The translations under genes were made by a program, and so were the position numbers. Of a stretch of 49,632 nt of DNA, positions 1-49,632 are shown piece after piece. The stretch lies in the NCBI GenBank assembly GCA_022709715.1, contig JAKLIH010000005.1, positions 1 to 49,632 on the forward strand. The letters run 5' to 3'. The DNA comes from Patescibacteria group bacterium (GTDB lineage: Bacteria > Patescibacteriota > Minisyncoccia > UBA6257 > JAKLIH01). Positions within the stretch are counted from its first letter, which is position 1; every line of letters starts with the position of its first letter. The notes below the pieces were generated by a model that was not told the DNA's origin, did not search any database, and was given only the letters and a program-made list of their open reading frames with translations.

Positions 1-72
1 GTCCAAAACACTAAATACCCAGAGGGGAGGACATTTCTATCTTGGAGAAAGGCGGACATTTCTATCTTGGAT
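1..72. repeat. IS-end-like sequence with two direct repeats (left copy)
   Basis: An exact 18-base unit, GGACATTTCTATCTTGGA, occurs at 29-46 and again at 54-71. The whole block, including the outer AACACTAAATA, returns inverted and diverged at 8381-8448. Repeated subterminal motifs are typical of the ends of some DDE-transposase insertion sequences. No transposase is visible, and whether the element body lies left of the window or between the two copies is not clear. Confidence 0.55.
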
Positions 73-114
73 TGACAATCATCGAAAAGTGTAATTTATT
101 GTGCTTATTTGCTA

Positions 115-143
115 TTGACATATCAACAATTATGTGTTAATAT
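115..143 (+). promoter_or_regulatory. Promoter of the 82-aa gene
   Basis: TTGACA at 115-120, a 17-base spacer and TAATAT at 138-143. The next gene starts about 55 bases downstream behind a strong AGGAGGTGG ribosome-binding site. Confidence 0.6.
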
Positions 144-199
144 ACAAAAAGAAGAACAAGGTTATCTTGCTCTTAAATCAATTTTAAGGAGGTGGCGTT

Positions 200-448
200 A
201 TGCCACAAACTGCAAGGATCGTTGACGGTCCAGGTAAATTTGATCTCATGTTGTCACTATTTGACAACAAAGTGCTCATGTTTGAATTAGAGGGCGGCCA
301 ACAGGTTCCCGTTCGGGTACTCTCTATTAGAAAGGAAGACGGTTCCGGTGAGAACTGGAAGCTGAAGGGGGTATCGACAAAGTCGGGTAAAGATCTCAAG
401 ATTTATTACTCGACCCGGAGAAACGAAGGAACCGTTTCTCGAGAATAA
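200..448 (+). CDS. Hypothetical 82-aa protein
   Basis: Not recognised. It is a small protein with a predicted beta-rich N-terminal half (FDLMLSLFDNKVLMFEL) and a charged C-terminus. The start is fixed by AAGGAGGTGGCGTT-ATG, the promoter at 115 and the absence of an alternative. Its single Trp is TGG, the stop is TAA, and a perfect terminator follows within 12 bases, so it is a self-contained monocistronic unit. Base composition is more balanced than in the recoded neighbours. It belongs to the TGG-only gene class of this window. Existence is well supported; function is unknown. Confidence 0.8.
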   Translation: MPQTARIVDGPGKFDLMLSLFDNKVLMFELEGGQQVPVRVLSIRKEDGSGENWKLKGVSTKSGKDLKIYYSTRRNEGTVSRE

Positions 449-458
449 AACGTACTAT

Positions 459-491
459 CCATGTTGGCCACGATGGCCAACATGGTTTTTT
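459..491 (+). terminator. Intrinsic terminator
   Basis: CCATGTTGGCCA / TGGCCAACATGG stem with a 3-base loop, followed by a T run. It lies just after the TAA of the 82-aa gene. Confidence 0.9.
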
Positions 492-511
492 TATTTATTT
501 TAAAAATAAAA

Positions 512-536
512 AAGCCCAAGAGCGCTAGCTCAAGGG
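512..536 (-). terminator. Intrinsic terminator of the 45-aa gene
   Basis: On the minus strand GCCCTTGAGC and GCTCTTGGGC form a stem with a 4-5 base loop, followed by TTTTTT. It lies downstream of the minus-strand gene ending at 560. Confidence 0.85.
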
Positions 537-559
537 CAGTTTTGAAACGATAGATCATG

Positions 560-697
560 TTAACTTCTTTTCTTATTACCATGTCTATCTCTTTTTTTCC
601 TGGCGGTAGGATTCGGAACTTTTTTGTCCACCTTTTTTGCTAACACTTCTCGTTGTAATGCTGGCGACATCGATCCAAAACCACATCTTCCACACAT
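560..697 (-). CDS. Small basic Cys-motif protein, 45 aa
   Basis: The protein starts MCGRCGFGSMSP and continues into a Lys/Arg-rich tail ending KKRDRHGNKKRS. The CGRCG start gives one possible zinc-binding pair and the tail suggests nucleic-acid or ribosome contact; both are inference. The gene is defined by GAAAGAAGG before ATG, a TTGCAA/TACAAT promoter with a 17-base spacer, the TTTGTTCTTT leader shared with other TGG-class genes, TAA stop, and a terminator about 25 bases downstream. It has no Trp, so its code class is assigned from this architecture. Confidence 0.7.
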   Translation of the reverse strand: MCGRCGFGSMSPALQREVLAKKVDKKVPNPTARKKRDRHGNKKRS

Positions 698-710
698 ATT
701 CTACCTTCTT

Positions 711-766
711 TCCTAAAGAACAAATTTTTATGCATTCATTGTATCATAAACTATATTGTTTTGCAA
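711..766 (-). promoter_or_regulatory. Promoter and conserved leader of the 45-aa gene
   Basis: Minus strand: TTGCAA (761-766), 17 bases, TACAAT (738-743), then the leader AAATTTGTTCTTT before the ribosome-binding site. The -35 directly abuts the terminator of the upstream HAD gene (hairpin, then TTTTAATTTGCAAA), so terminator and promoter form one junction. Confidence 0.75.
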
Positions 767-773
767 ATTAAAA

Positions 774-793
774 CCCCTGAACAAAATCAGGGG
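774..793 (-). terminator. Terminator overlapping the stop of the HAD gene
   Basis: CCCCTGA / TCAGGGG hairpin followed on the minus strand by GGTTTTAATTT. The TGA ending the HAD gene is inside the 5' arm. If UGA were read as Trp, translation would run through the hairpin to a TAG about a dozen codons on. Confidence 0.8.
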
Positions 794-1329
794 TATAGAG
801 GTGTTCCATTGTTTTTTTTATGCTGATAAAGAATTTTAACAATTCTAGGGCAGTTTGGTAAATTGTTTAATAGATGCGGATCATCTTCAATTAAGATAAT
901 CTTACTATCAAAAAATTGTTTAATAATTTTTCTAGCTTCAATGACTTTGAAATTCTTGGCATCTTTCCAGGTTATCTTCGTAGGCGCTAATAAGAGACGG
1001 GAGCTAAAATCAAAGTTTTTAGGCAATAAAGCTTTTAACTGATTTATTGTATACTTCCGATGTTTTTCTCTTCTGCATGAGATAAAGTATATTTCTGAAT
1101 TATCTTCTATCTTTTCAAAAAATTCTTTAACACCTGGGAAAATTTCCATTTTAAAATTTATTCTTTGAAAACAATCCCAAATAAATCCACAAACAATTTT
1201 TTTACCTTTTTGTGGTTCGACATATAAAATGGGACAAATAAACTCGAATATTTTAACAATTGATCTGAAATAAATCAAACTGTTAACAATTGTTCCATCA
1301 ATATCAAATATATACACTTTCTTTTTCAT
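787..1329 (-). CDS. HAD-superfamily hydrolase
   Basis: A 180-aa cytosolic HAD-fold protein, probably a small-molecule phosphatase. Motif I, FDIDGTIVNS (residues 8-17), supplies the nucleophilic Asp and the acid/base Asp. Motif II may be FISCRREK (about residues 97-104; Ser plus Arg) and the acidic pair LIEDDPH (about 151-157) is motif III/IV. The small cap region and length fit subclass I. The substrate cannot be told. ATG follows GAAAGGAGAAAA and a TTGCAA/TATAGT promoter. Both Trp codons are TGG and the stop is TGA inside a terminator, so this gene behaves as standard-code. Confidence 0.8.
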   Translation of the reverse strand: MKKKVYIFDIDGTIVNSLIYFRSIVKIFEFICPILYVEPQKGKKIVCGFIWDCFQRINFKMEIFPGVKEFFEKIEDNSEIYFISCRREKHRKYTINQLKALLPKNFDFSSRLLLAPTKITWKDAKNFKVIEARKIIKQFFDSKIILIEDDPHLLNNLPNCPRIVKILYQHKKNNGTPLYP

Positions 1330-1365
1330 TTTTCTCCTTTCAAGGCGCAGATTATATTTGTCGAT

Positions 1366-1394
1366 ACTATACCATACTTTATTACTTTTTGCAA
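1366..1394 (-). promoter_or_regulatory. Promoter of the HAD gene
   Basis: Minus strand TTGCAA (1389-1394), 17 bases, TATAGT (1366-1371), preceded by GTTTTAATT and the hairpin at 1402-1423. This is the same hairpin-TTTTAATTTGCAAA order seen at 774 and 20170. Confidence 0.75.
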
Positions 1395-1401
1395 ATTAAA
1401 A

Positions 1402-1466
1402 CCCCCTGACCAAAGTCAGGGGGATATGTAGATCCGCTTCCTGAACGAGTTTAGAGCTTTGTGTCG
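1402..1466 (-). repeat. Intergenic module: repeat plus hairpin
   Basis: On the minus strand, CAAAGCTCTAAACTCGTTCAGG (split: CAAAG, CTCTAAACTCGTTCAGG) is followed by GGATCTAC and the perfect hairpin CCCCCTGAC / GTCAGGGGG (1402-1423). The same order of blocks occurs on the plus strand at 20122-20190, and the first block again at 20889. It sits between unrelated genes, so it is a mobile or recombining intergenic unit or a shared insulator. Confidence 0.7.
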
Positions 1467-1497
1467 GAATAGAATTAAAAAAGAGATAAACCAAATG

Positions 1498-1908
1498 CTA
1501 TTGGACTAAACTTAAATTGCCACTTATTACAATAGGATTCATTCCCTCTATTTCATCTTTCAACATATTATTTGGTATTGGATTATAAAGAAATATTTTT
1601 TTATTTGAATCAAGACTTCTAAACATTTCTAAAAAAGTAGCTTCGCCGATATAATTAGGAATACCATTCTTTTCAAAGTTTAACACTAAGATCGCATCGT
1701 TATTTTTTATTAATTCTCCATCTTCTTTTAACATTTTTGATTTTCATTCTCTATATTCTGATTCTTTTAATAGTTTCATTTCTTCTTCTAAATTTGGTGT
1801 GTTATAGCCATTAGGAAAACTAACAATATGACCGAATCGTTCTAATTCTTCCTTAATAGGTAAAACTTTGTTAAAAAACATTCTACTGCAGCTAATAAAT
1901 ATTTTCAT
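1498..1908 (-). CDS. Nucleoside 2-deoxyribosyltransferase-like protein
   Basis: A 136-aa protein joined across one in-frame TGA read as Trp ('YRE-W-KSK'). The N-terminus MKIFISCS is an alpha/beta fold start. The C-terminal half, NDAILVLNFEKNG followed by NYIGEATFLEM and KKIFLYNPIP, matches the short nucleoside deoxyribosyltransferase-like family common in CPR genomes, where an Asp/Asn and a Glu of the GE-T/F segment line the active site. Catalysis of base exchange is inferred from the family only. A plausible TTGCAA promoter lies near 1968 on the minus strand. Stop is TAG. Recoded class, no clear Shine-Dalgarno. Confidence 0.75.
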
Positions 1909-2074
1909 AAAGAGATATGATTATAAATTTATTTTTATAATATTATCCTATCAATTTTCTCTCTTTTTTGCAAACTAAAAAACTCTTGATTTTTGATATA
2001 TTTTTTGATAATATATACAAGTCATTAATTAAGGAAATTTTTAAAACAACGCATTTAAAGTTTTTTATCTTTGC

Positions 2075-2146
2075 TCCGCGGTAGTTGAGTGGTACAACGC
2101 CTCCCTGTTAAGGAGGATTTCGTAGGTTCGAATCCTACCCGCGGAG
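2075..2146 (+). tRNA. tRNA-Asn (anticodon GTT)
   Basis: Cloverleaf seen directly: acceptor TCCGCGG/CCGCGGA, D stem GTTG/CAAC, anticodon stem CCTCC/GGAGG with loop CTGTTAA (anticodon GTT), T stem GTAGG/CCTAC with TTCGAAT loop, discriminator G. No CCA is encoded. The acceptor stem continues outward as a perfect inverted repeat (2062-2081 with 2139-2158), so the precursor carries a 20-bp helix. Confidence 0.95.
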
Positions 2147-2160
2147 CAAAGATAAAAACA

Positions 2161-2190
2161 AAATCACTTTTTAAAAAGTGATTTTTTATA
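2161..2190 (+). terminator. Terminator after tRNA-Asn
   Basis: AAATCACTTTTT / AAAAAGTGATTT stem followed by a T run. Confidence 0.75.
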
Positions 2191-2229
2191 TATTCAATAG
2201 TTGAATGGCCCGTCTAAAATTATTTTAAT

Positions 2230-2296
2230 TTGCAAAATACCAGTATTTGTGATATAATACTGAAAATTAAATTTGTACCTTAAAGGAGATGATTAA
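2230..2296 (+). promoter_or_regulatory. Promoter and leader of the 148-aa gene
   Basis: TTGCAA (2230-2235), 17 bases, TATAAT (2253-2258), then a leader ending in the AAAGGAG ribosome-binding site. The 37 bases 2265-2301, across the start codon, are repeated exactly at 2844-2880 before the next gene. Confidence 0.8.
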
Positions 2297-2743
2297 ATGA
2301 AAAAGATATTTAAGTTTAGTTTATTAGGAAATAAACCAATAAATGTACAGGCTTTTATACGCTATTACAAAAAAGGTCGACGACGCATTGAGAGAAGTCG
2401 AAGCCTTGATAAAAATTTAACATTAGTTGATTTCCAACTAAATGCGATAAAAACATTCTTAATGGAGAACGGTTTTCCGATCATCACAAAAGATAAAGGT
2501 AAAATGGAGGAAACAAATTGGTGTATTTTGTTTTTTGATCCAGACGTTAATATTAAAAAAATAAATATATTGCGTTCTGGATATGGCGATCTTAAAGTAA
2601 ATGGTGAAATATATACGGGTAGATATGATCGCCACAGTGTTGTGGATATTCCACAAATAGTAAAAACGCTCATTGAGATTGAAAAATATCGCATTGAGCT
2701 GATTACAAAAAAATCGTCATCATCGCCTGACGGGTGTTCATAA
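2297..2743 (+). CDS. Hypothetical 148-aa protein
   Basis: Not recognised. No signal peptide or membrane segment. It has a basic N-terminal third (YYKKGRRRIERSRS), a central 'NWCILFFDPDV' strand and a Ser-rich C-terminus. Start follows AAAGGAGATGATTAA. One Trp, TGG. The TAA stop lies in the loop of the terminator. It shares an identical leader and start context with the next gene, suggesting one unit was copied or the genes exchanged by recombination in the leader. Confidence 0.75.
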   Translation: MKKIFKFSLLGNKPINVQAFIRYYKKGRRRIERSRSLDKNLTLVDFQLNAIKTFLMENGFPIITKDKGKMEETNWCILFFDPDVNIKKINILRSGYGDLKVNGEIYTGRYDRHSVVDIPQIVKTLIEIEKYRIELITKKSSSSPDGCS

Positions 2744-2759
2744 GAGCACCCGTCTTTTT
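2729..2759 (+). terminator. Terminator overlapping the stop codon
   Basis: GACGGGTG / CACCCGTC stem followed by TTTTTA. The TAA of the 148-aa gene is in the loop. Confidence 0.85.
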
Positions 2760-2809
2760 ATAGAGCAACAGTTCTAGAGCCAAATTCTATTTATTAGAAT
2801 TTTTTTAAT

Positions 2810-2875
2810 TTGCAAAAAATAAAATATATGGTACAATGTTTTTAATTAAATTTGTACCTTAAAGGAGATGATTAA
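2810..2875 (+). promoter_or_regulatory. Promoter and leader of the 236-aa membrane protein
   Basis: TTGCAA (2810-2815), 16 bases, TACAAT (2832-2837), then a leader identical to that of the previous gene, with AAAGGAG before ATG. Confidence 0.8.
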
Positions 2876-3586
2876 ATGAATAATGTATTTGATGGGAACA
2901 GCAAGAAGGTAACATTAATTAGAGTTTTAGAGTCCGTTTTTATAGGGCTAGTAACCACGGCAATAATTATCGGGATATTTGGTTTACCATTTTGGATGGA
3001 CGTAGTAAAAGGAAATATTGAATTTTCTGGCACGATATTACTTTTCAGCATATTTCTCTTTTTATTGCTCTTCTTTATGAATTTTGGTTCGGATTGCCAT
3101 TTTTTAGTTGCCAAGATCAACTGTGATAGCATTCTTGTTTCAAAAGATGGAACATCAACAAAAGTGATAAAAATATTTGAAAATGATGAGTTTTTTATGC
3201 GTAAAGATAAAATCTTTTGTCATCCCTGGGCATTACTTAAAATTCCAGAAAGAGGAGCAGCTAGTTTAATCATTCATTCGATCACAGAAAATCCAAAAAT
3301 TCGTAATGTCTCGTGTTTTGTTGAGGTTATAGCAAAAAGAGAGATAGCTACCCTGCAGCAGCTCGTTGATACGTGGGGGATAGAAAAAGTTCCTGATTGG
3401 GAAATCAAGATTCAAAGTTTGCTTTATGATTTTGCAGAAAGCTTCTCTATTCAACTGGGAAAGCTTTTTAACCCATTGGACGATGAACAACAAAAAGAAT
3501 TTGTGAAAATGATTCACAATTTCTTTGATGAAAAATTGATACCGGCAGGGTTACAAGTGAAATACGCCAATTTTGGTATTGTTTGA
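2876..3586 (+). CDS. Membrane protein of unknown function, 236 aa
   Basis: Two hydrophobic segments, roughly residues 14-38 (VFIGLVTTAIIIGIFGLPFW) and 48-67 (ILLFSIFLFLLLFFMNFG), form a hairpin anchor. The remaining ~165 residues are a soluble domain with segments such as HPWALLKIPE and ADTW-like 'VDTWGIEKVPDWEIKIQ', reminiscent of SPFH/prohibitin-type domains (FVEVIAKREIATLQQ; DEKLIPAGLQVKYANFGIV at the end), but this is only a suggestion. All four Trp are TGG. The stop is TGA, 20 bases before a terminator. Reading UGA as Trp would add 38 residues encoded by the terminator, so the TGA is taken as a real stop. Confidence 0.8.
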   Translation: MNNVFDGNSKKVTLIRVLESVFIGLVTTAIIIGIFGLPFWMDVVKGNIEFSGTILLFSIFLFLLLFFMNFGSDCHFLVAKINCDSILVSKDGTSTKVIKIFENDEFFMRKDKIFCHPWALLKIPERGAASLIIHSITENPKIRNVSCFVEVIAKREIATLQQLVDTWGIEKVPDWEIKIQSLLYDFAESFSIQLGKLFNPLDDEQQKEFVKMIHNFFDEKLIPAGLQVKYANFGIV

Positions 3587-3604
3587 TTATTTAAAACATC
3601 GATT

Positions 3605-3633
3605 AAAGGAGAAGCAAAAACTTCTCCTTTTTT
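3605..3633 (+). terminator. Intrinsic terminator
   Basis: AAAGGAGAAG / CTTCTCCTTT stem with a 6-base loop and T tail, directly after the TGA at 3584-3586. The following ~190 bases hold no gene, only a short AACGCTG/CAGCGTT hairpin near 3678-3698 and a weak copy of the intergenic CTAAAC motif. Confidence 0.9.
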
Positions 3634-3824
3634 CCAACCAAAAAATCTAAACATATCCAGAAATTGGAAGGAAACACACAACGCTGTCTGGCAGCGTTAG
3701 GATTCGTAGATTTCTGAATTACTTGACCGAACTATTTCACTTAGATTTTAGCATACTTGATGCATTTATTTGTTTTTTGATTTAAAATTTGATATACTAA
3801 ACACATATAAAATTAATTAGTAAT

Positions 3825-4349
3825 ATGATCAGAAAATGAGAGACCATAGAATACGCTAAACCATCTTTAGATTTTGATTCTCTTCAGATCCAAGGAGAGG
3901 CAATTTTAGTTTCCGAGTCTTATCCTTTAGAGCTATTAATGAAAATATTATTTACTAGCATATCTTTAAGCCGGGAATTTGTTTTAGAAGAAAAAGATCA
4001 AAAATTAATTATATTTAGTCATCTACCAAAAGGCGTTCTTCGGCTAGAAAAAGTAGATGATTTTTTTATTAAAAACAATATTTATAAAAATGAATTGACT
4101 GATAATAAAATAGAATTACAAGAAATAAATGTAGAGGAATACTGGCTAAAATATAAAAACGAAAAAAATTACTTAAAAGCTATTAAAAAAACATTTGAGG
4201 AGATAAAAAAAGAAATTAAATTATCTGAAAAAACAATTATTATAGGGCCTTCTTTAAAACCATTAGTTCTTTTATTAGAGTATTATCTTTATGATAAAAC
4301 CAATGAATTATGATACTCCGAAGATAATAAAAATATAAAAATATTTTAA
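3825..4349 (+). CDS. Hypothetical 174-aa protein, helicase operon partner
   Basis: Not recognised. Reading two TGAs as Trp (residue 5 and near the end, 'NEL-W-YSEDNK') extends the frame from ATG 3825 to a TAA at 4347-4349 that overlaps the helicase ATG by one base (TAATG), so the two genes are translationally coupled. The protein is hydrophilic, with a Lys/Glu-rich helical middle and 'IIIGPSLKPLVLLLEYYL' near the C-terminus. No signal peptide. A weak TTGATT/GATATACT promoter precedes it. The coupling suggests it works with the helicase, which is inference. Confidence 0.7.
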
Positions 4350-7300
4350 TGAAAAATTTTGATTTTAAAATTTTTAGAAACAATTTAAAAGAAAAAATTT
4401 TAAATAGTCCCGAGGAAGAAAGAAGGAATATTTTAAAAAAAGCCAAACAGACAGAAGAGTATAAAGAAGCAGAAAAACAATTTCTAAATGAACTACCCAT
4501 TCAAAGATTTGAAAAAAGAATTAAAGAGGTTATTTTAAAAAATGATTCTTGTATTATAGTAGGAGCAACTGGTTCAGGTAAAACCACAGAAATCCCAGGT
4601 TATTTATTAGATGTTTTACAAGGCAAAGTATTGGTTACTCAACCTCGCCCCTTAGCGGCTAGTTCTATTTGCAAATATGTAGCTGCTAAAAGAAATGCTT
4701 TAGTTGGCCAAGAAATTGGCTATCAAATAAGATTTGATAACCATACTACTGAAGGTACTCGCTTAAACTTTATTACGGATGGTATATTTTTAAGAATTGT
4801 CCAATCCAACCCTCTTCTAGAAGGATATTCAGCCGTTATGATTGACGAGGCTCATGAAAGAAGCCAAAATATTGATTTTTCTTTAGGTCTGCTTAAAGAA
4901 GTCCAAGCCAAAAGAAAAGAAAAAGGATTACTTTCTTTAAAAATTATTGTTAGCTCGGCTACAATTGAAAAAGATAAATTTAGCCAATATTTCAATTCCC
5001 CATCCTTAGAAATTCCAGGTAGATTATATCCTGTGCAAATAAGCTATGAACAAATAAATCCTGAATTAAAAGAAATACCTTTTTTAGCCGCCAAACAAGT
5101 TCAAAATATCCTAGAGAAAAACTCTCAAGGCGATATTTTAATTTTTATGCCAGGGGAACAAGAAATATCAGAAACCATAAAAGAAATTAATAATCAAATC
5201 GTTAACAAAGAAAATATAGAAATCCTTCCTCTCTATGGTCAAATGGATCCAGAATCTCAAAACAGAATATTTCTTAAAAATGGAAAAAGAAAAATAATAG
5301 TTTCTACTAATATAGCTGAAACTTCTCTTACTATTCCTGGCATAGTTTATGTTATTGATTCTTGTCTAATTAAACAGATGCAGTATTATCCTGATAAAGG
5401 TATTCAATCTTTAGAAGTAATTCCTCATTCTCAATCTGGATTAACTCAGAGAGCCGGAAGAGCTGGCCGTATACAACCAGGTTTTTGCCATAGATTATGT
5501 TCTGAAAAAAATTTTAATAACTTAGTTAAATTCTCTACACCAGAAATTATTAGGTCTAATCTCGCCAATGTTGTCTTAGCTATGAAAAATTTAAAAATAT
5601 CACCAGAAAATTTTGATTTTATTGATAAGCCAGAATCTAAAAATATTCAAGAAGCAATGGCTACTCTTACAGCTATAGGGGCCTTAGATCAAGATGGGAA
5701 TATCACTAAAGAAGGAAAAATTATGAATGAATTACCTCTAGAGCCTCATTTAGGAAGAATACTGGTAGAATCAGAGAAATATAATAATACTGATACCATG
5801 GTAACTATAGCTTCTTTTCTAAGTGGGAAAAATGTTTTTGTTAGACCCAAAGAAAAAGCTTCTCAAGCTGATGAGAAACATAAACAATTTAAAAATTCTT
5901 CTTCTGATTTTCTTACTTTCTTAAATATTTGAAAAGCTTATGAAAAAAATAATTATAATTATAAATGAGCTAGCGATAACTTCTTAAATCCAAGAGTTTT
6001 AAATGAAATCAAAGAAATACGATTTCAACTTCTAAGAATTCTTAGAAATCATAATATCAGAGCTGAAAAAAATGAAGATCCAGATTCAATTGGTCTTTGC
6101 ATCACCGCCGGTCTTTTGGATAAATTGTATTTTAATTCGGGTTCCAATATGTATACAAAAAAACAAGATGACTTTGGTTCATCAGCAATATATATTCATC
6201 CATCTTCGGCTTTATTCTTAGAGTGTCCCCCGATATTTGTTTGTAGCACAATACTTAAAACTAGCAAACCATTTGCTCTTAACTGTCAGCCAGTGAAAAA
6301 AGAATGATTATTTCCACTAGCTCCCGAGCTTTTTGATCTAGAATCATATCCTGAATATGATAGCGGAAAAGATGAAATAATTATGCATAATGTATATTCT
6401 CTTTCAAAAGGACGTGTCCGGGAAAGGGTATCAACAACAACAGAAGCAAAAGAATCAGAAAAAACTTCCAAGGTTTATTTTGAAGGTGATTATGATTTTA
6501 TCAAAAACTATATTCCAGAAAGTAACAAGATTGTTTTTGATAATTTTAGCAAATTATATACCAAAGACAAACAAAAACAGGGATACAAATCATGAACTCG
6601 TGATCCAAATGAGTATTACATATTTTTATTAGATAAAATTTATTCTCGCAAAGAATTTTTACAATCTCTAGAGGACGGAAAGTTTAACTTGGAAGTTAAA
6701 TTAGAGGATTTAATATCCATTGATGATCAACAACGTATTAATAAGGAAAATCCAGATGATATTATTATTAATAATACTACTTATCAAATAAAATATTCTT
6801 TAAATTGCTTTCATGAATATGGAAGAAGTATTGAAATTACAATGAAACCAGAAGATTTTGTTTTACTCCAATCATGACCTCAATTACCATCTCAAGAGCC
6901 ATTAAATATTGCAATTGAACATACTAACAGCATTTATCAATCTTCAGGAGCAGACCTAGAGAGTTTGAAAAATAATATTTTAAAAGATATACAAAAATCT
7001 CAATTTTATCAAGCCAAAGAAAATGGTTTAATAAAAGAAAAATTTATTCCTGATTTCTCATTAGATAAAGATATTCAGTATTATTTAGATTCACCTATAG
7101 AATATGGGTTAAATCCCATTGATAAAAAACCTTTTTTAGCCTACTCAGGATTAGGTATTAATACAATTTCATGATCAGGCGAAAAAAAGTTGTCTATAGA
7201 TGCTGATATTGATGATTACGATGATATTGATATTAAGATATATTCTAGATACTTTATCGACCCAGAAGAAGCTCAAAAAAATACAGAACATACTATCAAG

Positions 7301-8356
7301 ATATTAAAGGAAAAAAATAAACAGGGTATAGTTGAACAAAATATTCCACAAATAACGGAAGAAATTGAAAAAATTAAAGAAGAATTAAAAGAAGTAGAAA
7401 ATAAATGGATGTCTGACTATAAAGGACCATTACAAAATTTAACTGTAACTCATATATATGATTTACAAGATTTAATAGATCGTTGTGAAAGAGCTAAAGA
7501 AAGAAAGAGATGACTTGAATTCCAAACAACATTTGATCAACTTAAGGAATTATTACAACAATATGAAAAGGTAAGTCATAATATGGAAATGATTTCTCAG
7601 GCTGTTAGCGAATATTATACCAATTGTCCTGTTTGTAATCACCGTACTGGATCTCTATTTGAATGTTCGGAAAAACATCCTGCCGAAAAATTTCGAAATA
7701 ATGAAAAAGAGTTTTTATTAACAGGAATTGTAAATGAAAGAGATGAAATAGTGGCTGGTGCAGTAGCTATTAGAAATGAAGGATCGTCATATTCTAGTTA
7801 TAGAGTAGAAATATTAGCAAAGACAGATACTGGATATAATCGTCTAAATTATCTTGATGAGAATGTTTGAGATGGTAAAACTCCTTTTGAAACATTGCAT
7901 CTTAAAGATTTTAATAATATAAATAATATAAAAACTATTCATGATCAACACCAACAAGAAATGATACGATACTATAATGATCATCCTTTAGAATATGACA
8001 AAGATGTAGAAAAACTAGAACGTGCTATAATCGAGAGTAAACAACATCATAAAGGGAAATTCAAAAAAGGTATTAATCCTATTAATGGTGAAGAATCTTG
8101 ATATACAGAAATAAATAACACTCGTTTCTTTTTAGATTTAGTTACAAGTTCATTAATTCCTAGTTCAGAAAATCTAGAATATTTTTTCTATACTAAAAAA
8201 TACAGTGGAGGTTCAGATTGTCGTGCCTATCTTATTGAACCATTACCAGAATATAAACCCAACAATAATGAGCCAGAATTAATAGACGATTCAAGCAAAG
8301 AGTCAGTAGCTGATCTTGTCGAACAGTGGAAACAAAAAAATAAAAAACTTTCATAA
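4349..8356 (+). CDS. hrpA: HrpA-like DEAH-box RNA helicase, 1335 aa
   Basis: ATP-dependent RNA helicase of the DEAH/RHA family. Seen: Walker A GATGSGKT (residues 72-79), DEAH (166-169), SSATI motif III, TNIAETSLTIPG motif V and QRAGRAGR motif VI, then the winged-helix/ratchet region and an OB-like region (FVCSTILKTSKPF). Nine in-frame TGAs occur against only two TGG; the first three fall at family Trp positions ('LNI-W-KAYE', 'YK-W-ASDNFLNPR', 'KKE-W-LFPLAPEL'), which supports UGA=Trp. Residues beyond about 680 form a long extension unlike E. coli HrpA, with a possible zinc site (NCPVCNH...FECSEKH, near residues 1090-1110) and coiled-coil segments. Ends TAA. Confidence 0.9.
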
Positions 8357-8380
8357 GCTTTATTCTGGCTGGTGCGTCAA

Positions 8381-8448
8381 CTAAGATAGAAATGTGCTTC
8401 TCTCCAGAATAGAAATGTCCTCCCCCCTCAGATATTTAGTATTTTGAG
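8381..8448. repeat. IS-end-like sequence (inverted right copy)
   Basis: AAGATAGAAATG and AGAATAGAAATGTCC followed by TCAGATATTTAGTATTTTGAG are the diverged reverse complement of 1-72, with the same two-unit structure and outer flank. Together the copies bracket 8.4 kb, but divergence and lack of a transposase make a recent transposon unlikely. Confidence 0.5.
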
Positions 8449-8514
8449 TTTTTTCACTTTAAATTTTTAAATGCATTCAGAAAGAAATTTTAGTTTTAGT
8501 TTAAATGATTTGAT

Positions 8515-8580
8515 TTGTAAAAAATATAGAAATATGGTAGAGTACTAATAATAAATTTGTTCTTTGGAGGTAAAATAAAA
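8515..8580 (+). promoter_or_regulatory. Promoter and leader of the 169-aa gene
   Basis: TTGTAA (8515-8520), 17 bases, TAGAGT (8538-8543), then AAATTTGTTCTTT and GGAGG. Confidence 0.7.
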
Positions 8581-9090
8581 ATGAGGAATTCTAGACTAAT
8601 CAGCGAAGGATCACCCTGTGATACAGATTTTTTAGACGAAACTATGCAAACCACTGAAGATGCCAAGAAAAAGGGCAGGCAAGTTTGTCCAAATCACGAA
8701 GAGTGTATCAAGAGAAGTCAAGAGGAAGGTATCCGATGCGGGAGATTATTAGCTAAACAAATGGCAAATTTTATTTTGAATAATAAAAAGCCATATGTGG
8801 AAGCTATCGCTGAAGAAAAAAATGATTTCCTAGCAGATGAGAATATTCCAAATGGTAAATTTTGGGTCTGTGATGAGGAAAACAAATGGATTGTTGTTGA
8901 AGGAAAAATCAATGCAGTTAATTATGTTTTACAATTTGCACAAACCATCATTGACCTGAAATCCGGAGAGAGAAGACCGTTTACCCAAGATGGTATGAAA
9001 ATGCCAGAAATGGGACCGGGAGATGCAATTCACAACGCCGTACTAGATTTAAATAATCTATACCGAGAAGTGGGGGCAAAACCTATTTAA
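8581..9090 (+). CDS. Hypothetical 169-aa protein
   Basis: Not recognised. Start chosen at ATG 8581 (MRNSRLISEG), which follows the GGAGG; the frame is open further upstream but without a suitable start. It has four Cys in the first half (one in CPNHEEC) that could bind metal, a central 'GKFWVCDEENKWIVVEGKI' segment and an acidic C-terminus. No membrane segment. Both Trp codons are TGG, stop TAA, followed at once by a terminator. Cassette-style TGG-class gene. Confidence 0.75.
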   Translation: MRNSRLISEGSPCDTDFLDETMQTTEDAKKKGRQVCPNHEECIKRSQEEGIRCGRLLAKQMANFILNNKKPYVEAIAEEKNDFLADENIPNGKFWVCDEENKWIVVEGKINAVNYVLQFAQTIIDLKSGERRPFTQDGMKMPEMGPGDAIHNAVLDLNNLYREVGAKPI

Positions 9091-9111
9091 TTAGAGCTAT
9101 TTGAATAATAG

Positions 9112-9145
9112 ATAAGGAGAAGTAAAAGCTTCTCCTTATTTTTTT
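9112..9145 (+). terminator. Intrinsic terminator
   Basis: ATAAGGAGAAG / CTTCTCCTTAT stem followed by a T run after the TAA at 9088-9090. Confidence 0.9.
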
Positions 9146-9177
9146 ATAATATAAACCATAATAAATTTGATTCTTTT

Positions 9178-10689
9178 CTAATTTTTTCAATCCAAAGTTA
9201 TAGACATGTCCAGTAATGGGAGCAATTCGAAACACTTGTTATATTGAACCATCGTATTGAATGGTTCTTTTATTGTAAATACTAGCTGTTTGTCATTTAG
9301 TTGTAGGTTCTGAAGTAAGAAATTCAAAAGTCGTCTTTTCTCATTCACTTCGGAACTATCAAATATCTCTCTGGCTTTTTTAGCCAAATTAAGCACTAAA
9401 CTCGCAGTTAAATAGAAATCTTCATCGGCGTTTGTATATCTTGATATTTCTTCTTGAATTTCTATTTGTCTTTCTTTTCATTCTTTTAATTTGGCATCAA
9501 AAACATCCTGGGGAACTTTACCATCCGCCAGCAAATTAAAAGAAGCACTTATTCTTTTATCTATTTGGTCATATTCTTTATGCAGATTAGATAAAGCCAA
9601 TTGGTGGAATTGGTCCTTATCTTGATTAGTCTTTTTTAGACATTCGGTTATTTCTTTAATTTGTTCATCCTCAAAACTTATACTATCCAAAAACTCATAT
9701 ATCGATGATAACAAATCTTCCTCTTTAATATACAGAACTTTTTTGTGGACCCTTTTATAATTTGTGCAATGATAATAATGATGTCCCTTAGATGTTTCGG
9801 GTGTTATCATACAGCCACATTCAGCGCAAGTAATTAATCCTCTAAACATATATGGTTTAGCTCCATATATAAATGGTTTCTTATGATATCCCAATAAAAC
9901 ACTTTGGCATCTGCTAAATAAGTCCTTGGAAATTAATGGTTTGTATTTATGAGAATATATTTTATTCTTAATTCTCATTACACCATAGTAAAAAGGATTA
10001 TTTAATATTACATGTATCATGCTTTTGGTTAATGGTTTATTTCTACCGCTATTTCCAACCAATCCTAACTTTTTCATTTCCTCAACAATTTCTAATAGGG
10101 AATAATTGCCAGATGAATACATTTCAAATATTTTTATTATAAAGGGAGATTTCTCTGGGTCAGGAATAATATTTCTTTCTTTATCTTTCATATTTATATA
10201 TCCGATAGGGGATTTACCAATTCATTCTCCAGCTTTAATTTTGTTCTCATAAGCTCTTTTTACATTATCGCTAATAGCATCGGAATAATATTTAGATAAT
10301 CCTAATTGCATTCCAAATTGGAATTTTTGACCAGCTGATATGCTTGAATTAATAACAAGGTTATCGGAAACAAAATGAAGCTCAATTTTATCGGTCATCG
10401 CTAAATCATATAAAGTAGCTACCCGCTTATCAAATACATTACGAGAAAACCTGTCTACCTTATCAAAGCAAACTGCAGTTTTTTCTTTATTCGTTTTTGC
10501 TATCTCTATAATTTTATCAAACTCATTCCGCTTTACTTTATAAGCGCTTTCATCAAAACTAAATACCTCCATAATCTCGAGGTTTTTATATTGGCAATAT
10601 TTTTTTAGACGTTCAATTTGGGCTGGTAAAGAATTACCAGCTTCTTTTTGCTCTTCGGTTGAAACCCGTGCCAAAATTAGTGCTTTCAT
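9178..10689 (-). CDS. Large serine recombinase (site-specific integrase), 503 aa
   Basis: Catalyses DNA integration/excision through a serine nucleophile. The N-terminal resolvase domain starts MKALILARVSTEEQ, with Ser10 as nucleophile and an Arg at 8. A recombinase domain follows ('GE-W-IGKSPIGYINMKDK', where the TGA falls on a family Trp), then a zinc ribbon (CAECGCM...YHC, about residues 290-315) and a C-terminal coiled coil. Three TGAs are read as Trp; the last lies two codons before the TAG at 9178. Its 3' end overlaps the 12-base repeat CAATCCAAAGTT that also closes the element at 20133. Upstream lie a TTGCAA/TATAAT promoter and an interleaved inverted repeat. Confidence 0.9.
9188..9199. 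repeat. Candidate attachment site, left
   Basis: CAATCCAAAGTT, exactly repeated at 20122-20133. It lies within the last codons of the serine recombinase gene. Confidence 0.6.
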
Positions 10690-10710
10690 ATTAATAATTT
10701 AATTTTTACT

Positions 10711-10832
10711 TAAAAGGACAGCCCTGCTGTTGAATAGAGACACTTGATCCAGCAAAGAATCAAATATCACTAAACAGGACTGTCCTTTTAAAAAGGTGAT
10801 AATTGTATTGCTGGCTATATCTCTATTCAACA
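10711..10832. repeat. Interleaved inverted repeats upstream of the recombinase
   Basis: Arms in order A-B-A'-B'. A (10711-10726) pairs with A' (10775-10790), 15 of 16 bases. B (10728-10740 plus CCAGCAA at 10749-10755) pairs exactly with B' (TTGCTGG 10808-10814 plus 10820-10832). Because A' lies between B and B', the transcript from the promoter at 10838-10866 could form a pseudoknot or two exclusive hairpins in the recombinase 5' UTR. It could alternatively be a DNA-binding or recombination site. Confidence 0.75.
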
Positions 10833-10837
10833 TCTTA

Positions 10838-10866
10838 ATTATACCGTAATTTCATTTAATTTGCAA
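10838..10866 (-). promoter_or_regulatory. Promoter of the serine recombinase
   Basis: Minus strand TTGCAA (10861-10866), 17 bases, TATAAT (10838-10843). The predicted transcript has a ~145-base leader containing the interleaved inverted repeats. Confidence 0.75.
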
Positions 10867-11062
10867 GTCAAGGAGATGGTTTTTCATTTTCTTTACTATT
10901 TTTAGGTTTATTATAATATTCTGGGTGATTTCGCATATCAATTTTAAGCAACAAATAAAAAAACTCTCTTAGATTTTGTTCAGTTTCAAAACCTTTTTCT
11001 CGATGATTATTAAGATAATCTAGGTTTTCTTGAATTTTATGGACTTGTTGCTTCAATTTCAT
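10856..11062 (-). CDS. Small helical protein, 68 aa
   Basis: Not recognised. A charged, predicted helical protein (MKLKQQVHKIQENLDYL...) ending in a Pro/Lys-rich tail. The first TGA (10868-10870) is read as Trp, extending to TAA at 10856, inside the -35 region of the recombinase promoter. No Shine-Dalgarno is seen. Position between ATPase and recombinase suggests an accessory element gene. Confidence 0.55.
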
Positions 11063-11164
11063 AGGATATTGTTAAATTAAATGAGATAATTTTTTTATAA
11101 CCATTAAGGATTGGACAAGGTATTTTTTAATTTTATAGCGTATTGGTAAAATACGTTTTTACTA

Positions 11165-11331
11165 TACATCTCTTACACTACGTCCTGTTATTAAACTGAT
11201 AAGCAGTTTTATTTGGTGTAGGAGTGTAAAGTGTAAGAGTTCTGGTGTGTAATAAACATATACATTAAAAATCTTACATTTCATTTTCTTTGTCGTTATC
11301 AGTGTTGTTGTCAGTTGGTGTAAGAGATGTA
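11165..11331. repeat. GTGTAAGAG repeats near the ATPase 3' end
   Basis: TACATCTCTTACAC at 11165-11178 is the exact reverse complement of GTGTAAGAGATGTA at 11318-11331. A further GTGTAAGAG is at 11231-11239 within GTGTAAAGTGTAAGAG. The copies span the 211-base gap after the ATPase gene and its last codons. They could be initiator-binding iterons, operators or a transcript fold. Confidence 0.45.
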
Positions 11332-12767
11332 GGTTCGTCGGCTGTTTTACAGTAACTGGTATAAATGTTTTCTACTTTGTTTTTTTCAAACTGATATCTT
11401 ACTCCGTCTTTAGTGCGGGGTTCTTTTCTAGACGCTAGGTTAAATTTTTTAATTGCTCAGCCAACTTTAACGGCTTTTTGTTTAGGGGTGTCTCCGGGTG
11501 CTCAAATTTCATTTTTAATTATTGAGCTTATTTCTATTGGAGCTAAAATAACCTCTATTTTGTCTTTTAATTCACTTAATATTACTTTAATAACTTCTTC
11601 TTCTAGCTCAGAAGGCTCGTACTCACTAAAGCTATACCTTGAAAGAAAATGTGACTTTGCTTCTTGTATTTTATCTTGCATTCCGGTGCTTTCAAAAACT
11701 ACTTCAAATGGTAATCATAATTCTAAGCTTCTTCCCAAGATAGCTTTATTTTCTTTGTAAGATCGTTTTTTTATAAAATAGTAAGTGCTTACTAATTCGT
11801 ATATAGCTATTAATAGGGTATAGAGCTTGCCTCTTATTTTGCGCCAATCTTCGTTGTCGTCGTCAGGGTCTGCAAAATTTCTCCGGCTTCTTATTAATGG
11901 AAGCTCTAAGCATCTATCTCTTAGGTCCTCGGGAAGCTCCCTAATGGATGCAAAAGCTTTTGGTCCAAATGTTTCAAGCTCTATAATTTCACGGTTTTTT
12001 CCTTTATCAAAAGCAATAATTCTTCTTTTGCCACCACTTTTTTTATAAGAATCAGCTAAAATATCTAATAAATCTTCTCCGCCTTTTCTTTCAAGGGAAT
12101 CGGCTTGGTCAATTAGGCAGGTTCCTCTTAAGGCATCTACTGTATCGCCTAAAGCTGCTACACTTGGTCGAGCTTTTATGGCGTTGAAGCAAAGTTGAGT
12201 AAGCAAGCTAAGGCATTGACTTTTACCTGAACGCTTAGGGGCTTTTATGTGGAGGAATGGATAGGCATAAAAAATAGGGAAAAAATACGTTCCAATAATT
12301 CAGGCAGTTAGTAGATAGTAATTTATTTCTTGCCCCAATTCAACGTATTTTTTAGTAAGAGATAACATTTCTTCAAATATTGTTTTTGGGGACATATTTA
12401 TTTTAGATTGGTTGTAGTATTTTGCGAAATCTTTTAGAGATTGGATGCTCCATTTTTCTTCAATTCGAATTAATTTTCTATTTCTTTTTTCAAAGTAGTA
12501 ATTTTTTTCTTTTCTTTCAAAAGAATCAGCATCTGTAGTTTGAACAGTTCCATCGACTACTACTACAAAAATATTCTTTTCTTCTCTTGATTTTGAACGA
12601 TAGCGAAAACCAAGAGTAAGGGTATTATCTTTTATATCCAAAGAGGGATGGAGGAACTCTCCATCAAATACTTCTATCTGGTCTTTGTTTTGTTGTATTA
12701 CCTTAGAATCTTCTTGTGAAAGAGTATTCTCTAAAGCTTGTGAATCTTGATTCATATTAATATTCAT
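11274..12767 (-). CDS. Plasmid-type AAA+ ATPase, 497 aa
   Basis: Four TGAs read as Trp join two long fragments into one protein. The Walker A motif APKRSGKSQ (about residues 176-184) lies just after the first junction ('LLTA-W-IIGTYFFPIF'), followed by Walker B-like GTCLIDQAD (about 215-223) and a sensor region with ELPEDLRDRCLELPLIRSRR. This layout resembles DUF3987/DUF3631-type and primase-associated helicases of plasmids and phages. A replication role for the element is inferred. Later TGAs fall at 'LEL-W-LPFEV', 'NEI-W-APGD' and 'KVG-W-AIKKFNL'. ATG 12767 chosen; a second Met lies at residue 5. Stop TAA. Confidence 0.75.
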
Positions 12768-12887
12768 TTATAATTTTTATTAATCGCCCCTTTAAGGGCT
12801 TATTTATAATAGGGTGGTATTTTATTGCTTAAAGCTAATAAAAACTCGTTTAAGGGGCAATTTATGCTTCAAAATGCCGTTCCTCAG
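12768..12887. promoter_or_regulatory. Structured region upstream of the ATPase gene
   Basis: GCCCCTTTAA (12786-12795) and TTTAAGGGGC (12849-12858) form a near-perfect inverted repeat around an AT-rich stretch with TATTAT on the minus strand. It may be the ATPase promoter with an operator-like repeat, or an RNA hairpin in its leader. Confidence 0.45.
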
Positions 12888-13103
12888 CTATGTTTTAGGA
12901 TTACTCAATATATATAATTGATCTAATAGGGTCTTTTTATCCTTTTTGTCATAATCATCCTTATTAACTAATTTATTAAATCAAATTTGGATACTTTCCT
13001 TATTAAACTTTTGTTGTTTTATTGCCTCAGCAAAGCATATATAAGAACTTCAATATGGGTTCTTATTTGATATATCGTCAAATCTTCGTTGTATTGATTT
13101 CAT
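12888..13103 (-). CDS. Small hypothetical protein, 71 aa
   Basis: Visible only with UGA=Trp: MKSIQRRFDDISNKNPY-W-SSY, then 'SIQI-W-FNKLVNKDDY', ending TAG. Composition is charged and helical. The 'IW FNKLV' segment resembles short regulators of CPR mobile elements, but no family is recognised. It lies in line with the upstream DUF5659-like gene (11-base gap) and the downstream ATPase gene, so a common transcript is likely. Confidence 0.6.
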
Positions 13104-13113
13104 AATACTATAT

Positions 13114-13410
13114 TTATAAACTATTATGGATCATTGATTTCAAGAGTTCGATTTTGTCAAATAATACTCTAGCGGGGACCATTAATTGCCCAGAGAAGTA
13201 TTCATCGATCGTGTCTTCAATGTCGTATTCTTTTTTGATAATAAACAAAGCCTTGCTAGGATGTTCCTTATCTATAGAAGTTAATTCGAATCCAATACTT
13301 AGAAGAGATGCAACCAACCCTAAATCTGTAGAATAGAAATAGTTTTCCGTATCATTGAGGGGTATATATACAAGTTCATCTTGTTTTTGCCACATTTGTT
13401 GTTTGTTCAT
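13114..13410 (-). CDS. DUF5659-like protein, 98 aa
   Basis: The segment FYSTDLGLVASLLSIGFELTSIDK, then KALFIIKKEYDIEDTIDEYFSGQL, resembles the DUF5659 family common in CPR genomes and often near mobile genes; its function is unknown. One Trp, TGG (residue 7). Stop TAA. No membrane segment. Likely first gene of the ATPase transcript. A palindromic stretch at 13482-13516 (ATTACT/AGTAAT within ACTCT/AGAGT) lies upstream and could be an operator. Confidence 0.65.
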   Translation of the reverse strand: MNKQQMWQKQDELVYIPLNDTENYFYSTDLGLVASLLSIGFELTSIDKEHPSKALFIIKKEYDIEDTIDEYFSGQLMVPARVLFDKIELLKSMIHNSL

Positions 13411-13546
13411 AATCGTTAATTTAGATTAATATTAATTTGTTAACTCGACTTTTATTTTTTCATAATCATTGTAACAAATACTCTCCAGATTACTTTAATG
13501 GAGTAATACAGAGTAAGAATTGTTATTATTAGCAGGATTTATTAAT

Positions 13547-13572
13547 AAAAAAGAGCGTATTTAACGCTCTTC
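13547..13572 (-). terminator. Terminator of the 502-aa gene
   Basis: Minus strand AAGAGCGT / ACGCTCTT stem followed by TTTTTTATT, 40 bases after the TAA at 13610. Confidence 0.85.
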
Positions 13573-13609
13573 CAAATAGAAATTATTTTCGAAATTAAAA
13601 CACTCTTCG

Positions 13610-15118
13610 TTACTCTTTTTCTAACCACATAGTTTTATGTTCTTTATTTTTGAATTTTATCAATCCTTGTAACCCCGTTTTATTTTTTTGAAGTTGTTTT
13701 TTAGCATAAGTTATAATCTCTCATTTTCTATTTTTAGATTGTGGTGAATATTCTTGTAAGTCTCTTTTTTTATTATCTTTGTCTTTTCTTATAGCTTCAA
13801 AAATACCTTCAATTGTTTTTTCAACTCCAAAATGAGGTTCACATAAACACTGTAGTAATCGAAAATGGCGAGAATCCTTTTTTCCAATTAAAATAGATTT
13901 TGTCCCTTTGCCAATAGTAAAATGCCCTAGATTCTTTTTGGTAAAAGTATAAGGGTCATTTTTGTCGAAGCTATTATTATTGTTGTTATCTGCCGTGTTT
14001 ATGGCTTTCTCTTGTTCGATTTTTATAATAAAATTCTTGAGTTTCTTTTCCATTGTCAGATTAACTTTTATACCCGAATCTGAATGAAAGCCATTATTAG
14101 TTAACGGGTATACACAAAAACCGTTTATTTTTATGTATTTTTCTTGCTCTAATTCTGTTAGTATTTGTAATACTTTTACGCGACCATTATCAGAATTACC
14201 ATAGTCTAATGATAAAATAAGATCTCGTTCTTTTTCTAGTTCCTTGCTTTTCTTATTTATTGTTTGGATTAAACGAGTTTTTTGTTTAGTTGATGAATAT
14301 ATGTTTTCTAAATCTAAACTAGATTTTTCATACTCTTCCATTTGATATTGTATAAATTTAGATCAATATATTTTACTTGCTTCTATTTCTATAAGCATCT
14401 GTATAATATAACCTCCGGGGCATATACTTCCATTAATTATTGTTTTTCCATTCCATTCAGATTTTTGTTGCTTTATATCTATTTTTTTTATTTCAATTCA
14501 TTTGTCCTTTTTTAATTCCTCAATTTTATCAAAAACAGATTGTATATAAGGTAATGTAATTTTACCCATTTCATCCGCCAAGGTATCTATAGTATGGCCA
14601 CCATAATTTAAGATAGTCTCTAGTTCTATATCATTAGAACATAATTCGTCTAATACTGAAATGTAAAATATTTGGCCATTATCATCAGTAAAATTATGCC
14701 ATTGCTTGTTACGAAACAATCCATTAATTATACATTCCATTGCTAACACTGAAGGTGCTTTTTGAGTAGCTTGACTTAGAAGTGTAATTTTAGGAGTAAG
14801 CATTGTTTTATAACAAGCATATTTTTTATCAAATTCCGGTTGCTTTATCGTAATATCAAATACAGTTGTATTAAAAAGATCGCCACCCCTTAAAATATCG
14901 TTAACTGGCATACAATTAATTATTCCTTCATTTTGTAATAAATTTAACAGTTTTCTCTGAGTGCTTATATCGGGTCCAGAAATATATTTAGATACTTTTT
15001 TATCAAAATTTCTCAAAATAAATTCAATTTTTGAATTTTTTGGAACTAATAATGCTTCTTTTTTTAGCTCTTGTAAAATTCATCAAATCCTTTTGTTATG
15101 TGTATGTTCAGGATCCAT
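13610..15118 (-). CDS. Hypothetical 502-aa protein of the integrated element
   Basis: Joined across TGAs read as Trp into one frame from ATG 15118 (MDPEHTHNKRI-WW-ILQ) to TAA 13610. No family recognised. The middle is coiled-coil-like (SKELEKERDLIL), preceded by helical segments reminiscent of winged-helix DNA-binding proteins (KVLQILTELEQEKYIKING). The C-terminal 'FTIGKGTKSILIGKKDSRHFRLLQCL' looks like a second compact domain. A role in DNA binding or element maintenance is inference. It has its own promoter, divergent from the methylase, and its own terminator. Confidence 0.7.
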
Positions 15119-15172
15119 AGTATTTTAGATTAATAATCATTTAATAGTCATTGAGTATCATTCAACATCTAA

Positions 15173-15239
15173 ATTATACCATATTTTTAGGCTTAATTCA
15201 AGAAATTTGCTTGTAAAAATACTATTTTTGTGGTATTAT
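15173..15239. promoter_or_regulatory. Divergent promoter pair
   Basis: Minus: TTGAAT (15196-15201), 17 bases, TATAAT (15173-15178), toward the 502-aa gene. Plus: TTGTAA (15211-15216), 17 bases, TATTAT (15234-15239), toward the methylase. The two -35 boxes are only 9 bases apart, so the promoters may be co-regulated. Confidence 0.8.
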
Positions 15240-15291
15240 TAATATATTAGAATTCAAACTATTATATTAATATTATCATTAAAATTAAAGT

Positions 15292-16467
15292 ATGAAAAAG
15301 GCATCAAACAAAAACCTACACAATGCAGGCAAAGCTAAAAAAGATGAATTTTACACCCAACTTATTGATATTGAAAAGGAATTAAAGCATTATAAGGAGC
15401 AATTTCATAATAAGGTGGTATATTGCAATTGTGATGATCCATTTGAAAGCAATTTTTTTAAGTATTTTGCTATTAATTTTAATGCTTTGGGATTAAAAAA
15501 ACTTATCGCGACAAGCTATAAACCATCTCCAATTGCTAATACTCAATTAGGATTGTTTGGGGAAGATAAAATGACTAGTGCGCCAAAGGGTCGTCCAAAC
15601 ATAACGGCTAATAAATTTATTATAAATGAAGTTAGTGATCTTAATAATGATGGTGCATTTGATTTAGACGATATTGCAGAACAGCTCAAGGCGAACAAAA
15701 ACAATGAATGGTCACCTCTAGAAGGGGACGGAGATTTTAGAAGCAAAGAAAGTATTGAATTATTAAAACAATCGGATATTGTAGCTACTAATCCGCCTTT
15801 TTCTTTATTTAGAGAATATGTTGCACAATTAATGGAATATAAAAAGAAATTTTTAATCATTGGCAATATAAATGCGATAACTTATAAGGAAATATTCCCA
15901 TTAATAAGAGATAATAAAATGTGGATAGGTGAAAGCATGAATGGCTCAAATCGTTGATTTGAGATACCAAATTATTATGAAAGTTATCATAAAATTGAAA
16001 ATGGTAAAAAATATGCTTTTGTTCCCGGGGTGATGTGGTTTACAAATCTTGATACATCAAAACGTCACGAAAAAATAATATTATATAAAAAATATATACC
16101 ATCAGAATATCCTCATTATGATAACTATGACGCGATTGATGTTTCTAAAGTAGTTGATATACCAATAGATTGAGGTGGGGTTATGGGTGTGCCAATCTCT
16201 TTTGTAAATAAATATAATCCTGACCAATTTGAGATTGTTGCTCTTGGCAATAGCCGGGATAATTTTACACCAAACAAAACATATATTAATCCCAAAAAAA
16301 TTATGAAAAACGGTGCTATATTAAATGGGAATGCTATAAATTGTGTTTTAGCTATTAATAAGTCAGATAAACCAATTGATACTATACATTACACAAGCGA
16401 TAATAGTAATTATTTATTAGCACCATATGCACGCATTTTAATCAAAAATAAAAAAATAAAAAAATAA
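15292..16467 (+). CDS. EcoRI-type adenine DNA methyltransferase
   Basis: A 391-aa SAM-dependent N6-adenine methylase. The start MKKASNKNLHNAGKAKKDEFYTQ, the VVYCNCDDPFESNFFKYF segment and the catalytic NPPF (residues 167-170) match the EcoRI-methylase family. Trp appears both as TGG (NEW, residue 140; MWIG; VMWF) and TGA ('GSNR-W-FEIPNYY', 'PID-W-GGVMG'). ATG lies ~50 bases after the plus promoter with no Shine-Dalgarno. The nuclease gene starts 2 bases after its TAA. It should protect DNA against that neighbour; the recognition site cannot be read. Confidence 0.85.
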
Positions 16468-16468
16468 T

Positions 16469-17566
16469 ATGAAAATTGAACTACATAAAATTCCAATTAG
16501 CAAGGTGATAGCGGGTTATAAAGACAATTTTGAAGAAGGTGTGGTAGCTTATAATAACAAATTAGATATTCGCCCAAAATACCAACGAGAGTTTGTGTAT
16601 AAAGAAAAACAACGAAATGCTGTAATAGAAACTATTAAAAATAATTTTCCACTAAATGTAATGTATTGAATGGTTAGAGAAGATGGCGGCTATGAAGTAT
16701 TAGATGGCCAACAACGCACTATTAGTATTGGGCAATATGTAAACGGTGAGTATTCTCTTAACGATCGTTTTTTTCATAATTTAACAAAGGAAGAACAAAA
16801 TATAATTTTAGATTATGAATTAATGATTTATTTTTGTGAAGGCACAGATGTAGAACGTTTGGATTGATTTAGGATTATTAATATTGCTGGTGAAAAATTA
16901 ACAGAACAAGAAATACGTAACGCTGTTTATACAGGGCCGTGGTTAAGTGATGCAAAACTTAAATTTAGCAAATCAAATTGTGTGGCATATCTTTTAGCAA
17001 ATGATGGTGGTAAATTAGTAAGTGGATCTCCAATAAGGCAAGATTATTTAGAAACTGCGATCTCTTGAATCAACGATGGTGAAATAAAAGATTATATGGC
17101 TAAACATCAGCATGATAAAAACGCTGAAGAATTATGAAAGTATTTTCAAAAAGTGATTGCGTGAGTAAGGAGGGTTTTTATAAATTATCGCCGTGAAATG
17201 AGCGATGTAAATTGAGGTGAATTGTATAATAAATTCAAAAATGAGAAATTAAATGTTCAAAATTTAGAAACTGAGATTAAAAAACTAATGCAAGATGAAG
17301 ACGTCACAAAAAAATCCGGAATTTATCCATACGTTTTAACTAGACAAGAGAAACACCTTAATATTCGCTCATTTACAGAGAATATGAAACGTGAATCATA
17401 CGAAAGACAAGAAGGTATTTGCCCAATGTGTAGAGATAAAAAACACTGAGATATTTTTGAAATGGAAGCTGATCATATAACGCCTTGACACGAAGGTGGA
17501 AAAACAACAGCGGAAAATTGCCAAATGCTGTGCAAAGAACATAATCGTAGAAAATCAGGAATCTAA
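16469..17566 (+). CDS. DUF262-HNH endonuclease, probable restriction partner
   Basis: A 365-aa protein joined across about ten TGAs read as Trp. The N-terminal DUF262 domain shows the DGQQR motif (VLDGQQRTISIGQYV, about residues 74-88), used for nucleotide binding/hydrolysis in GmrS-like proteins. 'NAVYTGP' and 'LSDAKLKFSKSNC' follow. The C-terminal HNH domain has CPMC, 'EADHITP-W-HEGGKTT' and NCQMLCKEHNRRKSG with the zinc Cys pairs and catalytic His. The TGA in ADHITP-W is a family Trp. Two bases after the methylase stop, so a type II-like restriction-modification pair is the likely reading. Stop TAA. Confidence 0.85.
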
Positions 17567-17634
17567 TTAAACGTGAAAAGAATATATTGAGGGAATACAA
17601 TCTTATTATAGAAATAATAATTTGAATTAAAAAT

Positions 17635-18186
17635 ATGGTAAATAAAATGATAACAATTTTTAGTTTGATATTAGGCATCCTTGGGTTTATAGCGACTTTT
17701 GTTGGAACATATTTAACATATATATCTATAGTTAATCCTATAATACGTTTTAATAAGTTTTTGAAAAATAAAAATGGATGAGAAAAATTTATTGGAGTTG
17801 AGCCGAATCTCTATTATTATCGTTATAAAAGATACCCTAGTTTTCAGATTGTGATTGATTGAGACAATCCAGTTGTTGAGAATTTTCACGAGGAATGGAT
17901 GAACGAAACGTTGTCTTTTGATAAAACCAATAGTGATTCCCATCTTGTGAGATTTGAGGTTAATGGAATGTTATTAGATAAAGAACTGTTTGTTTCTATA
18001 GACGGTCATCGTTGATTCGTTCCTGTTCCAAAAGCAAAAGTATCAAAAGAATATGAAAGGAGTTTCTATTATAGTATGAGGCAAATATATCTAGCAAGTA
18101 TCATTGGCAAATATTATTATGAAGAAACGGATATTTATAGTTTTGCCAAAACACAGAAAAAGCAGATTGAAATTAAAAAATATTAG
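17635..18186 (+). CDS. Membrane-anchored hypothetical protein, 183 aa
   Basis: The N-terminal segment of residues 4-31 (ITIFSLILGILGFIATFVGT) is a single membrane anchor; the rest is a soluble, Tyr-rich domain. Three TGAs are read as Trp ('NG-W-EKF', 'VID-W-DNP', 'GHR-W-FVP') and one TGG (EEW). No family recognised. It lies 70 bases after the restriction gene on the same strand and 10 bases before the next gene, so it may be cargo in the same transcript. Confidence 0.65.
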
Positions 18187-18196
18187 GATTGAATTT

Positions 18197-18817
18197 ATGG
18201 AGAACAAATGGTTGATAAAAATTCGAGATACATATAAACTGGAAAAGTTTACTAATTTTATTGGTCAAATTTCAAGTTTAGGGGTAAGTGTAATCGTCAT
18301 AAACTACGCAACAACAGTTCGACGATATTATTATTTTGCATGTTTACAAAATAATTTATTTTCAGAATGTTTACAAGAAGCTTTATATAACGAAAAAAAT
18401 GCCGAATATGAGTATAATGTGCCGATGGCGCCTTTTGCCAATGCCTTTGGTATATATACTTTAATCAGAACGAGTTTAGAAGCTTGTCGAAAATTATGTG
18501 ATGCCTGTCTTAAAACATATCTTAATAAAGAGCTGATAGAGTATAGAGAATCTCATAAAAAGGAGATACAAAATATTATTAATATAGCGAATGATATGAT
18601 CAAGCATCCTATAGTAAACAATCCGCCAGAAGAAAAAACCAAGATATCTCTGCCGTGCAGTTATGGTATAGGGGGCGATATAGGTTTTGATTTATGAGAA
18701 TGAGAAGAAAAAGATTGGAAATTATCCACTAAAATAGTTAATCCAGGCAAGGATATTAAAATAGTGAAATCTTATTTTGAAGGAATGGCAGATATTTTAA
18801 TGAAATTAAAAACTTAA
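18197..18817 (+). CDS. Hypothetical 206-aa protein
   Basis: Start set at ATG 18197 (MENKWLIKIRD) rather than an upstream in-frame Met overlapping the previous gene. One moderately hydrophobic segment near residues 20-38 (FIGQISSLGVSVIVINYATT) may be membrane-associated. A Cys-containing helical region (ACRKLCDACLKTYL) follows. Two TGAs near the C-terminus are read as Trp ('FDL-W-E-W-EEKDW'). No family recognised. Confidence 0.6.
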
Positions 18818-18831
18818 TAATTTTGTTTATA

Positions 18832-19017
18832 ATGAATATAACAAAAGAGCAATTAAAAGAATACATACAAATTCAAAAGAAAATTCGGGGGGTTGAATTA
18901 ACTCAAGAAGTTGCATTGAAGGAAGCTCAAAGTCTTTTACTATTTGTTAAAACAGTAGGCAAAAGCCGTTATGAAAAACCGAAATTTATAAAAGGAATAA
19001 GAAATAATATAGTTTAA
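18832..19017 (+). CDS. Small helical protein, 61 aa
   Basis: MNITKEQLKEYIQIQKKI, then 'GVELTQEVALKEAQSLLLFVK', resembles a family of 60-70-aa proteins frequent in CPR mobile regions with no known function. ATG 18832 is 14 bases after the previous stop. Stop TAA. No Trp. Confidence 0.6.
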   Translation: MNITKEQLKEYIQIQKKIRGVELTQEVALKEAQSLLLFVKTVGKSRYEKPKFIKGIRNNIV

Positions 19018-19052
19018 TCGTCATTATAATTAATATTTTTAATTAATATCGT

Positions 19053-19703
19053 ATGGGAAATATAACATGTCCATTTTGTGGAGAAATGCTAGTTGATATT
19101 GGAGGAGCTTCGAGTGATCACTATATGTTTATAAGAAAAGATTCTTTGGGATGAGAGATGAAAGTATATGGCTGTAGGAACAATGTCTATCATTCAGATA
19201 GCAGATTAGAACAGAAAGGATTTTTTATTAATATTAATGATGTTTCGTATGGTCCATATGAACAAATTTCAGATACCATTATGGCTAGTTGTAATCCAGA
19301 AACAAATTATTTTGGATTTATATACAAGCAAGGAGATAAGTATTATGCAAGGATTAATGAAAAGATTTTTGGACCATACAATAAAACTCCATTCTTAATA
19401 TTTGACAATGGTTATATTATAACAACTAACAAACCGAAAGAATATATAGAGTGAGAAGAGGATTCAGAAGAAGAGAATATGGAAGATGATATAGACTGGT
19501 ATAATTGGGATGGTGAGTATGGGTATTATGAATATTTAGAGTTAACGGAGGGGCCTGAAAGTGTTGGGCGAGGTTTTTATATGGGTTGTGGCATGTATGA
19601 ATCAACGTGCGATGATTATTCAGTATTATATGATGAAGAAAACCCTTATTATGAAAATGTTAAAAATTGTAAACTTAGCGTAGACGAATTGTTTGATGGA
19701 TAG
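19053..19703 (+). CDS. Zinc-finger/YGPY-repeat hypothetical protein, 216 aa
   Basis: Starts MGNITCPFCGEML, a single CxxC knuckle. Two TGAs read as Trp join three open segments in one frame. The middle holds repeated 'YGPYEQIS' / 'FGPYNKTP' units, as in WG/YGPY-type beta-repeat proteins that may bind ligands or partners. The C-terminus is very acidic (EEDSEEENMEDDIDWYNWDGE). Function unknown. Last gene group of the probable element. Confidence 0.6.
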
Positions 19704-19797
19704 TGTGTATTTTGAAGTTAAAAATAAAGCAAAAAGAAAGCCGGCTATTTTGATTATGGATTATGTTTCCAATTTAGAGGCCGAGCTTTCCGAATAA
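19696..19797 (+). CDS. Possible 33-aa protein overlapping the previous gene
   Basis: ATG 19696 lies inside the last codons of the 216-aa gene and runs to TAA at 19797: MDSVYFEVKNKAKRKPAILI, then MDYVSNLEAELSE. No ribosome-binding site is clear. The overlap would allow coupling, but the frame could be chance. Confidence 0.35.
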   Translation: MDSVYFEVKNKAKRKPAILIMDYVSNLEAELSE

Positions 19798-19831
19798 TAT
19801 TATAATTAATAAAAATATAAATTTTTTAACT

Positions 19832-20101
19832 ATGGAAAAAATAAATGGGAGAGTTTTTAGGTGTTTTGGCGGATTAATCATGGTCGCAGGATCCTTGTTG
19901 TTTTTTTATAATATAGTGGGCTTTTCTTCTTCTTATACTTGTAACACAGGTGGTATAAAAAGTTTGCAGCTTGTTTATAAATGTGAGTCAAATATTGTTG
20001 CGCAATATAATTACGATAAAGAAACGAGGGTAAATTTAAGTATTGGGGCAGCGTTATTGGTGTTAGGATCATTAGTAATTAAAGAGTCACAAAATTCCTA
20101 A
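19832..20101 (+). CDS. Small membrane protein, 89 aa
   Basis: Two hydrophobic segments, about residues 10-32 (FRCFGGLIMVAGSLLFFYNI) and 69-83 (LSIGAALLVLGSLVI), flank a 35-residue loop with two Cys (SYTCNTGG, VYKCES) that could form an extracytoplasmic disulphide. No family recognised. It is the last gene before the right repeat of the probable element. Confidence 0.6.
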   Translation: MEKINGRVFRCFGGLIMVAGSLLFFYNIVGFSSSYTCNTGGIKSLQLVYKCESNIVAQYNYDKETRVNLSIGAALLVLGSLVIKESQNS

Positions 20102-20121
20102 CTTCATTTTCAATAAATTTC

Positions 20122-20190
20122 CAATCCAAAGTTCTAAAGGCGTTCAGGATTGGGAGCTACGTACCCTTGGCTTTTGTCAGGGGATTTTAA
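20122..20190 (+). repeat. Candidate right attachment site and intergenic module
   Basis: CAATCCAAAGTT (20122-20133) matches the left site. It continues as TCTAAAGGCGTTCAGGA, GGAGCTACGTA, a weak hairpin with GTCAGGGG and ATTTTAATTTGTAAAA, the same block order as the minus strand at 1402-1466 plus promoter. Confidence 0.65.
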
Positions 20191-20191
20191 T

Positions 20192-20220
20192 TTGTAAAAA
20201 ATATAGAAAATTGGTACACT
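20192..20220 (+). promoter_or_regulatory. Promoter after the element
   Basis: TTGTAA (20192-20197), 17 bases, TACACT (20215-20220), directly after the GTCAGGGG hairpin arm. It drives the membrane protein at 20245. Confidence 0.6.
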
Positions 20221-20244
20221 TTATGCATATCAAAAAATATTTTA

Positions 20245-20832
20245 ATGTTAAACATTATGAAGAATATATTTTTAATAATATCGACTATATTTGGTTTTTC
20301 AACATTCATTATAGGTATTTATAGTATTATCAAGGGTCATTTTAGACCGCAAAGAATGACTCGCTTTTTATTGCTTTTGAATTCTATTTTATTCGTAGGA
20401 ACTTTATTTGCTCAGGGCGATAGAAATGCAATTTATTTAGCTTTGATATATTTTTTAGGATCTTTGGTTATATTTATTCTTTCTCTTAAAACTGGTATAG
20501 GTGGAACAACAAAACTAGATGTTACTATATTATTTATGGCGATAATTTCTCTAATTGTTTGATATACAACTAAAAACCCCGTTTTAGGATTAGTAATGTC
20601 CATTGTAACTGATATAATTTCAGTGTACCCGACAATTATTAAAGCTTGAATTTTACCAGAAACTGAAGAATGAAGATGTTATTTAACAGAAGTGCTTGCT
20701 AGTTCATTTAATATCCTTTCTCTTTCTGTTTTTACGTTTGGGAAAATAGTTTATCCATTATATATATGGATCATTAATGCAGTTATTGTATTGATTATTG
20801 TTTTAAGACAAAAACAATTAAAACACAAATAA
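20245..20832 (+). CDS. Polytopic membrane protein, 195 aa
   Basis: About six to seven hydrophobic segments. One TM carries an RPQRMTRFLLLL motif, reminiscent of PQ-loop-like small transporters found in CPR genomes; transport is only a possibility. Four TGAs are read as Trp ('LIV-W-YTT', 'IKA-W-ILPETEE-W-RCY') plus one TGG (YIWI). No Shine-Dalgarno. Stop TAA. Confidence 0.65.
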
Positions 20833-20888
20833 TTTATATTTTTTATTTAGTCCCTAAATATAGCGAGATTAATATTTTGATTTTATCT

Positions 20889-20920
20889 CAATCCAAAGAC
20901 CTAAACTCGTTCAGGAATGG
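20889..20920 (+). repeat. Intergenic repeat copy
   Basis: CAATCCAAAG, AC, then CTAAACTCGTTCAGGA and ATGG. It matches the minus-strand copy at 1443-1466 and the start of the right attachment site at 20122. It is probably close to the undisturbed form of the unit interrupted by the element. Confidence 0.7.
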
Positions 20921-21041
20921 TAAAGAAATTTTATATGCTTAATAAAAATCAAAGATATCGCTGTAAATTGCATTATTTATACAAATATGCTAATGTTAAA
21001 AAAGTATATTAAATTCTATAGATAAAAAAAGGAAGGTATGA

Positions 21042-21821
21042 ATGAAAAAAATAACATCCAGTGGTCAGTATTTTATTAATTGTGTAACCGTCACAGGAGC
21101 GGACGACTATAACGATCCTAACGAAATGGCGGATATTTTTTCTAAGTATCCGTTCGTTGAATTTGGGATATTGTTATCCAGCGATCGTCTAGGTAGTACA
21201 AGATTTCCGTCCATTAACTGGTTGAAAAAATTGTATGATTTTACTGCTTCTGATAGAGTTCATTTAACCGGCCACAATATGATCAATTTATCTGGACATA
21301 TTTGTGGTAAATGGGTTAGAGAACTGTGTGTAGGGTCAGATAAGTTTTTCGAAGAGATGGATCCTGTTTGGAGAATGTTTAGGCGTTTCCAATTAAATTT
21401 TCATGCACAACCGCATGAATTTTTGGAAGACAGGTGCTCAAATGTAATTAAAAAATATTTGCCATCAACACCTATCATTGTCCAAATAGACGGAGTAAAC
21501 GATCACATTCTTAACGATTTGCGATCAAAGGGTGTTAACGCTATTCCATTATTTGATAAATCCAGTGGAGTGGGTTTATTACCAGATCATTGGCCGCTCC
21601 AATCGGTTGGTGTCTATAGCGGTTACGCCGGAGGGCTTTCTCCAGAGAATCTAGCAAGGGAAATCGTAAAAATTTTTAATGCAACTTGTGGACCAATTTG
21701 GATCGACGCCGAGACTCGGCTAAGGTCATCCTTTGGTCATGAAGGCGCCAGAATCGGAGATCGTTTTGATCTTCAGAAAGTTTGTTCATTTTTAGAAATA
21801 GCAAAACAGTGGATTGTCTAA
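21042..21821 (+). CDS. TIM-barrel-like protein (phosphoribosylanthranilate isomerase-like)
   Basis: A 259-aa cytosolic protein. Segments VEFGILLSSDRLGSTRFPS, TPIIVQIDG, VNAIPLFDKSSG and 'YSGYAGGLSPENLAREI' followed by 'GPIWIDAETRLRSS' look like successive strands of a beta/alpha barrel. The GGLSPENL phosphate-loop-like motif recalls PRA isomerase (TrpF). The catalytic Cys/Asp pair of TrpF is not clearly placed, so the reaction is uncertain. All six Trp are TGG, stop TAA, terminator follows. Cassette-style gene. Confidence 0.7.
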   Translation: MKKITSSGQYFINCVTVTGADDYNDPNEMADIFSKYPFVEFGILLSSDRLGSTRFPSINWLKKLYDFTASDRVHLTGHNMINLSGHICGKWVRELCVGSDKFFEEMDPVWRMFRRFQLNFHAQPHEFLEDRCSNVIKKYLPSTPIIVQIDGVNDHILNDLRSKGVNAIPLFDKSSGVGLLPDHWPLQSVGVYSGYAGGLSPENLAREIVKIFNATCGPIWIDAETRLRSSFGHEGARIGDRFDLQKVCSFLEIAKQWIV

Positions 21822-21850
21822 ATTCTAAGAGTAGATAAAACATCGGTATA

Positions 21851-21881
21851 AAAAGGGGTCAGATTTCATCGCCCCTTTTTT
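21851..21881 (+). terminator. Intrinsic terminator
   Basis: AAAAGGGG / CCCCTTTT stem (with GTCAGATTTCATCG loop region) followed by T run. Confidence 0.75.
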
Positions 21882-21968
21882 AATATTTGTTTATTTTTAA
21901 TTCAAAGCTTTAAATATAAATTGAGTTTGGAATGACAAATGATTCGCGGCTTTTATCAAGAGTTTTTG

Positions 21969-22034
21969 TTGACGAATAGTAATAATTGTGATATAATAAT
22001 CAAAATTCAATTAGTTCTTTGAAAGGGGCAAAAC
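21969..22034 (+). promoter_or_regulatory. Promoter and leader of the 105-aa membrane protein
   Basis: TTGACG (21969-21974), 17 bases, TATAAT (21992-21997), then TTAGTTCTTTGAAAGGGG before ATG. A weak copy of the intergenic repeat (TTCAAAGCTTTAAAT, 21900) lies upstream. Confidence 0.75.
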
Positions 22035-22352
22035 ATGAAGAAAAAAATAGATAAAATTCCGATTTTACTTGGTTTATATGCAATCTGTTTTTGTATTAGT
22101 ATATTTTTATATCTGGGATCTATGATGTGGTGGTCGCAGCAACATTTGATTATTTACAAAATAATTCCAGTGGCATTACCTATATTATTATGGCTAGCAA
22201 TAACCAAATTGTTAGCTATGCAAAGAAAAGCCAATGAAAATAGCAATTGTTACGAAGGCGCACTGGCTTTGATAGAAGCACCTTTTTTTGCAGTTCAATT
22301 TTTATGCTTTGTTGGTTTTATTTTTTCTTTGCTTATTTTATGCGCGGAATAG
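22035..22352 (+). CDS. Small membrane protein, 105 aa
   Basis: Three hydrophobic segments, about residues 8-29, 40-60 and 78-103. MMWWSQQ lies after the first. Function unknown. All three Trp are TGG, stop TAG, and there is a good AAAGGGG site. Monocistronic TGG-class gene. Confidence 0.7.
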   Translation: MKKKIDKIPILLGLYAICFCISIFLYLGSMMWWSQQHLIIYKIIPVALPILLWLAITKLLAMQRKANENSNCYEGALALIEAPFFAVQFLCFVGFIFSLLILCAE

Positions 22353-22407
22353 ACATGGTAACAAACATGCTTAACTATAAAATTTTGTAAAGGACGGTGA
22401 TATTGAG

Positions 22408-22533
22408 ATGATGATATTGATGATGATATTTATGGGCACGGCAAAAATAAAGATCAAAAAAACTAAAAAAGCGTTTAAACACGCCTATAACAAAAGTAGA
22501 CCAAATCAAAGTGCAAAACGCAAATATCGATGA
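22408..22533 (+). CDS. Small basic protein, 41 aa, with TGA stop
   Basis: MMILMMIFMGTAKIKIKKTK followed by a Lys/Arg/Asn-rich tail ending SAKRKYR. It ends at TGA (22531-22533) seven bases before a strong terminator. If UGA is Trp the frame would translate the terminator. The true start could be any of several Mets. AAAGGACGG lies upstream. The Met-rich start and basic tail suggest nucleic-acid or membrane contact, not assigned. Confidence 0.5.
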   Translation: MMILMMIFMGTAKIKIKKTKKAFKHAYNKSRPNQSAKRKYR

Positions 22534-22540
22534 AGCCAGA

Positions 22541-22572
22541 AGGGAAAGCCAACTGGCTTTTCCGTTTTTTTA
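22541..22572 (+). terminator. Intrinsic terminator
   Basis: GGGAAAGCCA / TGGCTTTTCC stem with a 2-base loop and GTTTTTTT tail. Confidence 0.85.
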
Positions 22573-22660
22573 TGGTTTTTAAGAAAAACTTAATAAGCCA
22601 ATGGCTTTTTTTATTAAATTATGCTGTAATGTATATAATAAAAATATTAATTAATTTATC

Positions 22661-23131
22661 ATGATCATAAAATCAATTTATACATTATTTTTGGCGCTAT
22701 TAATTGCTTTATTCGTTGGCTTAGGAATTGATAGTTTTTATCAGGGGCCAATTCGACCTGAGTATCCAGTTGAATTAAATTTTGCTAAACAAAATTTAGA
22801 ACCAACTGTTGAACAACAAAATATTGAAAAAGAATATTATGAAAAACAAAAAGAATATGATGCATTATCTAAAATCTATAATCGCAATGTTTCTATTATT
22901 ATAATTATTGCGTCCGTTATTATTTTAATTGTTAGTTTAACCTTTATGGCTAAAATAAAAATGATGGCCGATGGGATTTTGTTAGGAGGTGTTTTTACTA
23001 CTACTTATGCTATTATTCGTGGCTTTATGAGCGATAGTTCTTCTTTTAGATTTTTAGTGGTAACTATTGGTTTAATTATAGCTCTAGTTTTGGGCTATAT
23101 CAAATTTATAAAACCAGTCAAGAATAACTAA
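22661..23131 (+). CDS. Four-segment membrane protein, 156 aa
   Basis: One N-terminal hydrophobic segment (residues 4-23, YTLFLALLIALFVGLGIDSF) is followed by 'FYQGPIRPEYP' and a coiled extracytoplasmic loop (EQQNIEKEYYEKQKEYDAL). Three further segments follow. This N-terminal TM plus FY..P.P.YP layout is common among conserved CPR membrane proteins of unknown role. No Trp, so its code class cannot be told. No clear Shine-Dalgarno. Stop TAA. Confidence 0.7.
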   Translation: MIIKSIYTLFLALLIALFVGLGIDSFYQGPIRPEYPVELNFAKQNLEPTVEQQNIEKEYYEKQKEYDALSKIYNRNVSIIIIIASVIILIVSLTFMAKIKMMADGILLGGVFTTTYAIIRGFMSDSSSFRFLVVTIGLIIALVLGYIKFIKPVKNN

Positions 23132-23142
23132 TTTACCAATTT

Positions 23143-23174
23143 AAAAACCTCAGGCATTTACCTGAGGTTTTTAA
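23143..23174 (+). terminator. Intrinsic terminator
   Basis: AAAAACCTCAGG / CCTGAGGTTTTT stem, 6-base loop, running straight into the next TTGACA. Confidence 0.85.
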
Positions 23175-23177
23175 ATT

Positions 23178-23245
23178 TTGACAAACTGTATGAATTATGA
23201 TACTATAATCTCATAAATTTGTTCTTTAGAAAAGGAGAAAAGCAC
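23178..23245 (+). promoter_or_regulatory. Promoter and leader of the HbpS-like gene
   Basis: TTGACA (23178-23183), then TACTAT at 17 bases overlapping TATAAT at 20 bases, then AAATTTGTTCTTT and AAAGGAG. The -35 directly follows the T tail of the preceding terminator. Confidence 0.8.
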
Positions 23246-23701
23246 ATGATAATTATTGGCGAAAAGTTGGTTGATGCAGCGGTTAGACTCGCAAGCCATA
23301 GTATTGAGAAAATACTAGATGATCCTCGTTTTGTTTGGGGACCTAAGTATGTTCATGTTACTGTTTTATTGCCAGAAGAACATTATTCATATGTTATTGG
23401 TAATGAAACTGAATGGGATCCAAAATGGCCAGAGGAGCCATGCGATATCAAGGCCTTGGCTTTTGAGAAAGCCAGAATTGCAAGAAGAGAGAAAAATGAC
23501 ACGAGTGTTTTGCGTGATTATGCTCCCTGGTTATTCAAGCAAGGCGAGAATTCATACGCTGGAGGCATATATTATGGCAATATTAGTATTGGCGTATCAG
23601 GTGCGAACGAAAACACTGATGAGAATATTGCCAAGATTATCATGACTTGCATTTTTTTGCATGCCCACGCGAAGGCAGAAGAATTAAAAAAAAGTTCTTA
23701 A
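23246..23701 (+). CDS. GlcG/HbpS-like domain protein
   Basis: A 151-aa cytosolic protein. Helix IKALAFEKARIARREK, the loop 'GGIYYGNISIGVSGANENTDENIAKII' and the compact length fit the GlcG/HbpS alpha/beta fold, whose members bind haem, cobalamin or small acids. The ligand here is unknown. Start set at ATG 23246 after AAAGGAGAAAAGCAC. All four Trp are TGG, stop TAA. Neighbouring purM and the TIM-barrel gene share its expression architecture. Confidence 0.65.
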   Translation: MIIIGEKLVDAAVRLASHSIEKILDDPRFVWGPKYVHVTVLLPEEHYSYVIGNETEWDPKWPEEPCDIKALAFEKARIARREKNDTSVLRDYAPWLFKQGENSYAGGIYYGNISIGVSGANENTDENIAKIIMTCIFLHAHAKAEELKKSS

Positions 23702-23717
23702 CTCTTCTGCACATTCA

Positions 23718-23748
23718 AAGGGCTCCGACACCGTGTTGGAGCCCTTAC
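23718..23748 (+). terminator. Intrinsic terminator
   Basis: AAGGGCTCCGACAC / GTGTTGGAGCCCTT, a 14-bp stem with a one- or two-base loop, just before the next TTGACA. Confidence 0.85.
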
Positions 23749-23750
23749 CC

Positions 23751-23776
23751 ATTTTTGACATTTGTTTTTTAGTGTG
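23751..23776 (+). repeat. Promoter direct repeat, left of purM
   Basis: ATTTTTGACATTTG followed by TTTTTTAGTGTG, 26 bases in all, identical to 24982-25007. It contains the TTGACA -35 of the purM promoter. Confidence 0.85.
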
Positions 23777-23816
23777 ATATATTTGACATAGATTTTTTAA
23801 AACAGAAAGGAGAAAA

Positions 23817-24935
23817 ATGCCAGATTATAAAAGTTCAGGAGTTGATTATGATATGTTAGATAAATTTAAAAGGGAAGCTCAACAAGCTGCGCAACGCACA
23901 GCTAACAATGTTCAAAGATTAGGCCTAGCAACAGTAGAAAACATTCGTGGACGTAGTGCTTTCGTTCTTAAAAACAGCTCGACTTTTCCAATTCCATTTA
24001 TAGGTCATGTGGAAGAAGGCCTAGGCACAAAAAATTTAGTGGCTGATCGGATGTCTCAGTTAACTAAAAAATCATATTATTATCAAATCGGGCAAGACAC
24101 AGTCGCCATGATTGTTAATGATATGATTTCTGCCGGAATATTGCCGATATCTGTAGCAATGCATTTGGCCGTTGGTAATTCAAATTGGTTTTCCAAAAAT
24201 CAAGACAATGCCGAATCTTTAATTTCGGGCTGGGAACATGCCTGCAATTTATCCAGGTGTGTTTGGGGTCCAGGCGAAACCGCTACTCTTCGAGATATCA
24301 TTTATCCTGATGCAATTGAGCTGTCCGGTTCAGCCATTGGTATAAATGAACCAAACGGAGCATTGATACTTGAAGAAAACATTCGCGAAGGCGATATGAT
24401 AGTATTTTTAGAAAGTTCTGGTATCCATGCTAATGGATTAACTTTAGTGAGAGACATTGTTAAAAAATTATCAAATGGTTATCTTACTAAATTGCCCAAT
24501 GGCAAGACATTCGGCGAAGAGATTTTAACGCCAACACCCATTTACGTAGGCGTAGTAGAAGATTGTTTCAACAGTGGAATCAAAATTCATTATGCCGAAA
24601 ACATCACTGGTCATGGTTGGCGCAAATTAATGCGTCCGTTGGCTCCGTTCAATTACATTATCGAGCATTTGCCATCGCCTCATATTATTTTTGACTTCCT
24701 TCAAGAACATGGTCAAATCAATGACCTTGAGGCTTATGGCACTTTTAATATGGGGGCCGGATTTGCTTTATATGTGCAGAGTGATGATGTTACAAAAGTA
24801 ATCAGTATCGCCAAAGAAAATTCTATCGAAGCGTATCGAGCTGGTTACGTTGCAAAATCTCGGAATGCTGAAAAAAAAGTTATTATTTGTCCAAAGGACT
24901 TAGAGTATACTCAAGATACTCTAAAAGTTCGTTAG
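23817..24935 (+). CDS. purM: Phosphoribosylformylglycinamidine cyclo-ligase (AIR synthetase)
   Basis: ATP-dependent closure of the imidazole ring in purine synthesis (FGAM to AIR). 372 aa, close to the family length. Seen: start 'YKSSGVDYDMLDKFKREAQ' (family YKDAGVD), GIGQDTVAM-like 'YQIGQDTVAMIVNDMISAGILP' (family G.D.VAMCVND), 'GETATLRDIIYP' (family GGETAEMPG), 'SSGIHANGLTLVR' (family SGLHSNGYSLVR), PTPIYV and 'HYAENITGHGWRKLMR' (family H.TGGG). AAAGGAG start, all four Trp TGG, stop TAG, own terminator. Both sides carry the same 26-base promoter repeat. PurM is sometimes lost in CPR, so import is plausible. Confidence 0.9.
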   Translation: MPDYKSSGVDYDMLDKFKREAQQAAQRTANNVQRLGLATVENIRGRSAFVLKNSSTFPIPFIGHVEEGLGTKNLVADRMSQLTKKSYYYQIGQDTVAMIVNDMISAGILPISVAMHLAVGNSNWFSKNQDNAESLISGWEHACNLSRCVWGPGETATLRDIIYPDAIELSGSAIGINEPNGALILEENIREGDMIVFLESSGIHANGLTLVRDIVKKLSNGYLTKLPNGKTFGEEILTPTPIYVGVVEDCFNSGIKIHYAENITGHGWRKLMRPLAPFNYIIEHLPSPHIIFDFLQEHGQINDLEAYGTFNMGAGFALYVQSDDVTKVISIAKENSIEAYRAGYVAKSRNAEKKVIICPKDLEYTQDTLKVR

Positions 24936-24942
24936 GACAGAT

Positions 24943-24981
24943 GAGATTCGTTATTATTAATAGTAGCGAATCTCTTTTTTT
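24943..24981 (+). terminator. Terminator of purM
   Basis: GAGATTCG / CGAATCTC stem with an inner ATTATTAATAGT loop and a T run leading to the second promoter repeat. Confidence 0.8.
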
Positions 24982-25014
24982 ATTTTTGACATTTGTTTTT
25001 TAGTGTGGTACACT
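24982..25014 (+). promoter_or_regulatory. Promoter direct repeat, right of purM
   Basis: Exact copy of 23751-23776. TTGACA is followed 17 bases on by TACACT. It now drives the efflux operon at 25051. Confidence 0.75.
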
Positions 25015-25050
25015 AGTTATTACTGTATTTAAATATTAAATTATCTAATT

Positions 25051-26679
25051 ATGCTATCAAAAATCACAAAAGCATTGAAAAAATGATTAAAATCACCGTG
25101 AAATACTACTAAAAAATTATTTAAAAACAAGCGTTTTGTTTTAATATTTATTATCGCTTTGGTTTTATTATTGATTATTATTTCATCAAGTTTTAAGAAA
25201 AAATCAATCGAAACAGTAACTATTGAAAAGGGGAGCGTTATCCAAGAAGTAAGTTTAACTGGTACCGTAAAACCTACTAGAAATATTGATTATGCTTTTG
25301 ACCGTTCTGGCAGAGTATCAAAAATTTATGTTAAAACTGGCGATCTTGTAAAACAAGGACAAATTTTAATGAGTTTGGATAATGGTGATGTTTATGCTCA
25401 ATACAAGCAAGCCCAATCAGCTTTAACCATTCAACAAATTAAATTAAATGATTATTACAATGGTGCGCGTCCGGAAGATTTGCAAATTGCTCAAAATCAA
25501 TATAACGATGCCAACCAAAAATTAGATGTTGCTTACAAAAATATGTATAGCTCATTATTTTCTGATTACAATACCGTTAATAGTTTAATTAGAAATAATT
25601 TATTATCAGTTTTTTCCTACATGGGTGATTGAGAGGCAACTAGTCCAGTTTATAATATTTCCTTCAAAACTTGTTATGCTGTAAATAGTACCAATTCTCC
25701 TTTAATTTTACGTAAAGAATACGAAAACACTTTAAACCAATGAAAACTTGAACTCGATACTTTAACCAACAACCATGCCAGCATTTATCTTCAAGCTTCA
25801 AAAAATAAAACCTATTTAGACGATGCTTATTATTTGCTTAATAGCATCAGCAATGTCATTGATCCAGTTAATTGTAATATTTATGGTGGGACCGACAAGA
25901 CTACCATTGACGGTTTGCGTTCAACTATTGATTCGGTAAAAACAAGTATTGAAACCACTCGCGCCTCTTTGCTTTCCGGCAAGAGTTCACTTGATACTTT
26001 AGATTTAGCTTTTAACAATGCTTCACAAAATCTAGAAACCAAAAAACATCCATATACAAATGAAGATATTGATACTCAAAAAGCTATCGTTGATCAAGCC
26101 AAAGCTAATGTTGATAATTATTTATCTCTTTATAATAAAACTTTAATTTACGCTCCATTTGATAGTAAAGTCACCAAAATTGTTCCCGAAGTTGGTAACA
26201 TTATCAATGCTAACTCAACCGTTATTTCTTTAATTGGTGGCGATACTTATCAAATTGAAACCTATGTGGCCGAATCGGATATTGCTAAAATAAAAATTAA
26301 TAATTCGGCTAAAGTTACTCTGGATGCTTATTCAAGTGATATTATTTTTGCGGCCAAAGTTTTACAAATCGATTTATCGGCCACTGATATTGAAGGTGTT
26401 GCTAGCTATAAAACAATTCTTAAATTCGATAAAGAAGATCAACGCATTATGCCCGGTATGACTGCTAATATTGATATTGTATCCAACAAAAAAGAAAATG
26501 TTATTTATGTTCCTAGCCGTGCTATTATTACTAAAAATGGCAAAAAATTTGTAAAATTAATTATTGATAATAAAAATAAAGTTCAAGAGACCAATGTTGT
26601 TGCTGGCATTCGCGGTAGCGATGGCCGCACTGAAATTATTTCTGGTCTACAAGTTGGCGATAAAATTATAATGAATTAA
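25051..26679 (+). CDS. MacA/HlyD-type periplasmic adaptor protein, 542 aa
   Basis: Adaptor of an ABC efflux system. An N-terminal cytoplasmic tail with two TGA-Trp codons ('LKK-W-LKSP-W-N') precedes one TM (residues 31-48, VLIFIIALVLLLIIISS). A lipoyl/barrel-sandwich half follows (GRVSKIYVKTGDLVKQGQIL), then a long coiled-coil hairpin (about 110-350), the second lipoyl half (LIYAPFDSKVTKIVPEVGNI) and a beta-barrel (VTLDAYSSDIIFAAKVLQID). Two more TGAs are Trp. It lies one base before the ATPase gene, so an operon. Substrate unknown (peptide, lipid or drug export). Confidence 0.85.
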
Positions 26680-26680
26680 C

Positions 26681-27403
26681 ATGTCTTTAATCACAATAAA
26701 AAATTTAGTTAAAATATATTCAAGCGATGGTGTAAACACTCAAGCCCTTAATGGTATTGATTTAGAAATTAATGAGGGCGAATTTGTGGCTATCATGGGG
26801 CCTTCTGGTTCGGGTAAATCAACTTTACTTCAAATATTAGGATGTCTTGAGCGCATTACCTTTGGGCAATATTTTTTCGAAGATAAAGAATTGAACACTT
26901 ATTCAGACGATGAATTAGCTTTTATTCGTAATCAAAAAATGGGATTTATTTTTCAATCCTTTAATTTGCTTCCACGTTTAACTGTTTTTGAAAATGTTAA
27001 ATTGCCATTAATTTATACCGAAAATTTAAAAGATTTTGAAAAAAATAAAATTGTGGATGATTTAATTACTTTAGTAGGGATTAACGAAAGAAAAGATTAT
27101 CGTTCAACAAAATTATCGGGTGGCCAAAAACAACGAGTAGCTATTGCTCGAGCCTTAGTTAATCAACCCAAGATTATTTTTGCCGATGAACCAACTGGCA
27201 GTCTGGATTCAAAATCAGGAGAAACTATTTTAAAATTTCTGCAAGATTTAAACGACCAAGGTCATACTATTGTTTTAGTTACTCACGAATCCGAAGTAGC
27301 CGAATCAGCTAAAAGAATTATTTATATTAAAGATGGTTTGATTGATCGCGACTGCCTGGTTACAAATCGTCGTATTGTTAAAGAACAAGGATTTAATAAA
27401 TAG
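26681..27403 (+). CDS. MacB-type ABC transporter ATPase
   Basis: A 240-aa nucleotide-binding subunit. Walker A GPSGSGKST (about residues 40-48), Q-loop FQSFNLLPRLTV, signature LSGGQKQR, Walker B IIFADEPTGSLD and H-loop VTHE are all present. It matches the LolD/MacB family, which powers extrusion through the MacB permease. ATG follows the adaptor TAA by one base. No Trp. Confidence 0.9.
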   Translation: MSLITIKNLVKIYSSDGVNTQALNGIDLEINEGEFVAIMGPSGSGKSTLLQILGCLERITFGQYFFEDKELNTYSDDELAFIRNQKMGFIFQSFNLLPRLTVFENVKLPLIYTENLKDFEKNKIVDDLITLVGINERKDYRSTKLSGGQKQRVAIARALVNQPKIIFADEPTGSLDSKSGETILKFLQDLNDQGHTIVLVTHESEVAESAKRIIYIKDGLIDRDCLVTNRRIVKEQGFNK

Positions 27404-27722
27404 GAAGAGTAATTGGTAATTAGTAAGTAGTAATGAAAAGAGTAAATGGTAAAAAGTAATTAGTAATATAAGGAGTAAAAAGTAATTGGCAATTAGAAAA
27501 ACAATGGTAAGGCAATGGTAAAACCCACCACGACCAACCAGAGGTTGGTGTGGGCCTGCCTGCCGGTAGGCAGGGGCTAGCAGTGGTAAAGCAATAGGAA
27601 AGAGTAAGTAGTAAGTAGTAAATAGTAAATAGTAATTATGTATTAATTTTGTATTTTTGATTTTCAGATTTGACTTTTGACTTTTGAGATTTGAGTTTTA
27701 AATTTAAGAATTAAATTTATTT
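27404..27722. repeat. Low-complexity and palindromic CPR-type intergenic repeats
   Basis: No gene. Variants of AGTAATTAGTAAGTAGTAAT fill 27404-27500 and 27595-27650. Between them lie ACCAACCAGAGGTTGGTGTGG and the palindrome CCTGCCTGCCGGTAGGCAGG (27556-27575). The same blocks appear inverted at 47024-47090. It separates the ATPase from its permease without a visible promoter or terminator. Confidence 0.8.
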
Positions 27723-28958
27723 ATGAATATCAGTGATAATATAAAAATGGCCTATAAAGATATTATGGCCTACAAATCAAGATCGGTCTTAACGGTTTTA
27801 GGTATTGCCATTGGCATTACAGCTATTATTTTAGTTATGGCTATTGGTGATAGCGCTAAAAAATCTATTATTGGTCAAATTCAATCATTAGGCGCTAATA
27901 ATGTTTATATCATGCCTGGCAAAATGCAAGATATGATGCAAAGCGGTGGCACTGGCCAAGATAGTTTAAAAGAAAAAGATTTAAAAGATTTAAATAATAC
28001 TGCCAACGTTCCCAATATTATTAATGTCATTCCCATTTCTACTGGTTTTGGTTATGCCAATTTTGAATCCGAATCCTATAGAGTTACTATTATCGGTAGC
28101 ACTCCTGAAATTTTTGAATTAATGAAAATTAATATTGAAAAAGGTGATTTATTTACCAGCGAAGAAGTTGATTCAAAAACATCAGTCGCCATTATTGGTC
28201 CCAAAGTAGCCAAAAAATTATTTGGATTAGATGATCCAATAAATCAAAAAATAAAATTAAAAGATATAAATTTTAAAGTTATTGGCGTCACTGAATCTAA
28301 GGGGCAGTTTGGTGGGGTAAATTATGATGATTGTGTTACTATTCCTTATACAACACTTCAACAAAAAATTTTAGGTGTAAAATATTTTCATGAAATGATT
28401 GCTAAAATTGATTCTGAACAAAATGTAAAAACCGCTATTTCGGATATGGAAACTGTTTTAAGAAACAATCATAATATCGACGATCCTAAAAAAGATGACT
28501 TTTCAATTCAAACTCAAGAAGATGTGACTAAATCAGTAAATAGTGTTTTAGGCGTTTTAACCGTTTTGCTTTCTTCCGTTGCCGCTATATCTTTAATTGT
28601 CGGTGGGGTAGGTGTTATGAACATGATGCTCACTTCAGTAACCGAAAGAACTAAGGAAATTGGTTTACGCAAAGCTTTAGGTGCCACCAATAAACATATC
28701 TTATTTCAATTTTTAACTGAAGCCATGTTACTCACATCCGGTGGCGGTTTATTTGGTATCTTTTTTGGTTTTGTTTTGAGCTATTTATTAATTACTGTGT
28801 TTAACATGACTGGAACTTTTAATTTTGTATTTTCTTTTCCAATATTTGGTGCTATATTAGGTGTTTTAGTTTCAGCTGGAGTTGGTTTTACTTTTGGTAT
28901 TTATCCGGCCATTCAGGCCTCGAAAAAAAGTCCAATGGATGCATTACGTTACGAATAA
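27723..28958 (+). CDS. MacB-type ABC permease, 411 aa
   Basis: Four-TM permease with a large extracytoplasmic domain. An N-terminal TM (VLTVLGIAIGITAIILVMAI) follows MAYKDIMAYKSRS. The periplasmic MacB_PCD domain spans about residues 50-270, and three C-terminal TMs form the FtsX domain (VAAISLIVGGVGVMNMMLTS; TERTKEIGLRKALGAT, the coupling motif; YPAIQASKKSPMDALRYE). Works with the adaptor and ATPase upstream as a tripartite-like exporter, here in a cell without evidence of an outer membrane. Stop TAA, then a terminator. Confidence 0.9.
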   Translation: MNISDNIKMAYKDIMAYKSRSVLTVLGIAIGITAIILVMAIGDSAKKSIIGQIQSLGANNVYIMPGKMQDMMQSGGTGQDSLKEKDLKDLNNTANVPNIINVIPISTGFGYANFESESYRVTIIGSTPEIFELMKINIEKGDLFTSEEVDSKTSVAIIGPKVAKKLFGLDDPINQKIKLKDINFKVIGVTESKGQFGGVNYDDCVTIPYTTLQQKILGVKYFHEMIAKIDSEQNVKTAISDMETVLRNNHNIDDPKKDDFSIQTQEDVTKSVNSVLGVLTVLLSSVAAISLIVGGVGVMNMMLTSVTERTKEIGLRKALGATNKHILFQFLTEAMLLTSGGGLFGIFFGFVLSYLLITVFNMTGTFNFVFSFPIFGAILGVLVSAGVGFTFGIYPAIQASKKSPMDALRYE

Positions 28959-28970
28959 TATATATTAAAA

Positions 28971-28999
28971 ACCACCTGGCTTTAGCCAGGTGGTTTTTT
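28971..28999 (+). terminator. Terminator fused to the next promoter (copy 1)
   Basis: ACCACCTGGC / GCCAGGTGGT stem, T tail merging into TTGACA at 28998. The 50 bases 28971-29020 recur with one mismatch at 30405-30454. Confidence 0.9.
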
Positions 29000-29089
29000 G
29001 ACAATCAAATTGAATTGTGATACTATAATTCTATAAATTTGTTCTTAAAAAATTAAAAGTCGACGGACTTTAAACGTATAGGAGACATA
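28998..29089 (+). promoter_or_regulatory. Promoter and leader of purC-purE
   Basis: TTGACA (28998-29003), TACTAT at 17 bases overlapping TATAAT (29024-29029), AAATTTGTTCTT leader, then a ~45-base stretch with GTCGACGGAC and TATAGGAGACATA before ATG. Confidence 0.75.
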
Positions 29090-30385
29090 ATGGGAGATAT
29101 AATTCAAAAAGGTGTTTTATTAACAGAAGGTAAGACGAAGAAGATTTTTGAGGTAATCAATTATCCTAATTCAGTTATCATCCAATCAAAAGATGATATC
29201 ACGGCTGGCGATGGTGCTAAGCATGACATTATTGATGGCAAAGCCATCCTTGCCAATGAAGTTACCTGTAATGTTTTCCGCCTGCTTAAAAAATGCTATA
29301 TTCCAATTGCTTTTCAAAAGCAACTTAGCGACACAGAGTTTGTTTCTAAGCGCTGTAACATGGTACCATGGGAAGTGGTCATTCGCAGAAAAGCTCTTGG
29401 ATCCTATCTTAAAAGGAATCCTCATTTTAGCAAGGGTCAAATTTTTCCGAAGCTTATTTTCGAATTGTTTCTTAAAACGTCCGGGAAAAAATGGAAAGGG
29501 AAAGATATTCCATGTGACGATCCTTTTGCTATCATATCTCATGATGGCAATCATATGGAATTGTTTTTACCAGATCAATCACTCAGCCAACAATCATCGT
29601 TTTTAGTCTTAGATGATTTTCCATTGAAAGATCAGACGAAGGTGGTTGATGCAATTAGAAACATAGCCATGGAGGTTTTTCTGATTTTGGAAGAAGCTTG
29701 GCGACTCCAGGGAAGAGAACTTGTTGATCTTAAGTTGGAGTTTGGTTTTGATGAGGATAATCAGCTTTTATTAGCTGATGTCATTGACAATGATTCATGG
29801 CGAGTACTTCACAATGGTCAAAATATTGATAAGCAACTCTATCGTGATGGAGCTGACCTCAATGAAGTTACTGCCAAATATCAAGAGGTAGCAGAACTTA
29901 CTGGTCGCTTTGAAATACCGCGCCAGCAAATTATTTTGTGGCGTGCATCCCCTAAAGACGATTTGCTAGATTTTTCATCAGTTATTTACGAAATTAATGC
30001 TGGCAATTGTGTTTTTCAGACTACAGTCGTGACTTCATCTCTTCATAAAACACCTGTCCAGGCAATAGATGAATTGATAAAAAAAATTCAGGAAGTGCCT
30101 GATTCAGTGGTCATTGCTTATTGTGGCATGAGCAATGGCGCCGGACCAACATTGTCAGCTCATTGCACGGTACCAGTAATTACCGTGCCAGCGAGTTGGA
30201 AAGATTTTCATGAAGACGTTTGGTCATCACTTCGAACTCCGAGCGATGTATCAGTTTCAACTGTTCTTAATCCAAAAAATGCAGTGTTGCATGCATTGCA
30301 AATCCTGGCCATGCGAAACCCATGGCTGTATGCTATACTGCGCCAAAAGCAAGAGGAACGTTTGTGCAATTTTCTTATCTTCTAG
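29090..30385 (+). CDS. purCE: Bifunctional SAICAR synthetase / class II-like AIR carboxylase (PAICS-type fusion)
   Basis: A 431-aa fusion for two successive purine steps. The N-terminal SAICAR synthetase domain (residues 1-~270) shows LLTEGKTKKIFEV, DDITAGDGAKHD, VIRRKALGSYLKRNP, 'LVDLKLEFGFDED' and LADVIDNDSWRV, followed by KQLYRD. The C-terminal PurE domain (~283-431) has TSSLHKTP, 'CGMSNGAGPTLSAHC', PVITVPASW and DVWSSLRTPSDVSVSTVLNP, which resembles animal PAICS (SNGLGP, DVWSSLR) more than bacterial class I PurE. The N-terminal PurE strand is diverged. Eight Trp, all TGG. Stop TAG. Bracketed by 50-base direct repeats. Confidence 0.88.
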   Translation: MGDIIQKGVLLTEGKTKKIFEVINYPNSVIIQSKDDITAGDGAKHDIIDGKAILANEVTCNVFRLLKKCYIPIAFQKQLSDTEFVSKRCNMVPWEVVIRRKALGSYLKRNPHFSKGQIFPKLIFELFLKTSGKKWKGKDIPCDDPFAIISHDGNHMELFLPDQSLSQQSSFLVLDDFPLKDQTKVVDAIRNIAMEVFLILEEAWRLQGRELVDLKLEFGFDEDNQLLLADVIDNDSWRVLHNGQNIDKQLYRDGADLNEVTAKYQEVAELTGRFEIPRQQIILWRASPKDDLLDFSSVIYEINAGNCVFQTTVVTSSLHKTPVQAIDELIKKIQEVPDSVVIAYCGMSNGAGPTLSAHCTVPVITVPASWKDFHEDVWSSLRTPSDVSVSTVLNPKNAVLHALQILAMRNPWLYAILRQKQEERLCNFLIF

Positions 30386-30404
30386 TTTTTGCTAGCAAGA
30401 ACCC

Positions 30405-30454
30405 ACCACCTGGCTTTAGCCAGGTGGTTTTTTGACATTCAAATTGAATTGTGA
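30405..30454 (+). repeat. Terminator-promoter repeat (copy 2)
   Basis: 49 of 50 bases match 28971-29020: hairpin ACCACCTGGC/GCCAGGTGGT, T tail and TTGACA (30432-30437). It ends purC-purE transcription and starts the next gene. Confidence 0.9.
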
Positions 30455-30496
30455 TGGCATAATCATAGAAATTTGTTTTTTAAGGAGGTATTTATT

Positions 30497-30850
30497 ATGG
30501 ATATTTTGCCCTTTAAATTATTTAGAAAGAAACGTTATGTAAAAAAGATTGATGATAAAGAACCTTCACTGGTTATAGAAGGTCAATTATCTAGATTCAA
30601 AGTCAAGGAGGGTTACGTTTTGGGTATTATTCAGGATTGCCATGGGAATATCGTTTATACAAACGATGTAGTGACTCTACCTGGAGATCAGTATGTTTAT
30701 CAATTCGCATCCGATATATTAATAACCGACATTGAAGAAGGCCATGGTTATCTGAGGGCAATCGGAGAAAGTACTGGTGGTAACGGTTCATTGGAAAACT
30801 TTCATGGTAAATGCGAAATTATTCGCCAATCGAAATATCCAGGTTATTGA
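30497..30850 (+). CDS. Hypothetical 117-aa beta-rich protein with TGA stop
   Basis: Start chosen at ATG 30497, after AAGGAGGTATTTATT; the frame opens upstream but the Shine-Dalgarno decides. No membrane segment. Segments such as GYVLGIIQDCHGNIVYTND and QYVYQFASDILITDIEEG suggest a small beta-barrel. No Trp. Stop TGA (30848-30850) 12 bases before a terminator; UGA=Trp would extend through the hairpin by about 25 codons. No family recognised. Confidence 0.7.
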   Translation: MDILPFKLFRKKRYVKKIDDKEPSLVIEGQLSRFKVKEGYVLGIIQDCHGNIVYTNDVVTLPGDQYVYQFASDILITDIEEGHGYLRAIGESTGGNGSLENFHGKCEIIRQSKYPGY

Positions 30851-30860
30851 TTTTTAATAA

Positions 30861-30891
30861 AAAGAAGAAAGACGAGAATTTCTTCTTTTTA
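30861..30891 (+). terminator. Intrinsic terminator
   Basis: AAAGAAGAAA / TTTCTTCTTT stem with a GACGAGAA loop and T tail, just after the TGA stop. Confidence 0.8.
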
Positions 30892-30934
30892 TATTTTATC
30901 AAAATATGCTATAATATTAACATATTAAAAATTA

Positions 30935-31069
30935 ACCCTCTCTTTTAGAGACCATGGTGCCCGAAGGGCACAAGTAACATAATTAAATTTGGTTGAGCTA
31001 TTTTTATCAAAACTTTTTAATAAAAACACTCCATTTTATGAATTATAGATGGTTCTTAAAAGAGGGGGT
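30935..31069 (+). ncRNA. Candidate structured leader RNA upstream of mscL
   Basis: A ~135-base leader closed by a long-range helix, ACCCTCTCTTTT (30935-30946) with AAAAGAGGGGGT (31058-31069; one G-U pair). Inside is a perfect hairpin GTGCCC-GAA-GGGCAC (30957-30971). A TATAAT-like box (30911) lies upstream and mscL starts 18 bases after the closing helix. No known riboswitch class was recognised. An osmotic or ion sensor would suit mscL, but that is inference. Confidence 0.45.
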
Positions 31070-31086
31070 AAATATAAAAAACTAAT

Positions 31087-31500
31087 ATGAAAAAATTATT
31101 ACAAGAGTTTAAAGAATTTGCCATGAAGGGCAATGTCATGGATTTAGCCACTGCGGTTATCATTGGTGGTGCTTTTGGGAAAATCGTTTCTTCTTTAGTA
31201 GCTGATATCATTATGCCAATCATTGGTTTATTAACTAGCGGCAAAAATTTTAATGATATTAAAATTGTTTTACGTGAAGCCAGTCTTACTAATCCAGCCG
31301 TTACCATGAACATTGGTCTATTTATTCAAAACATTATTGATTTTATCATTATTGCTTTTAGTATTTTTATGATGATTAAAATGTTGAACCAATTACAAAA
31401 GAAATTCAAAAAAGAAGAAGAAAAGAAAGAAACTATAATTGAATCAAGCAAGGAAGAGCAATTATTAACCGAAATCAGAGATTTATTAAAGAAAAATTAA
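31087..31500 (+). CDS. mscL: Large-conductance mechanosensitive channel
   Basis: Stretch-gated emergency release channel of the inner membrane. 137 aa. N-terminal [42 protein letters not shown] is split here as the [14 protein letters not shown] amphipathic start and the conserved TM1 '[12 protein letters not shown]'. A periplasmic loop and TM2 ([19 protein letters not shown]) follow, then the C-terminal helix bundle ending [12 protein letters not shown] as in the family. ATG 31087, no Shine-Dalgarno, no Trp, TAA. Confidence 0.95.
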
Positions 31501-31504
31501 AATA

Positions 31505-31533
31505 TTGCAATACTGATAGTTATATGGTAAAAT
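31505..31533 (+). promoter_or_regulatory. Promoter of the 35-aa membrane peptide
   Basis: TTGCAA (31505-31510), 17 bases, TAAAAT (31528-31533) with an upstream TGG. TTAGGAGG ribosome site follows. Confidence 0.7.
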
Positions 31534-31564
31534 TAAGCTAGAAATTTATTTTAGGAGGATTTAA

Positions 31565-31672
31565 ATGAGAAAAAATAAAAATAACAATGATTTCGCTACC
31601 AGGGTTTTAGTTTTTTGTGTGGTTGCTATCATTGTTATTTGGTTATTTTGTGCAGTAAGGGGGGCTATTTGA
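31565..31672 (+). CDS. Single-span membrane peptide, 35 aa, with TGA stop
   Basis: MRKNKNNNDFATR followed by one TM segment (VLVFCVVAIIVIWLFCAV) and RGAI. AGGAGG with good spacing and a promoter support it. Its one Trp is TGG. The stop TGA (31670-31672) is in the loop of the terminator hairpin GGGGGCT/AGCCCTC. Function unknown; short single-span peptides can be toxins or regulators, but nothing here decides. Confidence 0.6.
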   Translation: MRKNKNNNDFATRVLVFCVVAIIVIWLFCAVRGAI

Positions 31673-31688
31673 AGCCCTCTTTTTAATT
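31661..31688 (+). terminator. Terminator overlapping the TGA stop
   Basis: GGGGGCT / AGCCCTC around ATTTG, followed by TTTTTAATTTTTT. Confidence 0.75.
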
Positions 31689-31745
31689 TTTTAATGGAAC
31701 GGAACCAGGTTCCGTTCCATTGGATTGCTTATTAAAAGAGGGGGG
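31675..31745 (+). ncRNA. Candidate leader RNA fold upstream of the UvrD gene
   Basis: CCCTCTTTTTAAT (31675-31687) can pair with ATTAAAAGAGGGG (31731-31743) around a perfect 13-bp hairpin, AATGGAACGGAAC-CAG-GTTCCGTTCCATT (31693-31721). The closing helix matches the one of the mscL leader. Its 5' strand is also the tail of the preceding terminator. Confidence 0.4.
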
Positions 31746-31797
31746 TTTGTTTTTAAATTTTTAATATGTTATATTTTTAATATATTAAATACTCATT

Positions 31798-34722
31798 ATG
31801 GATTTTGAATTATTATACAAAAGATTAAATTTAGAACAAAAAAAGGCCGTTGATACTATCGAAGGTCCAGTTATGGTAATTGCTGGTCCTGGCACTGGCA
31901 AAACTGAAATTTTAACTCTTCGGATTGCCAATATTATCAATAAAACTCAAATTGAAGCCGAAAATATATTAGCTTTAACTTTTACAGAATCTGGAGCGGC
32001 ATCGATGAAGAAAAGATTAATCTCTATCATGGGTAGCAAAGCCTATCAGGTGAACATCAATACTTTTCATGGCTTTTGTAATAAAATTATTCAAGATTAT
32101 CCAGAATATTTTGAAAATATTGCTGGTTTTATTAATATTGATGAAGTCAAACAAATCGAAATTTTAAAACAAGTTTTAGATTCATTAAAATTAGAACATT
32201 TAGTCACTTTCAATAACAATTACTTTTATTTAAGAGAAATCAAATCGTCCATCGAAGAATTAAAAAAAGAAAGTATTACTTATTTAGAATTACGTGATAT
32301 AGCTGAAAAATCTAAGCAAGATTTTGAAAATAACGAAGACAATTATAATTCCAAAACTAAAAAAATCAAAAGTCAAGTTAGCCAATATTATAAAACCATT
32401 TGTAAAAATATTGAGTTAAGTTATATTTTTGAAAAATATCAAGAATTAATGAACAGATCATCTTATTATGATTATGCTGATATGATTATCGAAGTTTTAA
32501 ATACATTTAAAAAAGATAACGACTTATTATTAATTATTCAAGAGCAATATCAATATTTTTTGGTTGATGAATATCAAGATACAAATACTAGCCAAAACAA
32601 AATTTTAGAATTATTATGCAATTTTCATAAAAATCCCAATGTTTTTATTGTTGGCGATCCCAAACAAGCTATTTTCCGTTTTCAGGGAGCTAGCATTCAT
32701 AATTTTGATTATTTTAAATCTCTTTATCCATCAGCTGTAATTATCGATTTAATCAATAATTATCGATCCAGTCAATTAATACTTGATTCGGCTTTTTATT
32801 TAATTAATCGCGATAAACAATTAAAAAGTTGCGTTAAACAAGAAAATCAAAAAATTCAAATTTACACTTTACCTAGTCCCAACCAAGAGGCCTATTTTGT
32901 AATAACCAAAATCAAAGAATTAATAAATAATAACGTAGATTCTAACAACATAGCCGTTTTGTATCGCAACCACAAAGATTCGGATATTTTGGTAGAAATG
33001 TTAGAAAAATTTCAAATTCCTTTTAGTATTAAAAAGAAAATTAATATTTTTAACGATCTAGACATTAAAAAACTACTTTTAATTTTGGATACCATTTATA
33101 ATTATGGCAATGATAGTTATTTATTTAAATGTATGCACATTGATTTTTTAAATATCAATCCACTAGACACCTATAAAATTATTAATTATTGTCAACAATA
33201 TAAAATCAATGGTTATGATTTTTTAAATAGTCCGATCGATATCGATTTAGTTTCTAAAGATAAAATTATATTTTTAAAAGAAAAATTAAAAGATTGAAGC
33301 GTTTTGGCCAATAATATTTTATTTTTAAATTTAGTTGATACCATCATCAAAGATGTTGAGTTTTATAATTATTTACAAACTAGCGACAATGTCGTTGACA
33401 AAATTGATAAAGTAGATGGTTTTTTTGATCAAATTAAACGAATGGCTCAAACTCAATCAAACTTTATGCTGGCTGATTTTATTAATTACTTAAACATTGT
33501 TCAAGAAAATTCAATTGATATCAACAAAGAATCAATTTTAGGTGATACTAGTGGCGTAAAATTAATGACGGCTCATCACGCCAAGGGACTAGAATTTGAC
33601 CATGTTTTTATCATTGGCACCACCACTAATAAATGAGAAGGTAAAAACGTTCGTAATCGGTTAAAATTATTACCTCAAATTTATAAAGTCAGTCAAATTG
33701 AAGAAAGCGAAGAAAAAAATTTATTTTTTGTGTGTTTAACTCGTGCCAAAACCCAATTATATATTACCAATTATTCGGCTGATGAAAGTGGCAAAATTGT
33801 TATTGCTAGTTCGTTTATCAATGAAATTAAAGACGAATATAAAGAAATATTTAACATTGATTTAAGCGACAAATACCAAAAAGAACATATTCATTTTCTG
33901 GTTAATGCCAATCAAAATCAAAGTATCAAAGACAAGGAACTAGTCAAAGAAATTTTTACCAAAAACGGTTTGTCCGTTACCGCTTTTAATAATTATTTAG
34001 AATGTCCCTGAAAATATTTTTATCGCAATTTATTTAGATTACCAGAAATTCAAACCAAGCCCCTAATCAAAGGTGATGCCATTCATGGTGCTCTAAAAGA
34101 TTTTTTTAATCGCCATAAAGAAGAGGGTAGGCCAACTAAAGAATTTTTGATTGAAAGATTTATTTACCATTTAAATCGTTTTCCATTGAGTGTCAATGAT
34201 TTTGAACAATTATCTACTGAGGGTAAAAATATTTTAAGCTCCTATTATGATTTTTATGATACTTTTCATGAAAATGTTTTAACCGAATTTTCAATTAGTG
34301 GTATTATTTTAGACAAAGATATTCGTTTGACAGGTAAATTAGACAAATTAGAATTATTTGAAAATGGCCACGTCAATGTTGTTGACTATAAAACTGGCAG
34401 AGTTAAAAGTGAAAATGAGATTTTAGGTAAAACCCAAGCTGGGGATGAAAATTATTATAATCAATTAAAGTTTTATGGGTTATTGCTCAAATATTATCAA
34501 AACGGTAAGTATATTATGGACAAAGGTATTATTGATTTTGTTGAGCCCAGTGACAGTCAAAAACACACTAGACGGCCATTTACCATCTCAAGCCAAGAGA
34601 TCGATGAATTAGAAAAAGAAGTAAAACGTGTTGGTAATGAAATACTCAATCTTTCATTTTGAGATAAATATTGCGATAACAAAGATTGCGAGTTTTGTAA
34701 ATTAAGAAAAATGATGAAATAA
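31798..34722 (+). CDS. UvrD/Rep-family helicase with C-terminal RecB-type nuclease, 974 aa
   Basis: SF1A DNA helicase for repair or end processing. Seen: Q motif LNLEQKKAV (residues 11-19), Walker A AGPGTGKTE (~30-38), TFTESGAASMKKRL, motif II LVDEYQDTN, motif III VGDPKQAIFRFQGA, NNYRSS, and 'TAHHAKGLEFDHVFIIG'. The C-terminal PD-(D/E)xK domain has LTGKLDKLE and VVDYKTGR. Cysteines in 'YLECP-W-KYFYRN' plus CDNKDCEFC could hold a 4Fe-4S cluster, as in AddB/Cas4. Four TGAs are Trp, one at the YLECP-W family position. It resembles a single-chain AddA-like enzyme. Stop TAA. Confidence 0.9.
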
Positions 34723-34776
34723 ATTGTATTTTATTTAATATAGTGTTACGATATATATAAGTATTAAATATATATA

Positions 34777-35013
34777 ATGGTAAGTATAAAACCAGGTATT
34801 TATCAACATTATAAAGGCAAAAGGTACCAAGTATTATCAACCGGACTTCATAGTGAAACACTAGAAAAAATGGTCATTTATCAAGCTTTATATAATTCAA
34901 AAAAATTTGGCAAAAACGCCATTTGGATTCGCCCTCTGAAAATGTTTAAAGAAAAAATAACTATAAATGGTAAAAAAATTCCTAGGTTTACGTTTATTAA
35001 AAGCATTAAATAA
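34777..35013 (+). CDS. DUF1653-family protein, 78 aa
   Basis: PGIYQHYKGKRYQVL, HSETLEKMVIYQALY, 'IWIRPLKMF' and IPRFTFI follow the DUF1653 pattern (G.Y.HYKG..Y.V, HSET...vvY..LY, W.RP..mF, RF..i), a small beta-barrel of unknown role. Full length for the family. One TGG Trp. Six bases separate it from the next gene. Confidence 0.85.
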   Translation: MVSIKPGIYQHYKGKRYQVLSTGLHSETLEKMVIYQALYNSKKFGKNAIWIRPLKMFKEKITINGKKIPRFTFIKSIK

Positions 35014-35019
35014 TATATC

Positions 35020-35472
35020 ATGACTAAAAAAACTATTTATTTTTTAATTGTATTAACAATACTTGTTACTAGTTTTTTTGTTATAAAAAATTATTTAAAA
35101 AGAGTAAATAACAATACAACTACAACCACCACTACTTTATCTCAAATCGGTGGTAATAAAGATAGTCATGGTTGTTTAGTCGGGGCCGGATATCAATGAT
35201 GTGAAAGTAGTCACGAATGCCAAAGATTGTGAGAAGGTAAGTGCAATCCCGATTTTATAAAAACTGTTACTTTTGTTGATACCAAAGATGGCTTAGTCAT
35301 TTATTACGAAGAACCAGGCAAGCCCGCTTTAACCAAAAGTTTTATTTTTGATAATAAATGCGCGGTTAATAATAAACTTTGCAAAAGTTTAGATATTCCG
35401 ACTGGTAGCGTTAGTAAAGTCCAAGGTATAACTCTCGATGATTACATTTTAATTACTTCGCTAGAATTTTAA
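35020..35472 (+). CDS. Membrane-anchored Cys-rich envelope protein, 150 aa
   Basis: N-terminal TM (IYFLIVLTILVTSFFVI), a Thr-rich linker (TTTTTTT), then 'GCLVGAGYQ-W-CESSHECQRL-W-EGKC'. This motif, with both Trp, recurs in CPR exported proteins next to inhibitor-like domains, and both Trp are TGA here. The C-terminal half is beta-rich (TVTFVDTKDGLVIYYEEPG). Probably surface-exposed; function unknown. ATG 35020, TAA 35472, two bases before the next gene. Confidence 0.75.
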
Positions 35473-35474
35473 TC

Positions 35475-36227
35475 ATGACACGCCATCGTCGCAAAAAATC
35501 AATTAATTTATTTTGGATCATATTGCTTATGATTCTAGGTTTTTTAGTTTATTTTGTTTTTAAAAATAAAGATAATTTTTTTAAAAAAGATATCAATCAA
35601 CCGACTTCAACTACTACAACCTTAAACTCACTGCCAATTAGTTTTGAAACCAAAAACATAATAAAAGATGAAAACACTTATAGTATTAATATTAATTATC
35701 CTTATTTTAAAATTAATTTTATTGATAAATCTATTAATGATTTTATTAATGAACAAATAAACAGTTTTGTTAACGATTTTGGATCAAATAAAATATTTAA
35801 TGATAACAAAAACACTTTAGATATTGTTTTTGATCCATATTTAATATCGAACGATTGAGTAAGCTTAAGATTTAATAGTGTTATTTATACTGGAGGCGCT
35901 CATGGCAATCAACAGATTTCTACAAAAAATTTTGATTTATCCAACCAGCAAGAAGTTGAATTAAAAGATCTATTCAAAAACGATGCTTATTTAACTTTTC
36001 TTTCAAGTCGGGCCATTGAAAAGTTTACTAACGACAATGTCAGTCAAGCCAGTTGGATTCAAGACGGAGCGAGTGCTAAATATGAAAATTTTAAGAATTT
36101 TACTTATACTCAAGATTCTCAAACCATGATTTTCCATTTTAATCCCTATCAAATCGCTCCATATTCTGAAGGTATTTTAACTCTTGAAATAAAAAGAACC
36201 GAATTAATGGACTTTTTAAAACACTAG
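35475..36227 (+). CDS. DUF3298-like exported protein, 250 aa
   Basis: Basic start MTRHRRKKS, one TM (residues 10-29), Thr-rich linker, then a soluble domain with 'NYPYFKINFIDKSINDFINEQI' and IYTGGAHGNQQISTKNFDL, typical of DUF4163/DUF3298 domains (PdaC/RsiV type) found in cell-wall deacetylase or sensor proteins. No deacetylase domain follows, so it is probably a binding or sensing module. One TGA-Trp ('SND-W-VSLRF') and two TGG. Likely operon with 35020. Confidence 0.8.
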
Positions 36228-36301
36228 TTTAAATCCAAAATCCTTGACTTTTTGTTAATTTTATTTTATAATATTTTTAATAAAAGCATTAAAACAATAA
36301 T

Positions 36302-36649
36302 ATGGACTTACAAAATCTTGATCCTAAAAATTTACCTGCCGATTTCAATATTGAAATGGGATTAGATTGATATGTTGATGAATTGATCAAACAAAAACCA
36401 GAATTTAAAGATCTCAATAACGAGTCATTATCAGCTATAAAAGAAGATTTAAAATCAAGAGCTGAAAATTATATTAACATTTCAATTTTAAAAACTATTC
36501 CGGAAAGTAAATTAGAAGAATTTGAAAAGCTTTTAGACGAAAACGATGCCAACCAAATTCAAGCTTTTTGCTCTCAAAACATTCCTGATTTAAACCAGAT
36601 CGTAGCTATGGCATTGATGAATTTTCGCGACAGTTATTTAAATATCTAA
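36302..36649 (+). CDS. DUF5663-like protein, 115 aa
   Basis: An acidic helical protein with 'LSAIKEDLKSRAENYINISILKTIPESKLEEFEKLLDEND', split here around ESKLEEFEKLLDEN, as in DUF5663 proteins often encoded just before large CPR surface proteins. One TGA-Trp ('LD-W-YVDEL'). The 1530-aa gene starts 23 bases later, so a functional link is likely but unproven. Confidence 0.75.
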
Positions 36650-36671
36650 TTTAATTATTTAAATACATACC

Positions 36672-39600
36672 ATGGGAAAAGATTCAAAAGAAAAAATACC
36701 AAAAATAAAAACAGTCGATAGCAATAAAAAACCACCAATTGAGAAAGCCAAGATCAAAGATGATAGATGGCCACGCTGAGAAGAGGACGGCGTTGTTGAT
36801 ACTAAAGAATTTGAAAAAATTTATGGCGATTTAATCGATCGCATTAGTGGTGCCATTGATAATTTACCCCAAGAATTATTAAGCAAATATTCTTCTCGAC
36901 AAATTATCCAGATGATCAAAGATATTTATATGTTTCACAAAGCTGATCTAAAAACTCAGTCTTACGAACCTATTAATGAAGAAAAATTTGATAAAACAAT
37001 GATTATTAAATCATTTGAAGAAAATGCCAATTTTAAATTTAATGAAACTACTGGCGTCATTATATCGGCTTTAGAATATATTCAAAATAAATATTTTAAT
37101 ACCAAACCTAAAGAAAAGCCTAAAATAGCTAATATTTCTAAAGATGAAATAACTGGTAAAATTACTTTTAGTGATAAACCCAAAGAATTAAAAGATGTGC
37201 CAAGGTCATCCTTGCATGAAGATAGATTTTATTCCGAAATTATTACTAAATCTTTTGCGCCCGATGATATACGCGATCATATGGTCAAACTATGAGATGG
37301 TTACATCAATACTAACGAGCCAATTGCCAGACAAAGAAAATATCAAGAATTTATGCTTGAGTATAGTAGATATATAAAATCTTTATCAAAAGTTTTGAAA
37401 GTATTTTTTGAGGACAAACCCAAATTAGATACCGACGAAGAAAAAGCCATTTACAACAATTTAAAACAAATTTTTGAAAACAAAATTACTCTGACCTCTT
37501 TAATTGAAAAATACAAACAAGCTCAATCGGATCAATTTTTTGTAGACAATCTTGAAAAAATGGCAAAACGCAAAGATAAAGATGCAGATTTAGAAAATAC
37601 TTTTTCATCACAAAATATGGTTTTGGAAGCTTTAAAATATATAGAAAGAATTGATGTCACTCCACCGCCACTCTCGTCCACTCTCAAAAGTTATCAACTT
37701 AAAGAATATCCGGAAGGCAAGGAAGGAGTTAAGCCTGAACCAAATCCAGAACCTGAACCTAAACCCGATCCAAATCCCAATCCAGATCCTATACCTGAAC
37801 CAAAACCAACCACTCCAAAAGTTGAAGGCAAAATAACATTAAAAGCTGCTGTTATCGCTTATGACAAAGCTACTGTCAAAGCTTTTTCTCGTGATATTGC
37901 TGATCGCAAAGAATCCAATAGCTATCAAGAAACAAAACCAATGGGCCTATGGCAACGATTTAAAAATGGTGCCAAGCGAATATGAACCCATAATTTGTGA
38001 AGAGATTATTATCGTCAAAAAAATATTCATCAAGCCGAACAAGACATTGTTAGTCAGCGAAATTTATTTGTTGATGAAGATTTGACTGGTAGCGTTCAAG
38101 AAGGGATTAATCGCGATGTAATGTTGAGATTAACTAATGTTGAAGATATTCAAAATGCCATTCAAGCTGGTGAAAAAGCTGAATTATTAACTGATACCGT
38201 CATGAAAGATAGAGTATTAGGCGTTATTAAGCAGTATGCTTTTGATGGCACTTTAACGGATGATGAATTTATTGTTGAACAAAATAATATTGTTCAAGAT
38301 ATTAAACAAGCCAATCCGGATATTTTTGATGATGTTGCAATTGATGCCAATAATCTTTTAGAAATAGCTAGAGGTTTAAAAGCAAAATATACTCACGCTA
38401 AAGGCATCAAAAATTTAGATATTGATATTGACATTGTAATTGCCAGTATGAAAGCTGGAGCTAGAACCGAAAAAAGACAAACCACCGTTGAACGCTTAGC
38501 TGAAAAAATGGCCAACACTCGTTTAGGTAAATTTGTTAACGAAACCACTTTAGCCAGTGCTATGTCAATTTGCTATGGCATAATCAATAGTGTTGGATCA
38601 TTATTTTTATACAATAAAGCGGCTGATATCGGATCATTTGGTGCTACTGCTTTATTATCTGGTACACTAGGCGCGATTCGAAAAAGAAATGTGCTTGAAG
38701 ATCAAAGACGCCAATTCATGAGAGATCAAGCCACCAATCGAAACATTGATTTAAATGATAAAAAAGTTCGCGACTTAGAAAGATATAAATATCAATCAAT
38801 TAAAGCTGCTGATGCTATTAACAATGCTCAAACTATGTTAAGCCGGTTCAATGATCCAGCTTTAAAAGCTAGTTTAACCGAAGCTGATATTCGTAACACT
38901 ATCAATGCGTTAGTAGAAACTTCAGCCCACATGGAATTATCAGCTGAACAATCCATTGATTTAATTACTTATAGCAATTCCCAAGCTGTTGAGCACGAAC
39001 GAACTCACATGGTTTTAGCCAATGACCAATTAAAAAAACAATTAAGAGATATCATTGTTGATCGCAACATAGATTTGGGTGGTTTAACTCCCGATGCCTA
39101 TTTAAAATTAAATATTCGCAATAAAAAAGACCAACTCCTTAGCAATCCAGATGGAGTAAATATGCAAAATAAAAGGTTTGCTTCTTATAAAAACAAGGCT
39201 GGATTTAAAACTTTCTTGCATTCAGCTGTAACCGGTTTAGTTATCGGTGCCACTTTTCAAGAAACTATGGCAGCTCTCAATCCTCAACAACAAGGTTTGT
39301 TTGAATCTTGAGTTGGCCACATCGATAAAAATCCAAAATCGCAAACAGCTCTTAAAAATTTAGCTGATTTCATTTCCAATAAATATGCTGCCAGAACTGG
39401 TCATCTTATTTCGCAAGCCGAAGCCTTTAACATTGAAAAACGTCCTGGTAAAATTGAATTAAATAATAACCAAGAACTCAGATTAGATAAACAGGGCAAT
39501 TATGATTTGTATCAAGATGGAAAATTAACCGAAGAAAATTTAGTCGCCTTTCGTAATGGTAAACTAGTTGATAATGTTCAAGAATGAAAAGATCATGGTT

Positions 39601-41264
39601 TGCTTATTGAAAATCAAACTATAAACGCTGGGGCCGAAGAGCAAATTAAAAGTTTAGTGAGTGCTAAACAATTTGCTGAAGCTAATCCCGATATGGTTAG
39701 TGTGGCTGGTAAAAGAGTTTGAATTCGTAATCAAACTACCGGTATTTACGATCGTAATGAATTGGGTATTAGTTTTGAAGTTTCAAGCTCAGGTGATCCA
39801 GTAATTGATATTTCTAACATGACTCGTTCTGGTTCGTTCGATTTTGGTAAAAATATTGATGTCATTGAAGCTATTAAATCTGGTAAAGCCAATATTTTAG
39901 GATCAATTTCCAAAGATAGTGCTGGTCGAGTATTTGAAATTCCACTTAATGGCACAAAATTAGTTATTGGTGAAAATTCACCTTTACGTCAATTCTTCAA
40001 TATTGTTAATGGCAAAGTAATTTACAATGGCGGAGCAATTGAGGTGGCTGTTAAAGAAGGAATAACTAGAAATATTTTAGCTACTGCCACTGGCGAAAAT
40101 ATTATTAATAATATTCCTATCTTTTCTAAAGCTCCACATATATTTGATCAAGTAACCATCCATACTATTCCTGATACTCTTAAAAATCTTCCTTATCGAA
40201 TGCCACCGTTTATTCCAATTCGTGGTGAAAAACCATTACCTTATAAAAAAGCTGAAAAAGCCAAGGATAAAACTGCTATTGAGCCCGCTCCTTATCAGCC
40301 CGATTGAGTAATAGTTAAGGAAAACCAAACCCAAGCTCAAGGCGAAGATAAAGATATAGATGAAGGGAATAAAAAAGCCATAGCCGGTAAAGAAAAAGAT
40401 ACTGATAAAAAAGATGATAAAAAAAATAAACCAGCACCGGGTAGCGTTGCTAAACCCGGATCTAACAAACCTCAAGCAAAAAAAGAAAAGGGTAGCGGTG
40501 ATGTTGCCAAGACCAAAGAAAACAAAGATACAATTGAAAATCGCAAAAAATTATATGGCTGAGAAGCAAGTTTTGAGTTGGCTAAATTAGCCAAAAAAGA
40601 AGGCGTTGATTTAACAAAATTAACTCGTGAAGAATATGCAAATTATGCTATCAAAAATTCACTTAAAATTGGAGTTGAACAATTAAGAATGGCCAGTTGA
40701 GAAAGAGCATTATTGTCGTGAGATGAACATACTCAAGAAATAGCTAAACACAAAAACCAATTAATTGGATCCAAAGAAGATAGTGATTTTAAACAATTTA
40801 GCCAAGTTACAATGGCTCTAGCGAAAAGTAAAAATGAATCAGATCGTAAAGCCGAAGACAATATTTATGTTCAACCTTTAACGGCTAAAAGCTCAGCTTG
40901 ACTTTACTTTAAAATAAATCAAGGTTTTGATTATCAGTTAAATAATACACCTAAGTCCTACGTGACAGTTAAAGATATAAAGCTTTTAACGCCGGATGTC
41001 TTTTCGTCATTAATGACAAAATTACGCGATCAGAAATTAAATTGTGATATCAAAATATTTCAGCGATTAGCCGATCAAGGTCAATTTCTCAATGATCAAA
41101 TTGTGATTCGTGGTAATACCGAAAAAGATGTTAAACAAGCTTTAAAAATTGCTCAAAATATTTTAGGTACCAATTTCTTGCAGGGTGACATTGGGTTTGA
41201 TTCTAACGGTAAGTCTCATAGTGAAATTTTAGCTGATAAAATTAAATCCGACGTTGGCAAATAA
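36672..41264 (+). CDS. Giant hypothetical protein, 1530 aa
   Basis: Fourteen or so TGAs read as Trp join seven open segments in one frame. Regions: charged helical N-terminus (1-~350), Pro-rich linker with EPNPEPEPKPDPNPNPDP (about 357-380), a helical domain with one or two hydrophobic stretches (LASAMSICYGIINSVGSLFL near 635; LHSAVTGLVIGATF near 855), a beta-like part (~900-1200), a Lys/Asp-rich low-complexity linker (~1230-1290) and a C-terminal helical domain. No signal peptide and no family recognised. Architecture suggests a membrane-linked scaffold or secreted effector. Ends TAA before a bidirectional terminator. Confidence 0.75.
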
Positions 41265-41283
41265 ATAATAGCATAACATTTTT

Positions 41284-41312
41284 AAAAACCAGTGATTAAT
41301 CACTGGTTTTTA
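41284..41312. terminator. Bidirectional terminator
   Basis: AAAAACCAGTGATT / AATCACTGGTTTTT, a perfect 14-bp palindrome between convergent genes. Confidence 0.9.
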
Positions 41313-42332
41313 ATTTTTTCCAAAAACGGATGGCAAACATTTTTTAAGTGGTTTGATTAATAAAGAAATTATACCAATTGTAATAACGACATAAACAATG
41401 CTCATCATTAATAATCTATCTTGTCAAAATGGCATTGGTTTTAAAATTTTATCTAATATTCAAAACACCAAAACATGCAAACCAAAAAAAGTTAAAGAAT
41501 TTCTACCAATAAATTCTAATATTTTTTGTCTATTTATTATTTTTGAAATTTTTAATATTGATCATATGCCGGCCACTGCCAATACAATCAAAGAAATATA
41601 ATAAAACATACTATTATTTAATAACGCTTTGTTTCTAAATATTTTATCAAATCAAGTTTTATTCACAATTACCAAAAGATTTATCGATAGCATTATTATC
41701 CACATTGCGTTTTTAACTCATCAATTTAATTTAGTAATATCAATAAACTTATTTCTTACATAATAGCCCAATGCCAAAAAGATTAAATAAAAACAGGCAT
41801 TATCCAATGTTCAAAACAGTTTAGGGTTGTATAGTGTATCTCAAGCCATTACAAAATATCATCCTAATATAAACATAATGATTAATTCTAATCATCATCG
41901 ATTGATTTTTCTTATTCAATAAAAAATATTTTCGGTTATAAACAAAGTTGGTAAAAATCAAAGCGGTATATTATAGAATATTTGATTGCGAGTGGCTAAA
42001 ACAAAAACTTTTAACATATTTTGAATTGTTATATAATCATTTCCTGGCATGCGGTAGTAGAACTTATAAAAAATTACAGATATAATTGATAGTCCCAAAT
42101 AGGGGATTAATATTCCTTTTAAGCGCGATTTCAAAAATTGTCAATAATTTTGATACTTAGCCAAATTGGTAAGGTAGCCGGCCACAAAAAAGAACATTGG
42201 CATATTAAATATATATGTATAGCTGGCAATTGATTCACCAATAGCGCTATGACCAAGCATAACAAAAACAATGCCAATACCTTTAGCAATATCTAAAAAA
42301 TATTTTCGATTGTTTTTCTGTGTATTTTCCAT
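41310..42332 (-). CDS. Acyltransferase 3 family membrane protein, 340 aa
   Basis: Multi-pass (about ten TMs) O-acyltransferase of cell-surface glycans. The start 'RKYFLDIAKGIGIVFVMLGHS' carries the family motif (D..KG..I..V..GH, catalytic His) and 'FNMPMFFFVAGYL' the F..PLFF..SGY motif. About fifteen Trp in its TM segments ('KINR-WW-LELI', 'PL-W-FLPT', 'LN-WW-VKNAM-W') are all TGA, so it is invisible as one gene in the standard code. Acyl donor and glycan unknown. Confidence 0.85.
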
Positions 42333-42460
42333 TTCGTCAGTTTACATATATATTTTAACCATTTTTAAAATATAAATCAACCTTTTACGCTAATCATTTT
42401 TGTAGCTTGAGTATAATTATTTTTTTTGCTATTCTATAATTAATTATTAAAACTTTAATT

Positions 42461-43825
42461 ATGAACCTAACCTTTTATGGCAGTGCTAAAGAAGTAACTG
42501 GATCATTGATTTTAGTTAAAACTAATAAATATAAATTTTTAGTTGACTGTGGTTTTTTTCAAGGCGATGATAATGATTATTATAGAAATAAAAAAGATTT
42601 TGATTTTAACGTCAAAGATATTGATTTTGTTTTACTCACTCATGCTCATATTGACCATTGCGGCCGTCTGCCTTTAATGATAAAAAATGGCTATAAAAAT
42701 AAAATTTATAGCACTCAGGCCACCAAAGACATTGTAAACTATATATTGCTTGATGCTGTTTTAGTTATGCAAAATAATTGAAAACATTTTCGTCGTCCGG
42801 CTTTTTATACTCAAGACGAAGTGTTTAAAACTATGGATCGTTTTGAAACTCATCCGTATTATCAAACTTTTAGTCCTAAAAATGATATTTTCATTACTTT
42901 TAAAAACGCTGGTCACATTTTAGGAGCCAGCATCCTAGAAATCAACGTCAATGAAGATAACCAAACTCACAAATTAGTTTTTACTGGCGATGTTGGTAAC
43001 ACCTTAACCACCATCATTAAACCCACCGATTTTATTAATGGTTGCGATACTTTGGTTATTGAATCCACTTACGGCAATAAAACTCATAAAGGCGTTGATC
43101 GTCGTAAAAATGATTTATATAATGTTATTCATAAAACTGTTAAGAGCGGCGGATCAGTTTTAATTCCAGCTTTTTCTATTGAACGCACCGAAGAAATTCT
43201 TTATGATTTAAATGATTTAATTAATGCCGACAAACTTCAAAACATTCCCATTTATTTAGATAGTCCATTATCAAAAAATATTTTAACAGTCTATAAAAAA
43301 CACACAGATTTATTTAATGATGTAGCCATTAAAAAGATTAAACAGGGTGATGATATTTTTAATTTTCCCGATTTTACTATTATCGAAGACACCATTCAAT
43401 CTCTAAAAGTTATTAATGACCGTCAGCCCAAAGTAATTTTAGCTGGGTCCGGTATGTTAACGGGTGGTCGCATTATCAACTATTTACCGATCTATTTAAC
43501 TCAAAAAAATAATACTATTATCTTTATCAGTTATCAAGCTAAAAATACCATTGGTGAAAAATTACTTCAGGGCCGTAAAACTATCATGATCGAAGGTAAA
43601 AAAATAAAAGCCAAATGTAATGTTACTCAAATTTCCGCCTATTCATCTCACGCCGATAAACGCAAACTGCATAGTTTTGTTAAAAATATAAAACATCCTT
43701 CACCCAAAACTATTTTTATTAATCATGGTGACGTCGATCAATCGTCCGGATTTAAACAAGAATTAACGAAACATAGTAAAGCCAAATTAATTATTCCTGA
43801 TCCTGGTAAAAATTATTCAATCTAA
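42461..43825 (+). CDS. Beta-CASP metallo-beta-lactamase RNase (CPSF/RNase J-like), 454 aa
   Basis: Zinc-dependent RNA nuclease. Seen: start FYGSAKEVTGS, VDCGFFQG, 'LLTHAHIDHCGRLP' (HxHxDH, about residues 61-66), NAGHILGAS, FTGDVG (metal Asp), 'ESTYGN', then the beta-CASP cap with 'VLIPAFSIERTEEIL' and GSGMLTGGR, and the C-terminal His motifs AYSSHAD and FINHGD. Length and order match short CPSF-like MBL exonuclease/endonucleases (YSH1-like), widespread in bacteria. One TGA-Trp ('QNN-W-KHFRRP'). Own terminator. Confidence 0.9.
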
Positions 43826-43830
43826 ATTCA

Positions 43831-43862
43831 AAAACTACTTTTTTAAAAAAGTAGTTTTTTGT
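43831..43862 (+). terminator. Intrinsic terminator
   Basis: AAAACTACTTTTTT / AAAAAAGTAGTTTT stem with T tail, after the TAA at 43825. Confidence 0.85.
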
Positions 43863-43934
43863 TTGCACATTGTCTATAATTATGTTAAATTATATTTAGA
43901 TATTTAACATTTTAAAAAGAAAGGAAGGGAAAAT

Positions 43935-44597
43935 ATGAATACGTCAGTTAATGAGAGAATCGTATCTTCAATCTTAGAAATTTTCAAAGTAGAAAATGTT
44001 ATTTGTGAACGTAGCATCAGATCTCGTAAAGGTAAGACGCATTATAATCTTATATTGCCGGCTGATACTTTTGGTAAAGAGACAATATTAGGATTAAATA
44101 TTTCTAACGAAGAGGTAGAATTCTTATCTCGCAATCGTTATGCCTGGATACATCTTAAATTTTCCGAAAGACATATCAGCTATTTCACACGATCCCAACA
44201 GCTTCTTCAAATATTGCCATTATTTGAAAAACACAAATTGATCAGTAGAGTTATGACATCTTACCAATATGCCGCTTGGCTGATTGCTCAACAAGAGAAG
44301 TTGCAAGAAAAAGAGCCAGATGTATATGTCGCCAAAAATGATTTGATTATAAAAGCCGGTCAATACAGTATTGAAGTTAGAATGCCCAAAACGGAAATTA
44401 CGCCAGAATATAGTTTCATGATAGAATACAATCAAGAGTATAATTATGGGATACATCGTTGTTATACTTTTAAAACGTATTCTAATTCATTAGAAACTAT
44501 CTTAGCTCTAGCTGATATCTATCAAAAAATAGATAAATTATTATTGGAAAAACTCGATCCCGGGCCAGAATTAAGGTATCATTATGTTCTTATTTAG
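43935..44597 (+). CDS. Hypothetical 220-aa protein
   Basis: Not recognised. A cytosolic alpha/beta protein with 'SRKGKTHYNLILPADTFGKE' and IEVRMPKTEITPEYSFMIEY. AAAGAAAGGAAGGG precedes ATG. Both Trp (AWIHL, AWLIAQ) are TGG, stop TAG, followed by a strong terminator. The only TGG-class gene in the right third of the window, standing alone between recoded genes. Confidence 0.75.
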   Translation: MNTSVNERIVSSILEIFKVENVICERSIRSRKGKTHYNLILPADTFGKETILGLNISNEEVEFLSRNRYAWIHLKFSERHISYFTRSQQLLQILPLFEKHKLISRVMTSYQYAAWLIAQQEKLQEKEPDVYVAKNDLIIKAGQYSIEVRMPKTEITPEYSFMIEYNQEYNYGIHRCYTFKTYSNSLETILALADIYQKIDKLLLEKLDPGPELRYHYVLI

Positions 44598-44601
44598 CCT
44601 T

Positions 44602-44634
44602 CGAGTGACCAGCCGAATCTGGTCACTTTTTTTG
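44602..44634 (+). terminator. Intrinsic terminator
   Basis: GAGTGACCAG / CTGGTCACTT stem with CCGAAT loop and T run. Confidence 0.9.
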
Positions 44635-44680
44635 ATTTTTAATATGGTTTATGTTATACTAATTAAATAATTATTTATTT

Positions 44681-45637
44681 ATGAAATTTGCTTGAAACAA
44701 AATAAAAAAACCGGTCTTTATTTTAGGTCCGATGTCCGATATCACAACATTACCTCTTATGAAAATATGTAAATATTTTGGTGCTGATATTATATTTTCT
44801 TCTATGGTTTCAAGCCATGCGGTTGTTCATGAAAATCAAAAAACTTTTAAAATCATTGAATTTACTAAGAAAGAAAGGCCAGTTATTGTTCAACTTTTTG
44901 GCTCTAGCAGTGAAGACATGATCAAAGCTATTAAAATAATTGAAAAGAAAATTAAACCCGATGGTTTTGATATCAATCTTGGTTGTCCAGCCCCCAAAAT
45001 TGTTAAAAATATGTGTGGTTCAGCTTTTTTAAAAGATTATAATAAAGCTTTTGAATTTGTTAAAAAAATTAGAGAAAATTATAATGGTCAACTGTCAGTT
45101 AAAACTCGTTTAGGTGTGAATAAATTTGATGTTTTGCCTTTATTAAAAAAATTTGAAGAAATTGGAATTGATGCCATTACTATTCACGGTCGCACAGTCA
45201 ATCAAAAATATATTGGTAAATCCGATTGAAAAAGTATCCATGAAATTGCTGATCAATTAAAAATACCTGTAATTCTAAATGGTGATATTGTTGATCAAAA
45301 AACTGCCCACTTAGAATTAAAAAAGAGCAATATTAAAGGCGTTATGGTTAGTCGTATGGCTATGCAAAAACCCTGGGTTTTTAAAGAATTTAAAATTAAA
45401 AAAGATTACTATCCTTCAAATAAAGAATTGGTTAAGATTATCAAGCTTCATATGAAATATTATTTGATGTATAATAAAAACAAAGCTTTTATTGAAATGC
45501 GAAAATTTTTAGGAAGTTATTTAAAAGGCTTTAACCACGCCAAAGAATTACGCAAAATGGCAGTAAGTATAAACAATCAAAATGATTTTAACAATCTCTT
45601 AAAAAAGATTAATCATGAATATTTATCGCAAAAATAA
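44681..45637 (+). CDS. dus: tRNA-dihydrouridine synthase
   Basis: FMN/NADPH-dependent reduction of uridines in tRNA D-loops. 318 aa. Seen: 'PVFILGPMSDITTLPL' (family APMAGVTD), 'RPVIVQLFGSSSEDM', DINLGCPAPKIVKNMCGSAFLKD (active-site Cys and FMN contact; cited in two parts: NLGCPAPK and GSAFLKD), SVKTRLG, AITIHGRT, then 'KSD-W-KSIHEIA' and NGDI. TGA gives Trp at residue 5 and at the KSD-W family position; KPWVF uses TGG. No Shine-Dalgarno. Its end overlaps the next gene by 23 bases. Confidence 0.92.
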
Positions 45638-46169
45638 TAAATTATTGTTACTAAGTTTTTTACTTATTATTGTATCAGTGTGAAATTCTTATCACAGCGG
45701 TTTTAATTGAATTAAAGGATCGCTCAGCGATTTTGGTTTAATCAATGATTTTTTTAATCTTAGTTTGATTATTAGTGGTCTAGCTTTAGGAATTTTTACT
45801 TTAACCGCCATCAAAAGGGAGGATATTGGTTGATTATGTCGTTTATTTTTATTATTTTCTTCGGCTTTGTTGACTCTTATTGGTATTTTTACTAAACAAT
45901 ATTTTGTTCATTTCATTTTTGCCGTTTTACTTTTTGCTATATTTCCACTCGGCATGTTCATTTTAAGTAATCATTTAAAAAACAGTAATTATCGATTAGG
46001 AACTTTAACAAAAATAGTAGCTTTATTTTTAATTTTTTTATGATTAGCTTTTTTCTTTATTTGATTTTTTATATTTAAATTTGGCTTAGCCATTCCGGAA
46101 ATCATTACTTTAGTAACCTGAATAATTTGAACTATCATTTTTATCAAAGATTATAAACCTAGTAATTAA
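45615..46169 (+). CDS. DUF998-like membrane protein, 184 aa
   Basis: Six hydrophobic segments in a row. 'SLSDFGLINDFFNLSLIISGLALGIF' (cited in part) resembles the S.sDLG....NP.F...L...G pattern of the DUF998 family; function unknown. About nine Trp, nearly all TGA ('SV-W-NSYHSGFN-W-IKG'). Starts inside dus and ends 7 bases before the radical SAM gene, so all three are one operon. Confidence 0.75.
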
Positions 46170-46176
46170 TTATTTT

Positions 46177-46989
46177 ATGAACGTTAAAATAGCTTGGTTT
46201 GGTAAACATTTTGGGGAAGAGCCAATTATATCCGGTATTAATGGATCGGGCACTATCTTTTTTTCTGGTTGTAATCTCCATTGCCAATTTTGTCAAAATT
46301 GACAAATTTCTCAAGATTGAATTGGTAAAGACTATACTATAGAAGAATTAGCCGATATTATGATTGAGCTTGAATCCCAAAAAGTTCATAATATTAATTT
46401 AGTAACCCCTAGTATTTGAATTGATCAAATTAGAGAAGCTATTATTCGAGCTAAAAGTAAGGGTTTGCATATACCAATAGTTTACAATACCAATGCTTAT
46501 GATAATATAGAAAAATTAAAAACCCTGAATGGTTTAGTTGATATTTATTTACCAGATTTTAAATATAGCGATAATTTTATAGCTGAAAAATATTCTCAAA
46601 TCAAAAATTACAAAGAAATAGCTTTATCTTGTATATTAGAAATGTTAAATCAACAACCCAGAAATATAATAGAAGATAATATTATGAAACAGGGAGTCAT
46701 TATCCGTCATTTAATTTTACCTAATAATTTAAATAACACTAAAGAATGCATAAAAATTATTAATTCTTTATTACCCAATATTATTTTAAGCTTAATGACT
46801 CAATATAACCCCATGTATAAAGCTAGTAACTTTCCAGAAATCAGTAGACCTTTAAACGATTTAGAATACAATGAAATTATGAATTATATATCGCAATTTA
46901 ATTTTGCAGAAATATTTTATCAACCACTAGAAGCCAATGCCAAAGATACATTTAATCCTGATTTTACAAAAGAATTTCCATTCGCGTAG
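46177..46989 (+). CDS. Radical SAM activating-enzyme-like protein, 270 aa
   Basis: 4Fe-4S radical SAM enzyme related to pyruvate formate-lyase activases (AmmeMemoRadiSam/PflA-like branch). The cluster motif FSGCNLHCQFCQN (Cys 32, 36, 39) is followed by W-QISQD; this Trp, standard in the family, is TGA, as are two others. INLVTPS and 'YNTNAYD' follow (family NLVTPTH, YNT..Y), then VDIYLPDFKY, GVIIRHLILP and LMTQYNP as in the family. Length is typical. The protein target is unknown. Third gene of the dus operon. Confidence 0.9.
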
Positions 46990-47023
46990 TTATATCAAAA
47001 TAACAATATAGAAATTTCATTTT

Positions 47024-47110
47024 ACCATTGCTAGCCCCCACACCAACCTCTGGTTGGTTGTGGAGCATGCCTGCCGGTAGGCAGGCGAAGCGAGGCTAGT
47101 CCCCACACCC
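47024..47110. repeat. CPR-type palindromic intergenic repeat
   Basis: CTAGCCCCCACACCAACCTC followed by TGGTTGG, GCCTGCCGGTAGGCAGGC (47069-47086) and CGAAGCGAGGCTAG. It is the inverted counterpart of 27530-27580. CTAGCCCCCACACC recurs at 47598 and 47809. Confidence 0.75.
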
Positions 47111-47179
47111 AGTAAAGGTTGTGAGCGACTAACATTATTTTATGATTTTAAACATTCAAATTGAAGGTATAATTATAAA

Positions 47180-47599
47180 TTGGCTTTATTCATTCCTCGA
47201 TTAAAAATTTTATTTTTAATCTTAACCTTTCTGGGTGTGGGGGTTTTACTATCGTTTTACTATGTTTTATTTCTTGATATATTTAATCAATACAATAATT
47301 TAAAAAGAATGGACAGTAATCTCAATATAAAACCCGTTCCGATTATTGATTGTCACCAACTGGGCACGACGGTTTCTTTTGATTTTTTAAAAGATCTTTT
47401 TTTAGAAACAATTGTTGAAGCCAAAAGTAATAACAATCATTATTTACAAATTATTGTTGGCAAGGGTCTTCATTCGGAAAATAACGAACCAGTATTGATT
47501 TATCGAGTTCGCACCATTTTAAATGGTTTTGTTGATAATGGCACTATAAAAAACTATGTTGACAACACCACCAATGGTTATTTAATAATTTATTTCTAG
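47180..47599 (+). CDS. Smr-domain-like membrane-anchored protein, 139 aa
   Basis: N-terminal TM (ILFLILTFLGVGVLLSFYYVLF, residues 9-30, cited in part: TFLGVGVLLSFYY), then an Smr-like domain: 'IIDCHQLG' (family DLHG), LQIIVGKGLHSENNEPVLIYRVRTIL (family IItGkG.HS..g.vL...v...L) and GYLIIYF. Smr domains bind or nick nucleic acids; here membrane tethered. The start is a TTG 10 bases after a GGTATAAT box, so it may be leaderless. The first ~25 codons and promoter are duplicated at 47802-47960. No Trp. Stop TAG. Confidence 0.65.
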   Translation: MALFIPRLKILFLILTFLGVGVLLSFYYVLFLDIFNQYNNLKRMDSNLNIKPVPIIDCHQLGTTVSFDFLKDLFLETIVEAKSNNNHYLQIIVGKGLHSENNEPVLIYRVRTILNGFVDNGTIKNYVDNTTNGYLIIYF

Positions 47600-48174
47600 C
47601 CCCCACACCCAAAGGAAAGTTCCAAGTTTCAAAATCAATGTTCAAGCAGAAAGAATAAATAGTAATAGTACCCACCATTAGCATTTAGTATTTCATATCG
47701 TTTTTAACTTTTGAGATTTTTATTGGTATTTTATTTCTATCGTCTTTCTATTGTATTACCATTGTTTTACTATTGCTTTACAATTGTTTTACTATTGCTA
47801 GCCCCCACACCCAGCAAAGGTTATGAGCGGCTAACATTATTTTATTAGTTTTAACATTCAAATTGAAAGCATAGTTATAAATTGGATTTATTCATTCCCT
47901 GATTAAAAATTTTATTTTTAATCTTAACCTTTCTGGGTGTGGGGGTTTTACTATTCTTTTTATTACTACTTACTTTTTACTAATTACTCTTCTTATTACT
48001 ATTTACCCTTTTTTCTTAAGCATTGGAATTTTATTCATATTGTTCTATACAATTTTTTTGTTTTATTATATAATATATAATAATAAAAATAGAGCTTTTA
48101 AAAGAGGAGAGATTGTATGAATTTTTAACTTTTTATTTTCAGATTTAACTTTTAAATTTAATAAGCATTTTAAT
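47600..48174. repeat. Repeat-rich intergenic region
   Basis: No intact gene. It holds CTAGCCCCCACACC blocks, runs of TATTGTTTTACTATTGC-like low complexity, the duplicated 5' part of the Smr-like gene, TTACTACTTACTTTTTACTA-type repeats (inverse of those at 27404) and TTAAAAGAGGAGAG near 48097, similar to the closing helix of the two candidate leaders upstream. Confidence 0.75.
47802..47983 (+). pseudogene. Duplicated 5' fragment of the Smr-like gene
   Basis: About 150 bases repeat 47101-47252 with few changes: the CCCCACACCCAG block, the TTCAAATTGAA promoter region, the TTG start and the TM-coding segment (KILFLILTFLGVGVLL). The Arg codon CGA of the parent is TGA here. After 'GVGVLLFFLLLLTFY' the frame ends at TAA 47981-47983, without the Smr domain. 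Confidence 0.75.
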
Positions 48175-49407
48175 ATGATATATGATCTAGTTGTTATTGG
48201 CGGTGGTCCAGCTGGCATAATGGCTTCAACCATCGCTTCCCAAAACAAAAATCTTAAAATTATAATATTAGATCGCAACCGTGTTTTCGGTCGCAAACTT
48301 TTACTTACTGGCAAAGGCCGTTGCAATATCACTCATAATGAGTTGGATTTTAAAAAAATGATTGCCAGTTACAATCAATCCGCCAAGTTTCTTTATTCTG
48401 GATTTTCTCAATTCGGCGTTAAAGAAACTTTGGATTTTTTTAAAAAGAATGGTTTAGATCTAAAAGTTGAACGGGGCAATCGTTATTTTCCAAATGATGG
48501 TGATAGCCAAAGCGTTTTAGATTTCTTTAATTTGAAATTAAAAGAAAACAATGTTGAGATGTTGTTTAGTGTTAATGTTGTTAAAATCAATGTAAAAAAT
48601 AAAAAAATTATATCCATTGAACTTAGTGATGGTAGGGAAATCGAAGGCAAGAATTTTTTGATTTCAACCGGCGGTAAGTCTTATCCGATTACTGGATCGG
48701 ATGGTTTTATGTTTAGTTTAATTAAAAAATTAGGTCACAATATTATTGATCTAACTCCAGCCTTAGTACCACTAACTGTAAAAAATGAATGAGTTAAAAA
48801 ACTTTCTGGGCTTTCTTTAAAAAACGTTGAAATTACAATTAAAAATACTAAGAAAAAAATATTAGGCGAAATGCTATTTACTCATTTTGGTATATCTGGT
48901 CCAATTGTTTTAAATCTTAGCAATGGTATTGTAAAATTGCTTACAAAGGGAAATATTTTTATTAACTTAGATTTAAAACCAGGTTTAACTGAAAAACAAC
49001 TTGATTTACGTTTGCAAAAAGATTTTGAAAAATATAGCAATCATGATTTTAAAAATTCATTAAATGATTTATTGCCTCAAAATCTTATTGAATCAATTTT
49101 AAAATTGTCCAATATTGATATTCATAAAAAAGTTCATCAAGTTACTAAAGAAGAAAGATTAAAATTGATAAAACTTTTAAAATACATTGAAATTGAAATC
49201 AATGGTCATTTAGGTTTTGATACCGCCATTGTTACTTCTGGTGGTGTTGATACCAAAGAAATAGATCAAAAAACTATGAAATCAAAAATTATTGATAATC
49301 TATATTTTGCTGGTGAAGTTATTGATATCGATGGTAAAACAGGAGGCTATAATTTGCAAATGTGTTGAACTACTGGTTATTTAGTTGGTAAAAATTTTGT
49401 TAACTAA
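48175..49407 (+). CDS. BaiN/HI0933-family flavoprotein, 410 aa
   Basis: NAD(P)/FAD-dependent oxidoreductase-like protein. The N-terminal FAD site DLVVIGGGPAGIMAS (residues 4-18), 'RKLLLTGKGRCNITHNE' (family GKKLLITGGGRCN.TN), NRYFPNDGDSQSVLDFF, 'FLISTGGKSYPITGSDGF' and C-terminal LYFAGEVIDIDGKTGGYNLQMC are diagnostic; 'HFGISGPIVLNLS' also fits. Two TGA-Trp codons, at 'NE-W-VKKLSG' and 'QMC-W-TTGYLVG' (family QWAWSSG). Some relatives act on bile acids or tRNA, so the substrate is open. Stop TAA. Confidence 0.9.
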
Positions 49408-49501
49408 ATGTGTTGATTTTTCAAATTAAAAGGGGTATAATATACTTAATAAAATCAAATCTCAAATGTCAAAAGTTAAATCTATATCTTAAAAATCAAA
49501 A

Positions 49502-49632
49502 ATGAAACAAATTAAAAAAAGTTTCACTCTCGTTGAATTAATGATCGTGATTGCTATTCTAGCCATATTAAGTGCTATTGTAATTTTTGCATTAAATCCA
49601 AGTGAATTATTCAAAAAGAGTAGGGATAGTAG
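49502..49632 (+). CDS. Type IV pilin-like protein (partial, runs off the window)
   Basis: MKQIKKSFTLVELMIVIAIL, then AILSAIVIFALNPSELFKKSRDS, is a class III prepilin start: short basic leader, Phe+1, Glu+5 and an N-terminal hydrophobic helix. The ALNP...K.SRDS continuation is the common form in CPR pilins. Cleavage by a prepilin peptidase would fall before FTLVE. Only 43 residues are in the window. Confidence 0.92.
   Translation, partial: MKQIKKSFTLVELMIVIAILAILSAIVIFALNPSELFKKSRDS

Follow-up and report, generated by a model that had tools for sequence, protein, structure and literature searches.

UGA as a probable tryptophan codon in a family of Patescibacteria

What does TGA mean in a Patescibacteria contig whose genes seem to be cut again and again by this one codon? 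The window, i.e., the whole stretch of 49,632 nt analyzed here, is contig C53 of a genome of 900,236 bases in 107 contigs (G000, 98.78% complete). A sequence-only reading of the window had proposed that UGA encodes Trp and that this would be a different, possibly undescribed, reassignment in a CPR lineage. Such surprise was reasonable because a 2021 Codetta screen listed no Patescibacteria with UGA=Trp: it gave this meaning for Mollicutes and insect symbionts alone, and UGA=Gly for Gracilibacteria and Absconditabacteria (PMC8629427). Of that proposal the Trp-type CPR code stands and the novelty does not, since the main text of Fakih et al. (NAR, 20 April 2026; PMC13092985) describes a UGA stop-to-Trp reassignment in the Patescibacteriota family JAKLIH01. 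Here, we report evidence that UGA is a normal Trp codon in this family, almost certainly JAKLIH01, through a tRNA-Trp(UCA), the loss of RF2 and codon capture, a reading to which we assign a probability of roughly 0.96.

Genes joined across TGA in the window

The gene for an HrpA-type DEAH helicase (4349..8356, plus strand, 1335 aa) carries nine in-frame TGA codons; table 4 gives a single ORF and table 11 halts it at 5932. Every frame that had been quoted as broken only by TGA exists, and table 4 joins the pieces into complete genes, whose proposed names agree with Pfam. Besides the helicase, these are a large serine recombinase with Resolvase, Recombinase and Zn ribbon domains (9178..10689, minus strand, three in-frame TGA), a GmrSD_N and HNH endonuclease gene (16469..17566, plus strand, eight in-frame TGA and one TGG), a UvrD helicase fused to a PDDEXK nuclease (31798..34722, plus strand, four TGA and no TGG, with TGA 34009-34011 in the motif YLECP-W-KY), a tRNA-dihydrouridine synthase or Dus (44681..45637, plus strand, two TGA), a radical SAM protein (46177..46989, plus strand, three TGA), and a BaiN/HI0933-like flavoprotein (48175..49407, plus strand, two TGA at 48790-48792 and 49366-49368). 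The frame with the motif GYQ-W-CES encodes a small protein (35020..35472, plus strand) and has two in-frame TGA, and an Acyltransferase_3 membrane protein (41310..42332, minus strand) has the highest TGA count among the window genes, 14 with one TGG. Altogether 39 chosen window genes contain 103 TGA and 65 TGG, and their terminators are all TAA or TAG.

Two groups of genes in the window deserve separate mention. The serine recombinase and its neighbors at 9178-15118, two of them without a Pfam match, contain TGA in frame; this block, which looks mobile, is thus already adapted to the recoded genome. Four other genes, at 21042-21821, 23219-23701, 23817-24935 (purM), and 29090-30385 (purC-purE fusion), have 39% GC and 22 TGG with no TGA, versus 103 TGA and 43 TGG in the remaining listed window genes (Fisher p 6e-11, the four genes having been picked post hoc). 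By their codon use they look like recent acquisitions from a standard-code donor, and TGG-only genes could flag recent gene transfer in this genome.

Release factors, tRNA genes and distribution in the order

The sole full-length release factor of the genome is RF1, which scores 424 bits against the RF1 model (cut-off 400), 420 bits against the prfA model, just below its cut-off of 423, and 268 bits against the prfB model, below the cut-off of 370; a 262-bit match in the release-factor search is likewise RF1, and a short protein with the GGQ motif is ArfB. The closest match of RF1, at 86% identity, lies on a Patescibacteria group bacterium contig of the same genus (JAKJEE010000010.1), the next matches being at 46%, and therefore the lineage belongs to Patescibacteria, not Mollicutes. 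The proposal had named the absence of prfB as a check, and no RF2 above cut-off was found in the whole genome at 98.78% completeness, nor in any of the four genomes of its family. The RF1 gene (contig C20) itself contains three in-frame TGA, and the single-copy trpS (contig C75) contains two.

A tRNA-Trp(UCA) had also been named as a check, and a 75-nt tRNA(UCA) gene with the acceptor features of tRNA-Trp is present at C20:18597-18671, beside a single copy of tRNA-Trp(CCA) at C20:31289-31361. Both genes start with AGGGGC and end with GCCCCTG, giving the pair A1-U72 and the discriminator G73, which are features of known bacterial tRNA-Trp; the acceptor sequence of the three tRNA-Gly genes is unlike that of tRNA(UCA). 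A second tRNA-Trp(UCA) of the family was found in another member (G003, C18:2370-2443). In neither tRNA(UCA) gene do positions 27 and 43, at the top of the anticodon stem, form a pair: G000 has G27-A43 and G003 has A27-C43, which leaves a 4-bp stem, and tRNA-Trp(CCA) of G000 has G-U there; please note that positions 27:43 were assigned by hand and that the minimum-energy fold of the G000 tRNA(UCA) shows no full cloverleaf. The main text of PMC13092985 discusses 4-bp anticodon stems of tRNA-Trp(CCA), a tRNA whose stem it gives as 5 bp in JAKLIH01; it also refers to a tRNA-Thr in which a naturally occurring G27-A43 mismatch raises UAG readthrough. Our guess, drawn from two sequences, is that the 27:43 mismatch may aid the UCA tRNA here, and it is possibly a small addition to the published case.

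Three tandem tRNA-like genes lie elsewhere in the genome, on the minus strand of C1:34819-35099 between rplL and a transketolase gene. One has the anticodon UUA (it would read UAA), one has an unreadable anticodon loop, and the third is weak; a CCA end is encoded in two of them, and the UUA one is without the usual D- and T-loop consensus. The other genomes of the family gave no match to this stretch. As UAA is the main stop in this genome, the three genes are probably degenerate relics or remnants of a mobile element.

We then consider the distribution of the recoding in the order, for which 244 genomes of 27 families were surveyed. It is apparent only in the four-member family, where coding density rises under table 4 in 4/4 genomes. 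The strict tRNA-Trp(UCA) pattern occurs among the 244 genomes only in G000 and G003, bar one match in G238 that does not resemble a tRNA; the two family genomes without a detected tRNA(UCA) are incomplete (85% and 55%). Among the other families, most genomes have a strong RF2-type match without in-frame TGA. Nine RF2-poor genomes from these families, whose RF-type matches are weak, single or lacking, were considered as further recoded lineages and rejected, their density barely shifting or shifting as it does in GC-rich relatives; they are standard-code or merely incomplete. Five genomes at least 95% complete (G021, G030, G044, G161, and G163) have no clear RF2 match, four of which (G021, G044, G161, and G163) look standard-code by density; their RF2 may have diverged, be missing from the assembly or be truly lost. 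As far as tested, the other families of the order retain the standard code.

According to the main text of PMC13092985, JAKLIH01 comprises four genomes of order UBA6257, class Minisyncoccia, two of which have tRNA(UCA); RF2 is absent, UGA does not serve as a terminator, and the family is the only such UGA-to-Trp lineage within the phylum in those data. The family studied here likewise counts four genomes; two of them have tRNA(UCA) and none has an RF2 above cut-off, and for these matching features it is almost certainly JAKLIH01. The two agree in phylum, codon, amino acid, RF2 absence, UGA not serving as terminator, tRNA(UCA) in 2/4 genomes, and a tRNA-Trp(CCA) with a 5-position anticodon stem; in the features tested against that text we see no difference. 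The 27:43 mismatch of the UCA tRNA, the 244-genome survey and the UGA codons in RF1 and TrpRS were not found in the main text of that paper. One may argue that our family is a different one, i.e., that UGA-to-Trp arose a second time, independently, in Patescibacteriota, in this instance with the 27:43 pair lost from the tRNA-Trp(UCA) genes. We consider this improbable: the profile of genomes, tRNA(UCA) and RF2 is the published one, the family sits in one large, otherwise standard-code order as JAKLIH01 does, and the published data hold a single such lineage.

Amino acid at the TGA sites

For a genome-wide test of the codon, about 537 kb of G000 (30% GC) was compared with 400 kb each from the same-order relatives G227, G042, and G185 (36-48% GC), each with an RF2-type gene free of in-frame TGA. 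ORFs of 150 codons or more give a coverage of 0.376 with TGA as a stop and of 0.733 with TGA as sense (for the three relatives this switch gives only 0.771 to 0.824); counting TAG as sense leaves the coverage nearly unchanged. With TGA as sense, the terminators in the sample are TAA (216) and TAG (46), and TGA accounts for 340 of 408 Trp codons (83%), TGG for 68. No clear case of TGA as a required stop was found among 123 C-terminally anchored genes, in contrast to the matching genes of the relatives, 28 of which do end in TGA. TGA-containing tails numbered ten before overlapping shadow ORFs were removed and three afterwards, of which one is a long extension past the end of a shorter ORF in the relative and the others consist of one last residue each.

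Conservation at TGA was scored against these three partly sampled relatives and not by Codetta. After removal of the shadow ORFs, the majority residue in the relatives at 225 well-aligned TGA sites is Trp at 149, Phe at 11, Tyr at 10, Leu at 10 and Gly at 4. Where at least two relatives cover the site (n=96), Trp is invariant at 60 and no invariant Gly is listed (0/103 before the filter). Genome-wide, these counts exclude chance. As a control, TGG is opposite Trp at 22/42 sites. Dual Cys/Trp decoding of UGA was considered in view of 21 Cys-majority sites in the first count and was dropped because these vanish with the shadow ORFs.

For the comparison of single sites with solved structures, TGA was masked as X. 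The TGA codons had been placed on family Trp positions, which holds for most sites genome-wide and for several structure-checked ones: HrpA TGA 540 (5966-5968) and 653 (6305-6307) are opposite Trp of DHX15, among the solved homologues, and Dus TGA 183 (45227-45229) is opposite Trp in PDB 1vhn, the closest solved structure. Recombinase TGA 10222-10224 is Trp in one relative. It does not hold for HrpA TGA 528 (5930-5932), which is opposite Tyr of DHX15, nor well for the second BaiN TGA, which is Trp in only one of three compared.

These columns decide for Trp rather than Gly. The Gly code known from Gracilibacteria and Absconditabacteria (class JAEDAM01) would fit a small, low-GC genome of the same phylum, where a UGA reassignment is known (PMC8629427). 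However, the TGA columns already refute it, the acceptor sequence of tRNA(UCA) is that of tRNA-Trp and not tRNA-Gly, and relatives within the order possess RF2 and show the coding density of the standard code, so that a Gly meaning is hardly credible. Findings that had been named as contrary to the Trp reading, i.e., Gly columns, a tRNA-Trp(CCA) alone with an intact prfB, or a place in Mollicutes, did not appear.

Just as implausible is that the window is a Mollicutes contaminant or a recoded phage within a standard-code genome. Mollicutes do share the UGA=Trp code and phages can recode; yet pooled stretches of more than 12 other contigs show the same code, the genes for RF1 and TrpRS contain TGA on contigs other than that of the window, and RF1 has its close match in Patescibacteria. 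The least credible reading is selenocysteine at some UGA sites, suggested by the ARAGORN label 'tRNA-SeC', which was given from the anticodon alone, and opposed by a 75-nt tRNA with a short variable arm, not the shape of tRNA-Sec, by no selB over cut-off in the genome (weaker matches are probably EF-Tu-like GTPases, as controls match likewise), by several hundred UGA codons mostly opposite Trp, and by the loss of the Cys signal.

Proposed reassignment and comparison with known codes

For UGA as Trp, we propose that the codon would be read by a dedicated tRNA-Trp with the anticodon UCA, whose retained tRNA-Trp acceptor features would let the single TrpRS charge it, and that tRNA-Trp(CCA) would still read UGG. 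With RF2, the UGA terminator, lost, RF1 would terminate at UAA and UAG. Codon capture in an AT-rich genome, occurring once at the level of the family, is the most likely origin of the reassignment. One phylum would then hold the same stop codon reassigned twice, to Gly in JAEDAM01 and to Trp here, with close standard-code relatives at hand for comparison with the recoded family. Annotation of the family genomes needs table 4; table 11 makes their genes look broken.

Among known systems, Mycoplasmatales/Entomoplasmatales (NCBI table 4) share UGA=Trp, tRNA-Trp(UCA) together with tRNA-Trp(CCA), RF2 loss and low GC, but their lineage is independent and belongs to a different phylum (Bacillota). 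Gracilibacteria/Absconditabacteria (NCBI table 25) share a UGA reassignment within Patescibacteria and the loss of RF2, whereas the amino acid is Gly rather than Trp, the class is another and the tRNA identity differs. The insect symbionts Hodgkinia, Nasuia, Zinderia, and Stammera also read UGA as Trp; they are, however, Pseudomonadota with extremely reduced genomes, and Zinderia is without tRNA(UCA).

Follow-up and report, generated by a model that had tools for sequence, protein, structure and literature searches.

Putative mobile promoters are near-identical promoter regions that stand before unrelated genes within one genome. The purC-purE locus of the Patescibacterium analysed here resembles them in its near-identical promoter regions, but there are only two copies and these bracket a foreign gene. 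Phage morons, the independently transcribed accessory genes of prophages (PMC6469090), are also single foreign genes of deviating composition, located between resident genes and equipped with their own promoter and terminator. The units described here, however, lie in the chromosome of a bacterium, and no phage genes were recognised next to them. They have direct promoter repeats and use the standard code and Shine-Dalgarno (SD) sequences, neither of which the carrier itself uses. Phage auxiliary metabolic genes, such as purM and purC of cyanophages, are likewise isolated purine steps in an agent that lacks the rest of the pathway, whereas here they are carried by a cellular symbiont and PurC is fused to PurE; the cyanophage proteins are about 27–33% identical to those found here. 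Integrative elements that target tRNA genes or the 5' ends of genes, for example the dusA integrase family (PMC4482086), bring in cargo and rebuild the target by means of direct repeats, which resembles the arrangement here, but no common core was found among the bracket repeats compared and no integrase beside the purC-purE or purM units. Standard-code phages have been predicted for recoded CPR bacteria and mostly rely on stops other than TGA (PMC10746230). They also tie standard-code genes to a recoded CPR lineage, but as separate genomes, in contrast to the chromosomal genes with conserved TGA stops reported here.

The purC-purE gene and its bracketing repeat

The purC-purE gene was identified in a window of 49,632 nucleotides, which is the whole stretch of DNA analysed. 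The elements of the locus, all on the forward strand, are as follows.

28971-29020, + strand: repeat copy 1, made up of the hairpin of the terminator (28971-28994), its T tail and, from the promoter, TTGACA −35 and TGTGAT
28998-29026, + strand: predicted extended −10 promoter of purC-purE (TTGACA, 17 nt, TG.TACTAT)
29039-29050, + strand: boxA-like leader TTGTTCTTAAAA with a putative function; a small hairpin (AAAGTC-GACG-GACTTT) comes next
29080-29084, + strand: Shine-Dalgarno sequence AGGAG of purC-purE, assigned from the sequence
29090-30385, + strand: purC-purE fusion, 431 aa, SAICAR synthetase and AIR carboxylase domains, 8 TGG and 0 TGA codons, 39.2% GC
30405-30454, + strand: repeat copy 2, with the purC-purE terminator, T tail, TTGACA −35 and TGTGAT, followed by a degenerate −10 (TGGCAT)
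30482-30488, + strand: Shine-Dalgarno sequence AAGGAGG of the downstream ORF, assigned from the sequence
30497-30850, + strand: 117-aa ORF with a standard-code TGA stop right before a hairpin, the next unit of the purC-purE kind and without a Pfam or NCBIfam match

Pairwise comparison within the window reproduces the 49 of 50 identical bases between the two copies that the initial annotation had reported; about 1e-16 such 50-mer pairs are expected by chance. When the comparison is extended, the copies are 89% alike over 79 bases. Identity outside the block is 5/20 for the preceding bases and 21/29 for the next bases, so that the edge of the block is sharp on the left and fades inside the leader. 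Hairpin folding gives −23 kcal/mol (z −6.3) for copy 1 and −19.5 kcal/mol (z −5.5) for copy 2. The block had been described as a complete hairpin terminator with its T tail and the following TTGACA promoter. It does contain the hairpin terminator, T tail, TTGACA −35 and TGTGAT, but the promoter is incomplete, as the −10 hexamer falls just outside the 50 bases and reads TACTAT at 29021-29026 (copy 1) and TGGCAT in copy 2, because of which the predicted downstream promoter is possibly or even probably weak. A search of the 900 kb genome returned exactly two full copies, and the block is therefore not a genome-wide repeat. The explanation that it is one member of a genome-wide hairpin family, which would have undone the initial reading, is ruled out by this copy number of two, the other hairpins of the genome being multi-copy.

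The gene between the copies encodes a PurC-PurE fusion, as had been read initially, and the protein is PAICS-like. The best solved relatives of the protein are PAICS and ADE2 (E-values near 1e-60, with conserved motifs aligned), in which SAICAR synthetase is fused to AIR carboxylase in the same domain order. In contrast to these, the protein found here is bacterial, belongs to a single-gene unit and is part of a partial pathway, its catalysis being predicted from the sequence. The GC content of purC-purE is 39.2% against 27–32% in its neighbours and 30% for the carrier's own genes, and it has a predicted promoter and a predicted terminator of its own. The neighbouring genes are hlyD-ABC-macB, mscL and uvrD-like genes, and the unit does not lie inside a phage genome.

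Neither purC-purE nor purM has an orthologue in the genus relatives, including the sister species G002, and a match to the fusion protein is present in 7 of the 244 genomes of the order. Its nearest relatives belong to other families (54% identity in G084 and 51% in G190). In G190, the purC-purE relative has 61% GC and the purM relative (48% identity) 57% GC in a genome and neighbourhood of about 40%; by inspection, both are also single-gene units. Named relatives in the genome_contigs search were limited to a single weak archaeal match. A remnant of a PurE C-terminus (78% identity over 36 residues) is present right behind purB in the distant Patescibacterium G338 (L093 3650-3785). In the relatives, no orthologue of the flanking hlyD-ABC-macB operon occupies that position; since macB is not syntenic there, no empty-site allele for purC-purE was found. 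Upstream of mscL, where the 117-aa ORF is located here, G002 contains a different unit of the same format. A viral origin was considered and rejected: the viral contigs scanned contained no relatives of purC-purE, purM or the two neighbouring ORFs, and the promoter-boxA pattern gave just chance-like matches in coding sequence there.

A standard-code, SD-led class in a recoded genome

The carrier genome is a draft of 900 kb in 107 contigs, 98.8% complete, of which 700 kb and later 816 kb were read; its size and gene content point to a Patescibacterium. TGA encodes tryptophan in this genome, as interrupted reading frames close under that code. Genes for tRNA-Trp(UCA) and tRNA-Trp(CCA) are located on its contig C20 (18597-18671 and 31289-31361). 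G002 has the same codon pattern, and TGA is read as tryptophan in this genus and apparently in G003, but not in G006, a member of the same order with the standard code. The sampled 816 kb contain a single 16S rRNA gene (L155 18463-19993, contig C14). Its rRNA tail after helix 45 is GAAACAUUUCUUUUA in place of a CCUCC-bearing tail, so that there is no anti-SD; the gene reads GAAACATTTCTTTTA past helix 45, whose end was placed by hand, without CCTCC. The 16S tails of G003 and G006 are similar. Loss of the anti-SD jointly with loss of SD sequences is known from other bacteria (PMC6107228). The sole full-length release factor detected by motif search in the 816 kb carries the PVT motif of RF1, and the same kind of search found no RF2 in this 91% of the genome.

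Within the same 816 kb we find 31 single-gene units (class 2), defined by promoter plus SD, which have their own promoter, a strong SD, about 37–38% GC and TGG for tryptophan. Both purC-purE and purM belong to this class, and two further members in the window are listed below.

21042-21821, + strand: 259-aa class 2 ORF with a sub-threshold phosphoribosylanthranilate-isomerase-like match, 6 TGG and 0 TGA codons
23246-23701, + strand: 151-aa class 2 unit with a promoter at 23178, boxA-like leader and SD

On contig C42 (42756-43472), pyrF (OMP decarboxylase) is organised as a promoter-SD unit of this kind, and a 261-aa ORF lies behind it. Composition and leader are common to functionally unrelated genes of the class. 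A separate foreign set of 24 genes was defined by composition alone and includes a groEL-like gene that is probably native and misclassified; against 401 native genes, it shows a strict SD in 18/24 versus 20/401, an extended −10 promoter in 12/24 versus 27/401 and a boxA-like leader in 7/24 versus 7/401. Genome-wide, the boxA-like motif is not enriched (16 occurrences with 11 expected), and its enrichment is confined to the region before class 2 genes.

Codon usage separates the class. Class 2 contains 61 TGG and 1 internal TGA codon, in a 31-gene count that generously scores the first TGA as a stop if it falls among the final 75 codons, whereas the carrier's own (class 1) genes contain 607 TGG and 1424 TGA codons. 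This near-exclusive TGG is found despite the fact that only 29% of the comparable A/G two-fold codons of class 2 end in G. By a stricter count, 9 of 29 class 2 genes have their sole TGA among the final 31 codons, mostly just before a terminator and stop-like, while a sole TGA is found in the final 15% of the gene in 15% of class 1 cases. That no class 1 gene ended in TGA in the codon count is a consequence of its construction and was left out as evidence. The class 2 genes resemble genes written for other machinery because they use the standard code and SD sequences, neither of which is used by the carrier's own genes. These signals fit the translation of another cell rather than that of the carrier, expression in such a host being itself a prediction. 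The presence of a standard-code, SD-led class in a genome that reads TGA as tryptophan and has no anti-SD is more surprising than the bracketing of purine genes.

The class is also present in the sister species. For six class 2 genes on contig C64, reciprocal best hits were found in G002, where their order is conserved amid ordinary orthologues such as hisS (named from sequence motifs). Identity between the two species is 39–55% for the class 2 pairs and 70–97% for the ordinary neighbours. The SD is kept in 6/6 class 2 pairs and the TGA stop in both species for three pairs, one of which ends in the aligned motif TDSSA(S/T)-TGA. At aligned tryptophan positions of ordinary genes, 106 of 388 codons differ between the two species, which reveals wide turnover, while class 2 keeps TGG at conserved tryptophans. 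Preservation of SD, TGG and TGA stops amid this turnover is not a pattern that simple decay after import would yield. The promoter-plus-SD class is absent from G006, and G003, of the same family, has only two promoter-plus-SD genes, neither of class 2 composition. The distribution in these sequences indicates that class 2 is old in the genus.

Direct repeats, insertion sites and the purM unit

Two-copy direct repeats bracket 4 of the 24 foreign and 4 of the 401 native genes (p 0.0005), in small counts for which two-copy status was judged by eye from the repeat list. Two further brackets enclose genes of the same class, at 2297-2743 and on contig C64 at 15449-15910; the first is formed by the following repeat.

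2265-2301, + strand: 37-base leader repeat with a second copy at 2844-2880, bracketing the 148-aa gene at 2297-2743

Brackets of direct repeats are not confined to such genes, being also present at tRNA genes and other promoters. At tRNA-Arg(tcg), a second copy of the promoter and the first tRNA bases lies 785 bases upstream, with a foreign ORF enclosed. G002 has a single tRNA-Arg(tcg) copy, both flanks align to that one site, and the bracket is an insertion with duplication. Short duplications also mark tRNA-Glu, where G002 has a single copy, tRNA-Lys, where G002 has the duplication as well, and the tRNA-Leu genes. The bracket repeats differ in length (26 to about 140 bases) and in sequence, and thus no common recombinase site is seen.

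Several other repeats were observed in the genome. The 5' part of tRNA-Lys is duplicated about 180 bases upstream in both species (C42 45836-46092 and L142 8497-8728) around a conserved hairpin-rich insert, which might be a non-coding RNA or an old insertion. The 5' ends of tRNA-Leu genes are duplicated 220–330 bases upstream, one of them twice (C1 141507, C86 24041/24264). At tRNA-Glu, the 3' end is duplicated around a short insert that is absent in G002 (C1 57173-57197 and 57361-57385), resembling an integrase scar. On C1 (64730-66800), a hairpin-leader repeat of up to about 140 bases occurs three times and brackets two neighbouring foreign genes. A palindromic hairpin, AATCCCAACGGTACC(A/T)GGTACCGTTGGGATT, is seen at C64 5971-18670 with many copies dispersed in the genome. 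The window itself contains a large serine recombinase (9178-10689) near tRNA-Asn (2075-2147), and its first 25 kb may be an island.

The purM gene lies 4 kb upstream of purC-purE and is organised as follows.

23751-23776, + strand: purM repeat copy 1, comprising the −35 of the purM promoter and its spacer
23817-24935, + strand: purM, 372 aa, 4 TGG and 0 TGA codons, 38.5% GC, SD-led
24943-24974, + strand: purM terminator, predicted by hairpin folding
24982-25007, + strand: purM repeat copy 2, at the promoter before a native hlyD-like gene (25051-26679, 4 TGA and 0 TGG codons)

The initial annotation took purM for the same arrangement with another sequence. The gene is indeed bracketed by a different repeat, but this comprises just 26 bases, covering only the −35 and spacer, and the two terminators there differ in sequence. 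The initial description of each of the two purine genes as part of a repeat-bracketed unit of its own is borne out. PurM scores 194 bits against TIGR00878, below the curated cut-off of 236, with both AIRS domains above the Pfam cut-offs, which suggests a divergent PurM-like protein. The search for purine families covered AIRS_C, AICARFT, Lyase_1 and GARS_A. It detected no AIRS_C protein other than PurM in the 98.8% complete genome, hence no purL, and no AICARFT (purH), Lyase_1 (purB) or GARS_A (purD), so that only PurM, PurE and PurC represent the pathway among the families searched. These three catalyse consecutive steps from FGAM to SAICAR. The initial annotation had proposed a check for other purine steps in the same format; purL, purD, purB and purH are absent, while pyrF and many uncharacterised genes are carried in this format, and the bracketed unit is not a purine-specific system.

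Origin and possible role of the units

That the units are moron-like foreign expression units is well supported. The most probable explanation of purC-purE, in our view, is that it is such a unit from a standard-code, SD-using source, whose insertion by an existing promoter duplicated the terminator-promoter segment. A unit would consist of a terminator, an extended −10 promoter, often a boxA-like leader, an SD, one gene and a terminator, and such units would have entered the lineage of the Patescibacterium from standard-code, SD-using sources. Insertion next to a resident promoter would duplicate the terminator-promoter segment, leaving the new gene and the gene behind it with one terminator-promoter each. 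The purC-purE repeat is likely the mark of such an insertion; it may have had the same origin, with an incoming unit most likely recombining via homology to the promoter segment. Promoter duplication followed by a separate, later gene capture would leave the same pattern as one insertion. PurM, PurE and PurC might act on another cell's metabolites as three linked steps leading from FGAM to SAICAR, because the neighbouring steps are missing.

Copying of the terminator-promoter block before a gene already present, with no insertion of the gene, would fit the 98% likeness of the block against 72% for the leaders behind it, and similar promoter-leader sequences do precede unrelated genes. This appears improbable, since the bracketed gene is foreign and the genus relatives lack it, insertion is what is seen at tRNA-Arg, and the block has two copies only. 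Still less credence is due to the idea that unrelated sequences were joined at the 50-base repeat during assembly, which we regard as very improbable: the genome is a draft in 107 contigs, but purC-purE has the typical class 2 leader of the genome with the repeat on both sides, several independent brackets have different sequences, and class 1 and class 2 genes are mixed in the same contig order in two species. Plain recent horizontal transfer, in which unrelated foreign genes are as yet unadapted and their signals have no special meaning, agrees with the patchy presence of purC-purE in the order and its foreign composition, and gene transfer into Patescibacteria is common (PMC12455944). We consider it unlikely, because six class members are syntenic in two species and keep SD, TGG and TGA stops despite turnover of ordinary tryptophan codons, and because functionally unrelated genes share the same composition and leader. 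For purM and purC-purE themselves, recent transfer may still hold.

It is also conceivable, though doubtful, that the class 2 units are read in the bacterial host of a presumed episymbiont, a host with anti-SD, RF2 and the standard code, and that purM and purC-purE push its purine pathway. Tentatively, the genus of recoded, anti-SD-less Patescibacteria would then keep class 2, purM and purC-purE included, by selection for expression in the host cell and not in itself. Expression there would explain the SD, the code and the TGA stops together. The carrier's own 16S tail without CCUCC, its tRNA-Trp(UCA) and its sole, RF1-like release factor are consistent with this, as are the syntenic G002 orthologues that retain SD (six pairs), TGA stop (three) and TGG while ordinary tryptophan codons turned over. 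The nucleotide genes purM, purC-purE and pyrF are among class 2, and the occurrence of purM and purC in cyanophages provides a parallel. However, such expression requires a route for DNA or RNA to the host, RF2 or a second 16S gene could sit in the 9% of the genome beyond the 91% read, and readthrough at a terminal TGA could be harmless. Furthermore, the conservation of signals comes from other class members, as purM and purC-purE have no G002 orthologue. The main alternatives to reading in a host are that the genes have been replaced time and again from a standard-code source, or that an RF2 and a second 16S gene went undetected.

Returning to insertion from a standard-code source, if the class has merely been imported, streamlined symbionts would gain genes one expression unit at a time, with the neighbours left intact. 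Should the class instead be expressed in another cell, it would provide direct evidence, at the sequence level, of a symbiont carrying genes for its host. Code and ribosome-binding signals would then be a built-in marker of which genes serve whom, and host manipulation by uncultured Patescibacteria would become testable from sequence and proteomics.
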